Shown in pieces: positions 1 through 39,045 of a stretch of DNA of 39,045 bases (its first letter is position 1; every line of letters begins with the position of its first letter). Position numbers and translations under genes: made by a program. Source of the DNA: Oscillospiraceae bacterium (lineage in GTDB: Bacteria; Bacillota; Clostridia; Oscillospirales; Oscillospiraceae); NCBI GenBank assembly GCA_017458085.1, contig JAFTGE010000110.1:1-39045 (forward strand), given 5' to 3'. The notes beneath the pieces are model-generated. The model ran no database searches. It had not been told where the DNA came from and saw only the letters and a list, made by a program, of their open reading frames with translations.

Positions 1-1
1 C

Positions 2-1174
2 GGCGCGGCGGGCGTACCCGTCACCGTGCGCGGCGCGGGCACCGGACAGGTGGGCGGCTCCGTACCCGTGCGGGGCGGCGTGGTGCTGTCCGTCAAGGGC
101 ATGAATCAGATCCTCGCGCTGGACGAGGAGAACAAAACCATCACCGTGCAGCCGGGCGTGCTGCTTCAGGACGTGAAGGCCGAGGCCGACAAGCACGGCC
201 TGTACTATCCCCCCGATCCCGGCGAGCCGACCGCCACCATCGGCGGCAACGCCTCCACCAACGCCTCCGGCCCCTGCGCTGTCAAGTACGGCCGCACCCG
301 GGACTACGTGCTGGACGCCGTCATCGTCCTTGCCGACGGTACGGTCACCCGGCTCTCCGACGAAACCGCCGCCGTCATCGGCGGCGAGGGCACGCTGGGC
401 GTCATTACGGAGCTGACCCTCCGCCTCATCGACAAGCCGGGCGCCGACGCGATCCTTCTTTTCCCCTTCCTGGATACCGAGACCGCCGTCAACGCCGCCA
501 GAGCGATCCTCGACGCGGGCTTCGACCCCGCTGTGGTCGAGTATCTGGACACCGATATCGTGGAGTTTTCCGGCAACGTCACCGGCAATCCCGTCTTCCC
601 CGTGGAGATGGACGGCGAGCGCGTGGGCGCAACGCTGATGGTCACCATCGAGGGCGATGACGACGACGCGGTCATGGAGAAGATGGAGCAGATTGCCGAG
701 ATGGCCGAGGATCTGGAGTGCCTGGACATTCTGGTGGGTGATTCCCCCACGATGAAGCGGGACTTCTGGGCCGCCCACGCCGCCTTCCACACCTCTATGG
801 AGAGCGGCGCCAAGTCCGCCTGGGAGGTCAACGTCGACATCCCCATGGACGCCGCGGCGGACATGATCGGCTATGCCAAGACCGTCGGTGAGGAAAACGG
901 TCTCAAGGTCATGCTCAACGCGCACCTGGCCAGCGGCGGCATGCACATCCACGCCGTCTCCGACCTCAGCCGCGAGGAATCCGCCCCCGCTGCCGCCGCC
1001 TTTGCCGCGGCGGTATACGCCAAGACCGCGGCGCTGGGCGGCAATGTGGCCGGCGAATACGGCATCGGCTACGCCAAGAACGCCTACCTCAGCGACGAGG
1101 CCCGCGCCGCCTTTGCCGCGGCCAAGACCGCGCTGGACCCCCAGGGCATCCTGAACCCCGGAAAGCGCGTATAA
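2..1174 (+). CDS. FAD-linked oxidase, GlcD/D-lactate dehydrogenase-like (5' end cut off by window)
   Basis: About 390 residues are visible and the reading frame is open to the window edge, so the true start lies upstream. The beginning reads VRGAGTGQVGGSVP, the pyrophosphate-binding part of the PCMH-type FAD domain, followed by YPPDPGEPTATIGGNAS, typical of GlcD/LctD flavoproteins that oxidise 2-hydroxy acids. The C-terminal half matches the FAD-oxidase C domain. Two family motifs are altered: the usual GHxGDGNxH is AHLASGGMH (about positions 919-945), and the GEHGIG near the end is GEYGIG. The etfB-etfA genes follow after 72 nt. That order resembles Etf-coupled lactate dehydrogenase (Acetobacterium LctBCD), so electron transfer to the next two gene products is inferred. 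The fold is secure, but the changed motifs make the substrate uncertain. Confidence 0.85.
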   Translation, partial: GAAGVPVTVRGAGTGQVGGSVPVRGGVVLSVKGMNQILALDEENKTITVQPGVLLQDVKAEADKHGLYYPPDPGEPTATIGGNASTNASGPCAVKYGRTRDYVLDAVIVLADGTVTRLSDETAAVIGGEGTLGVITELTLRLIDKPGADAILLFPFLDTETAVNAARAILDAGFDPAVVEYLDTDIVEFSGNVTGNPVFPVEMDGERVGATLMVTIEGDDDDAVMEKMEQIAEMAEDLECLDILVGDSPTMKRDFWAAHAAFHTSMESGAKSAWEVNVDIPMDAAADMIGYAKTVGEENGLKVMLNAHLASGGMHIHAVSDLSREESAPAAAAFAAAVYAKTAALGGNVAGEYGIGYAKNAYLSDEARAAFAAAKTALDPQGILNPGKRV

Positions 1175-1246
1175 TACGCTTGCTCCGTCTGTGGTTCTTA
1201 TGTTATATTTGTATCGCTGAATTCAATAGAAAGGACTGACCGCGTT

Positions 1247-2035
1247 ATGCTGAAAATCCTCTGCTGCGTCAAGCAGGTCCCCGATGTGGATCAGATGCGC
1301 ATGGACCCGGAAACCGGCAACCTGATCCGCGCCGGCGTGCCCGCCATTCTGAATCCCCAGGACGCAAACGCCCTTTCCGCCGCCCTGAAGGTCAAGGAGA
1401 CCTACGGCGGGGAAATCACCCTGATCACCATGGGCCCGCCCAATGCCGAGGCCGCGCTGCGTGAGTGCCTGGCCGTGGGTGCGGACAAGGCCGTGCTGGT
1501 CACCGACCGCGCCTTCGGCAACGCCGATACCCTGGCCACCAGCTACTCCATCCTCTCCGCCGCCAACACCCAGGATACGTTCGACATGATCTTCTGCGGC
1601 AAGGAGTCCCTGGACGGTGCCACCGGTCAGATGGGCGCCCAGCTGGCTCAGCGCTTCGGTATGGCGCAGGTCACCTCCACGCTGCTCATCAAGGACGTCA
1701 GCGAGGAGACCGGCACCGCCGTCGTTGAGCGCGAGCTGGACGACGGTGTGGAGACCCTGGAGGTCAAGCTGCCCTGCCTGTTCACCATCGAAAAGACCAA
1801 CTACCCTGTCCGCATCCCCAACCTCAAGGGAAAGCTTGCCGCCAAGAAGAAGGAGATCACCACCGTCACCGCCAACGACATCCCCGATCTCGACCGCGGC
1901 CGGATCGGTGATCCCGGCTCCCCCACCAAGGTGCCGCGCATGTTCCCGCCCGTGCTGCCGGAGCCCGGCGTCATCCTGGACGAGGGCAGCCTGGAGGCTA
2001 CGGTGGCCAAGCTCGTGGACATCATCAGGGCATAA
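1247..2035 (+). CDS. etfB: Electron transfer flavoprotein beta subunit (first copy)
   Basis: 262 residues, the usual length for EtfB. It begins MLKILCCVKQVPDVDQMRMD, the characteristic EtfB/FixA start, and contains LNPQDANALSAALKVKE and the nucleotide-binding stretch GKESLDGATGQMGAQLAQ. The ATG is preceded by GAAAGGAC at a suitable distance. It pairs with the alpha subunit that starts 12 nt after its stop to form the heterodimer that shuttles electrons between flavin dehydrogenases and other carriers. Its position behind the GlcD-type oxidase suggests that oxidase is the partner. Whether this Etf bifurcates electrons (a second FAD with NADH) cannot be decided by eye. Confidence 0.93.
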   Translation: MLKILCCVKQVPDVDQMRMDPETGNLIRAGVPAILNPQDANALSAALKVKETYGGEITLITMGPPNAEAALRECLAVGADKAVLVTDRAFGNADTLATSYSILSAANTQDTFDMIFCGKESLDGATGQMGAQLAQRFGMAQVTSTLLIKDVSEETGTAVVERELDDGVETLEVKLPCLFTIEKTNYPVRIPNLKGKLAAKKKEITTVTANDIPDLDRGRIGDPGSPTKVPRMFPPVLPEPGVILDEGSLEATVAKLVDIIRA

Positions 2036-2047
2036 GGAGGCGACAAC

Positions 2048-3040
2048 ATGGATAAGAGCAATTACAGAGACATGTGGGTCCATGTGGAGCACGACGGCAA
2101 GGCCGTGCATCCCGTCTCGCTGGAGCTTCTGTGCGAGATTCGCAAGCTCTGCGACCAGTCCGGCGACGCGCTGGTGGCGGTCGTTCCCGGCGACGTGACC
2201 GAGAGCGAGCAGGAAAAGCTCCTCGCCTGCGGCGCGGACAAGCTCATCCTGGTCTCCGGCACCGGCTATGAGCGCTACAACACCGAGGCATATTCCAACC
2301 TCTACACCGTGCTGAGCCGGAAGTACCGGCCCTCTGCCGTCTTTGTCGGCGCCACGGTCAACGGCCGCGACTTTGCCCCGCACTTTGCGGCCAATCTGGA
2401 GACCGGCTGCACCTCCGACGCCACCGAGCTGATCTACAACCCCGAGACGAAGGACATCGAGTTTGTCGAGCCCGCCGCCGGCGGCAAGATCATGGCCGTC
2501 ATCACCATTCCCGTGCTGCGTCCCCAGGTCGGCACCATCCGTCCCGGCACCTTCAAGTGCGTCCCCACCGGCAAAAAGGAGCATGTGGAGATCATCCGCG
2601 AGGAGGTTTCCTTCGACCCCGCCGCCATCCGCACCAGGCTGCTGGGCTATGTGGCCAATGAATTCGACCCGGAGCTGGACATTGCCAATTGCGAAACCAT
2701 CGTCTGCGTCGGCTCCCCCGTCAAGGAGGAAAGCCTGCCCAAATACCGGGAGCTGGCCGCCCTGCTGGGCGGAAAGCTGGCCTGCACCCGCCCCGTGGTG
2801 GACCGGGAGCTGCTGCCCTACAAGCTGCAGGTCGGTCAGAGCGGCGTGATGGTCAAGCCCAAGCTGTACATCGGCTTCGGTGTGTCCGGCGCGGTCAACC
2901 ATGTGACCGGCGTGGACGCGGAGAAGTTCATCGCCGTCAACAAGGACCCCGCCGCCCCCATCTTCAACTACTGCGACTACGGCATCGTGGGCGATATGGA
3001 CGAGGTCTGCGACGCCATGCTTGCCGCGCTCAAGGCCTGA
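2048..3040 (+). CDS. etfA: Electron transfer flavoprotein alpha subunit (first copy)
   Basis: 330 residues with an AAGGAGG ribosome site 8 nt before the ATG. The C-terminal FAD-binding signature is clear: LYIGFGVSGAVNHVTG, then INK-type VNKDPAAPIF and YGIVGD. There is no N-terminal ferredoxin-like extension with cysteine clusters, unlike the larger LctC of the Acetobacterium lactate dehydrogenase. If this is a lactate-type Etf complex, it therefore lacks that iron-sulfur domain. The gene ends just before a strong bidirectional terminator, so the oxidase-etfB-etfA group is a separate transcription unit from the larger cluster downstream. Confidence 0.93.
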   Translation: MDKSNYRDMWVHVEHDGKAVHPVSLELLCEIRKLCDQSGDALVAVVPGDVTESEQEKLLACGADKLILVSGTGYERYNTEAYSNLYTVLSRKYRPSAVFVGATVNGRDFAPHFAANLETGCTSDATELIYNPETKDIEFVEPAAGGKIMAVITIPVLRPQVGTIRPGTFKCVPTGKKEHVEIIREEVSFDPAAIRTRLLGYVANEFDPELDIANCETIVCVGSPVKEESLPKYRELAALLGGKLACTRPVVDRELLPYKLQVGQSGVMVKPKLYIGFGVSGAVNHVTGVDAEKFIAVNKDPAAPIFNYCDYGIVGDMDEVCDAMLAALKA

Positions 3041-3049
3041 ACCGCTTCA

Positions 3050-3105
3050 TAAGAAAAAAAAACCGGCAGAAATGTCATGAGACATTTCTGCCGGTTTTGT
3101 TTTTC
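3050..3105. terminator. Bidirectional terminator between etfA and the PucR-type regulator
   Basis: A perfect inverted repeat (arms about 3059-3076 and 3081-3098, core ACCGGCAGAAATGTC, loop ATGA) has A-runs on the left and T-runs on the right. It can stop transcription of etfA on the plus strand and of the regulator gene on the minus strand. Confidence 0.93.
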
Positions 3106-3111
3106 GCGGGC

Positions 3112-4536
3112 TCAATCCGCCGCATCGGGGCATTCGCCCTGCGCCGCGCACAGCAGATCGTACGACAGCAGGAAGGACATCCGGTCCCGGTAGTTTTCAG
3201 GGTCAAAGTTAATGGTGTTATATATCTTTTCCATCCGGTACTTGAGCGTGCTCAGGTGAATATGCAGCTGCTCGGCCGTGGCGGACATTTTGCAGTTATT
3301 GGTCAAAAAGCAGTAGAAGGTGTTGAGGAATCGGTCCTCGTCGTCCATGGCTTTCAGGGCAAGCAGATCGGGGTGCACCAGCAGCTCGCCGTCCTCCTCC
3401 TGCTTCCACAGGCAGCAGTCCCAGATATAGTCGGCGCAGTAGATGACCTTCCGCTTCGGATCGCCCGCCTTGACGCGGGACAGGATCATCTGCATCTGCC
3501 GGTACATGCGCGGCATCGCGCTCCAGGAATGAAAGCTGGTGGAAAAGACGATCTCCGCCCCGGACGGCGCGGCCAGCTTTTCCAGCTCTCGCCAGCTCCG
3601 CTCGAAGTCCGCCATCGGAAGCAGGCAGAGCACCTGCTTGGCGTAGGTGAAGGCGAAGGCGTTGGCGATCTTCTCGTTGATGGAGGAGACGAGGGCCTTG
3701 TTCCCGAATTTCTGATTCGTGGTATTGCGGATGAGGATGAGGTTGGCGCCGTTGGTGATCTTATAGTCCCAAATCGTCTCCAGGTTGCTCAGCAGGGACT
3801 CGGCCACCTCTTTCCCGTCGAGCAGCATCTCCAGCGTGCTCTCATAGGGTTCGATGAGCGTTTTCAGCTCCATCGTAAACTCAAGCTTTTCAAAGATGGA
3901 CTGGGCCAGCTGCGCCAGGTGCAGCTCCGTCGCGGACAGGGATCTGTCCTTCTCGATGACGGAAAACATGATGTAGCTGTTGTCGTGGAAAACGATGTTG
4001 CCCAGCATGATGTTTTTGTGGTAATGCTCCCACTCCCAGAACATGGCCACGCCCTTGATGCCGAGGGCGATCTTATAGCAGGCGGGAATGCTGCGGATGA
4101 TGGAGATAAAGCTGGAATCGATATATGATTCGGGATTTTGCGCGCTGGAATAGAGAAATTTTCCGCGGGGATTGACGATCTTCACCGTGTAATCCGGGAA
4201 CAGCTCCGTCAGCAGGCCGAGACTGTTGAGAGAATCCGTGTCCTGCTGGACGGCGTTGAGCGCGCGCAGCTCCCACTGGTTGTAGTAGTTGATGCGTTCG
4301 GCCACGGCGTTGAACACCGCCGAAACCGCGGCGCCCGCAACCCGGATGCTGTCCGCCCCGTTGCGGCAGAGAACCGTCTCCGGCCCCTCCGGGACGATAT
4401 ACAGCACGGCCTGATCCGCGCAGTCGTGATCCGCGCCCAGCCGGATGTGGGAAATCCGCCAGACGTTTTCCGTAATATCGGACGATGTTTCAAATCCGTC
4501 GAGAAATCCGAGGATCATTTCTGCGTTAAAAAGCAT
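3112..4536 (-). CDS. PucR/CdaR-type transcriptional regulator
   Basis: 474 residues from the chosen ATG, which has AAAGAGG six bases upstream; an in-frame ATG at 4572 has no comparable site. The C-terminus carries the PucR-type helix-turn-helix (HTH_30): MSATAEQLHIHLSTLKYRM followed by EKIYNTINFDPENYRDR. The long N-terminal part resembles the sensory and GGDEF-like middle regions of purine-catabolism and sugar-diacid regulators, but no ligand can be read from it. It is divergent from the acyl-CoA cluster and shares a 271-bp intergenic region with it, so it is probably that cluster's local regulator, most likely an activator responding to the substrate or its CoA ester (inference). Confidence 0.82.
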   Translation of the reverse strand: MLFNAEMILGFLDGFETSSDITENVWRISHIRLGADHDCADQAVLYIVPEGPETVLCRNGADSIRVAGAAVSAVFNAVAERINYYNQWELRALNAVQQDTDSLNSLGLLTELFPDYTVKIVNPRGKFLYSSAQNPESYIDSSFISIIRSIPACYKIALGIKGVAMFWEWEHYHKNIMLGNIVFHDNSYIMFSVIEKDRSLSATELHLAQLAQSIFEKLEFTMELKTLIEPYESTLEMLLDGKEVAESLLSNLETIWDYKITNGANLILIRNTTNQKFGNKALVSSINEKIANAFAFTYAKQVLCLLPMADFERSWRELEKLAAPSGAEIVFSTSFHSWSAMPRMYRQMQMILSRVKAGDPKRKVIYCADYIWDCCLWKQEEDGELLVHPDLLALKAMDDEDRFLNTFYCFLTNNCKMSATAEQLHIHLSTLKYRMEKIYNTINFDPENYRDRMSFLLSYDLLCAAQGECPDAAD

Positions 4537-4649
4537 AAAAACCTCTTTTCTTTCCGTGCTGTTCCTGCGCAAAATCCATCAAAGCCGACGCGCAATTCCC
4601 GCGCTTTTCCCCGCGTTTGTCCCTCTGGCTTTTTATATTAGTCTGTTTT

Positions 4650-4667
4650 GGTCTAATTGTAAAGACC
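4650..4667. promoter_or_regulatory. Candidate operator in the divergent regulator/cluster intergenic region
   Basis: The inverted repeat GGTCT-8 nt-AGACC lies in the AT-rich middle of the region between the regulator and the acyl-CoA dehydrogenase. A further GTCT half-site sits at 4641. Position and symmetry suggest a binding site for the adjacent PucR-type protein. This is inference only, since no consensus for this regulator is known to me. Confidence 0.3.
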
Positions 4668-4721
4668 TTCGTTTTTAGAAAATCCCCAAAAGCGGACCTA
4701 CAATAATTAAAAAATTCACGA

Positions 4722-4760
4722 TATAATTTTTGACAGAAACCTGAAGGTTGTACTACTGTA
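4722..4760 (+). promoter_or_regulatory. Candidate promoter(s) for the acyl-CoA cluster
   Basis: A perfect -10 hexamer TATAAT at 4722-4727 lacks a good -35. A perfect -35 hexamer TTGACA at 4730-4735 is followed 18 nt later by only a weak TACTGT. Either arrangement is half-consensus, which would fit an activator-dependent promoter for the gene starting at 4808. The transcription start cannot be fixed from sequence. Confidence 0.35.
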
Positions 4761-4807
4761 TCCGCCGATGCGTCAGCACGGACAATGAACGAAAGAAGGA
4801 GAAGCGC

Positions 4808-5965
4808 ATGTACGAGTTTTCTATGACCGAAGAGCAGCAGCTGCTGCTGGAGAGTATTGACGAGTTCATGGAGAGAGGGAACTACCTGGAGTACTTCAAG
4901 GAGTGCGACCGGGAGCATAAGTACCCCGAGAAGGCCTGCAACGATTACATCGAGGCCGGCTTCCACCTGCTGCCCCTGCCCGAGGAGTACGGCGGCGATA
5001 ATCTGGACCTGGTATCCAACGTGCTGATGACCATGCGGCTGTACGAGCACGGCTGGCCCGCTCTGGCCGTTCCCAGCAGCTTCCTGCAGCTGGACAACAT
5101 TCTGGCCTACGGCAGCGACTGGCAGAAGGAAGCCATCATCACCGAGGCACAGGCCGGCCGCAAGCCCTATACCCTCGGCTTTACCGAGCCCCAGGCCGGT
5201 TCCGACAACAGTGCCATGGCCACCCGTGCCACCCATAAGGACGGCAAGGTCATCATTAACGGCCACAAGACCTTCAACACCGGCGCCACCGTGTCCAAGT
5301 ACATGATGTGCATGGCCCGCGAATATGAAAACGAAAATCCCTACAAGGATATGAGCTGGTATCTCGTTCCCCTGGACGCCCCCGGCGTCAAGATTACGCC
5401 CATCCCCAAGATCGGCTGCCACTGCATGCCCACCTGCGAGGTCCGTCTGGACAATGTCGAGCTGGACGAGAACGCCCTCGTCGGCGTCAAGGGCCGCGGC
5501 TTCTACCAGCTGATGAAGAACTTCGAGACCGAGCGTCTCATGTCCTGCGCCGTCAATGTCGGCCTTGCCAAGTGCGCCTACAATACCGCCGCCGCTTACG
5601 CCGGCCAGCGCGTCCAGTTCGGCGACATCATCGGCAAGAAGCAGATCATCCAGGAAAAGGTCGTTGACATGCGCATCAAGGTCATCACCATGGAAGACTT
5701 CCTGCTCGACTGCGCCTGGCGCAAGATGCAGGGCGAGTCCATGGGCGTGGACATTTCCCTGCTCAAGCGCTACACCGGTAAGGCCGCCTTCGAGGTCATC
5801 GACGACGCCATGCAGATCATGGGCGGCATCGGCTACACCCAGGATTGCATCATCGACCGCCTCTGGCGCGACCAGCGCGGCTTCCGCATCTTCGCCGGCA
5901 GCGAGGAGATCATGGTCCACTCCAGCGCGCGCCAGCTGATCAAGGACGCGGCCGCCAAGAAGTAA
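4808..5965 (+). CDS. Acyl-CoA dehydrogenase, CaiA-like
   Basis: 385 residues. The start MYEFSMTEEQ is chosen because AAGGAG lies 7 nt before this ATG, whereas the longer frame from 4748 has no ribosome site. The architecture is that of flavin acyl-CoA dehydrogenases: N-terminal helices, FTEPQAGSD (FAD/substrate loop, about 125-133), the beta domain, QRVQFG (267-272), MQIMGGIGYT (335-344) and a C-terminal RIFAGSEEI. It resembles CaiA (crotonobetainyl-CoA reductase) in length and in many motifs, including YFKECDRE near the N-terminus. The Glu found before the Gly in the short/medium-chain motif (EGTSE) is Ala363 here, and CaiA also lacks it. It probably works with the FixAB-like pair downstream, as a reductase of a 2,3-unsaturated acyl-CoA or as a dehydrogenase. 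The substrate is unknown. Confidence 0.92.
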   Translation: MYEFSMTEEQQLLLESIDEFMERGNYLEYFKECDREHKYPEKACNDYIEAGFHLLPLPEEYGGDNLDLVSNVLMTMRLYEHGWPALAVPSSFLQLDNILAYGSDWQKEAIITEAQAGRKPYTLGFTEPQAGSDNSAMATRATHKDGKVIINGHKTFNTGATVSKYMMCMAREYENENPYKDMSWYLVPLDAPGVKITPIPKIGCHCMPTCEVRLDNVELDENALVGVKGRGFYQLMKNFETERLMSCAVNVGLAKCAYNTAAAYAGQRVQFGDIIGKKQIIQEKVVDMRIKVITMEDFLLDCAWRKMQGESMGVDISLLKRYTGKAAFEVIDDAMQIMGGIGYTQDCIIDRLWRDQRGFRIFAGSEEIMVHSSARQLIKDAAAKK

Positions 5966-5986
5966 TCCCCCGCACGGTAGATCCGT

Positions 5987-6018
5987 CCCGGCGCCCTTCC
6001 TCACGGGAAGGCGCCGGG
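5987..6018 (+). other. Intercistronic hairpin, dehydrogenase-ligase gap
   Basis: Arms CCCGGCGCC and GGCGCCGGG, with additional pairs after a one-base bulge around the loop TCAC. There is no T-tract, so it is not a standard terminator. It is one of six such hairpins in this gene array. Confidence 0.7.
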
Positions 6019-6050
6019 CATACAGACGGAAAAGGAAGTGGCTTCACGGT

Positions 6051-7595
6051 ATGGATCTGAATGACGTTCTTCTCAGACCCGCCGGGCTGTATCCCGACAA
6101 AACGGCTGTTAAATACCTGAGCAGGCAGCTGAGCTACAGTCAGCTGTACCGCAACGCGTGCCGCACCGGGAATGCCCTGCTTGCCAGCGGCGTTAAGGCC
6201 GGGGACAGCGTGTGCATCGTCTGCCGCAACAGCGTGGAATATGTGGAGGCCATGTTTGCTGTCTCTCTGATCGGCGCGGTGCCCGCGCTGATCAACTGGC
6301 GCCTCGCGCCTCCCGCCATCTATGACATGATTCGGCAGGTCAACGCCCGCGTAGTCTTTATCTCCAATACCGAAGACTGGATCATCCGCTTTCTGCAGGA
6401 GAAGGCCGGCGATGCGCTGCAGCTGATCATCACTCCCCACGACCCGGATCTGGGCGCGGACTATGAAGCGTTTCGCGCCGACGCGCCGGACACGCTGGAG
6501 CCGGTCCGCAAGGATGAGGAGAGCGCCGCGCTGATCATGTTCACCAGCGGTACCACCGGACGCTCCAAGGCAGTGGAGCTTTCCAACCGTTCCATCTCCA
6601 GTCAGGTGCTCCGCTGCGCGGGTAACGGCCGCTGGTATCAGGAGGATGTGTTCCTGTGCCTGTCCCCTCTGTGCCACGCCATCAGCCTGTCGGTCATGGC
6701 GCTGCTGTACATGGGCGGGGAATTGCTGCTCTGCCCGCCGGAATACATCCGCGACTGCGGCATTGTGCTGGATATCATCGAGCGCGAGCATGTGACCAGC
6801 ACCGCGCTGGTGCCCACGGTGATCAACCGTCTGGTCACCTATATGGAAAAACACCACCGCACCAACAACACCGTCAAATACATTCACTACGGCGCTTCCC
6901 CCATGACATGGGAGCTGCTGAGCCGCTGCGCGAAGGTCTTCTCCTGTAAGTTCCATCAGGGCTACGGCATGACCGAGACCTATGGCACCGTCGTCACGCT
7001 GGTGCCGGAGGACCATCTGGATGCGCGGCATCTGCTCTCTGTGGGTCGGCCCGTGGCCGGCAACGAGATCCGGATCGTCGACGAGAAGGGCAACAGCCTG
7101 CCGGCCGGCGCGGTCGGTGAAATCTGCGTCAAGACCCGCTCGGTCATGACCGGGTACATCGGTATGCCGGAGCGCACCGCCGAGGTGCTGACCAACGGCT
7201 GGTATCACACCGGGGATATGGGCTATCTGGACGAGGAGGGTTACCTCTTCCTCAAGGACCGAAAGTGCGACATGATCATCACCGGCGGGGAAAACGTCTT
7301 CCCCCAGGAGGTGGAGCGCTGTATTCAGGAGCTTGCGGACGATGTGGCGGCGGTCTGCGTCGCCGGTATCGAGGACCCGGTCTGGGGCGAGAGTATTGCC
7401 GCCGCCGTGGTGCGTCGGCCCGGCTCCGCCATCAGTGAGCAGCAGATCATGGACCACTGTGTGGAGCGGCTGGGCCGCTATAAGAAGCCCAAGCAGATCC
7501 TGTTTGTGGACGAGCTGCCCACAACGGAGGTCGGCAAGATCTCCCGGGCCAGGGTCCAGGCCCTCTTTACCCAGGATAATCAAAAGCAAGAATAA
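6051..7595 (+). CDS. Acyl-CoA ligase (AMP-forming), CaiC-like
   Basis: 514 residues of the ANL adenylating family. Visible motifs are the P-loop FTSGTTGRSK (about 164-173), GYGMTET, YHTGDMGYLDEEG, KDRKCDMIITGGENVFPQE and the C-terminal catalytic lysine region TEVGKISR. The role is ATP-dependent activation of a carboxylic acid to its CoA thioester. The length and its position after a CaiA-like dehydrogenase match CaiC (carnitine/crotonobetaine-CoA ligase), but the binding pocket cannot be judged by eye. The ATG follows an AAAAGGAAG site at a longish distance. It is 85 nt downstream of the dehydrogenase, a gap that contains a stable hairpin. Confidence 0.93.
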   Translation: MDLNDVLLRPAGLYPDKTAVKYLSRQLSYSQLYRNACRTGNALLASGVKAGDSVCIVCRNSVEYVEAMFAVSLIGAVPALINWRLAPPAIYDMIRQVNARVVFISNTEDWIIRFLQEKAGDALQLIITPHDPDLGADYEAFRADAPDTLEPVRKDEESAALIMFTSGTTGRSKAVELSNRSISSQVLRCAGNGRWYQEDVFLCLSPLCHAISLSVMALLYMGGELLLCPPEYIRDCGIVLDIIEREHVTSTALVPTVINRLVTYMEKHHRTNNTVKYIHYGASPMTWELLSRCAKVFSCKFHQGYGMTETYGTVVTLVPEDHLDARHLLSVGRPVAGNEIRIVDEKGNSLPAGAVGEICVKTRSVMTGYIGMPERTAEVLTNGWYHTGDMGYLDEEGYLFLKDRKCDMIITGGENVFPQEVERCIQELADDVAAVCVAGIEDPVWGESIAAAVVRRPGSAISEQQIMDHCVERLGRYKKPKQILFVDELPTTEVGKISRARVQALFTQDNQKQE

Positions 7596-7614
7596 AGGAA
7601 AAGGATGAACCGTT

Positions 7615-8379
7615 ATGAAAATCGTAGCGTGCTATAAGCTGGTTCCCGATGAGAACCAGATCAGCTTCAAGCAGCAGGGCATGCCCGACCTGTCCGCCTG
7701 CGAGTGGCAGATCGGCCAGTATGACCTCTGCGCCATTGAAGCCGTGGCGCGGATCGCGGAGAAGCAGGACGACTGCCAGCTGATCGCTCTGACCGCGGGC
7801 GCGGACATTGTGGAAAATTCCAAGCTGAAGAAATCCGTCCTCTCCCGCGGCCCGCACGAGATGGTCGCCGTCAAGGACGAGAAGCTCGGCTTTGCCGACA
7901 GCTACGCTGTGGCCAAGGTCCTGGCCGAAGCGGTCGAATCCATCGGGGATGTGTCCCTGGTGGTGTTCGGCGAGGGCTCCGGCGACGTATACGCCCAGCA
8001 GGTCGGCAACCTGACCGGCGCGCTTTTGGGCTGGAACACCCTCAACGCGGTCAGCAGCCTGGAGCTGGTGGACGGCGAGCTTGTGGTGGAGCGCAATCTG
8101 GAGGATTGCACCGAGACGCTCAAGGTGGCTCTGCCCGCGGCCGTCTCCGTGACCAGCAACATCTGCCTGCCGCGCCTGGCCAGCATGAAGGAAATCCTCA
8201 AGGCCGGCAAGAAGCCCAGCACCATCAAGGCCCTGGACGAGCTCAACACCGACGGCGTGAGCCGCGTCGAGACGGTGAGTCTCGCGGCCAAGAGCAAGGC
8301 CCAGCGTGACTGCACCGTTGTCGCGGCCGATGACGAGGGGCTCGAGCGCCTGGCCGCCGAAATTCGGAAGATGATTTGA
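7615..8379 (+). CDS. fixA: FixA-type electron transfer flavoprotein beta subunit (second copy)
   Basis: 254 residues. MKIVACYKLVPDENQI, VLSRGPHEMV, DVYAQQVGNLTG and PRLASMKEILKAGKKP match the FixA protein that accompanies the E. coli carnitine operon far better than the first EtfB at 1247. FixA with FixB delivers electrons to the acyl-CoA dehydrogenase CaiA in that system. AAAGGA precedes the ATG, and the gene is 19 nt after the ligase. The two EtfB copies differ strongly, so they probably serve different flavin partners. Confidence 0.92.
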   Translation: MKIVACYKLVPDENQISFKQQGMPDLSACEWQIGQYDLCAIEAVARIAEKQDDCQLIALTAGADIVENSKLKKSVLSRGPHEMVAVKDEKLGFADSYAVAKVLAEAVESIGDVSLVVFGEGSGDVYAQQVGNLTGALLGWNTLNAVSSLELVDGELVVERNLEDCTETLKVALPAAVSVTSNICLPRLASMKEILKAGKKPSTIKALDELNTDGVSRVETVSLAAKSKAQRDCTVVAADDEGLERLAAEIRKMI

Positions 8380-8389
8380 GGTGACAGAC

Positions 8390-9289
8390 ATGGAGAAATG
8401 CAAGAGCAGTTTTGTAGTCGCCGCCGGTAAGGGCGCCATCCTCGAGCTTGCCGCGGGCGCGGCGCAGTTTGCGGAAAAGGTTTCCCTGGTGGCCCTGGCC
8501 GCGCCGGTTTCCGCCCAGGGGATCGACGCCGTTTATACCCTGGAGGACCCCAATGCTTCCGTGGCCCTGTACGCCAAGGCCATCGTCAAGCTTATCTGTG
8601 AGCAGAAGCCCGAGCTGGTGCTCGTCGAGCAGTCCCGCAACGGCCGTCTGCTGGCCGGTCTGATCGCCGCCGCCTTCGGCACCAGCGTGCAGACCGACGT
8701 GTCCGAGATCGAATACGACGGCGCCTTCGTCACCAAGCGCGCCGGTTACGGCGGCCTGGCCGTGAAGGTGGAGCGCTCCGCCGAAACCGCCGTCATCTGC
8801 GTCTCGTCCGGCAGCTTCCCCGCCGCCGGGGAGGTCCCCTGCGAGGCCCCCGTGGTCCTCAAGGCCGAGGGCGAGGGCATCACCTTCGTGGAAAAGAAGG
8901 AAAAGCTCCAGCAGCGCACCAATCTCAGCGCCGCCCGCCGCGTGGTCTGTGTCGGCCGCGGCATCGGCGATGAGGAGAAGCTCGCCCTGGCCGAGGAGCT
9001 GGCCGGCGTCATCGAGGCCGAGATGGGCTGCACCCGTCCCGTGGCCGAGGAAGACCACCTCATGCCCACCAACCGCTATATCGGCGTCTCCGGCGTGAGC
9101 GTCAAGCCCGAGCTGTACGTGGCCGTGGGCGTCTCCGGCCAGGTTCAGCACACCTCCGGCGTCAGCGCCACCCGCGTGATCGCCATCAACAAGGACGAAC
9201 ACGCGCCCATCTTCAGCGAGTGCGACTTCGGCGTCGTCGGCGAGGCCAAGGACGTGCTGCCGAAGCTGATCGCCCTGCTCAAGGACTGA
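8390..9289 (+). CDS. fixB: FixB-type electron transfer flavoprotein alpha subunit (second copy)
   Basis: About 299 residues from the ATG at 8390, which has GAGGTGA five bases upstream; a GTG at 8381 is the alternative. VVCVGRGIGDEEKLALAEEL, MGCTRPVAE, LYVAVGVSGQVQHTSG and NKDEHAPIF form the EtfA/FixB FAD-binding domain and read very like E. coli FixB. It partners with the FixA just upstream (10 nt gap). Placement within the cluster makes it the likely electron donor or acceptor for the CaiA-like dehydrogenase and possibly for the FabK/NMO-like flavoproteins. Confidence 0.92.
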   Translation: MEKCKSSFVVAAGKGAILELAAGAAQFAEKVSLVALAAPVSAQGIDAVYTLEDPNASVALYAKAIVKLICEQKPELVLVEQSRNGRLLAGLIAAAFGTSVQTDVSEIEYDGAFVTKRAGYGGLAVKVERSAETAVICVSSGSFPAAGEVPCEAPVVLKAEGEGITFVEKKEKLQQRTNLSAARRVVCVGRGIGDEEKLALAEELAGVIEAEMGCTRPVAEEDHLMPTNRYIGVSGVSVKPELYVAVGVSGQVQHTSGVSATRVIAINKDEHAPIFSECDFGVVGEAKDVLPKLIALLKD

Positions 9290-9327
9290 ACGCTAATATT
9301 TTTAAATACAGGAATGGAGGCTGAGAT

Positions 9328-10293
9328 ATGGAAATCAAAACAAGAGTGACCGAGATGCTCGGCATCAAGTACCCGATCATCCAGGGCTGCATGCAGTGGT
9401 TCGCTACCGCCGATCTGGCGGCGGCCGTCTCCAACGCCGGCGGTCTTGGCGTGATCTCTTCCGCGACCTTTAAAACGGCCGAAGATCTGCGCCAGGAGAT
9501 CCGCCGCTGCAAGGAACTGACCGACAAGCCCTTCGCGGTGAATCTGTCGCTGTTCCCCTCCCTGAACCCCGTGGGCTACACCGAGCATATCAAGGTCGCC
9601 GCCGAGGAAGGCGTCAAGATCATTGAGACCGCCGGCCGCGCTCCCACCGAGTACATGGAGCAGCTCAAGGCCGCCAACATGACCGTCATCCACAAGTGCG
9701 TCGCCGTCAAGCACGCGCTCAAGGCCCAGTCCATCGGCTGCGACATGGTCGTCATCGACGGCTATGAGGCTGCCGGTCACATCGGCGAATTCGATACCGC
9801 CACCATGGTTCTGACTCCCCGCGCCGTTGACGCGCTGGACATCCCCGTGATCACCGCCGGCGGCGTCTGCGACGGACGCACCATGGCCGCCGCCCTGATG
9901 CTGGGCGCCGAGGGCGTGTACATGGGTTCCCGTTTCTTCGCCTCTCAGGAATGCCCCGCCACCGCCGAGGTCAAGCAGGCACTCGTCGAAAACTACGCCG
10001 AGCTTGACACCTACATCGGCCTGCGTCCCTACCGCAACTCCACCCGCTTCGTCAAGAACGAGCTGATGCAGAAGGTCGTCGAGCTGGAGAAGGCCCACGA
10101 GCCCTTTGAAACCGTTGCGCCCCTGGTCGCCGGCTTCCGCACCCGCGGCTTTGTCGAGGGTGACCGCGACTTCCAGGACGGCTCTCTCTGCATCGGCGAG
10201 TGCCTGGGCAACATCCACGACGTCCCCACCTGCGCCGAAATCATCGAGCGCACCATCGACGGCTGCATCAAGCAGCTCAACCGCTTTAACTAA
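9328..10293 (+). CDS. FabK/nitronate monooxygenase-like FMN oxidoreductase (paralogue 1)
   Basis: 321 residues forming a TIM-barrel FMN protein of the NMO/enoyl-ACP reductase II family. Motifs are YPIIQGCMQW near the N-terminus, AAAVSNAGGLGVI, the histidine motif GYEAAGH (His151), ITAGGVCDG (176-184) and GAEGVYMGSRF (FMN phosphate binding). GGAGG precedes the ATG. Family members reduce enoyl thioesters (FabK) or oxidise nitronates. In a CoA-thioester cluster, action on an unsaturated acyl-CoA is more plausible than nitroalkane oxidation, but this is inferred from neighbours. The thioesterase gene follows 15 nt later. Confidence 0.85.
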   Translation: MEIKTRVTEMLGIKYPIIQGCMQWFATADLAAAVSNAGGLGVISSATFKTAEDLRQEIRRCKELTDKPFAVNLSLFPSLNPVGYTEHIKVAAEEGVKIIETAGRAPTEYMEQLKAANMTVIHKCVAVKHALKAQSIGCDMVVIDGYEAAGHIGEFDTATMVLTPRAVDALDIPVITAGGVCDGRTMAAALMLGAEGVYMGSRFFASQECPATAEVKQALVENYAELDTYIGLRPYRNSTRFVKNELMQKVVELEKAHEPFETVAPLVAGFRTRGFVEGDRDFQDGSLCIGECLGNIHDVPTCAEIIERTIDGCIKQLNRFN

Positions 10294-10308
10294 AGGGAGG
10301 AATTATCC

Positions 10309-10761
10309 ATGGATGTCTTTGAAGAAAAGAAGCAGTCTTTTATTGAGCACTGCAAGATCCCCTATCTGAAGGTCGCCGGCATCATCCCCGAGGTCGTCGA
10401 GAAGGGCCATGTCCGCTTTGTGATGCCCGTACAGGATCTGCACATGAACCACGTGAACATCGTTTACGCGGGCAGCTTCTTCGTCGTGGCCGAGGCCGCG
10501 GGCGCCACCCTGATCTTCTCCGCCTACGCTCCCGAGCGCAGCTACACCCCGATCATCGCCAACGTCACCATCGACTATCATAAGCCCGCCACCTCCGATC
10601 TCGTGGTCGACATGAGCATCTCCGAGGAGGAGGCCGCCGAGAAGATCGCCAAGATCAACGAGCGCGGCAAGGGCCGTTACCCGCTGGATGTCCCCGTGTG
10701 CGACAAGGAGGGCAACCTCTGCGCCACCGCGCACATTACCTACTACCTGTATGCGAAATGA
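10309..10761 (+). CDS. Hotdog-fold thioesterase-like protein (PaaI/DUF4442 type)
   Basis: 150 residues, the size of single hotdog-domain thioesterases. MNHVNIVYAGSFFVVAEAAG is the helix-bearing part with the usual small-residue pattern, followed by the strands IIANVTIDYHKPATSDL and ATAHITYYLY. The likely role is hydrolysis of an acyl-CoA, either releasing the end product or rescuing CoA from dead-end thioesters. AAGGGAGG lies well placed before the ATG. The stop codon overlaps a 7-bp hairpin (10760-10779) in the gap to the next gene. Substrate and catalytic residue cannot be assigned confidently. Confidence 0.72.
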   Translation: MDVFEEKKQSFIEHCKIPYLKVAGIIPEVVEKGHVRFVMPVQDLHMNHVNIVYAGSFFVVAEAAGATLIFSAYAPERSYTPIIANVTIDYHKPATSDLVVDMSISEEEAAEKIAKINERGKGRYPLDVPVCDKEGNLCATAHITYYLYAK

Positions 10762-10779
10762 TCTGACTCCCCTCAGATC
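10760..10779 (+). other. Intercistronic hairpin, thioesterase-FMN oxidoreductase gap
   Basis: Perfect 7-bp arms GATCTGA and TCAGATC around CTCCCC, overlapping the stop codon of the thioesterase gene. No T-tract follows. Confidence 0.6.
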
Positions 10780-10815
10780 AGGCAGAGATAAATATTAAGA
10801 TAAGGAGACACGAAA

Positions 10816-11817
10816 ATGATTAAAACCAAACTGACCGAGGCCCTTGGTATTGAATACCCGATCGTACAGAGCGGCATGCAGTGGTTGGCCGTTCCCCAGT
10901 TGGCTTCCGCCGTCTCCAACGCCGGCGGCATCGGCACCATCAACCTGACCTGCTGGCCCACGCTGGATGAGTTTGCCGACGCACTGGACGAGATGAATTC
11001 CCTGACCTCCAAGCCCTATATCGTCAACATTTCGCTGGCTCCCTCCCAGCGCGTGACCGACGAGATGATCCGTGACGCCATCAAGCTGTGCGGCGAAAAG
11101 CACGTCGCCGCCATCGAGACCTCCGCCGAGGACCCCCGTCAGTACATGCCCGACATCCGCGCCGCCAAGCTTTTCCATATCCACAAGTGCCCCAACTACA
11201 AGGTCAGCATGTCCATGGAGCGCAAGGGCGTCAACGCCGTCATCATCGCCGGTTACGAGGCGGGCGGCCATCCCTCCGCTGACGGTGTCGGCACCTTCGT
11301 CATCGCCCGCCGCTGCGCTGCGGACATGAAGATTCCCGTGATCGCGGCAGGCGGCTGCGCAGACGGCCACGGTCTGGCCGCTGCCCTGTGCCTGGGCGCC
11401 TCCGGCGTCGCCATGGGTACCCGCTTCGTCAACACCACCGAGTGCCCCATCAGCCACAACCACCAGCAGTGGGTCATCGACCACACGGAGAAGGACACCG
11501 TCCTGGCCCAGCGGACCATCGGCTCCATGATGCGCATTACCAAGAACAACGCCGCAATGCTCGCCAACGAGATCGAGGACCGCGGCCTGCGCATGGGCTA
11601 CACCCCCGAGCAGATCCTCAAGGAGCAGTTCCCGGTCATCAGCGGCAACATGACCCGTCTGGCCTTCCTGTCCGGCGATGTGGGCAGCGCCACCTTCTGC
11701 ACCTCCATGGGCATGGGCCTGATCCACGACGTCAAGTCCGTCAAGGACGTCATCGACGACATGGTCAAGGAAGCCGAGGAAACCCTCGCCGGCTGCAAGG
11801 CCTACTTCGAGGCCTGA
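10816..11817 (+). CDS. FabK/nitronate monooxygenase-like FMN oxidoreductase (paralogue 2)
   Basis: 333 residues, same family as the protein at 9328 but clearly divergent from it. YPIVQSGMQWL, SAVSNAGGIGTIN, the histidine motif GYEAGGH (His152), IAAGGCADG and GASGVAMGTRF are present. TAAGGAGA precedes the ATG. The conserved N-terminus shared by all three copies in this window (KT-LTE-LGI-YPI-Q) suggests duplication and specialisation. It could be an enoyl-CoA reductase, an isomerase-like flavoprotein or a nitronate monooxygenase; context favours the first. Confidence 0.85.
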   Translation: MIKTKLTEALGIEYPIVQSGMQWLAVPQLASAVSNAGGIGTINLTCWPTLDEFADALDEMNSLTSKPYIVNISLAPSQRVTDEMIRDAIKLCGEKHVAAIETSAEDPRQYMPDIRAAKLFHIHKCPNYKVSMSMERKGVNAVIIAGYEAGGHPSADGVGTFVIARRCAADMKIPVIAAGGCADGHGLAAALCLGASGVAMGTRFVNTTECPISHNHQQWVIDHTEKDTVLAQRTIGSMMRITKNNAAMLANEIEDRGLRMGYTPEQILKEQFPVISGNMTRLAFLSGDVGSATFCTSMGMGLIHDVKSVKDVIDDMVKEAEETLAGCKAYFEA

Positions 11818-11831
11818 TCCCCCGCGTAATC

Positions 11832-11853
11832 GGGGTCCGGAGTGCCGGACCCC
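11832..11853 (+). other. Intercistronic hairpin before the CoA-transferase
   Basis: Perfect 9-bp arms GGGGTCCGG and CCGGACCCC around the loop AGTG, followed by ATCCCTG and not by a T-run. A stable RNA stem without terminator character. Confidence 0.72.
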
Positions 11854-11885
11854 ATCCCTGAAAACGAATCATACAAGGAGGACTT

Positions 11886-13136
11886 ATGAGCAATTCTTAC
11901 AAGCCTCTTGAAGGCGTAAAGGTTGTCGAGCTGGCCACCGTTATGGCTGGCCCTTCCTGCGGCAGATATCTGGCCGACTGGGGCGCCGAGGTCATCAAGA
12001 TCGAGACCGAAAAGGGCGACAGCTATCGCAATTATCCCCCCACCATGGGCATCCCCAGCACGCAGGACTGCACCCCGCTGTTTGACTGCGTCAACGCCGG
12101 CAAGCGCGGCATCTCCATCAACATCAAGACCCCCGAGGGCATGGAGGCCATGCACCGTCTGCTGGCCACGGCCGATGTTTTCCTGACCAACAACCGCCCC
12201 AAGGCTCTGGCCAAGAACGGCCTGGACTATGACAGCCTCAAGGACAAGTACCCCGGCCTGATCATGGCGCAGGTTTCCGCCTTCGGTCTGAAGGGACCCC
12301 AGGCCGACGCGCCGGGCCAGGACACCATTGCCTTCTGGGTCAGCACCGGCTTTACCGCCGACATGATGGTCAAGACCGACAACTCCTACCCTGTGTACGG
12401 CTCCTCCGGCACCGGTGACTTTATCACCGGCCTGGGCCTGGCCTTCGCCATCGTCTGCGCCCTGTACAAGAAGAAGGAGACCGGACTGGGCGACTATGTG
12501 GTCAACTCCCTCTACGGCTCCGGCCTGTGGTGCAACAGCAACTACAACATCGGCTGCATGCCCCGCTACAGCTGGACCATGCCCAAGCGCCGCGATAACA
12601 GCAGCCCCGGCTCCAGCCCCTTCCAGTGCGCCGACGGCGAGTGGATCATGAGCACGATCATGGACGTGGACAACCAGTGGCCCAAGTTTGCCAACGCCAT
12701 CGGCCGTCCCGACTGGATCTGCGAGGAGTACGGCACGCTCAAGGCCCAGCGCAAGGACGAGGTCCGCGCCTACCTGATGGCCGAGTGCGAGAAGATCTTC
12801 CTGACCAAGACCTCCGCCGAGTGGGATAAGATCCTCTCCGACTACGACGTGATCCACGACATTCTGGCCCACTACGGCGACTTTGAGCACCGCGAGCAGG
12901 CCCGCGTCAACGACTACGCCTTCGATTACACCTACCCCAACGGCCACGAGACCGTCCTCATCCGTCCGCCTATGACCAGCGAGAAGATGGGTGTTCCCGA
13001 ATTCACGCCCGGTCCTATGAAGGGCGAGCACACCGAGGAAATCCTGGTCGAGCTCGGCTTCTCCCCGGAGGAGATCGCCAAGATGCTGGAGACGCACGCC
13101 GCCTACCAGATCGACAAGAGCCTGTACAACAAGTAA
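11886..13136 (+). CDS. CaiB/BaiF-type (class III) CoA-transferase
   Basis: 416 residues, the normal length for the formyl-CoA/carnitine CoA-transferase family. LEGVKVVELATVMAGPSCGR and YLADWGAEVIKIETEKGDSYR form the N-terminal Rossmann part. Asp178 in GSSGTGDFITGLGL corresponds to the catalytic Asp (Asp169 in formyl-CoA transferase). A C-terminal GEHTEEIL precedes the last helices, as in the family. It moves CoA between two carboxylic acids and so can recycle CoA from product to incoming substrate, saving the ATP spent by the ligase. Start ATG with AAGGAGG upstream. Its presence beside CaiA-, CaiC- and FixAB-like genes is the strongest sign of a carnitine-style pathway. Confidence 0.92.
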   Translation: MSNSYKPLEGVKVVELATVMAGPSCGRYLADWGAEVIKIETEKGDSYRNYPPTMGIPSTQDCTPLFDCVNAGKRGISINIKTPEGMEAMHRLLATADVFLTNNRPKALAKNGLDYDSLKDKYPGLIMAQVSAFGLKGPQADAPGQDTIAFWVSTGFTADMMVKTDNSYPVYGSSGTGDFITGLGLAFAIVCALYKKKETGLGDYVVNSLYGSGLWCNSNYNIGCMPRYSWTMPKRRDNSSPGSSPFQCADGEWIMSTIMDVDNQWPKFANAIGRPDWICEEYGTLKAQRKDEVRAYLMAECEKIFLTKTSAEWDKILSDYDVIHDILAHYGDFEHREQARVNDYAFDYTYPNGHETVLIRPPMTSEKMGVPEFTPGPMKGEHTEEILVELGFSPEEIAKMLETHAAYQIDKSLYNK

Positions 13137-13151
13137 CAGCACATACACCGT

Positions 13152-13187
13152 ATCTTCAATAGAAAGCCTCCGCTTTCTATTGAAGAT
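13152..13187 (+). other. Intercistronic hairpin after the CoA-transferase
   Basis: A perfect 16-bp stem (arm ATCTTCAATAGAAAGC) with loop CTCC, followed by TTGCCCGG. It may slow readthrough or protect the upstream message; the lack of a T-tract argues against a full terminator. It lies in the 203-bp gap before the first GntP gene. That gap also contains a weaker CCTTGT/ACAAGG pairing and no clear promoter. Confidence 0.72.
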
Positions 13188-13339
13188 TTGCCCGGCCTTG
13201 TGAAAGTGAAAACAAAGACAAGGTCAGGCCCCTTACCATCCGGCGTTTTAAAAAGGACCCGTCTCCAGGGAGGGCCGGTTCTTCTTAAACGAATATAAGC
13301 TGGTATACCAAAAAGACTGCTAAGAGAGGAAAAACAGAT

Positions 13340-14677
13340 ATGTCTCCAGAAGTAATTAGCTTAATCGGTATCCTTCTCGCGCTTGCCTTCTACATCTTTG
13401 CCGCCGTTAAGGGTTGGCAGCTGCTGTTTGTGGCAATCTGCGGTACCATCATCGTCGCTATCTTCGGCGGCCTGAACGTCGTTCAGGCGGTCACTTCCAC
13501 CTTCGTCGGCGGCATCACCGGTTTCTGGGGTCGCTTCATGATCATGTTCATCGGCGGCTCTCTGTTTGCCCAGATGATGGCCGACAGCGGTGCGGCTTTC
13601 CGTATTGCCGACGCCCTGTCCGACCTGTGCCGGAAGTCCAAGGACCCCACCACTCAGAAGGTGCTGGCCGTTCTGACCATCCCCATCATCAACTCCATCC
13701 TGACCTACGGCGGCATCACCTCCCTGCTGGTGGTGTTCCTGATGGTCACCATTGCCCGCCGCCTCTTTGAGGAGCTGGACATCCCCTGGAAGCTGTACGG
13801 CTTTGCCGTTCTCGGCTCCGCCACCTTCACCGTCGGCCTGCTGCCCGGCTCTCCCCAGGCGACCAACCTGATCCCCATGAGCTATCTGGGCACTCAGGCT
13901 ACCGCCGGCGCCCTGCTCGGTATCATCGGCGCCGTGGTGCAGATCACCCTGGCCGTTATCTTCCTCGTCTATGAGGTGCGCCGCAACGCCAAGACCGGCG
14001 AGGGCTTCATGCCCACCGGCCAGAATATCGTCAAGGAGATCCTCCCCGCGTTCGATATTCCCAAGACCAACATCATCATCTGCATCCTGCCCTGCATCGT
14101 GCTGCTGCTCAGCCTGAACGTCATGAAGTGGAGCATCGCCACCTCCCTGACCCTCGGCTGCGTCACCTGCTATGTGCTGTTCTTCAAGGAGTTCCAGCGC
14201 AAAAAGTGCATCAAGAAGACCATCGGCGACGGCATCATGCGCGGTATCAGCGTTCTGACCCTGATGAGCTCCTGCTCCGGCTTCGGCGCCGTCATCGGTG
14301 CTGTGCCCGGCTACGCCTTCGTCATCAGCGGCCTGCAGAGCCTGCCCGGCCCCGCCCCCTTCAAGATCTGGCTGGCTGTCAACGTGGCCGCCGGTATCAC
14401 CGGTTCTTCCAGCGGCGGTCTGAGCATCGTGCTCAACAACATGACCGATTACTTCATGAGCCTGGGCATCCCCGCTCCCGCTGTGCACCGTCTGATCAGC
14501 GCCTCCTCCATCGGCCTGGACACCCTGCCCCACAGCTCCGGCGTTGTCAACGCCTGCGCTGTTTCCAAGATGACTCACAAGGAGCTTTACAAGTACTACT
14601 TCATGATCTCCGTTGTGTTCACCAACATCGCAGCTCTGGTCATCGCCGCACTGATCTCCATCGGTGTGTACATCTGA
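13340..14677 (+). CDS. GntP-family organic acid permease (copy 1)
   Basis: 445 residues, almost entirely hydrophobic, with about a dozen predicted membrane segments and short charged loops such as RRNAKTGEG. The pattern TYGGITSLLVVFLMV and LLPGSPQATNLIP, and a second half ending with SSSIGLDTLPHSSGVV, fit the GntP (gluconate permease) family. That family imports small hydroxy acids with protons; some members are annotated as 3-hydroxybutyrate permeases. GAGAGGA precedes the ATG. It replaces the CaiT betaine antiporter that a true carnitine cluster would carry, so it probably imports the pathway's substrate or exports its product. Confidence 0.85.
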   Translation: MSPEVISLIGILLALAFYIFAAVKGWQLLFVAICGTIIVAIFGGLNVVQAVTSTFVGGITGFWGRFMIMFIGGSLFAQMMADSGAAFRIADALSDLCRKSKDPTTQKVLAVLTIPIINSILTYGGITSLLVVFLMVTIARRLFEELDIPWKLYGFAVLGSATFTVGLLPGSPQATNLIPMSYLGTQATAGALLGIIGAVVQITLAVIFLVYEVRRNAKTGEGFMPTGQNIVKEILPAFDIPKTNIIICILPCIVLLLSLNVMKWSIATSLTLGCVTCYVLFFKEFQRKKCIKKTIGDGIMRGISVLTLMSSCSGFGAVIGAVPGYAFVISGLQSLPGPAPFKIWLAVNVAAGITGSSSGGLSIVLNNMTDYFMSLGIPAPAVHRLISASSIGLDTLPHSSGVVNACAVSKMTHKELYKYYFMISVVFTNIAALVIAALISIGVYI

Positions 14678-14761
14678 TTTTCATACGTCCCGGCCGGGTA
14701 CAGACCTCGGGTTCCATTGAACTTCTCCCTGGGGGTCTGTCCCCGAAAGGGCAGCCATCTT

Positions 14762-14793
14762 TCGGAGGAAGCCGGATTCCCGGCTTCCTCCGA
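14762..14793 (+). other. Intercistronic hairpin after GntP copy 1
   Basis: A perfect 14-bp stem (arm TCGGAGGAAGCCGG) around ATTC, followed by TACTAGG. An ACAGACC/GGTCTGT pairing lies just upstream in the same 183-bp gap. No T-tract. Confidence 0.7.
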
Positions 14794-14831
14794 TACTAGG
14801 GCCTGCTTGACAATGACAGCTTGCCCCATTC

Positions 14832-14852
14832 CGAGTTTCGGCAGAAACGGAG
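14832..14852 (+). promoter_or_regulatory. Hairpin overlapping the ribosome site of the crotonase gene
   Basis: GTTTC (14835-14839), loop GGCA and GAAAC (14844-14848), extended by CC/GG, can fold directly over the ACGGAG ribosome site ahead of the TTG start at 14861. It could lower translation of the crotonase relative to its neighbours. This is structural inference only. Confidence 0.3.
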
Positions 14853-14860
14853 CGATTGTT

Positions 14861-15640
14861 TTGGAGTTTAAACATTTTTTACTGACTATTGATGAGGACG
14901 GCATCGCCGTTTTCACAGCCAACCATCCCGAAAAGCTCAACGCCATGGATGCCGATTCCTGGCGGGAGATGATCGCCTTCTTCACCTGGGCGGACACCGC
15001 CGAGGAGGTCAAGGCCATCATCGTGACCGGCGCCGGAGACAAGGCTTTTATCGCCGGCGCGGATATCAACAGCCTGGCAGTCAAGCGCCCGGTCGACTGC
15101 CTCAACGACATCGGCCAGGACGCCAACCGCCTCATCGAAAACTGCTCCAAGCCGGTGGTCTGCGCGGTCAACGGCTACGCCTTCGGCGGCGGCTGTGAGG
15201 TCGCCATCGCCTGCGATTTCCGCATCGTCGCGGAAAACGCCCTCTTTGCCCTGCCTGAGACCGGCCTGGGAATTCTGCCCGGCGCCGGCGGCACCAAACG
15301 CCTGTCCCGTCTGATCGGCCTGGGCCGCGCCAAGGACATGATCCTGCTCGGCACCCAGGTGGACGCGCAGGAGGCCGTGCGCATCGGCCTGGCCAGCAAG
15401 TGCGTACCCCAGGACCAGCTGATGGACGAGGCCCGCCGCGTGTGCAAAAAGCTTCTCAAACGCGGCCCGGTGGCCATTAAGGTCGCCAAGAAGGTGCTCA
15501 ACGCCTCCTTCACCTGCGGCGACGACGTGAGCAGCATGCTCGAATATCTGGCACTCAGCGCCCTGTGCGGCACCGAGGACAAGCAGGAAGGCGTCACCTC
15601 CTTCCTGGAAAAACGAAAACCCAGCTACAAAGGCTTTTGA
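14861..15640 (+). CDS. Enoyl-CoA hydratase/isomerase (crotonase family)
   Basis: 259 residues if translation begins at TTG 14861, which has CGGAG eight bases upstream and gives the normal crotonase length. The longer frame from 14717 runs through hairpin DNA and is unlikely. HPEKLNAMD, FIAGADIN (oxyanion hole), NGYAFGGGCEVAIACDF and PETGLGILPGAGGTKRL are crotonase hallmarks. Both catalytic glutamates of enoyl-CoA hydratase are present (Glu113 and Glu133), so reversible hydration of a 2-enoyl-CoA is expected. It takes the place of CaiD in the cluster but looks more like a standard enoyl-CoA hydratase. It is followed 41 nt later by the third FMN oxidoreductase. Confidence 0.9.
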   Translation: MEFKHFLLTIDEDGIAVFTANHPEKLNAMDADSWREMIAFFTWADTAEEVKAIIVTGAGDKAFIAGADINSLAVKRPVDCLNDIGQDANRLIENCSKPVVCAVNGYAFGGGCEVAIACDFRIVAENALFALPETGLGILPGAGGTKRLSRLIGLGRAKDMILLGTQVDAQEAVRIGLASKCVPQDQLMDEARRVCKKLLKRGPVAIKVAKKVLNASFTCGDDVSSMLEYLALSALCGTEDKQEGVTSFLEKRKPSYKGF

Positions 15641-15681
15641 TCCGCGCTTACAAAACAATACAGATGTAATGGAGTTTTGAC

Positions 15682-16797
15682 ATGATTAAAACGAGACTGA
15701 CGGAACTGGTCGGTATCCAGTACCCTATCATTCAGGCCGGTATGGGCCCCTTCCCCGTAACCAGCCTCTGCATCGCCGCCGCTAACGCGGGCTGCCTGGG
15801 TCTGTGCAGCACCTTTGGCACCCTCTCCCGCAAGAGCAATCCCGTGGTCTTTGAAGACTTTGTCAAGCAGGCTCACGCGGAAATGGATGACGACGACGTC
15901 ACGATTTTTAAGAAAATGTTCACCCGCGTCTTCGAGGAGACGAAGGAATCCGGCGGTATTTTCGGCGCCAACGTCATGGTTTCCGCCGAGGTGCGCGACA
16001 ACGCCGCAAACGTCATGAAGGCCATCAAGGAGCTGCGCGACGGCAATGCCGAGATGCGCGAGCGCTTTAAGGTCCTCGTCACCACCGCGGGCGATCCCAT
16101 GCCCTGGGCCGGCTTTGTCAAGGAGCAGGGCATGATCTGGATGCATGTGTTCCCCGGTGTGCGGACCGCTGCGCGCTGCAAAAAGGCCGGCGTGCAGGTG
16201 CTGATCGCCTCCGGTCACGAGGGCGGCTTCCACACCGCGTGGCAGCCGGTCCACAGCATGACGCTGCTGCCGGACATCGTGGAGAAATTTTCCGACGAGA
16301 ATACCCTGGTCTGCGGCACCGGCGGCTTCTGCGACGGGAAGTCCGTGGCAGCCGCCTTCGCCATGGGCGCCGACGGCGTGCAGATGGGCACCCGCTTCCT
16401 CGCCACCGAGGAGAGCGACTTCTGCGATCTGTGGAAGCAGCTGGTCATCGACTGCAAGGACGGCGGCACCCTCATCGCCCGCGGCTTTGTCGGTCCTGCC
16501 CGCTGGCTGCGCACCGACGCGGCCCAGCAGCACGCCTACAACACCGCCAAGGACGCCCCCGGCTCCTATGTCGGCGTTCCCGACGATTTCAGCAAGATCC
16601 CCCTGGCTCTGCTCGAGGCCGAGCGCAAGGGCGTTGCCGCCACCTATATGGGGGATGTGGAAAACGCCATGGCCGGCGCCGGCGAATGCGCGCAGCGCAT
16701 CGAGGACAAGCCCAAGACCGCCGACATGGTCAAAACGATCATGGCCGACACCGAGGACATCCTCCGCAATCTCAGCAAAAAGTACATCGTCGAGTAA
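15682..16797 (+). CDS. FabK/nitronate monooxygenase-like FMN oxidoreductase (paralogue 3, long form)
   Basis: 371 residues, longer than the two earlier copies because of an insertion of about 40 residues after the first strands (roughly 50-95, including DDDDVTIFKKMFTRVFEE). YPIIQAGMGPF, AAANAGCLGLC, GHEGGFH (His184 aligned to the family histidine), GTGGFCDG and GADGVQMGTRF keep the FMN-binding core. The first motif is GMGPF rather than the M-QW of copies 1 and 2, so its active site differs. A TGGAG site precedes the ATG. Function within the CoA pathway is inferred from position only. Confidence 0.83.
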   Translation: MIKTRLTELVGIQYPIIQAGMGPFPVTSLCIAAANAGCLGLCSTFGTLSRKSNPVVFEDFVKQAHAEMDDDDVTIFKKMFTRVFEETKESGGIFGANVMVSAEVRDNAANVMKAIKELRDGNAEMRERFKVLVTTAGDPMPWAGFVKEQGMIWMHVFPGVRTAARCKKAGVQVLIASGHEGGFHTAWQPVHSMTLLPDIVEKFSDENTLVCGTGGFCDGKSVAAAFAMGADGVQMGTRFLATEESDFCDLWKQLVIDCKDGGTLIARGFVGPARWLRTDAAQQHAYNTAKDAPGSYVGVPDDFSKIPLALLEAERKGVAATYMGDVENAMAGAGECAQRIEDKPKTADMVKTIMADTEDILRNLSKKYIVE

Positions 16798-16827
16798 TAC
16801 GATTCCCGGCGGACAAGGCAATTTTTT

Positions 16828-16853
16828 GGGCGCCTGCGGACATACAGGCGCCC
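16828..16853 (+). other. Intercistronic hairpin before GntP copy 2
   Basis: Perfect 9-bp arms GGGCGCCTG and CAGGCGCCC around an 8-nt loop. The downstream tail ATATTCTTTC is only mildly T-rich, so termination would be weak at most. Confidence 0.62.
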
Positions 16854-16881
16854 ATATTCTTTCAAAAAGGCGGGGAATTGA

Positions 16882-18222
16882 ATGGTATACCTCAGTCTAT
16901 TCGGGATTCTGCTTACGATCGTTTTGTTCGTGATCGCCTGCTTTAAGGGAATTCCGGTGACGGTAAGTTCGGTGGTGCTGATTTTCGTGATCTGGCTCTT
17001 CTCCGCGCTCTGCCCCGGCGGACCCAGCTTCGTGGAAATGGTGGGTATCTTTGGCGGCGGCGTGGGCAACATCATGGAAAAATACCTGCTGCTGTTCATG
17101 GTCAGCGCCCTGTTCGGCAGCATCATCAACACCACAGGCATCGCCTCCGCCCTCGGCCGCGGCTACGAATCGCTGGTCGCGCGGGCTCCACAGGGTGCGC
17201 GCAAGCTGCTGGCCGCGGCTCTGGTGCCGGTGCTCAACGCGCTGTTCATCTACTCCGGCATCAGCGTGTACGTGGTGGTGTTCGCTGTGGTGGCCGTGGC
17301 CCGCGATCTGTTCAAGCGCATGGACATTCCCTGGTACATGTACTCCATGAGCACCATCGGTTCGGCCACCTTCGCCGCCATCTCGCTGCCAGGCTCTCCC
17401 TCGGTGGTCAACCTCGCACCCATCCCCTATACCGGCACAACCACCGCCCCCGCCCCGGTCTTCTCCGCGATCATCACCGCCGAATGTATCATCCTCGGCG
17501 TGCTGTATATGCAGTTTACCCTCAAACGGGCCGAGCGAAGGGGCGAGGGCTTTCTCCCCTCCGGCGCGGAGATCGACAAGCAGGTCTTCGCCGCAGGTGA
17601 GGAGCAGGAGCCGGTGCGTCTGATCTACGCGCTGCCGTTGATCCTGCTCCCCATCGTTTTGATGAACGCCTTCTCCGTCCCTGTGGTGCAGGCCCTGCTG
17701 ATCACCAACCTTGTGCTGCTGATCGCCTACCGCAAACGGCTGCCCCTGCCCCGGATGCGGCAGACCGTGATCACCGGTCTGGAGGCCGGCATCCGGCCCG
17801 CCATGACCCTGGGCCTGATGAGCGGCTTTGCCGCGGTGCTGACGACGGCGCCGGGCTTCGAGCCGGTGATGGACATGCTCTTTGCCCTGCCGCTGCCGGG
17901 GTATCTGAAAATTGTGGTCATGCTGGGCGTGGTCAGCTTCCTGATCGGAAACTTCAATGCCGCCGTCCCGTCCTGCATGGAGATTCTGGGTCCGGCTACG
18001 CTGCTGACCAGCGGCCTGAGCATGGAGATGATCCACCGCATGATCACCATTTCCTCGCTGTTCTGCATCTCCCCGCACAACAGCGGCCTGTGCAACTCTA
18101 TCAGCGTGGCGAAGCTCACCCACCGAAATACCTATCTGCACTACTTCATGATCGGCCCCGGCTTGGGCCTGATCCTGGTTGTCAGCGCCTGTATTCTGAT
18201 CCGTCTGGGGATCGTCTACTGA
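16882..18222 (+). CDS. GntP-family organic acid permease (copy 2)
   Basis: 446 residues, highly hydrophobic, aligned along its whole length with the permease at 13340 (for example YSGISVYVVVFAVVAVARDLFKRMDIPWYMY against the corresponding stretch there) but quite diverged. SLPGSPSVVNLAPIPYTGT and a C-terminal SSLFCISPHNSGLCNS keep the family pattern. AAGGCGGGGAA precedes the ATG. It is the last gene of the plus-strand array and ends at a bidirectional terminator. Having two permeases suggests separate import and export, or substrate and co-substrate, but the sequence does not decide this. Confidence 0.83.
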   Translation: MVYLSLFGILLTIVLFVIACFKGIPVTVSSVVLIFVIWLFSALCPGGPSFVEMVGIFGGGVGNIMEKYLLLFMVSALFGSIINTTGIASALGRGYESLVARAPQGARKLLAAALVPVLNALFIYSGISVYVVVFAVVAVARDLFKRMDIPWYMYSMSTIGSATFAAISLPGSPSVVNLAPIPYTGTTTAPAPVFSAIITAECIILGVLYMQFTLKRAERRGEGFLPSGAEIDKQVFAAGEEQEPVRLIYALPLILLPIVLMNAFSVPVVQALLITNLVLLIAYRKRLPLPRMRQTVITGLEAGIRPAMTLGLMSGFAAVLTTAPGFEPVMDMLFALPLPGYLKIVVMLGVVSFLIGNFNAAVPSCMEILGPATLLTSGLSMEMIHRMITISSLFCISPHNSGLCNSISVAKLTHRNTYLHYFMIGPGLGLILVVSACILIRLGIVY

Positions 18223-18236
18223 TACGCCGATAGGAC

Positions 18237-18270
18237 AAAACCGCCCGTTCCGAAAGAACGGGCGGTTTTA
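18237..18270. terminator. Bidirectional terminator between GntP copy 2 and the MaoC-like gene
   Basis: Arms AAAACCGCCCGTTC and GAACGGGCGGTTTT around CGAAA, with A-tract and T-tract on the two sides. It closes the plus-strand array and the minus-strand pyrR-uraA-maoC group. Confidence 0.93.
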
Positions 18271-18282
18271 TTTCCTGATGCT

Positions 18283-19137
18283 TTATCCGTTGACGCAGCC
18301 GGCGTCCAAAATACTCGCACCCTCCCGGTTGACCATGCGGAAGGCGCAGATGCCGCCGTCCAGCCGCCAGAGCTGGAGGTCGAATTCGTCGCCGGGGTAG
18401 GCGATGCTCCGGAACTGCGTCCGGATCGTGCGCAGCCGGTCGGGGTCGCCGTCAAAGCAGCTTTCCACGATCATGCGGCAGGCATAGCCCAGACTGCACA
18501 GGCCGTGGACGATCGGCATGCGAAAGCCCACCGCCGTCGCCGCGGCCACGTCCGCGTGGATCGGATAGGTATCGCCTGCGAGCCGGTACAGCAGCGGCGC
18601 ATTCTCGGCAAAGCGGCCCGGAACCACCAGATCCGGCTCCCGCTCCGGCACAGGGTTCACCGCCTTGGGCGCACGCTCCCCGCCGAAGCCGCCGTACCAG
18701 CGGTTAAGGTAGCTCATGGTATTGGTAAAGCAGACCTGTCCGTCTTCGTCGCGGGCAATAATCTCCACAACCAGCTTGACGCCCTTGCCCTCGCCCCGGT
18801 CATAGACCTTGGCAATGCGCTTTTCCACGTCCAGCGCGGCATTGAGCGCGATGGGCCGCTCAATGCGCAGCTCATGCTCCATGTGGAGGGTCCCGGCGGT
18901 CTTCAGATCGGGAATCAGCGCCGTCGGCATAAGGGGCAGCTCGGTATAGGGCTCGGTCCCAAAGGTGGCCGTGCAGGGCATGACGCCAAAGGTCGGGATG
19001 GCCTTGAGCCCCTTCTCGTAGACGAACTGCTGCTGGTCAAAGCCCGCGCCCACACTCAGGTTATAGAGGATCACATCCCGCCAGGTATACGTATATTTCT
19101 GCCGTACGGACAGGCCCTCTGCGGTTTGGTCAAGCAT
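18283..19137 (-). CDS. MaoC-like hydratase, two-domain (17beta-HSD4 hydratase-2 type)
   Basis: 284 residues with two hotdog domains, the size of the MaoC/hydratase-2 family that hydrates 2-enoyl-CoA to (R)-3-hydroxyacyl-CoA. The C-terminal domain has LYRLAGDTYPIHAD followed by GFRMPIVHGLCSLGYA. Asp189 and His194 fit the catalytic pair of the GDxNPxH motif, but the Asn is replaced by Tyr191. GAAAGGGGA precedes the ATG. It starts 30 nt after uraA on the same strand and may be co-transcribed with it. In function it fits the acyl-CoA array that converges on it from the left, where it would give the opposite stereochemistry to the crotonase. Confidence 0.83.
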   Translation of the reverse strand: MLDQTAEGLSVRQKYTYTWRDVILYNLSVGAGFDQQQFVYEKGLKAIPTFGVMPCTATFGTEPYTELPLMPTALIPDLKTAGTLHMEHELRIERPIALNAALDVEKRIAKVYDRGEGKGVKLVVEIIARDEDGQVCFTNTMSYLNRWYGGFGGERAPKAVNPVPEREPDLVVPGRFAENAPLLYRLAGDTYPIHADVAAATAVGFRMPIVHGLCSLGYACRMIVESCFDGDPDRLRTIRTQFRSIAYPGDEFDLQLWRLDGGICAFRMVNREGASILDAGCVNG

Positions 19138-19167
19138 TGTGTGCGTCCCCTTTCTGTGGCGGTCTGA

Positions 19168-20502
19168 TCAGACCTTGAAGTTGACGGAGGTGTCGCCCTG
19201 CTCGTCCACGCCGAACTCGTAGTCCTTGCCGGGGAGAATGGCGTTGAGGAGGATGCCCACGATGGAGGCCACCGCGAGACCGGACAGGGAGACGATGCCG
19301 ATCTGGATGCTGCCGGAGTAGTTGATGCCGATGGCCAGCACCAGGATCAGGGCGGCGATGATGACGTTGCGGGTGTTGGTGAAGTCGACCTTGTTTTCGA
19401 CCACGTTGCGCACGCCGACCGCGGAGATCATACCGTAGAGGATCAGGCTGACGCCGCCGATGGTGCCGTTAGGCATGGCGGAGACGAGGGCGGCAAACTT
19501 CGGGCAGAAGGAGAAGATGATCGCGAAGACCGCGGCCAGGCGGATCACGCGGGGATCATAGACCTTGGAGAGCGCCAGCACGCCGGTGTTTTCGCCGTAG
19601 GTGGTGTTGGCCGGGGCGCCGAAGATGGCGGCCAGGGTGGTGGCCAGGCCGTCGCCCAGGAGGGTGCGGTGCAGGCCGGGGTCGACGAGGTAGTTGCGGT
19701 CGCAGGTGGAGGAGATGGCGCAGACATCACCGATATGCTCGACCATGGTGGCAAGGCTCAGCGGGACGATGGTCAGCACCGCGGAGGCCAGCTTCGCGCC
19801 GTCCACATTGCCGGAGGCAAACAGGCCGAAGACCGTGCGGTCCCAGGAAACGGGGAAGCCGATCCAATCGGCCTCGGAAACCATGGAGACCACATTGGCG
19901 CGGGCGGAGGGGTCAACGATCACAGCGAAAACATAGGACACCACCACGCCCAGCAGGATGGGGATGATCTTGGCCATGCCCTTGCCCCACATGTTGAAGC
20001 CGATGACCACGATGATGGCGACCACGGCGACCAGCCAGTTGGAGGAGCAGTTCGAGATGGCCGAGGAGGACAGGTTCAGGCCGATGGCGATGATAATGGG
20101 GCCGGTGACGATGGGCGGGAAGTAGCGCATGACCTTCTTGACGCCGAAGGCCTTAAACAGCGCCGACAGCACAACGTACAGCAATCCTGCGCAGGCCACG
20201 CCGAAGCAGGCGTAGGTCAAAAGCTCCGGCTCGCCGTTGGGCGCGATGGCAAAGTAGCCGCCGAGGAAGGCGAAGGAGGAGCCGAGGAAGGCGGGCACCT
20301 TACCGCGGGTCAGCAGGTGGAACAGCAGCGTGCCGAGGCCGGCAAACAGCAGCGTCGTGGCAACGTCCAGCCCGGTCAGCGCGGGCACCAGCACGGTGGC
20401 GCCGAACATGGCAAACATATGCTGCAGGCCCAGCACCAGCATCTTGGGCGTACCCAGCGTACGGGCATCGTACACCGGGGAGTCGTAGGTTTTGTCGTTC
20501 AT
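19168..20502 (-). CDS. uraA: Uracil permease (NCS2/UraA family)
   Basis: 444 residues with 12-14 hydrophobic segments. LGLQHMFAMFGATVLVPALTGLD, VPAFLGSSFAFLGGY, the mid-protein MVEHIGDVCAIS and GAPANTTYGENTGVLALSKV are hallmarks of NCS2 uracil transporters, with the glutamates of the EHIGD and YGEN motifs binding base or proton. It is a uracil:proton symporter in the membrane. It follows pyrR by 61 nt and is expected to share the UMP-responsive attenuator, the common pyrR-pyrP arrangement of Firmicutes. An AGAGGG site precedes the ATG. Confidence 0.94.
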   Translation of the reverse strand: MNDKTYDSPVYDARTLGTPKMLVLGLQHMFAMFGATVLVPALTGLDVATTLLFAGLGTLLFHLLTRGKVPAFLGSSFAFLGGYFAIAPNGEPELLTYACFGVACAGLLYVVLSALFKAFGVKKVMRYFPPIVTGPIIIAIGLNLSSSAISNCSSNWLVAVVAIIVVIGFNMWGKGMAKIIPILLGVVVSYVFAVIVDPSARANVVSMVSEADWIGFPVSWDRTVFGLFASGNVDGAKLASAVLTIVPLSLATMVEHIGDVCAISSTCDRNYLVDPGLHRTLLGDGLATTLAAIFGAPANTTYGENTGVLALSKVYDPRVIRLAAVFAIIFSFCPKFAALVSAMPNGTIGGVSLILYGMISAVGVRNVVENKVDFTNTRNVIIAALILVLAIGINYSGSIQIGIVSLSGLAVASIVGILLNAILPGKDYEFGVDEQGDTSVNFKV

Positions 20503-20563
20503 TCAATAACCCTCTCTCTGTAGAATTTTCATTGAATCTATAACAAACGGCCTTTGCCGTGTG

Positions 20564-21103
20564 TTATTCCTGTTCCATGAGCCAGACGCCGGTCTGACCG
20601 TCAAAGGCGGGCAGGCGGACCTCAATGAGCTCCGTGCGGGCGGTGGGCACGTTCTTGCCCACATAGTCCGGGCGGATGGGCAGCTCCCGGTGGCCGCGAT
20701 CCACCAGCACGGCCAACTGGATCGTCCGGGGACGGCCGCAGGCGAAGACCGCCTCGATCGCGGCGCGGGCGGTGCGGCCGGTGTAGATCACATCGTCCAC
20801 CAGCACCACGTCCTTTCCCGTCACATCGAAGGGCAGCGCCGCCCGTTCGACCCGGGGCATGTCCGCCTCACGGCTCAGATCGTCGCGATAAAAGCGGATA
20901 TCGATGCTGCCGACGGGGACATCGGTTTCTTCGATCCGCCGGATATTCTCACCGATGCGCCGGGCAATCGGCTCCCCCCGGCGGCGGATGCCCACCAGCA
21001 CGACCTGATCCACACCCTTGTTCTTTTCGGTGATCTCATGAGAGATGCGCATGAGCGCGCGGCCCAGGGCGGCCTCGTCCATCAGCTGTGCCTTTTGCTT
21101 CAT
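20564..21103 (-). CDS. pyrR: PyrR, bifunctional pyrimidine operon regulator/uracil phosphoribosyltransferase
   Basis: 179 residues from the ATG at 21103, preceded by GGGGAGGAAG; the open frame runs further upstream but without a ribosome site. VVLVGIRRRGEPIA and the PRPP-binding loop VVLVDDVIYTGRTARAA (about 99-115) identify a type I phosphoribosyltransferase. SIDIRFYRDDL and ARTELIEVRLPAFDGQ are typical of PyrR. The protein binds UMP and then a hairpin in pyr leader RNA, causing termination, and has some uracil phosphoribosyltransferase activity. Its own leader carries such a hairpin. Confidence 0.95.
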   Translation of the reverse strand: MKQKAQLMDEAALGRALMRISHEITEKNKGVDQVVLVGIRRRGEPIARRIGENIRRIEETDVPVGSIDIRFYRDDLSREADMPRVERAALPFDVTGKDVVLVDDVIYTGRTARAAIEAVFACGRPRTIQLAVLVDRGHRELPIRPDYVGKNVPTARTELIEVRLPAFDGQTGVWLMEQE

Positions 21104-21115
21104 GCCGCTTCCTCC

Positions 21116-21148
21116 CCAAAAAGAAAATGCCCTGTCCGCAGGACAAGA
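21116..21148 (-). terminator. Attenuator terminator in the pyrR leader
   Basis: On the minus strand, TCTTGTCC-TGC-GGACAGGG (two G-U pairs) is followed by CATTTTCTTTTT, giving a stem plus T-rich tail directly before the pyrR ribosome site. It is the expected termination element of the PyrR-controlled leader. Confidence 0.72.
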
Positions 21149-21193
21149 CACCGCAAAATCACGGCCCCAGATGCAGGGCCGCAGGCTATGGTC

Positions 21194-21220
21194 GATTTTG
21201 CCGGTCTCTCTGTACCGCGT
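21194..21220 (-). promoter_or_regulatory. PyrR-binding hairpin (anti-antiterminator) and 5' arm of the antiterminator
   Basis: Read on the minus strand, CGGT-ACAGAGAG-ACCG (21217-21202) matches the known PyrR recognition loop with its conserved CAGAGAG-type sequence. Immediately after it, GCAAAATC (21201-21194) is exactly complementary to GATTTTGC (21160-21153), which would form an alternative antiterminator stem. This is the standard pyr attenuation layout: UMP-bound PyrR stabilises the first hairpin and lets the terminator form. Confidence 0.75.
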
Positions 21221-21241
21221 TAAAATCTGCTTTCTGCCCCC

Positions 21242-21271
21242 GATTATAATCGTAAGGAGGCGAGATTGCAA
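21242..21271 (-). promoter_or_regulatory. Sigma-A promoter of pyrR-uraA
   Basis: On the minus strand, TTGCAA, 17 nt, TATAAT. This is a near-consensus promoter placed just upstream of the attenuator leader. Confidence 0.8.
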
Positions 21272-21418
21272 GGGCGTCTTGCGATTTCGGCCAATGGCGA
21301 AAATGTGCGGCGGATACAGGGGAAATTTTTGGGTATTCTGCTTTAGAATTTTTAAGTTGACTTGCCCGGCCGGGGGTGATAGCCTGATGATAAGATTTGA
21401 ACAAAAGGAAGATCCGCC

Positions 21419-21973
21419 ATGAAACGTATCTTTGCTGTTATCCTGGCTATGAGCCTGCTGCTGAGTCTGGCCGCCTGCGGCAAAAAAAGCGAGACTGTGT
21501 CCGTATCCCCGACGCCGGCGGCGGCACCGACGGAGACCCTCACACCCACCGCGGCGCCGGAGCCGACGCCCACCCCCACCCCGGTGCCGGTCATGCCGGA
21601 GCTGCCGGAGGTGCACGATGAGGCCCTCAACGCCCTGTTAAACGATGTGCTGACCGTCTATCCCGGTTCAGCGGGCTGTTCCCTGCGGGCGGCGGGTTGC
21701 GCGGCGCGGCTGCTGGACTGGGGGATGGAGACGGCTCTGACCGACGACGAGATCTATTCCGCCGTGGGCAGCTTCCTCGACACCTTGGGCGACGAGGATC
21801 TGCATATTTTCCTGGAGAGCATTCTGTCCGTCTACGACGCCAGCTACAACCTGCGCGGGGAATACGGCGAAGGGCTGCTCTCCGACGCGGGGGTTTCCGA
21901 CAGCCTGTACCCCTGGAATGACCGGGCCTTCCGCGCCATGGAGATGATCAGCTACGGCTGCGGCCTGCGGTAA
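21419..21973 (+). CDS. Small lipoprotein of unknown function
   Basis: 184 residues. A lipoprotein signal peptide is clear: MKRIFAVILAMSLLLSLAAC, with lipidated Cys20. A linker rich in Pro, Thr and Ala (about 27-62) then leads to a mostly acidic, helical domain of about 120 residues with no motif that I recognise. It is expected to be anchored to the outer face of the membrane. AAGGAAG precedes the ATG, and a bidirectional terminator follows directly, so it forms its own unit. It lies just upstream of a sigma-factor operon, but the terminator separates them. Confidence 0.75.
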   Translation: MKRIFAVILAMSLLLSLAACGKKSETVSVSPTPAAAPTETLTPTAAPEPTPTPTPVPVMPELPEVHDEALNALLNDVLTVYPGSAGCSLRAAGCAARLLDWGMETALTDDEIYSAVGSFLDTLGDEDLHIFLESILSVYDASYNLRGEYGEGLLSDAGVSDSLYPWNDRAFRAMEMISYGCGLR

Positions 21974-21982
21974 GGGCCGCAC

Positions 21983-22015
21983 GAAAAAGACGCGCCCTGA
22001 GCGCGTCTTTTTCAT
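21983..22015. terminator. Terminator after the lipoprotein gene
   Basis: Arms GAAAAAGACGCGC and GCGCGTCTTTTTC around CCTGA, with T-rich sequence beyond. Symmetric A and T tracts make it able to act in both directions. Confidence 0.92.
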
Positions 22016-22090
22016 TTTCTTGAACGCAAATCCCTTTTCTCCGTGTTATGACAGGTGAAAGCAGCTTTCAAGGAAGGAAGGTGAAGGCGG

Positions 22091-22651
22091 ATGCCAGACA
22101 TCATCGAGCGCGACGCGCTGCTGGTGCACGCCATGCAGCAGGGCGACGAGGCGGCGCTGGGCGAGATCATCGAGCGCTATACCGGCTTTGTCAGCGCCAT
22201 CGTGTGGAATATTTGCAGGGGAAAACTGGATCGGAGCGACGCAAAGGAATTGGTCTCCGACAGCTTTTACAGCCTTTGGACCCACGCCGACCGGGTGCGG
22301 CCGGAGAGCTTGAAGGCGTATCTGGCCAAAATCGCCCGCAGCAAGGCCATCAACGCCCTGCGCAGGGCCGGGCAGGATCTGCCCCTGGAGGAGGATGCGA
22401 TCACGCTGACCGTGCCGGGGCCGGAGGACGCCGCCGTCAAGCGCGACGAGCAGGCGGCGCTGCGCCGGGCGCTGGAAGCCATGGAGGAGCCGGAGCACAG
22501 CATTTTCATCCGGCACTACTACCTCATGCAGACGGCCACACAGATCGCGCAGGAGATGGGCATCAACCGCAACACCGTCATGACGAAGCTCCGCCGGGGC
22601 CGGGAACGGCTCGCCGCGGAGCTGCGGAAAGGGGGCTATTTCATTGGATAA
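22091..22651 (+). CDS. ECF-like RNA polymerase sigma factor
   Basis: 186 residues. Region 2 is seen in EIIERYTGFVSAIVWNICRG with the following DAKELVSDSFYSLWTHADRV, and LAKIARSKAINALRRAG completes it. Region 4 is the helix-turn-helix near the end: FIRHYYLMQTATQIAQEMG then INRNTVMTKLRRGRERL. There is no region 1 or 3, as in ECF sigma factors. AAGGAAGG lies somewhat upstream of the ATG. The next gene begins inside its last codons, so the two are translationally coupled. This is the usual arrangement of a sigma factor and its membrane regulator. The signal is unknown. Confidence 0.87.
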   Translation: MPDIIERDALLVHAMQQGDEAALGEIIERYTGFVSAIVWNICRGKLDRSDAKELVSDSFYSLWTHADRVRPESLKAYLAKIARSKAINALRRAGQDLPLEEDAITLTVPGPEDAAVKRDEQAALRRALEAMEEPEHSIFIRHYYLMQTATQIAQEMGINRNTVMTKLRRGRERLAAELRKGGYFIG

Positions 22652-23798
22652 GAAAATTTCCGCGCTGTTTGACGACTACGATGGAATCGTCCTCGACGAG
22701 GAGGCCGGGCTGTTTGACCCGGCGGAGATCAAGGAGATGACCATGCGTAAAATTCAGGGCAGTCATGCCATAACCAATACCCGCGCCGTCCGGCGCACGG
22801 GCCGCACACTGCTCTTTGCGGCCATTATCGCAAGCTTTCTAACGCTCACGGCCTTCGCCGCGGGCTTGAGCATTCACCAGAAACGGCAGCGCGAGGTCCG
22901 CGAGCAGCTGAACATCGACCAGAACCAGGTCAGCGACTATGTGGAGCCGGCCGTCCCCGGCGAGGATGACAGCGCCGAGGGCGTAACGCTGCTGTCCACC
23001 ATCAACGACGGCGAATTTCAGAACGTGTTTGTCAACGTCTCTCCCGTGGAGCCGGAGGAGATCAATAGCTTCGGCCGCCGGATCGAAAACGCCGACGGCA
23101 CCGCCAGCTACTACGAGTTCTCCTTCACCCGCGACAACGTAAACTTCGGCATCGCAACGCCGGCGGTGCTCACCGGCGGGGCAGTCTCCCTCGACGACCT
23201 TGTCGCCGCGGCCTACGACGCGGACAGCAAGACCCTCACCCTCCAGTGCGCCTGCATCGACACCCTGTTCCCCTTTGACGAGGACTTTGCGCTGACACTC
23301 CAGCTGCACCGGATGACCATGGACCCGGACTACAGCACCGAGGCGGAGCTCATCCGCACCTTTGGCACCGTGACCGTGCACCCCACTGGGGCAACCACAC
23401 GCACCATTCTTTTCGACGATCCCATCCCCTTTGAAAACGCCGTCACCGGCGGCAAGGGGCAGGTCATCGGCGTGACGCTCGGCAGCATGGACGTGGACCT
23501 GCTTGTCACCCACGACAACATGGAGACGATCTACGAGCGCACGGCGCTTGAGGGCGAGGCGCTGCAGGACTTCATGGACGAGCAGCTGGGCTGGATCCGC
23601 GCGACAGATGCGCTGTTCCAGGGCATGGCGCTCACCTTCTCCGACGGCAGCACCCGCACGGGCTTTGGTACCCTGCGCAGCTTCTATGAGAATGGCCGGG
23701 TGGTCAACCGCTGTGGCCTCGGCAGCAGCACCATCAACATCAGCGACGTGGTCGGCGTCACCGTCGGCGGCGTGACCATCCCCGTGACGCGGGGGTAA
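22644..23798 (+). CDS. Membrane-anchored anti-sigma-like protein (DUF4179 type)
   Basis: 384 residues starting at a TTG that overlaps the end of the sigma gene by 8 nt, with a GGAAAGGGGG-like site upstream. Residues 1-50 are cytoplasmic and acidic at first. One membrane segment follows at about 55-75 (LLFAAIIASFLTLTAFAAGL), then an outside domain of roughly 300 residues rich in beta-type sequence with no enzyme motif. The topology and coupling to the sigma gene make an anti-sigma factor the best guess, with the N-terminal tail holding the sigma factor. The family assignment to DUF4179 is from general resemblance. Confidence 0.68.
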   Translation: MDKKISALFDDYDGIVLDEEAGLFDPAEIKEMTMRKIQGSHAITNTRAVRRTGRTLLFAAIIASFLTLTAFAAGLSIHQKRQREVREQLNIDQNQVSDYVEPAVPGEDDSAEGVTLLSTINDGEFQNVFVNVSPVEPEEINSFGRRIENADGTASYYEFSFTRDNVNFGIATPAVLTGGAVSLDDLVAAAYDADSKTLTLQCACIDTLFPFDEDFALTLQLHRMTMDPDYSTEAELIRTFGTVTVHPTGATTRTILFDDPIPFENAVTGGKGQVIGVTLGSMDVDLLVTHDNMETIYERTALEGEALQDFMDEQLGWIRATDALFQGMALTFSDGSTRTGFGTLRSFYENGRVVNRCGLGSSTINISDVVGVTVGGVTIPVTRG

Positions 23799-23802
23799 GC
23801 AC

Positions 23803-23838
23803 AGCAAAACAGCACCCGCTTCCGGGTGCTGTTTTGCT
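23803..23838. terminator. Bidirectional terminator between the anti-sigma-like gene and the ABC ATPase
   Basis: A perfect 16-bp inverted repeat (arm AGCAAAACAGCACCCG, loop CTTC) between two convergent genes. Confidence 0.9.
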
Positions 23839-23853
23839 ATGTATGCTCGATGC

Positions 23854-25035
23854 TTACCACTCCAGGTTCTTGTCGGTCTCCTTGGAGAAGACGTGGGCCA
23901 CGTTGCCGGTGAAGGTGAAGTGGACCTCGTCGCCCAGCTTGTAGTTGCCCTCCATGTCGATGGTGGGGACGATGATGATGACATCGCGCCCCTCGGCGGA
24001 GACATGCAGGTGCACGCTGGAGCCCATCATCTCGCTGACGTCGACCTTGGCGGGGACGCCCTCCTTGGCCAGGACCGTATGCTCGGGACGCACGCCCAGG
24101 GTGACATCCTGGCTCTGCACGTCGTTAGCCAGCAGGCGCGCTTCCTTCTCCGCGGCCAGCTCGACCTTCGTGCCGGCCAGCTCCACGAAGAACTTCTCGC
24201 CCTCGCGCACGAGCCTGGCGTCAAAGAAGTTCATGACGGGCATGCCGATGAAGCCGGCGACAAAGAGGTTGGCGGGGTGATTGAAGACCTCCTGGGGGGT
24301 GCCGATCTGCTGGATGTAACCGTCGCGCATGATGACGATGCGGTCGCCCAGGGTCATGGCCTCGGTCTGGTCGTGGGTGACGTAGATGAAGGTGGTGTTG
24401 ATGCGCTCGCGCAGCTTGATGATCTCGGCGCGCATCTCGTTACGGAGCTTGGCGTCCAGGTTGGACAGCGGCTCGTCCATCAGCATGACCTTGGGGTCGC
24501 GCACGATGGCGCGGCCGATGGCGACACGCTGGCGCTGGCCGCCGGACAGGGCCTTGGGCCTGCGCTCGAGGTACTGGGTGATGTCGAGGATCTCCGCGGC
24601 CTCGCGGACCTTCTTGTCGATGACGTCCTTGGGCTCCTTCCTGAGCTTGAGGGAGAAGGCCATGTTGTCGTAAACCGACATGTGGGGATAGAGGGCGTAG
24701 TTCTGGAAAACCATGGCGATGTCGCGGTCCTTGGGGGCGACGTCGTTCATGAGCTTGCCGTCAATGATCAGCTCGCCGCCGGAGATCTCCTCAAGACCGG
24801 CGACCATGCGCAGCGTGGTGGACTTGCCGCAGCCGGAGGGACCGACCAGAACGATGAATTCCTTGTCCGCGATATCCAGGTTGAACTCCTGCACCGCGAC
24901 GACGCCTTCATCGGTGATCTGAAGATTGACTTTCTTCTTCTCGGGCTCGTCTCCCTTTTTCTTTTTGCTCTTTTTCTGCTCGCCGCTGATAAAGGGGTAG
25001 ACTTTCTTGATGTTCTTGAGTTGGACAGTTGCCAT
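23854..25035 (-). CDS. ABC transporter ATPase, MsmK/UgpC (CUT1 sugar) type, with a lysine-rich insert
   Basis: 393 residues. Walker A GPSGCGKST (65-73), Q-loop VFQNYALYPHMS, signature LSGGQRQRVAIGRA, Walker B VMLMDEPLSNLDA and the switch His in VTHDQTEAM are all intact. The C-terminal regulatory TOBE domain (LGVRPEHT and after) is typical of MsmK/MsmX/UgpC ATPases that energise oligosaccharide importers. An unusual feature is an insert at about 16-42 (KKSKKKKGDEPEKKK) in the first strands, absent from the family I know. No permease or binding-protein gene is adjacent, so it probably serves several sugar importers encoded elsewhere, as MsmX does in Bacillus. GGAG precedes the ATG. Confidence 0.9.
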   Translation of the reverse strand: MATVQLKNIKKVYPFISGEQKKSKKKKGDEPEKKKVNLQITDEGVVAVQEFNLDIADKEFIVLVGPSGCGKSTTLRMVAGLEEISGGELIIDGKLMNDVAPKDRDIAMVFQNYALYPHMSVYDNMAFSLKLRKEPKDVIDKKVREAAEILDITQYLERRPKALSGGQRQRVAIGRAIVRDPKVMLMDEPLSNLDAKLRNEMRAEIIKLRERINTTFIYVTHDQTEAMTLGDRIVIMRDGYIQQIGTPQEVFNHPANLFVAGFIGMPVMNFFDARLVREGEKFFVELAGTKVELAAEKEARLLANDVQSQDVTLGVRPEHTVLAKEGVPAKVDVSEMMGSSVHLHVSAEGRDVIIIVPTIDMEGNYKLGDEVHFTFTGNVAHVFSKETDKNLEW

Positions 25036-25074
25036 GTTTCCGGCTCCGTCCGCCCCGCCTCCGCGTGAACGGAC

Positions 25075-25152
25075 TCACGACCCACCGCACAGGACGGGCC
25101 GCTTTACGACAGGTCTCCACACTGCCGCACCCTGAGCCACAGGGATGAACAC
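25075..25152 (-). CDS. Possible 25-residue leader peptide upstream of the ABC ATPase
   Basis: GTG at 25152 begins VFIPVAQGAAVWRPV and ends after 25 codons, 39 nt before the ATPase start. A near-perfect AAGGAGG stands just upstream, although only 2 nt from the GTG, which is too close to be ideal. It has no matches that I recognise. It could be a leader peptide, or the Shine-Dalgarno-like motif may be chance. Confidence 0.22.
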   Translation of the reverse strand: MFIPVAQGAAVWRPVVKRPVLCGGS

Positions 25153-25234
25153 TTCCTCCTTATTAAAGCTGTGCGCGGCATTTTGTGGAGTGCCGGGCAC
25201 GCAGTCAGATTGTGGGCCGTAAAAACCCGTATAT

Positions 25235-25263
25235 AGTATACAGGATGGCGGGGCCCAGGGCAA
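25235..25263 (-). promoter_or_regulatory. Sigma-A promoter of the ABC ATPase gene
   Basis: On the minus strand, TTGCCC, 17 nt, TATACT. It implies an untranslated leader of roughly 190 nt. The whole 359-bp region 25036-25394 between the two divergent genes contains this promoter, a possible short leader ORF (25075-25152) and nothing else that I can support. Confidence 0.68.
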
Positions 25264-25394
25264 GAAAAAAAAGATTTTTATAAGTTTGGCACGAATTTCC
25301 AAGCCCTTTTTTGTGCACCTTGCGCCGCACACCCGGCATATTCCCCGGGCCTTGGGCATATCATTCAGGGAAAGACTTTGGGGGGTGGGATGAT

Positions 25395-26672
25395 TTGCGC
25401 ATCTTACGTTTGGGAAGCACGGGCCCGGCGGTGGCGCTGCTGCAGCTGGCGCTGAACCGGGCGGGACACGGCGAGCTTGACACGGACGGGATCTTCGGCC
25501 CGCTGACCGAGGCGGCGCTGCGCTGCTTTCAGCGGGAGGCAGGCATCGCCGCCGACGGGGTGGCCGGCCGGGAAACCCACCGGGCGATCCTGCCCTGGTA
25601 CACCGGCTACCGCATCCACCGCATCCGCGCCGGCGACACGTTTTACTCCATCGCCCAGCGCTACGGCAGCAGCGTGGAGGCGCTGCGCCTGGCAAACCCC
25701 GACGCGCAGGAGCTGAACCTCCGCCCCGGCCAGTCCTTGGTGGTGCCGCTGGGCTTTTCGGTGGTGCCCACGACGATCCCCTGGTTTTCCGCGCTGGTGG
25801 GCTACTGCGTGCGCGGTCTGCAGGCCCGCTACCCCTTCCTGTCCGCCGGCGAGGTGGGCAAAAGCGTTATGGGCCGTCCCCTCTGGCGGCTGAGTCTCGG
25901 CCGCGGGGATAACCGCGTGCTCTATCACGCCACGCACCACGCCAACGAATGGATCTGCACGCCGCTGCTGCTGAAATTTGCCGAGGAGCTGGCGGCGGCC
26001 TTTGCCGCGGGCGACAGCATTGCCGGGCAGAGCGCGGCGGCGCTGCTGGAGCGTACGGCGCTGTTTCTGATCCCGGCGGTCAATCCCGACGGGATGGACC
26101 TGGTGACGGGAGAATTGCAGTCCGGGGAGTTTTACCGTCAGGCCACACGCATTGCGGCGGCCTATCCGCGCTTTGCCTTCCCCAACGACTGGAAGGCCAA
26201 TATCCGCGGCACCGATCTCAATCTCCAGTACCCCGCCGGGTGGGAGATGGCGCGGCAGATCAAGTATGCCCAGGGCATCGTCTCCCCCGCACCGGCGGAT
26301 TACGTGGGGCCTGCGCCCCTTTCCGCGCCGGAGAGCCGCGCCATGTACGATTATACCCTGGCGCTGGGCCCGGACCTGACCCTGTCCTACCACACGCAGG
26401 GCGAGGTCATCTACTGGCGCTACGGCAACCAGGAGCCGCCCCGCGCCCGCGCGATCGGAGAACGACTCGCGGCGGTATCGGGTTACGCGCTGGCCGACGT
26501 GCCCTTTGATTCCGGCTTTGCCGGGTACAAGGACTGGTTCATTGACGCCTTCAACCGGCCCGGCTACACCGTGGAGGCGGGCCTGGGCGTCAACCCCCTG
26601 CCGATCGCAGATTTTGACGGCATCTATCGCGCCAACCTCCCGCTGCTGGTCACTGCCGCTATGGTGACGTGA
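25395..26672 (+). CDS. PG-binding/LysM/M14 metallopeptidase (gamma-D-glutamyl-diamino acid endopeptidase type)
   Basis: 425 residues from TTG 25395, which follows GGGGTGGGA; the frame upstream has no better start. Domains in order are a peptidoglycan-binding domain (about 4-65), one LysM (73-118, IRAGDTFYSIAQRYG) and an M14 zinc carboxypeptidase domain (about 130-425). Zinc ligands are His182 and Glu185 (HHANEW) and His333 (SYHTQGE), and the catalytic Glu is Glu394 (YTVEAGLG). The layout resembles endopeptidase I of Bacillus sphaericus and YqgT, which cut the D-Glu-diaminopimelate bond in peptide stems. There is no signal peptide, as in those sporulation-related enzymes, so action on spore or recycled peptidoglycan is plausible. 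Confidence 0.87.
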   Translation: MRILRLGSTGPAVALLQLALNRAGHGELDTDGIFGPLTEAALRCFQREAGIAADGVAGRETHRAILPWYTGYRIHRIRAGDTFYSIAQRYGSSVEALRLANPDAQELNLRPGQSLVVPLGFSVVPTTIPWFSALVGYCVRGLQARYPFLSAGEVGKSVMGRPLWRLSLGRGDNRVLYHATHHANEWICTPLLLKFAEELAAAFAAGDSIAGQSAAALLERTALFLIPAVNPDGMDLVTGELQSGEFYRQATRIAAAYPRFAFPNDWKANIRGTDLNLQYPAGWEMARQIKYAQGIVSPAPADYVGPAPLSAPESRAMYDYTLALGPDLTLSYHTQGEVIYWRYGNQEPPRARAIGERLAAVSGYALADVPFDSGFAGYKDWFIDAFNRPGYTVEAGLGVNPLPIADFDGIYRANLPLLVTAAMVT

Positions 26673-26684
26673 ACGCATAAAAAA

Positions 26685-26713
26685 AGACCTGACGGTTTTA
26701 TCCCGTCAGGTCT
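26685..26713. terminator. Terminator after the M14 peptidase gene
   Basis: AGACCTGACGG-TTTTAT-CCCGTCAGGTCT with an A-run before it. The same 29 bases recur exactly at 26891-26919. Confidence 0.85.
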
Positions 26714-26740
26714 CAATGTGTCGACAAACCTCAAAAAGAG

Positions 26741-26867
26741 CGTCATTCCGAGCCAGTGTCGCAACACTGGCGTGGGAATCCGTTCTCCGGTATAGTGCTG
26801 GAAATATGCGGCTTTCGGGGAATACGGATTGCCACACCAGTGACACGGTCACTGGTTCGCAATGACG
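26741..26867. repeat. MITE-like palindromic element of about 127 bp
   Basis: The ends are inverted repeats: CGTCATTCCGAGCCAGTG on the left and CACTGGTTCGCAATGACG on the right (16 of 18 match when one is inverted). Each end also forms its own hairpin (CCAGTG/CACTGG and ACCAGTGAC/GTCACTGGT). Inner stretches GGGAATCCG and CGGATTGCC pair imperfectly. No coding sequence is present. The right half plus flank (26832-26885) recurs at 33226-33281. Confidence 0.72.
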
Positions 26868-26890
26868 ATGGGTACTTCGTCTACAGTCTG

Positions 26891-26919
26891 AGACCTGACG
26901 GTTTTATCCCGTCAGGTCT
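26891..26919. terminator. Terminator after the D,D-carboxypeptidase gene, identical to that at 26685
   Basis: An exact second copy of the 29-base hairpin. It lies 17 bases from the stop codon of the minus-strand gene and is followed by TTTT on the plus strand. Confidence 0.82.
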
Positions 26920-26935
26920 TTTGCGTTATGTAGGA

Positions 26936-28399
26936 TCAATCCTTCTCGTCGTCGAAGAACTCGCTGATATCGGCGGAAAAGTCATAGCGGTCGGCGGGGC
27001 TGGTCAGATCGTAATCCACCCGCTGGCGGCGGAGCTTTTCCTCCTCCCGGCGGCGCTGCTCGGCACGGCGGCGCTCCCGGAGATGCTTCTTGCGCAGGCG
27101 GCGATAGCGCATCACCAGCGCCAGATAAATCACCATAAACACCAGCAGAATCACGATCAGCGCGATGACCCAGCCCTTGCTGAGGATCTCGCCCACGCGC
27201 TGGCGGAGGTAAGAGCTGCGGGACAGCTCAATGGCGGAGCTGTTGATGAGCTTTGTGGTGCCGTAAACCGTACCGTTTACGGAGACCCGGATCTCGCCCA
27301 GCACCGTCCCCGCCGAAAGCGGCGCGGTCAGCTGATCGCTGTAGAGGGTGACCTCCCGCTGCACGTCCTCATCGGCGATGTCGTTGGGCAGCAGGGCGGA
27401 AATGCTGTCCGCGGGGCGGATCATCGCCACCGCGTCCCCGTCGGCCAGGTCCACGTCCATGCGGGTAATGACCTCGTTGGCGCTGAGCAGATTGCGGTAG
27501 GAGAAGTTGTCAAAGGCCCAGTCGTAGAGGGTGCGGCTGTCGATGAAGTTATAATAATCCTCGATGTTGGCGTTGAGCGCGCCGTCACAGCCCATGGCCA
27601 CGGCCAGCAGGCTCACGCCGCCCCGCGTGGCGGTGGAGACCAGACAGTAGCCCGCGGCGCGGGTATAGCCGGTCTTGCCGCCGCTGGCGCCCTCGTAGAG
27701 ATAGCGGCCGCCGTTGGAGTAGATGGAGGTGATGTTGATGAGTGCGTTGGAGTTGCCGATGGGCTCGCCAAAATTCACGGCGGCGCAGTCGGCCTGGTAA
27801 GAGGTGGTGTTGCTGATCTCCATGAACAGGGGGTACTGCATGGCCGCGGCGAAGATCAGATACTGGTCATAGGCGGAGCTGTAGTGCCCCTCGGCGGGCA
27901 GACCGTTGGTATTGACAAAGTGGGTGTTGGCGCAGCCGAGCGCGGCGGCCTTCTGGTTCATCTGGTCGACAAAGCCGCTGATGCTGCCGGCCAGATAGCG
28001 GCCGAGAATGTTGCAGGCTTCGTTGGCCGACTGGAGCAGCGCGCAGTAGAGCAGATCCTTCACCGAGATCTCCACGCCCGGCGTGATGCCGGAGGTGCTG
28101 GAGTCATCCTCCATCCCCTGGCGGCAGTCGTCCTGGGCGATGACCATATCCTCCAGGCTGATGCGCCCGGCGTCCAGCGCCTCCAGCGTCAAAAGCACGG
28201 TCATCACCTTGGTCAGGCTGGCGGGGGCGCGCTCCTCATGCTCATTCAGCCCGTAGAGCAGCCGCCCGGAGGCGAGGTCGACAATGACCGCCGCCTTGCC
28301 GTTGAGCGAGGGCGCCTCCAGCGCGTACGCCGTGGGCGCGGCCAGTGTCAGCAGCAGACACAGCAGCAGGATCAGGGGAAAAATTCGGAATTTTTTCAT
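26936..28399 (-). CDS. D-alanyl-D-alanine carboxypeptidase, DacF-like (S11)
   Basis: 487 residues from ATG 28399, preceded by GGGAGAG; the upstream in-frame start lacks a ribosome site. A signal peptide covers residues 1-27. The serine peptidase triad of low-weight penicillin-binding proteins is complete: Ser61-x-x-Lys64 (SLTK), Ser124-Ala-Asn126 (SAN) and Lys242-Thr-Gly (KTGYT). It trims the last D-Ala of peptidoglycan pentapeptides outside the cell. The C-terminus has a real membrane segment (GWVIALIVILLVFMVIYLAL) followed by an Arg/Lys/Glu-rich tail of about 65 residues ending in DISEFFDDEKD, presumably cytoplasmic. Most relatives have only an amphipathic anchor. Confidence 0.92.
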   Translation of the reverse strand: MKKFRIFPLILLLCLLLTLAAPTAYALEAPSLNGKAAVIVDLASGRLLYGLNEHEERAPASLTKVMTVLLTLEALDAGRISLEDMVIAQDDCRQGMEDDSSTSGITPGVEISVKDLLYCALLQSANEACNILGRYLAGSISGFVDQMNQKAAALGCANTHFVNTNGLPAEGHYSSAYDQYLIFAAAMQYPLFMEISNTTSYQADCAAVNFGEPIGNSNALINITSIYSNGGRYLYEGASGGKTGYTRAAGYCLVSTATRGGVSLLAVAMGCDGALNANIEDYYNFIDSRTLYDWAFDNFSYRNLLSANEVITRMDVDLADGDAVAMIRPADSISALLPNDIADEDVQREVTLYSDQLTAPLSAGTVLGEIRVSVNGTVYGTTKLINSSAIELSRSSYLRQRVGEILSKGWVIALIVILLVFMVIYLALVMRYRRLRKKHLRERRRAEQRRREEEKLRRQRVDYDLTSPADRYDFSADISEFFDDEKD

Positions 28400-28486
28400 T
28401 TTGCTCTCCCGTTTTCTCAGGAATAATGGTATGATAAGAGAAAGGCAGAACAGGCCGGCTTCTCTATATAAACAGTCATACATTAG

Positions 28487-28515
28487 ATTATACTGTTTTT
28501 GTGGAGAAAAAGCAA
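28487..28515 (-). promoter_or_regulatory. Sigma-A promoter of the D,D-carboxypeptidase gene
   Basis: On the minus strand, TTGCTT, 17 nt, TATAAT, about 80 nt before the gene's ATG. Confidence 0.65.
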
Positions 28516-28563
28516 GAAAGAAGTCGACGCCGGAAACCAGACGCGAAAAATCGGAGAAACGCT

Positions 28564-29247
28564 ATGAAAATTCTTGTTGTGGACGATGAAAAGCTGCTCG
28601 TCAAGGGCATCAAATTCAACCTCGAAAACGAGGGCTATACCGTGGACGCCTGCTACGACGGCGAAAGCGCCGTGGCCATGGCCCGCTCCGGCGCGTACGA
28701 TCTGATCATCCTGGATCTGATGATGCCGAAAAAGGACGGACTGGAGGCCTGCCAGGAGATCCGCGGCTTTTCCACCGTGCCCATCATCATGCTCACCGCC
28801 CGCAGCGAGGACGCCGACAAGCTCATGGGCTTTGAGTCCGGCGCGGACGATTACCTGACCAAGCCCTTCAACATTCTCGAGCTCAAGGCCCGCGTGCGCG
28901 CCCTGCTGCGCCGGGCCTCCATCGCCGCGGCCCCCGCCGAATCCGAGACGCGCCTGAACTGCGGCCACATCACCCTGGACGAGCAGCTGCGCAGCGCCTT
29001 TAAAAACGGGCAGGAGGTGGAGCTGACGATGAAGGAGTTCGACCTGATGCTGTTTTTGATGAAAAATCCCGGCAAGGTCTTCTCCCGGGAGAGCCTGCTG
29101 GATCTGGTATGGGGCTATGACTATCTGGGCGACACCCGCACCGTGGACGTGCATATCCGCCGCCTGCGCGAAAAGCTGGAGCTGAACCCCGCCCAGCCGC
29201 AGGTCATCATTACCAAGTGGGGAGTGGGCTACTACCTTGCAAAGTAA
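28564..29247 (+). CDS. Response regulator, OmpR/PhoB family
   Basis: 227 residues from ATG 28564 with GGAGAAA upstream. The receiver domain has the acidic pair VVDDE, the phosphorylation site Asp51 (IILDLMMPKKDG) and the switch region KPFNILELKARVRALLRR. The DNA-binding winged helix covers the C-terminal 100 residues (LTMKEFDLMLFLMKNPGKVF, YLGDTRTVDVHIRRLREKL). The kinase gene overlaps its end by 11 nt, so the two form one unit. Targets are unknown; the family ranges from cell-wall to phosphate control. Confidence 0.94.
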   Translation: MKILVVDDEKLLVKGIKFNLENEGYTVDACYDGESAVAMARSGAYDLIILDLMMPKKDGLEACQEIRGFSTVPIIMLTARSEDADKLMGFESGADDYLTKPFNILELKARVRALLRRASIAAAPAESETRLNCGHITLDEQLRSAFKNGQEVELTMKEFDLMLFLMKNPGKVFSRESLLDLVWGYDYLGDTRTVDVHIRRLREKLELNPAQPQVIITKWGVGYYLAK

Positions 29248-30637
29248 ACGGCTGATCAACACCGGCAGCATCCGTTTCCGCTTCTTCGCCTTTATCGGGA
29301 TGCTGCTGGCGGTCCTGCTTCTGCTGCTGAATATCTATCCCTATGTGACAACAAAGGAAGCGGTGTACCAGGAAAAAGAAAAGTCCATGGAGACGCAGGC
29401 TGCGACGCTCTCCTCCGCGCTGTCAGGGCTGGACAGACCCGACCAGGAGAGCGTGGCCGAGGTGCTGCGTCTGCTGGACGTGCGGGACTATGACCGCATT
29501 CTCATTGCCGACAGCGAGGGCCGTGTCATCTACAATTCCGGCAGCGGCGAGGGCCTGATGGCCGACCTTCAGACCGCGCTGGCCGGAAAGACGGTCTTCC
29601 GCTCCGTCCTCAAGGGGGAGAGCTTTAACAGCAGCTACTCCATCCCCCTGAGCAGCCAGGGCACCATCACGGGCGCTGTATATATCAGCGAAACCGACGC
29701 CGAACGCGGCCAGATCCTGCACGATCTGCAGTTTCAGATCCGCACCGTGTCGCTGATTATTGCGCTTGCGGCGCTGGCCATGGCGGTGGTATACTCGTCG
29801 CTGGTGCTGCGCAAGCTGCGGCAGCTGTCCGCGTCCATGCGCATTGTGGCCGGAGGCGACTACAGCCACCGGATGGCCACGGCCGGAACCGACGAGCTGG
29901 CCGAGCTCGGCAACGAGTTCAACACCCTCACCGCGCGCCTGGCCGACACCGAACGGCAGCGCCGCCGCTTCGTCTCCGACGCCAGCCACGAGCTGAAAAC
30001 ACCGCTGGCCTCCATCCGGCTTCTGTCCGACAGCATCGTGCAGAACGAGAACATGGACACCGACACCATCCGCGAATTCGTCACCGACATCGGCAACGAG
30101 GCCGAGCGGCTCCAGCGCACGACGGAAAAGCTGCTGGATCTGTCGCGGCTGGACGACGACATCCACATCGTGCCGGAGCCGGTGGACGTCAAACAGTCGG
30201 CGCTCGACGCGCTGGTCTTCCTGCGGCCCCTGGCCCAGGAGCGCAATGTCCATCTGCGCGCGGCGCTGGACGACGGCTGCGTTGTCCTGGCCACGGCCGA
30301 CGACATGTTCCACATTATCTTTAACCTCATGGAAAACGCCATCAAGTATAACGTTCCCGACGGCAGCGTCAATATCAGCCTGCACGCGGCGGATGAAACG
30401 GTGGAATTTGCCGTGGAGGACACGGGCATCGGCATCCCGGAGGAGGAACGCTACAACATCTTCTCCCGCTTCTACCGGGTGGACAAGGCCCGCTCCCGCG
30501 AACACGGCGGCAGCGGCCTGGGTCTGAGCATTGTGCACGACGCGGTCAAGGCGCACGGCGGCACCATCGCCGTCGGGCCGAACAAGCCCCAGGGCTCCCG
30601 CTTCATTGTGACCTTCCCCCGCTACAGCATGGAATGA
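29237..30637 (+). CDS. Sensor histidine kinase with HAMP domain
   Basis: 466 residues from a TTG inside the end of the regulator gene, with GGAGTGGG upstream. Two membrane segments (about 17-34 and 171-191) bracket an extracytoplasmic sensor domain of about 135 residues. A HAMP domain follows (192-243), then the H-box FVSDASHELKTPLASI with phospho-acceptor His251, the N-box LMENAIKYN and the G-boxes VEDTGIGIPEEER and GGSGLGLSIV. It should phosphorylate the response regulator encoded just before it. The sensor part gives no clue to the signal. Confidence 0.94.
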   Translation: MQSKRLINTGSIRFRFFAFIGMLLAVLLLLLNIYPYVTTKEAVYQEKEKSMETQAATLSSALSGLDRPDQESVAEVLRLLDVRDYDRILIADSEGRVIYNSGSGEGLMADLQTALAGKTVFRSVLKGESFNSSYSIPLSSQGTITGAVYISETDAERGQILHDLQFQIRTVSLIIALAALAMAVVYSSLVLRKLRQLSASMRIVAGGDYSHRMATAGTDELAELGNEFNTLTARLADTERQRRRFVSDASHELKTPLASIRLLSDSIVQNENMDTDTIREFVTDIGNEAERLQRTTEKLLDLSRLDDDIHIVPEPVDVKQSALDALVFLRPLAQERNVHLRAALDDGCVVLATADDMFHIIFNLMENAIKYNVPDGSVNISLHAADETVEFAVEDTGIGIPEEERYNIFSRFYRVDKARSREHGGSGLGLSIVHDAVKAHGGTIAVGPNKPQGSRFIVTFPRYSME

Positions 30638-30672
30638 TTTTGTTTATTGTATAGAAAGGACATACACGACCC

Positions 30673-31746
30673 ATGAACAACATCGCACGTATTCGTCAGC
30701 AGCTCATCGAGAGAAACCTGGACGCCGTCCTGATCACCGACGAGAAGAACCAGCGCTATGCCGCGGGCTTTCCCTTCACCGACGGCGCGGTGCTGGTCGG
30801 CCGGGAAAAGGCTTTCCTGCTCACCGACTCCCGCTACATTGAGGCTGCCGAGACCGCCGTGGACGAGCTTGTCACCGTCCGGCTCTTTGATCGGGAACAG
30901 CCTCTGCGCAAGCTGTTAAAGGATGCCCTTCATGAGATGGGCGCCGTACGCGTGGCCGCAGAGGACCAGAATCTCAGTCACGCGGGCTTTGTCGGTTGGG
31001 AGAAGGCGCTGGGGCTGGAGCTTCTGGGCGCCGGTGATCTGTTTTCCGTGCTGCGTGCGGTCAAGAGCGAGGAGGAAATTGCCTCTATGCGCGCCGCCCA
31101 GCGCATCAGTGAGCAGGCGCTGGAGGAAGTGCTGCATATCATCCGGCCCGGCATGACCGAGCGCGAGGTCGCGGCAGAGCTGGTCTACCGGATGCTGCTG
31201 CACGGCGCGGAGGGCAACTCCTTCGACCCCATCGTGGTCACCGGCACCAAGACCAGCATGCCCCACGGCGTGCCCGGCGACAAGGTGATCCAGGCCGGCG
31301 ACTTTGTGACCATGGACTTCGGCTGCCTCAAGGACGGCTACTGCTCCGATATGACCCGTACCGTGGCCGTCGGCTCCGCCACCGACGAGATGCGCACCGT
31401 CTATGACACGGTGCTCAAGGCGCAGCTGGCCGGGATCGCCGCCGCCCGCGCCGGGATTCCCGGCCAGGCCATCGATGCGGCCGCACGCAAGGTCATTACC
31501 GACGCCGGCTTCGGCCCCTACTTCGGCCACGGCTTCGGCCATTGCCTCGGCCTCGACATCCATGAGCCGCCCTTCGCCAGTCCCAGCGGCGAGGCCCTTA
31601 TGCCTGCCGGCTGCCTCAGCTCCGCCGAGCCCGGCATCTATATCCCCGGACGCTTCGGCGTGCGCATCGAGGACGTCATGATCATCCGCGCCGACGGCGC
31701 CGAGGTCATCACCAAGGCCCCCAAGATGGAACTGATCATTCTTTGA
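30673..31746 (+). CDS. Xaa-Pro aminopeptidase/dipeptidase (M24 family)
   Basis: 357 residues, the length of the short PepQ/PepP-type enzymes. The N-terminal creatinase-like domain (1-130) is followed by the pita-bread fold. The five metal ligands can be placed: Asp in VTMDFGCLKDG, Asp in YCSDMTRTV, His in GHGFGHCLGLDIHEPP, Glu in SAEPGIYIPG and Glu in RIEDVMII. It cleaves peptides with proline in the second position in the cytoplasm. AGAAAGGA lies upstream of the ATG. efp follows about 190 nt later but has its own promoter, the same gene order seen in many Firmicutes. Confidence 0.93.
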   Translation: MNNIARIRQQLIERNLDAVLITDEKNQRYAAGFPFTDGAVLVGREKAFLLTDSRYIEAAETAVDELVTVRLFDREQPLRKLLKDALHEMGAVRVAAEDQNLSHAGFVGWEKALGLELLGAGDLFSVLRAVKSEEEIASMRAAQRISEQALEEVLHIIRPGMTEREVAAELVYRMLLHGAEGNSFDPIVVTGTKTSMPHGVPGDKVIQAGDFVTMDFGCLKDGYCSDMTRTVAVGSATDEMRTVYDTVLKAQLAGIAAARAGIPGQAIDAAARKVITDAGFGPYFGHGFGHCLGLDIHEPPFASPSGEALMPAGCLSSAEPGIYIPGRFGVRIEDVMIIRADGAEVITKAPKMELIIL

Positions 31747-31850
31747 GTTTGGAGTTTGGAGTGTGAAGTTATGGAGCGCCTTCGGCGCAAATCATACATA
31801 TCCGCGAAGCGGATGCCTCAACTCCACACTCCACCCTCAACACTCCACTC
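31745..31850. repeat. Short interspersed palindromic repeat with two internal hairpins
   Basis: The outer arms are built of GGAGT-type units (left GGAGTGTGAAGTT, right AACTCCACACTCC, 12 of 13 pair). Inside lie two perfect small hairpins, GCGCC-TTC-GGCGC and ATCCGC-GAA-GCGGAT, giving a cloverleaf-like fold. It begins within the stop codon of the aminopeptidase gene. No coding potential. Confidence 0.7.
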
Positions 31851-31863
31851 TGATAATTAGGGC

Positions 31864-31892
31864 TTGCAAAAAACGCATGTATCCTGTAAAAT
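31864..31892 (+). promoter_or_regulatory. Sigma-A promoter of efp
   Basis: TTGCAA, 17 nt, TAAAAT, about 40 nt before the efp ATG. Confidence 0.75.
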
Positions 31893-31933
31893 AATTGAGA
31901 TAATAATAAAACTACTTTCGGGAGGTCCCATTT

Positions 31934-32491
31934 ATGATTACAGCAGGCGATTTCAGAAACGGCGTTACCTTTGAGATGGACGGCCAGGTCATGCAGGTCG
32001 TCGAGTTCCAGCACGTCAAGCCCGGCAAGGGCGCGGCCTTCGTCCGCACCAAGATGAAGAACGTCATCACCGGCGCCGTCACAGAAACTTCCTTCAACCC
32101 CACCGCAAAGTTCGAGAACGCCACCGTCGACCGCGTCACGATGGAGTATCTCTACAACGACGGCGATCTCTACTACTTCATGAACCCCGAAACCTATGAC
32201 CAGGAGCCGGTCAACGCCTCCGTTCTGGGCGACAACTTCAAGTTCGTCAAGGAAAACATGGAGTGCACCATCTACTCCTACAAGGGCAAGGTGTTTAACG
32301 TGGAGCCGCCCTTCTTCGTGGAGCTTGAGGTCACCGAGACCGATCCGGGCTTTGCCGGCAACACCGCCACCAACGCCACCAAGCCCGCCACCGTGGAGAC
32401 CGGCGCCGAGATCAAGGTGCCCCTCTTTATCGAGCGCGGCGAGAAGATCAAGATCGACACCCGCACCGGCGAGTATCTGTCCAGGGCGTAA
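31934..32491 (+). CDS. efp: Translation elongation factor P
   Basis: 185 residues, exactly the family length, with GGGAGGT before the ATG. The N-terminal KOW-like domain carries [13 protein letters not shown] with Lys32 at the tip, the residue that is modified in many bacteria. The two OB domains follow, ending in the signature [23 protein letters not shown] binds between the P and E sites of the ribosome and relieves stalling at polyproline. The Pro-Gly-Lys-Gly loop is the usual form; which modification, if any, occurs cannot be told. Confidence 0.97.
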
Positions 32492-32507
32492 GAGGCCAAC
32501 AAACAGC

Positions 32508-32578
32508 GGGGCCGGTATTCCGGCCCCGGAGAGAAAGACAAGGTCATCGGTGGCTGCGCACCATGACTTTGTTTTTTT
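32508..32578 (+). terminator. Tandem hairpin and terminator after efp
   Basis: A first perfect hairpin GGGGCCGG-TATT-CCGGCCCC (32508-32527) has no T-run. A second stem, AAGGTCAT with GGTG inside, pairs with CACC and ATGACTTT (32540-32570) and is followed by GTTTTTTT, a good intrinsic terminator. Confidence 0.82.
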
Positions 32579-32620
32579 GGAAAGATTGTTATTTTTCCGT
32601 CAGCAAAAGGAGGATTTTCG

Positions 32621-33115
32621 ATGACAATTGTGGAAAAAGCGGCTTATCTGCGCGGTCTGACCGAGGGGCTCGGCGTGGACCCTGAAAGCAGAGAGGGCAG
32701 ACTTTGGGGCGCGCTCAACGATCTGCTGGCCGACATGGCCCATGAGATCGAGGATCTGCAAAGCGCGGACCTGGATCGCGCCGACGCGATCGAGGAGCTG
32801 GCCGACGAGCTGAGCTACCTGGAAGAGCTGGTGGACGCACCGGAGGATAGCGACGATGCAGACACCCCGTCCCCGCGGCCCGGCTGCCCCGGCTGCGGCG
32901 GGTGCTTTACCCGGGACGACGACTATGCCGATCTGCCGGAGGCGACGGAGGACGACGGGATCATTTACGACGCGGTCTGCCCGGTCTGCGGCCAGGAGAT
33001 CAGCTTTAGCGCCGAGGTCCTGGAGGAGGGCTCCATCGAATGCCCCGGCTGCGGGGAGATGCTGGAGTTCGATCTGGGCGACGACGACGAGGAAGCAGAC
33101 GCGTCCGAGGACTGA
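32621..33115 (+). CDS. CD1247-type protein with zinc-ribbon cysteines
   Basis: 164 residues with a strong AAAGGAGG site. The N-terminal 75 residues (VEKAAYLRGLTEGLGVDPES and the acidic helices after it) match a short domain found in many clostridial proteins of unknown function (CD1247 N-terminal type). The rest is acidic with Cys pairs: PGCPGCGGC (near 89), VCPVCG (near 121) and IECPGCGE (near 142), which look like one or two zinc ribbons. It is probably a cytoplasmic metal-binding adaptor. No enzymatic function can be proposed. Confidence 0.75.
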   Translation: MTIVEKAAYLRGLTEGLGVDPESREGRLWGALNDLLADMAHEIEDLQSADLDRADAIEELADELSYLEELVDAPEDSDDADTPSPRPGCPGCGGCFTRDDDYADLPEATEDDGIIYDAVCPVCGQEISFSAEVLEEGSIECPGCGEMLEFDLGDDDEEADASED

Positions 33116-33182
33116 TCGCCGGTAGATCAACCCGGTCTGCCCGGCTATGCACAGCGCCAAGGAAAACGGATTGCACCCTGAA

Positions 33183-33226
33183 GGGCGAACACACCCGCAG
33201 GGCGTACACACCCGCAGGGCGTACAC
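33183..33226. repeat. Short tandem repeat, 17-bp unit
   Basis: Two units of GGGCG(A/T)ACACACCCGCA differing at one base, plus a 10-base partial third unit, running straight into the half-copy of the MITE-like element. Confidence 0.75.
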
Positions 33227-33281
33227 CACACCAGTGACGTCGGTCACTGGTTCGCAATGCCAGATGGGTACTTTGTCTACA
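33226..33281. repeat. Half-copy of the MITE-like element
   Basis: CCACACCAGTGAC, a GGTCACTGGTTCGCAATG core and GATGGGTACTT(T)GTCTACA align with 26832-26885 with only about five differences. It contains the right-hand hairpin only; the left half is missing. Confidence 0.75.
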
Positions 33282-33284
33282 CGC

Positions 33285-33316
33285 AAAAAACGACCGCTTT
33301 CGCGGTCGTTTTTTTC
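33285..33316. terminator. Bidirectional terminator before the glycosyltransferase gene's end
   Basis: AAAAAACGACCG-CTTTCG-CGGTCGTTTTTTT, between convergent genes. Confidence 0.92.
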
Positions 33317-33336
33317 TTGGAATGACACAGGTCCGT

Positions 33337-34368
33337 TTATTTTCTGTGCTTGATCTTTGTAAACAGTCTTGGCGCAAGCGTTCCGGCGGCTGCGACCAGA
33401 CGGAAGGTCAGGGCGTTGAGCGTCACGCTGCCCGTGCGGATCACCGCGCAGAGAAAGCGCACCGCAAAGCCGCCGAAAAGGTCGCGGCTGCGCGCAAGCA
33501 CCCGCTCATCCCGGATGACGCGGGCGATCTCCGCCCGCTTTTCCCGGCGCGTCAGCCGACAGGCGGGGGAGTAGAGCGTGGTCAGGCAGGAGAAAACGCT
33601 CTTCATAAACATATAGCGAAAGTCCCGGTCGTCGGTCACGCCGAAGCGCCGGCAGAGCTGCTCCATGCGCCGGTCAGACAGCAGGCAGACCTCAAACTTT
33701 TTGTCGTAATAGCGGGTGATCAGGCTCTCGCCCGGGTGCATGATATAGCGGTACTTGCACTCCGGCAGCACAGCGATGCTCCCGGCGCGCTCCAGGCAGT
33801 CGTAGATAAATAGCCGGTCCTCGCCCCAGCGGTAGTCCTGAAAGCGCGGCCCGTCGGGGAGGATCAGGTCGGCGCGGTAGAGCTTGCCCCAGACCTGGTT
33901 GAGGAGATTGGCCTTGTAAAGCCGCCCCAGCACCGGGCCGACGGTGTCGGGCGTCAGGTGCTGCTCCGGCTCGCAATAGCGCTGGACGCTGCCGTCGGGG
34001 TTCAGGATCTCAAAGCCCATCAGCACGAGATCCGCGCCCCGGCTGTTTTCAAAGGCGTATTCCACCGCGTCGGCGGGCATCTCATCGTCGGCGTCGGAGA
34101 ACATGACGTACTCCGTCCCGGCGGGCACCGCCTCAAGGCCGCGGTTTCGCGCCATGGCGGGGCCGCCGTTTGGAACCGTGATGGGCACAAGGCGCTCGTC
34201 CTCCGCCTGAAGGCGGGCGAGGATGGCGGCGGTGCCGTCGGTGGAGCCGTCGTTTACCACGATCAGCACAAGCTCAGAAACCGTCTGATTTAAGATGCTG
34301 CGCACCGAGGCCTCGATGGTTTCCGCCGCGTTGTAGGCGGGTATGATGATCGCTACCCGTGGACTCAT
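33337..34368 (-). CDS. Family 2 glycosyltransferase
   Basis: 343 residues with GGAGGT before the ATG. The GT-A fold is evident in VAIIIPAYNAAETIEASVRS, VVNDGSTDGT, GGPAMARNRG and the DxD-type metal site FSDADDEMP. The middle section with WGKLYRADLI and WGEDRLFIYDCLERA is typical of GT2 enzymes that build surface polysaccharides. The C-terminus is basic and helical with weakly hydrophobic stretches rather than clear membrane spans. Donor and acceptor are unknown. It starts 13 nt after the DUF2461 gene and is surely co-transcribed with it. Confidence 0.9.
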   Translation of the reverse strand: MSPRVAIIIPAYNAAETIEASVRSILNQTVSELVLIVVNDGSTDGTAAILARLQAEDERLVPITVPNGGPAMARNRGLEAVPAGTEYVMFSDADDEMPADAVEYAFENSRGADLVLMGFEILNPDGSVQRYCEPEQHLTPDTVGPVLGRLYKANLLNQVWGKLYRADLILPDGPRFQDYRWGEDRLFIYDCLERAGSIAVLPECKYRYIMHPGESLITRYYDKKFEVCLLSDRRMEQLCRRFGVTDDRDFRYMFMKSVFSCLTTLYSPACRLTRREKRAEIARVIRDERVLARSRDLFGGFAVRFLCAVIRTGSVTLNALTFRLVAAAGTLAPRLFTKIKHRK

Positions 34369-34381
34369 AGGCAGACCTCCG

Positions 34382-35065
34382 TCAATGGCTGCGCGTCATC
34401 TCTCCGGGGCAGGAGAGGTAGACCTCCATAAAATACTTGTACATGTCCATCAGCTGGATATAACCGTCCACCACTGTCTGCGGCAGCGCCGGGCTGTAAC
34501 CGGCCTCGCCCCAGTCGAAGGACTTGGACAGGCCCACCCGCTTGCGGTTGTACCAGGCGTTGAGCAGCGGATCGTCAAAGCTGCCCTTGGGACGGGTGTA
34601 ACCGGGTCCGTCCAGCTCCCAGCCGTCGCGCTCGGCTGCCTTAGCCAGACGCAGGAAGCGGGCGGGATTGGCGTCAATGCTGCGGCGGAAGGCGTCCATC
34701 TGCACGGGCGTGGCGCTGTAAAAACCGCAGCCGAAGCTGTATTCCGAGGGTCCGACCTCGAACCAGAACATCGGTCCCTCCAGCAGCACATCGCTGGCCT
34801 TGATGGAGAACCACATGTGGTCCTTGTAAGGTCCGCGGCCAAAGAGCCGCCGCGCGTCGCGGTAGATGCGCGAAACGTGCAGCCGGCCCTCAAAATCGGG
34901 GCAGCGGGCGTTCAGCTGCTCAAAGGTCTCGGCAGCCATCGCCTTGAAGGGGGTGTTGACAACGTCCTCAAATTCCTGCTTGTGGGCCAGGAACCAGGGC
35001 CGTTCGTTGTTAAAGGCCAGCTCCCAGAGGAAGCCGCCCGTCTTTTCCGTAAAACCTTGAAACAT
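34382..35065 (-). CDS. DUF2461-family protein
   Basis: 227 residues beginning MFQGFTEKTGGFLWELAFNN. The family features are FNNERPWFLAHKQEFEDVV, RIYRDARRLFGRGPYKDHMW (with its conserved R-x-x-R and K-D/H) and FEVGPSEYSFGCGFYSA. DUF2461 is widespread in bacteria and has no established biochemical function known to me. The protein is soluble, with no signal peptide. The ribosome site is weak. It lies upstream of the glycosyltransferase, but the pairing gives no clear clue. Confidence 0.87.
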   Translation of the reverse strand: MFQGFTEKTGGFLWELAFNNERPWFLAHKQEFEDVVNTPFKAMAAETFEQLNARCPDFEGRLHVSRIYRDARRLFGRGPYKDHMWFSIKASDVLLEGPMFWFEVGPSEYSFGCGFYSATPVQMDAFRRSIDANPARFLRLAKAAERDGWELDGPGYTRPKGSFDDPLLNAWYNRKRVGLSKSFDWGEAGYSPALPQTVVDGYIQLMDMYKYFMEVYLSCPGEMTRSH

Positions 35066-35155
35066 AAGAAACCTGTCTTTCTGATCGATTCTGTATTACT
35101 TTACCACAAATCGATCCTCTTTACAACAAAGAACGGAGAAAAGCGCGTTCGTCCA

Positions 35156-35184
35156 TTGACATTAAGAAAAAGCGGTAGTATGAT
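35156..35184 (+). promoter_or_regulatory. Sigma-A promoter of the kimA riboswitch transcript
   Basis: Perfect TTGACA, 17 nt, TATGAT, ending about 20 nt before the riboswitch begins. Confidence 0.87.
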
Positions 35185-35204
35185 TAGGGACGCTTAATGT
35201 CGTG

Positions 35205-35370
35205 TTAAGATTTCTTTGCGGAGATTTTGACCAACGGCAGCGGGAGACCCACTTTTCGGGGTGAATCCGTCCTTGACGGTAGGAAACCTTCTGTTCCGAA
35301 CCCGACAGCTAATCTCGTCAGCACCGGAAGGATCACGGCCGCCGTGCGCTTTTGCGCCGGGGGCGTGCTT
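35205..35370 (+). promoter_or_regulatory. c-di-AMP riboswitch (ydaO/yuaA class) aptamer
   Basis: The leader contains the conserved blocks of this class in the right order: CGGGAGACCCA, then GGGGTGAATCC, then GGTAGGAAACC, then CCGAACCCGACAGCTAATC and the following TCGTCAGCACCGG. It is followed by a terminator and by a KimA-type transporter gene, a classic target. The known class turns expression off when c-di-AMP is abundant. The limits given are approximate. Confidence 0.92.
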
Positions 35371-35372
35371 TG

Positions 35373-35399
35373 ACGTGCTGCCTGGCAGCACGTTTTTTC
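35373..35399 (+). terminator. Riboswitch expression-platform terminator
   Basis: CGTGCTG-CCTGG-CAGCACG with additional inner pairs, followed by TTTTTTC, placed between the aptamer and the start of kimA. Confidence 0.88.
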
Positions 35400-35433
35400 T
35401 TTATCTGTTTTTCATTTGGAAAGAAGGATCTGT

Positions 35434-37275
35434 GTGAGTAAGAAATCATTCAAGGATATCTTCATCGGCCCCGCGCTGGAGAACAACAAGCTCGAGGCCG
35501 AGAAGCTCAAGGTCGTCTGGGGTCTGCCCATCTATTCCAGCGACACCATTTCCTCCGTGGCCTACGCGGGGGAGGAGGTGTTGATGGTGCTGTTCCCGGT
35601 GATGGCGCTGGCGGCGACGCGCTCGCTGGTGTATGTCATGAGCGCGATCATCGGCCTGCTGGTGGTGCTGGTCTTCTGCTACCGTCAGACCATCGACGCC
35701 TACCCGCAGGGCGGCGGCGCCTATATCGTCGGCGCGGACAACTTCGGGGAGATTCCGGGTCTGGTTGCGGCCTCGGCGCTGCTGGTGTCCTATATCCTCA
35801 CGGTTGCGGTCTCCAGCTGCTCCGGCACGGCGGCGATTATCTCCGCCTTTCCCGCCGCTGCGCCCTATAAGCCCTGGATCGCTTTTGTCATCGTCTGCAT
35901 TCTGACCTGGGGCAACCTGCGCGGCCTGAGCGAGTCGGGCGTCATGTTCGGCCTGCCCACGTATTTCTTCATCGGCTCGCTGGTGGTGATGATCATCACG
36001 GGCTTTGTGAAGGTCTTCGTTCTGGGCTATGCGCCGCCCGCGCCCACGGAGATGATCCGGACCACCGGGGATATCACCGTTTTCCTGTTTTTGCAGGCCT
36101 TTGCCTCCGGCTGCACCGCGCTGACCGGTGTGGAGGCCGTCTCAAACGGCGTGCCCTCCTTCACCGATCCGGCCCCGAAAAACGCAAAGCTTGTGCTGAC
36201 GCTGATGGCCTGCGTGGTGGGCGTGACCTTTATCGGCGTGGCCGCGCTGACCGATCTCTACCACATCACCCCGCGGGAGAACGTCACCGCCATCGCCAGC
36301 CTTGCCGCCGCTATCTTCGGCAACGGCAGCGTCTTCTTCTACATCTTCCAGATCGCCACGGTCATCATTCTCTCCCTCGCGGCCAACACCGCCTTTGCGG
36401 GCATGCCGCTGCTGCTGGCCATGGTCGCGGGCGACGGGTATATGCCCCGGCAGTTTACCGTGCGCGGCGCGCGGCTGAACTTCTCCAACGGCATCCTGCT
36501 GATCTTCTTCGCCGCCTCGGTCCTGATCTTTGCCTTCAACGCCGACACCCATACCCTCCTGCCGCTCTACGCCTCGAGCGTGTTTGTGTCCTTCACCATC
36601 TCGCAGGCCGGCATGTTCACCCACTGGACGCGCCGCAAGGAGGGCGCCTGGAAGCACAAGGCGCTCATCAACGGCGTCGGCACCCTGGTGTGCTTTACCG
36701 TCTGCGCGCTGATTCTCGTCACCCGCTTTCTCGACGGCGCGTGGCTTGTGGTCATCATCATCCCGCTGCTGGTGCTGCTGATGAAGGCCATCAAGAAGCA
36801 CTATGACAAGGTCGCCGCCGACATTATTCTGCGCGGTGACGTCAAGGCCCTGGTGCAGCGCCGCGGCGCCACCAAGGTGCTCATGCCGGTCCAGTCGCTG
36901 ACCCGGCCCTTTGTCAAGGCGCTCAACTATACCCTGTCTCTGGGTGCGCCGGAGATCGAGTTTTACTATGTCGGCTCCGGCGACGGCCGGGAGCAGACGC
37001 TCAAAAAGCAGCTGGATGCGCTGGAGATCCCCGGCGCTCACTTCAGCTGTGACATTACCGAGCTGCGCAACGTCAACGAGGTGCTCTTAAACCACATCGA
37101 CGCCCTGGAGCAGGAGATGGGCCCCGGCCAGTCGCTGACGGTGGTGATGCCGCAGCTGACCTGTTCGGAAACCTGGACGGAGCTGCTGCACAACCAGACC
37201 TCGGTCAAGCTCAAGCTGGAGCTGAACAAGCGCCGCAACGTGACGGTTATTTCCGTGCCGTACATTTTGAAATAG
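35434..37275 (+). CDS. kimA: KimA-type potassium importer (APC superfamily)
   Basis: 613 residues from GTG 35434, which has AGAAGGA upstream; Bacillus KimA is 607 residues. About 12 membrane segments fill residues 30-460. YPQGGGAYIVGADNFGE, ILTVAVSSCSGTAAI, LRGLSESG, GCTALTGVEAVSNGVP and VRGARLNFSNGI match KimA/YdaO closely. The C-terminal 150 residues form the cytoplasmic domain of the dimer. KimA imports potassium with protons, and c-di-AMP inhibits it as well as shutting off its riboswitch. The promoter, riboswitch and gene form a complete potassium-homeostasis unit here. Confidence 0.94.
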   Translation: MSKKSFKDIFIGPALENNKLEAEKLKVVWGLPIYSSDTISSVAYAGEEVLMVLFPVMALAATRSLVYVMSAIIGLLVVLVFCYRQTIDAYPQGGGAYIVGADNFGEIPGLVAASALLVSYILTVAVSSCSGTAAIISAFPAAAPYKPWIAFVIVCILTWGNLRGLSESGVMFGLPTYFFIGSLVVMIITGFVKVFVLGYAPPAPTEMIRTTGDITVFLFLQAFASGCTALTGVEAVSNGVPSFTDPAPKNAKLVLTLMACVVGVTFIGVAALTDLYHITPRENVTAIASLAAAIFGNGSVFFYIFQIATVIILSLAANTAFAGMPLLLAMVAGDGYMPRQFTVRGARLNFSNGILLIFFAASVLIFAFNADTHTLLPLYASSVFVSFTISQAGMFTHWTRRKEGAWKHKALINGVGTLVCFTVCALILVTRFLDGAWLVVIIIPLLVLLMKAIKKHYDKVAADIILRGDVKALVQRRGATKVLMPVQSLTRPFVKALNYTLSLGAPEIEFYYVGSGDGREQTLKKQLDALEIPGAHFSCDITELRNVNEVLLNHIDALEQEMGPGQSLTVVMPQLTCSETWTELLHNQTSVKLKLELNKRRNVTVISVPYILK

Positions 37276-37280
37276 CGAAC

Positions 37281-37331
37281 AAAAAGCCCGTCAGGGCGGG
37301 CCGGTAAACGGCTCGCCCTGACGGGCTTTTT
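37281..37331. terminator. Bidirectional terminator between kimA and greA
   Basis: Arms AAAAAGCCCGTCAGGGCG and CGCCCTGACGGGCTTTTT around a loop that itself contains a GCCG/CGGC hairpin. Confidence 0.93.
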
Positions 37332-37362
37332 GCGGCGTGCAGCACCGCAGGTGCGTAGCTCC

Positions 37363-37866
37363 TTAGTACCCCAGCAGGGGCACGGAGCCGTCGTCCTCTC
37401 CCTTGGTGATGGCGCGGATCTCGGCCTCGTAGCTGTAGCTGTCGTTGACATGGACCTGGATCACATCGCCCACCTTGCGGCCCAGCACGGATTTGCCGAA
37501 GGGGGATTCCTTGCTGATCAGGCCCTTGCGCGGATCGGTGCGCACGGTGGTGACGACCTGGATGATCTGCGTCTCGTCGTCCTCGGGGATGTAGATCTCC
37601 ACCTTGTCGAACAGACCGACCTCGTCGGCGGCGGAGCGGTCATCGATGACCTTGGCGGATTTGATCATGCCTTCCAGATAGCGGATGCGGCTGCGGTTTT
37701 TATTCTGGGCCTGCTTGGCGGCCTTGTACTCAAAATTCTCGCTCAGGTCACCGAAGGCGCGGGTGCGCTTGACCTCCTCGATTAGGCCGGGCATCAGCTC
37801 CAGCCGGCGGTAGTCCAGCTCCTCCTGCATTTTTTTGATGTCTTCTCTTGTTAATTCGTCGTGCAT
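37363..37866 (-). CDS. greA: Transcription elongation factor GreA
   Basis: 167 residues from ATG 37866, with GAGG upstream; the frame extending into the repeat-rich DNA beyond is not likely coding. The N-terminal coiled coil (LTREDIKKMQEELDYRRLEL, then TRAFGDLSENFEYKAAKQAQ) ends in the acidic loop DLSEN that reaches the polymerase active site. The C-terminal FKBP-like domain contains LISKESPFGKSVLGRKVGD. It helps stalled RNA polymerase by stimulating transcript cleavage. It is probably monocistronic, with an unusual repeat-laden upstream region. Confidence 0.95.
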   Translation of the reverse strand: MHDELTREDIKKMQEELDYRRLELMPGLIEEVKRTRAFGDLSENFEYKAAKQAQNKNRSRIRYLEGMIKSAKVIDDRSAADEVGLFDKVEIYIPEDDETQIIQVVTTVRTDPRKGLISKESPFGKSVLGRKVGDVIQVHVNDSYSYEAEIRAITKGEDDGSVPLLGY

Positions 37867-37889
37867 GTCGTCCTCGCAAGCTCCGTATC

Positions 37890-38018
37890 GACTCGCTTCC
37901 GTGTAGCGACGCGAAAGCTCGCTCACTCCGCTGCTCGTCCTCTCAAATGCGAAGCAGTCGCTTCGCATTTGTAAAAGGCGCTGTAAGCGCCTTGTGACTC
38001 GCTTCCGTGTGGCGGAAG
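37890..38018. repeat. Repeat cluster upstream of greA
   Basis: A 19-base direct repeat, GACTCGCTTCCGTGT(A/G)GCG, occurs at 37890-37908 and 37996-38014. Between and within the copies lie a perfect 12-bp hairpin (CAAATGCGAAGC, loop AGTC, 37944-37971), AAGGCGC-TGTAA-GCGCCTT (37975-37993) and CTTCCG-TGTGG-CGGAAG (38002-38018). It has the look of a small non-coding interspersed element. Confidence 0.65.
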
Positions 38019-38037
38019 CCACCGACAGAGCTTTTCC

Positions 38038-38445
38038 TTATAAATCGATATTGATCGTGTTCAGGCCGTTTTTCTCAAACTCGGCCATGTACTCCTCCAT
38101 CCGGGCGGTCAGCTCGGAATAATCCTCCGGCTCGCTGGCCTCCAGCCCCAGATCGCGCCGGGCCAGCTCCTCGGCCAGAATGTTGAAAAACACCGCGTCT
38201 TCATAGTCGGCAATAGCCTCATGGATGCCGCCGTCCTCGTACGCGCGGGAGGGATAGATGTGCCCCTGCCAGTGCTGCACCAGGGCGCGCATGCCGTGGG
38301 CGGGCGCCAGCGCGAACAGCTTTTCCTGCACCCGGTCGTAAGCCTCAAAGCGGTCGTTGCCGCGGGCGGAGTTGAGGATCCAGTTCCCGATATAGACCAT
38401 GTCCAGCAGCAGCCGGTATTCCTTTTCGCTCATTTCGATGTTCAA
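38038..38445 (-). CDS. Hypothetical protein, about 135 residues
   Basis: The start is taken as TTG 38445, 8 nt after AGGAGG; GTG 38454 touches the ribosome site and ATG 38433 is another choice. The sequence is acidic and mostly helical: EMSEKEYRLLLDMVYIGNWI, then YEDAVFFNILAEELARRDLG, and a C-terminal helix ending NGLNTINIDL. There is no signal peptide, membrane segment or metal motif. I do not recognise the family with certainty. It is convergent with nothing and divergent from the racemase-like gene. Confidence 0.7.
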   Translation of the reverse strand: MNIEMSEKEYRLLLDMVYIGNWILNSARGNDRFEAYDRVQEKLFALAPAHGMRALVQHWQGHIYPSRAYEDGGIHEAIADYEDAVFFNILAEELARRDLGLEASEPEDYSELTARMEEYMAEFEKNGLNTINIDL

Positions 38446-38482
38446 CGCGTGCACCTCCTCCTGATTTTTGCTTTCATAGGAT

Positions 38483-38552
38483 TATAATGAGTATATGGCA
38501 AAGCGGCGCGGCGAAAAGCTGATTGGCTTTTCGCCATCACATAATCATTATA
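38483..38552. repeat. Imperfect palindrome of 70 bp in a divergent intergenic region
   Basis: The outer arms TATAATGAGTATATG and CACATAATCATTATA pair at 13 of 15 positions. A perfect 10-bp inner hairpin GGCGAAAAGC-TGATTG-GCTTTTCGCC lies in the middle. The remaining intergenic DNA to 38662 holds a possible TTGTAT-17-TATATT promoter for the plus-strand gene. Confidence 0.62.
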
Positions 38553-38662
38553 GCATTGCCCCGCGGCTAATTCCACAGGTAAACAATACAAATTTTGCTT
38601 GTATTAGGGGCCGCTTTGCGGTATATTTAATTGTCAACGTTTTTTCACGGGAGGGGAAGCGG

Positions 38663-39045
38663 ATGGATAAGCGGCCCATCGGTATCTACGATTCCGGCAT
38701 GGGGGGACTGACCTCGCTGAAAACCCTGCGCCGGCTGCTGCCGGAGGAGGACATTGTCTTCTTTGCCGACACCGGGCGGCTTCCCTACGGTCCGCGCCCG
38801 GGGGAGGAGCTTTGCCGCTTTGCCCGGCAGGATATGGACTTTCTCGCGCGCTATGACGTGAAGGTGATCCTCGCCGCCTGCGGCACCATCTCCAGCGCCG
38901 CCGCCGCGGAGCTGAAGCGCTATCCCGTCCCCGCCTTCGGCATCGTCCAGCCCGCGCTGGACACCATGGCCGCGCTGCCGGGGTCCGGCCCCCTGGGGGT
39001 CATCGCCACCGACGCCAGCATTCGCAGCGGCGCCTTTACCGACGC
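38663..39045 (+). CDS. murI: Glutamate racemase-like protein (3' end cut off by window)
   Basis: 127 residues are visible from an ATG preceded by GGGAGGGG. The frame is open to the window edge. IGIYDSGMGGLTSLKTLRRL (with the catalytic-site Asp-Ser), FFADTGRLPYG and VILAACGTISSAAA match the first half of glutamate racemase, which makes D-glutamate for peptidoglycan. The family's CNT triad is Cys73-Gly-Thr here, so the Asn is changed while the Cys is kept. The second catalytic Cys lies beyond the window. It may be MurI itself or a related Asp/Glu racemase. Confidence 0.82.
   Translation, partial: MDKRPIGIYDSGMGGLTSLKTLRRLLPEEDIVFFADTGRLPYGPRPGEELCRFARQDMDFLARYDVKVILAACGTISSAAAAELKRYPVPAFGIVQPALDTMAALPGSGPLGVIATDASIRSGAFTD

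Follow-up and report, generated by a model that had tools for sequence, protein, structure and literature searches.

Gene content and extent of the array

The window, which comprises 39,045 nucleotides of an Oscillospiraceae genome (contig JAFTGE010000110.1), carries twelve codirectional genes, all on the + strand, at positions 4808–18222. These encode an acyl-CoA dehydrogenase or reductase of the YdiO/CaiA clade (A, 4808–5965), a FadD-like AMP-dependent acyl-CoA ligase (B, 6051–7595), ETF beta 1 of the YdiQ/FixA type (C, 7615–8379), ETF alpha 1 of the FixB/YdiR type (D, 8381–9289), an FMN protein of the NMO/FabK/PA1024 family (E, 9328–10293; PF03060), a probable thioesterase assigned by family match to the DUF4442/YiiD-C hotdog proteins (F, 10309–10761), a second FMN protein of the same family as E (G, 10816–11817; PF03060), a class III CoA-transferase (H, 11886–13136; PF02515), a GntP-like permease (I, 13340–14677), a crotonase-type enoyl-CoA hydratase (J, 14861–15640; PF00378), a divergent NMO-family FMN protein (K, 15682–16797; PF03060) and a second permease, paralogous to I (L, 16882–18222). 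Perfect inverted repeats of 16 bp (13152–13187) and 14 bp (14762–14793) follow H and I, respectively. An initial annotation had listed these gene classes, including three FabK/NMO-like flavoproteins and a thioesterase, and all are present. Its borders at 4808 and 18222 were too narrow, overlooking GlcD, EtfB2, EtfA2, PucR and MaoC genes, and the array spans about positions 1 to 19137.

The additional genes lie on both sides. Q (11–1174, +) is a GlcD-type FAD-linked 2-hydroxy-acid dehydrogenase with FAD_binding_4 and FAD-oxidase_C domains, cut at its 5′ end by the edge of the contig and window, and is followed by a bifurcating-type ETF beta 2 (R, EtfB2; 1247–2035, +; PF01012) and ETF alpha 2 (S, EtfA2; 2048–3040, +; ETF and ETF_alpha). 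A candidate bidirectional terminator, an 18-pair stem flanked by T runs (3059–3098), comes from a consensus scan only, and the totals of the promoter and terminator scans for the region were not above those of shuffles. P, a PucR-type (HTH_30) regulator (3112–4572, −; PF13556), is divergent from A, and inspection by eye of a P–A intergenic alignment of three genomes revealed no conserved operator. M, a double-hotdog hydratase 2 (MFE-2/MaoC; 18283–19137, −), is convergent. Of the array genes scanned, none was recognised as encoding a thiolase, a 3-hydroxyacyl-CoA dehydrogenase or a 2-hydroxyacyl-CoA dehydratase, and a complete route therefore cannot be drawn. A literature search, judged by titles and abstract openings and with most subscription papers outside its reach, found no published description of the array; the accessible portion of the gutSMASH paper holds nothing on such an array (PMC8262752).

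Core enzymes compared with their carnitine counterparts

Dehydrogenase A scored higher against the YdiO model (464 bits) than against the CaiA model (328 bits), both under the cut-offs of these NCBIfam-type models, and is 43% identical to Escherichia coli YdiO and 36% to E. coli CaiA. A CaiA tree had been proposed at the outset as a check on a carnitine function, and its outcome is mixed: in a quick ACAD tree (loci L084–L112 left out as sources; own protein present twice), A lies inside the wide 22-row clade of CaiA and YdiO, but on a separate 6-row subclade. This and the NMO and CaiB trees below are quick trees without bootstraps that carry a long-branch warning; exact repeats over residues 40–200 and rows >99.5% identical to a query were dropped. 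A has Glu242 in helix G and Ala363 at the MCAD base position. The combination of helix-G Glu with Ala or Gly at the MCAD position occurs in 22/22 rows of the YdiO/CaiA clade (own protein counted twice), against a helix-G Glu in 0/50 and an MCAD Glu in 48/50 of the remaining rows. In LCAD and IVD, the long-chain acyl-CoA and isovaleryl-CoA dehydrogenases, the catalytic base sits in helix G, according to the available part of a preprint (PMC10925408). A has the same layout, and the acyl chain of its substrate may accordingly be branched or bulky. In profile and E. coli comparisons, C scored best with the YdiQ model and D with FixB, then YdiR.

Ligase B is far nearer the FadD-type model PRK06187 (454 bits, cut-off 476) than the carnitine ligase (CaiC) model (235 bits, under the cut-off of 651) in a comparison of profile scores. 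CoA-transferase H matches PF02515 at 274 bits and, over 266 residues, shares 30% identity with E. coli CaiB; of the NCBIfam models it scores highest, again under the cut-offs, with those for formyl-CoA and succinate-glutarate CoA-transferases. A tree of 41 chosen loci and three E. coli references, the CaiB comparison initially called for, places H outside the 11-row clade that holds E. coli CaiB (100% SH-aLRT) and in a 46-row clade with transferases of C. difficile, Peptostreptococcus and Papillibacter, to which it is 37–40% identical. The C. difficile and Peptostreptococcus transferases and loci are those that we take to be HadA/FldA. Asp178 of H aligns with Frc Asp169, and Asp is present in 63/63 rows. 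An alpha-methylacyl-CoA racemase identity for H was rejected, as His occurs in 0/63 rows at what we assume to be the racemase position.

Other parts of a carnitine pathway are missing. CaiT and CaiE had been noted as absent, and neither was recognised among the array proteins compared; no BCCT carrier lies in the array. Elsewhere in the genome lies a single BCCT gene; its product shares 28% identity with CaiT, and no cai-like genes adjoin it within the 20 kb looked at. FixC had no match in the genome at E ≤ 1e-10 (genome 93.5% complete; search run without a positive control), and the same E. coli FixC matches four congener loci at 48–50% in a local comparison. FixX was not recognised among the array proteins compared, a search of the array only. 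The description of the locus as nearly the complete cai/fix toolkit therefore does not hold: A is nearer YdiO, H falls outside the CaiB clade, and FixC and FixX were not found in the genome and array, respectively. On trees, model scores and missing parts, the carnitine reading is rejected; the likeness to the carnitine pathway is superficial only. The best reading is probably an anaerobic pathway through CoA esters of a different organic acid, as first suggested.

Permeases, hydratases and the GlcD-ETF unit

Two GntP permeases had been annotated. Two related permeases are indeed present, 28–29% identical to each other, but their assignment to GntP is weak: I scored 21.7 bits against GntP (PF02447; cut-off 22.5) and L matched no Pfam family at E ≤ 0.001. 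A GntP match at E ≤ 1 was found in 5/12 aligned permease members, I and L included, and a profile of I, L and ten relatives matched no PDB chain at E ≤ 1. Because the GntP assignment is itself weak, so is the small-hydroxy-acid substrate that had been deduced from it, and the GlcD-EtfBA unit is a better hint at a 2-hydroxy acid than the permeases. The 307-amino-acid frame of hydratase J has an unmatched N-terminus, and our guess is that J starts at TTG 14861. J is 65–67% identical to proteins of [Clostridium] citroniae, Pseudoflavonifractor phocaeensis and a Lachnospiraceae MAG; M is 60–61% identical to a protein adjoining the related array of P. phocaeensis and 72% over 54 amino acids at the edge of the [Clostridium] citroniae locus.

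Within the GlcD-ETF unit, Q is 62–63% identical to its copies in G246 and G215, two other genomes of the same genus, R is 75–76% identical to the copies in both, and S is 77% identical to that in G246. A search with the full-length G215 GlcD copy, rather than the cut window copy, gave LctD as the best PDB chain (249 bits), and the best chains for R are 4kpu_B, CarD and LctB, all of which we take to be bifurcating ETFs. By gene order and PDB matches, the unit has the LctBCD-type layout, in which a GlcD-type subunit adjoins an EtfBA pair of that type.

Three conserved FMN protein lineages

E, G and K all score over the PF03060 cut-off and under that of the FabK equivalog model (271, 217 and 130 bits, cut-off 453). 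E and G match FabK among their sequence hits, and the nearest solved chain to E is PA1024 (269 bits), closer than FabK. The NMO tree, in which two genes stand twice (E of G215 and E of G246, each drawn from loci that overlap), resolves E, G and K as three separate lineages, and the active-site His, presumably catalytic, is present in 53/53 rows (a few genes counted twice). In each of the six K-bearing genomes studied, E and K lie on the same contig as a DUF4442 thioesterase, and five of the six genomes have G; relatives of F in the five other K-bearing genomes are 53–70% identical. Across four genus groups, K is kept at 83–84% and E at 54–78%, and G, sought in ten genomes picked for earlier hits and not a random sample, occurs at 77–88% in its own genus group and in three of the other genera's groups. 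The three FMN lineages are among the best conserved parts of the array. Nitronate monooxygenase is a family name that denotes an oxygen-using enzyme, and the host, judging from its family, is probably an anaerobe, so the name is ill-suited here.

Conservation in other genomes

The same gene set was sought in relatives, as initially proposed, and G215 and G246 both retain the core order PucR|A-B-C-D-E-F-G; the grouping is thus more than chance. Identities in these genomes are 66–68% for A, 51–52% for B, 59–60% for C, 54% for D, 78% for E and 70% in both for F; G is 87–88% identical in G246, and in G215, where a contig break interrupts G, its two ends are 88–89% identical. The divergent copy of P is 37–38% identical in both. 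GlcD and EtfB2 follow G in both genomes; the EtfA2 gene is complete in G246 and truncated in G215. The G246 contig also carries H (70%), K (84%) and I (78%). None of J, L and M was seen there, and these three may for this reason serve a side branch. Gene counts across loci include some genes twice where loci overlap (G246, G143). At E ≤ 1e-80, A was found in 1/394 genomes of the order, only its own. The K-bearing array of genome G070 also has OYE and SDR genes, and the arrays have small-solute carriers nearby, of GntP-like type in several of them and of Na_sulph_symp and SSF type in G070.

Proposed pathway and alternatives

We favour an accessory pathway under PucR control, working on CoA thioesters of an imported organic acid, in which 2-hydroxy-acid oxidation would be paired with enoyl-CoA reduction, and put its probability at roughly one half. 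A small organic acid would be imported by permeases I and L and converted to a CoA thioester by ligase B with ATP, after which H would exchange CoA with a product acyl-CoA, as its family chemistry and retained catalytic Asp suggest. J and M may interconvert hydroxyacyl-CoA and enoyl-CoA, and the double bond would be reduced by the YdiO-type A with its own ETF C-D, a step to which clade and gene order point, sequence alone giving no direction. The LctBCD-like Q-R-S unit is predicted to oxidise a 2-hydroxy acid with NAD+ as acceptor. As the genome has no FixC match, our guess is that electrons reach C-D from NADH rather than quinol. More speculatively, E, G and K might be NAD(P)H-linked reductases or dehydrogenases within the CoA-ester pathway; F would free product or stalled CoA esters. 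Overall, the fermentation would be redox-balanced, with one acid oxidised and an unsaturated CoA ester as the electron sink. It is a tentative proposal, at rather less than even odds, that E/G/K and F make up an enzyme module, so far undescribed, that acts on CoA esters in anaerobic gut-type bacteria, its chemistry constant while different acids are accommodated by swapping the ligases, transferases, dehydrogenases and carriers around it.

A Stickland-like reductive branch of the HadA/FldA kind would lead from a 2-hydroxy acid through 2-hydroxyacyl-CoA and enoyl-CoA to acyl-CoA, with the dehydratase encoded elsewhere. The 46-row clade of H, the GlcD dehydrogenase in the array and eight HGD-D dehydratase matches elsewhere in the genome (two on each of four contigs) fit this scheme, but it is rather unlikely, given that no dehydratase was recognised in the array or its congener copies, that ACADs of had/fld-like loci fall in a different clade with an MCAD-type Glu, and that the crotonase, MaoC and NMO set is left unexplained. 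NMO-like proteins could alternatively act on ring double bonds during catabolism or reductive modification of cyclic or steroid/terpenoid acids. A member of the YrpB/nitropropane dioxygenase family, ScdK of Comamonas testosteroni, is described in the accessible part of one report as the dehydrogenase of a CoA ester in steroid degradation, within a pathway that also has a CoA-transferase and MaoC-family and crotonase-like hydratases (PMC13101464); the likeness to ScdK is by description. The OYE and SDR genes of G070 and the helix-G Glu, which suits bulky acyl chains, agree with such a role, which the small-solute carriers and the lack of a recognised ring-cleaving gene render unlikely.

Ordinary fatty-acid beta-oxidation or salvage, with FabK-like genes for enoyl-ACP reduction, would accommodate the FadD-like ligase and the FabK matches of E and G. 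This plain reading is disfavoured by the FabK model scores, all well under the cut-off, and by the rarity of A; E is nearer PA1024 than FabK, no thiolase was recognised, and we consider it improbable. A divergent pathway for carnitine or another betaine, its substrate imported by another carrier, is very improbable: A does share a clade with CaiA and YdiO, a BCCT gene exists elsewhere in the genome and the gene complement resembles cai/fix in outline, but H lies outside the well-supported CaiB clade, the BCCT gene lacks cai-like neighbours in 20 kb, and carnitine-specific NCBIfam models (ligase, transferase, hydratase and dehydrogenase) all score far under their cut-offs. Moreover, five congeners have a different cluster with a nearer YdiO-type gene, accompanied by FixC-like genes in 4/5 and CaiB-like transferases in 4/5; two of these genomes were entered in the tree, and both fall in the CaiB clade.

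Anaerobic CoA-ester pathways of gut bacteria settle the fate of dietary and host organic acids, as exemplified by the conversion of carnitine-derived gamma-butyrobetaine to trimethylamine in the portion of the report available (PMC8364193). With this array, a bacterium related to gut species offers a further candidate of this kind that can be put to the test, and finding the substrate of E/G/K would assign a role to lineages retained in four genus groups. Gene lists that look 'carnitine-like' can be misleading; a hallmark here is the set of FMN proteins.

Comparison with known systems

Like E. coli cai/fix, the array combines an acyl-CoA dehydrogenase, ligase, ETF pair, class III transferase and crotonase, but it has in addition a PucR-type regulator and a second ETF with GlcD. 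The bbu cluster of Emergencia timonensis, as far as the available part of its description goes, shares an acyl-CoA dehydrogenase, class III CoA-transferases, a thioesterase and the anaerobic setting, whereas it has a ferredoxin and a betaine carrier, and no NMO-like protein in its six genes; the comparison with the cluster and its BbuA is by description (PMC8364193). With the E. coli ydiOQRST/fadK region it shares the best matches of A and C (YdiO and YdiQ) and the helix-G Glu layout of A; no YdiS/YdiT or YdiF match was found among the array proteins compared, and the array has instead a class III transferase, three NMO-like genes, permeases and hydratases. HadA/FldA loci are alike in the wider clade of their transferases (37–40% identical to H) and unlike in that A belongs to another ACAD clade and the array has no recognised dehydratase. 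Related arrays of [Clostridium] citroniae (L036), P. phocaeensis (L035/L129) and the Lachnospiraceae MAG (L034) have counterparts of H (54–55%), G (50–51%) and I (41–42%), but carry several CoA-transferases and dehydrogenases of the MCAD-Glu group, with no E, F or K in the stretches covered. The LctBCD lactate dehydrogenase-ETF complex, presumably that of Acetobacterium woodii, resembles the unit at the left end of the array, since G215 GlcD matches LctD first and EtfB2 has LctB among its best chains; unlike in that system, the genes here are tied to a CoA-thioester array.

Extent and borders of the array

The gene array claimed in the initial annotation at 4808-18222 is real and comprises twelve plus-strand genes, A to L, on contig G000:C38:1-39045 of a 2.67-Mb genome in 135 contigs (the own genome). 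Spacing is tight (gaps of 1-85 bases), except for 203 bases before the permease gene I and 183 before the crotonase gene J, the latter from an assumed start. Perfect inverted repeats lie 3' of the class III CoA-transferase gene H and 3' of I, and I and J-L may thus each form a transcript of their own.

The borders first drawn are too narrow, leaving out a GlcD-type 2-hydroxy-acid dehydrogenase (Q), a second ETF pair (R and S, EtfB2 and EtfA2) and a PucR-type regulator on the left, and a MaoC-type hydratase (M) on the right. A congener's GlcD-type protein, encoded beside the NMO-family gene G, matched the window start (63%, 11-1171) and, second, contig C43 of the own genome (42%). The two ETF genes downstream of window GlcD have 75-77% identity to the congeners' pair, and a stem-loop flanked on both sides by T runs separates them from the divergent PucR-type gene. 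M is convergent and closes the right end; it is matched at E ≤ 1e-50 in 5/200 genomes of the family, including the own, and its nearest copy (61%) adjoins a related array in Pseudoflavonifractor phocaeensis, a member of the same family group whose contig is identical to G143:C47 (same family) over the 6801 bases compared. Past M, NCS2-type (uracil permease-like) and PyrR-like genes (19168-21616, minus strand) form an ordinary pyrimidine pair and look unrelated to the array. Ordinary housekeeping genes at 28501-32491 encode a response regulator, a histidine kinase, an Xaa-Pro peptidase-like protein and elongation factor P.

Distribution

With the acyl-CoA dehydrogenase A as query, 8/101 genus genomes matched (E ≤ 1e-80). 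Three of the eight carry the array, namely the own genome, G215 and G246 (A at 66-68% in the other two); in the remaining five, A matches at 45-47% within a different cluster. The order sample yielded 1/394 (E ≤ 1e-80), the own genome, and the phylum sample 5/398 including the own (E ≤ 1e-90; others 45-50%). By these counts the array is an accessory one, rare among the genomes sampled.

A single G246 contig encodes H, two flavin-reductase-like proteins, EtfA2, EtfB2, GlcD, G, F, E, D, C, B, A and PucR, plus a second PucR-type protein, a permease (44-45%), K and a 78% copy of I. The flavin-reductase-like proteins (PF01613; L122:3859-5271, minus strand) lie between H and EtfA2; the window genes examined showed no recognisable counterpart. 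One G215 contig carries PucR and A to G, breaking inside G, and another runs from the last part of G through GlcD and EtfB2 into the start of EtfA2. G215 also has a second, related array (L165, G215:C56) with an E-lineage NMO (59%), a crotonase, a G-lineage NMO (74%) and a ligase (31%).

The other five congeners (G289, G202, G241, G272 and G294; L123-L127) encode a cluster distinct from the window array, with a YdiO-type dehydrogenase in 5/5 (51% to E. coli YdiO), FixC/YdiS-like genes in 4/5 (48-50%), CaiB-like transferases in 4/5 (37-44%) and a FixX-like gene in 1/5, some clusters being clipped by contig ends. An OYE-type 692-aa protein and an MDMPI_N protein are also present (one of each scanned), and CaiT had no match in these stretches. 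This cluster resembles cai/ydi more closely than the window array does.

Enzymes and carriers

In a quick tree, with CaiA on a long branch and the own protein counted twice, A groups with CaiA and YdiO in a 22-row clade (100% SH-aLRT), within a 6-row subclade of congeners and two Gracilibacteraceae MAGs. All 22 rows have a helix-G Glu (Glu242 in the window) and Ala or Gly at the MCAD base position; among the other 50 rows, the helix-G Glu occurs in 0/50 and the MCAD Glu in 48/50. Helix G carries the catalytic base in LCAD and IVD, according to a preprint (PMC10925408). The residue layout of A points to an acyl chain that is branched or bulky, which applies equally to CaiA and YdiO.

H groups with transferases of related arrays, outside the CaiB clade, and its catalytic-position Asp aligns with Frc Asp169. 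The nearest solved chains to the ligase B are FadD5, a fatty-acyl-CoA synthase and a feruloyl-CoA synthetase. Two Glu of J are separated by 20 residues, the spacing known from enoyl-CoA hydratases. HGD-D has eight own-genome matches outside the window, two each on contigs G000:C124, C54, C25 and C73. The permeases I and L are paralogues; since 5 of twelve aligned permeases, these two included, match GntP and 4 CitMHS (E ≤ 1), they are best named GntP-like. Carriers in the G070 array belong to the Na_sulph_symp and SSF families, plus one GntP-like protein.

The NMO-family proteins

The NMO-family FMN proteins E, G and K fall into three separate starred groups in a tree of 53 PF03060 rows: 7 rows for K (two from G1152), 11 for E (nine genes, two counted twice) and 6 for G. 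The family His is kept in 53/53. K occurs at E ≤ 1e-60 in 5/400 family genomes (own, G070, G079, G1052 and G1152) and, outside that count, in G246. E and the probable DUF4442 thioesterase F share a contig with K in all six; G is present in five, not being found in G079 and lying on a different contig in G1152. Identities across the six are 83-84% for K, 77-88% for G, 53-70% for F and 54-78% for E; in non-congener arrays, transferases are 29-37% identical to H and ligases 32-35% to B. A second G1152 K copy (73%) has no E or F within the 20 kb examined, and G-like proteins (50-51%) occur in [Clostridium] citroniae, P. phocaeensis and a Lachnospiraceae MAG, with E, F and K not seen in the stretches examined. 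Such separations count against the trio being a fixed unit. The E lineage is further represented in G201 and in the second array of G215.

By score, E lies closer to PA1024 (269 bits) than it does to FabK (199 bits). PA1024 is called an NADH:quinone oxidoreductase in the title of a dissertation that PMC11193025 cites. ScdK, as described in PMC13101464, is a precedent for the NMO-type family acting on CoA esters. A fourth NMO lineage (L143-L157; ~40% to G) comprises 15 rows from congeners with 100% support. Among loci L192, L194, L195 and L197, the G070 array additionally encodes OYE, SDR and FMN-reductase proteins and has carriers of other kinds, and CaiE-like proteins (36-47%) are encoded close to K in G079, G070 and G1152, as if the acid substrate differed.

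Proposed pathway and comparison with known arrays

Beside the observed gene content and order, clades, active-site residues and absence of a FixC match in the own genome (E ≤ 1e-10), we set a putative pathway. B and H would activate the substrate, J and M would hydrate, and A would carry out a reduction with the first ETF pair, C-D, while Q-R-S would oxidise a 2-hydroxy acid. More speculatively, NADH could be the electron donor to C-D, and E, G and K might take part. An electron sink, as proposed in the initial annotation, fits this pathway.

Within titles and the opening lines of abstracts, mostly outside subscription journals, we found no literature on this array. The general kind is already known: cai, bbu and had/fld are anaerobic CoA-ester arrays that combine class III transferases and acyl-CoA dehydrogenases, often together with ETFs. 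Unlike the carnitine (cai) system, the window array has a transferase outside the carnitine clade; it differs from the known arrays in the separate branch of its dehydrogenase, its two ETF systems and its NMO-like lineages.
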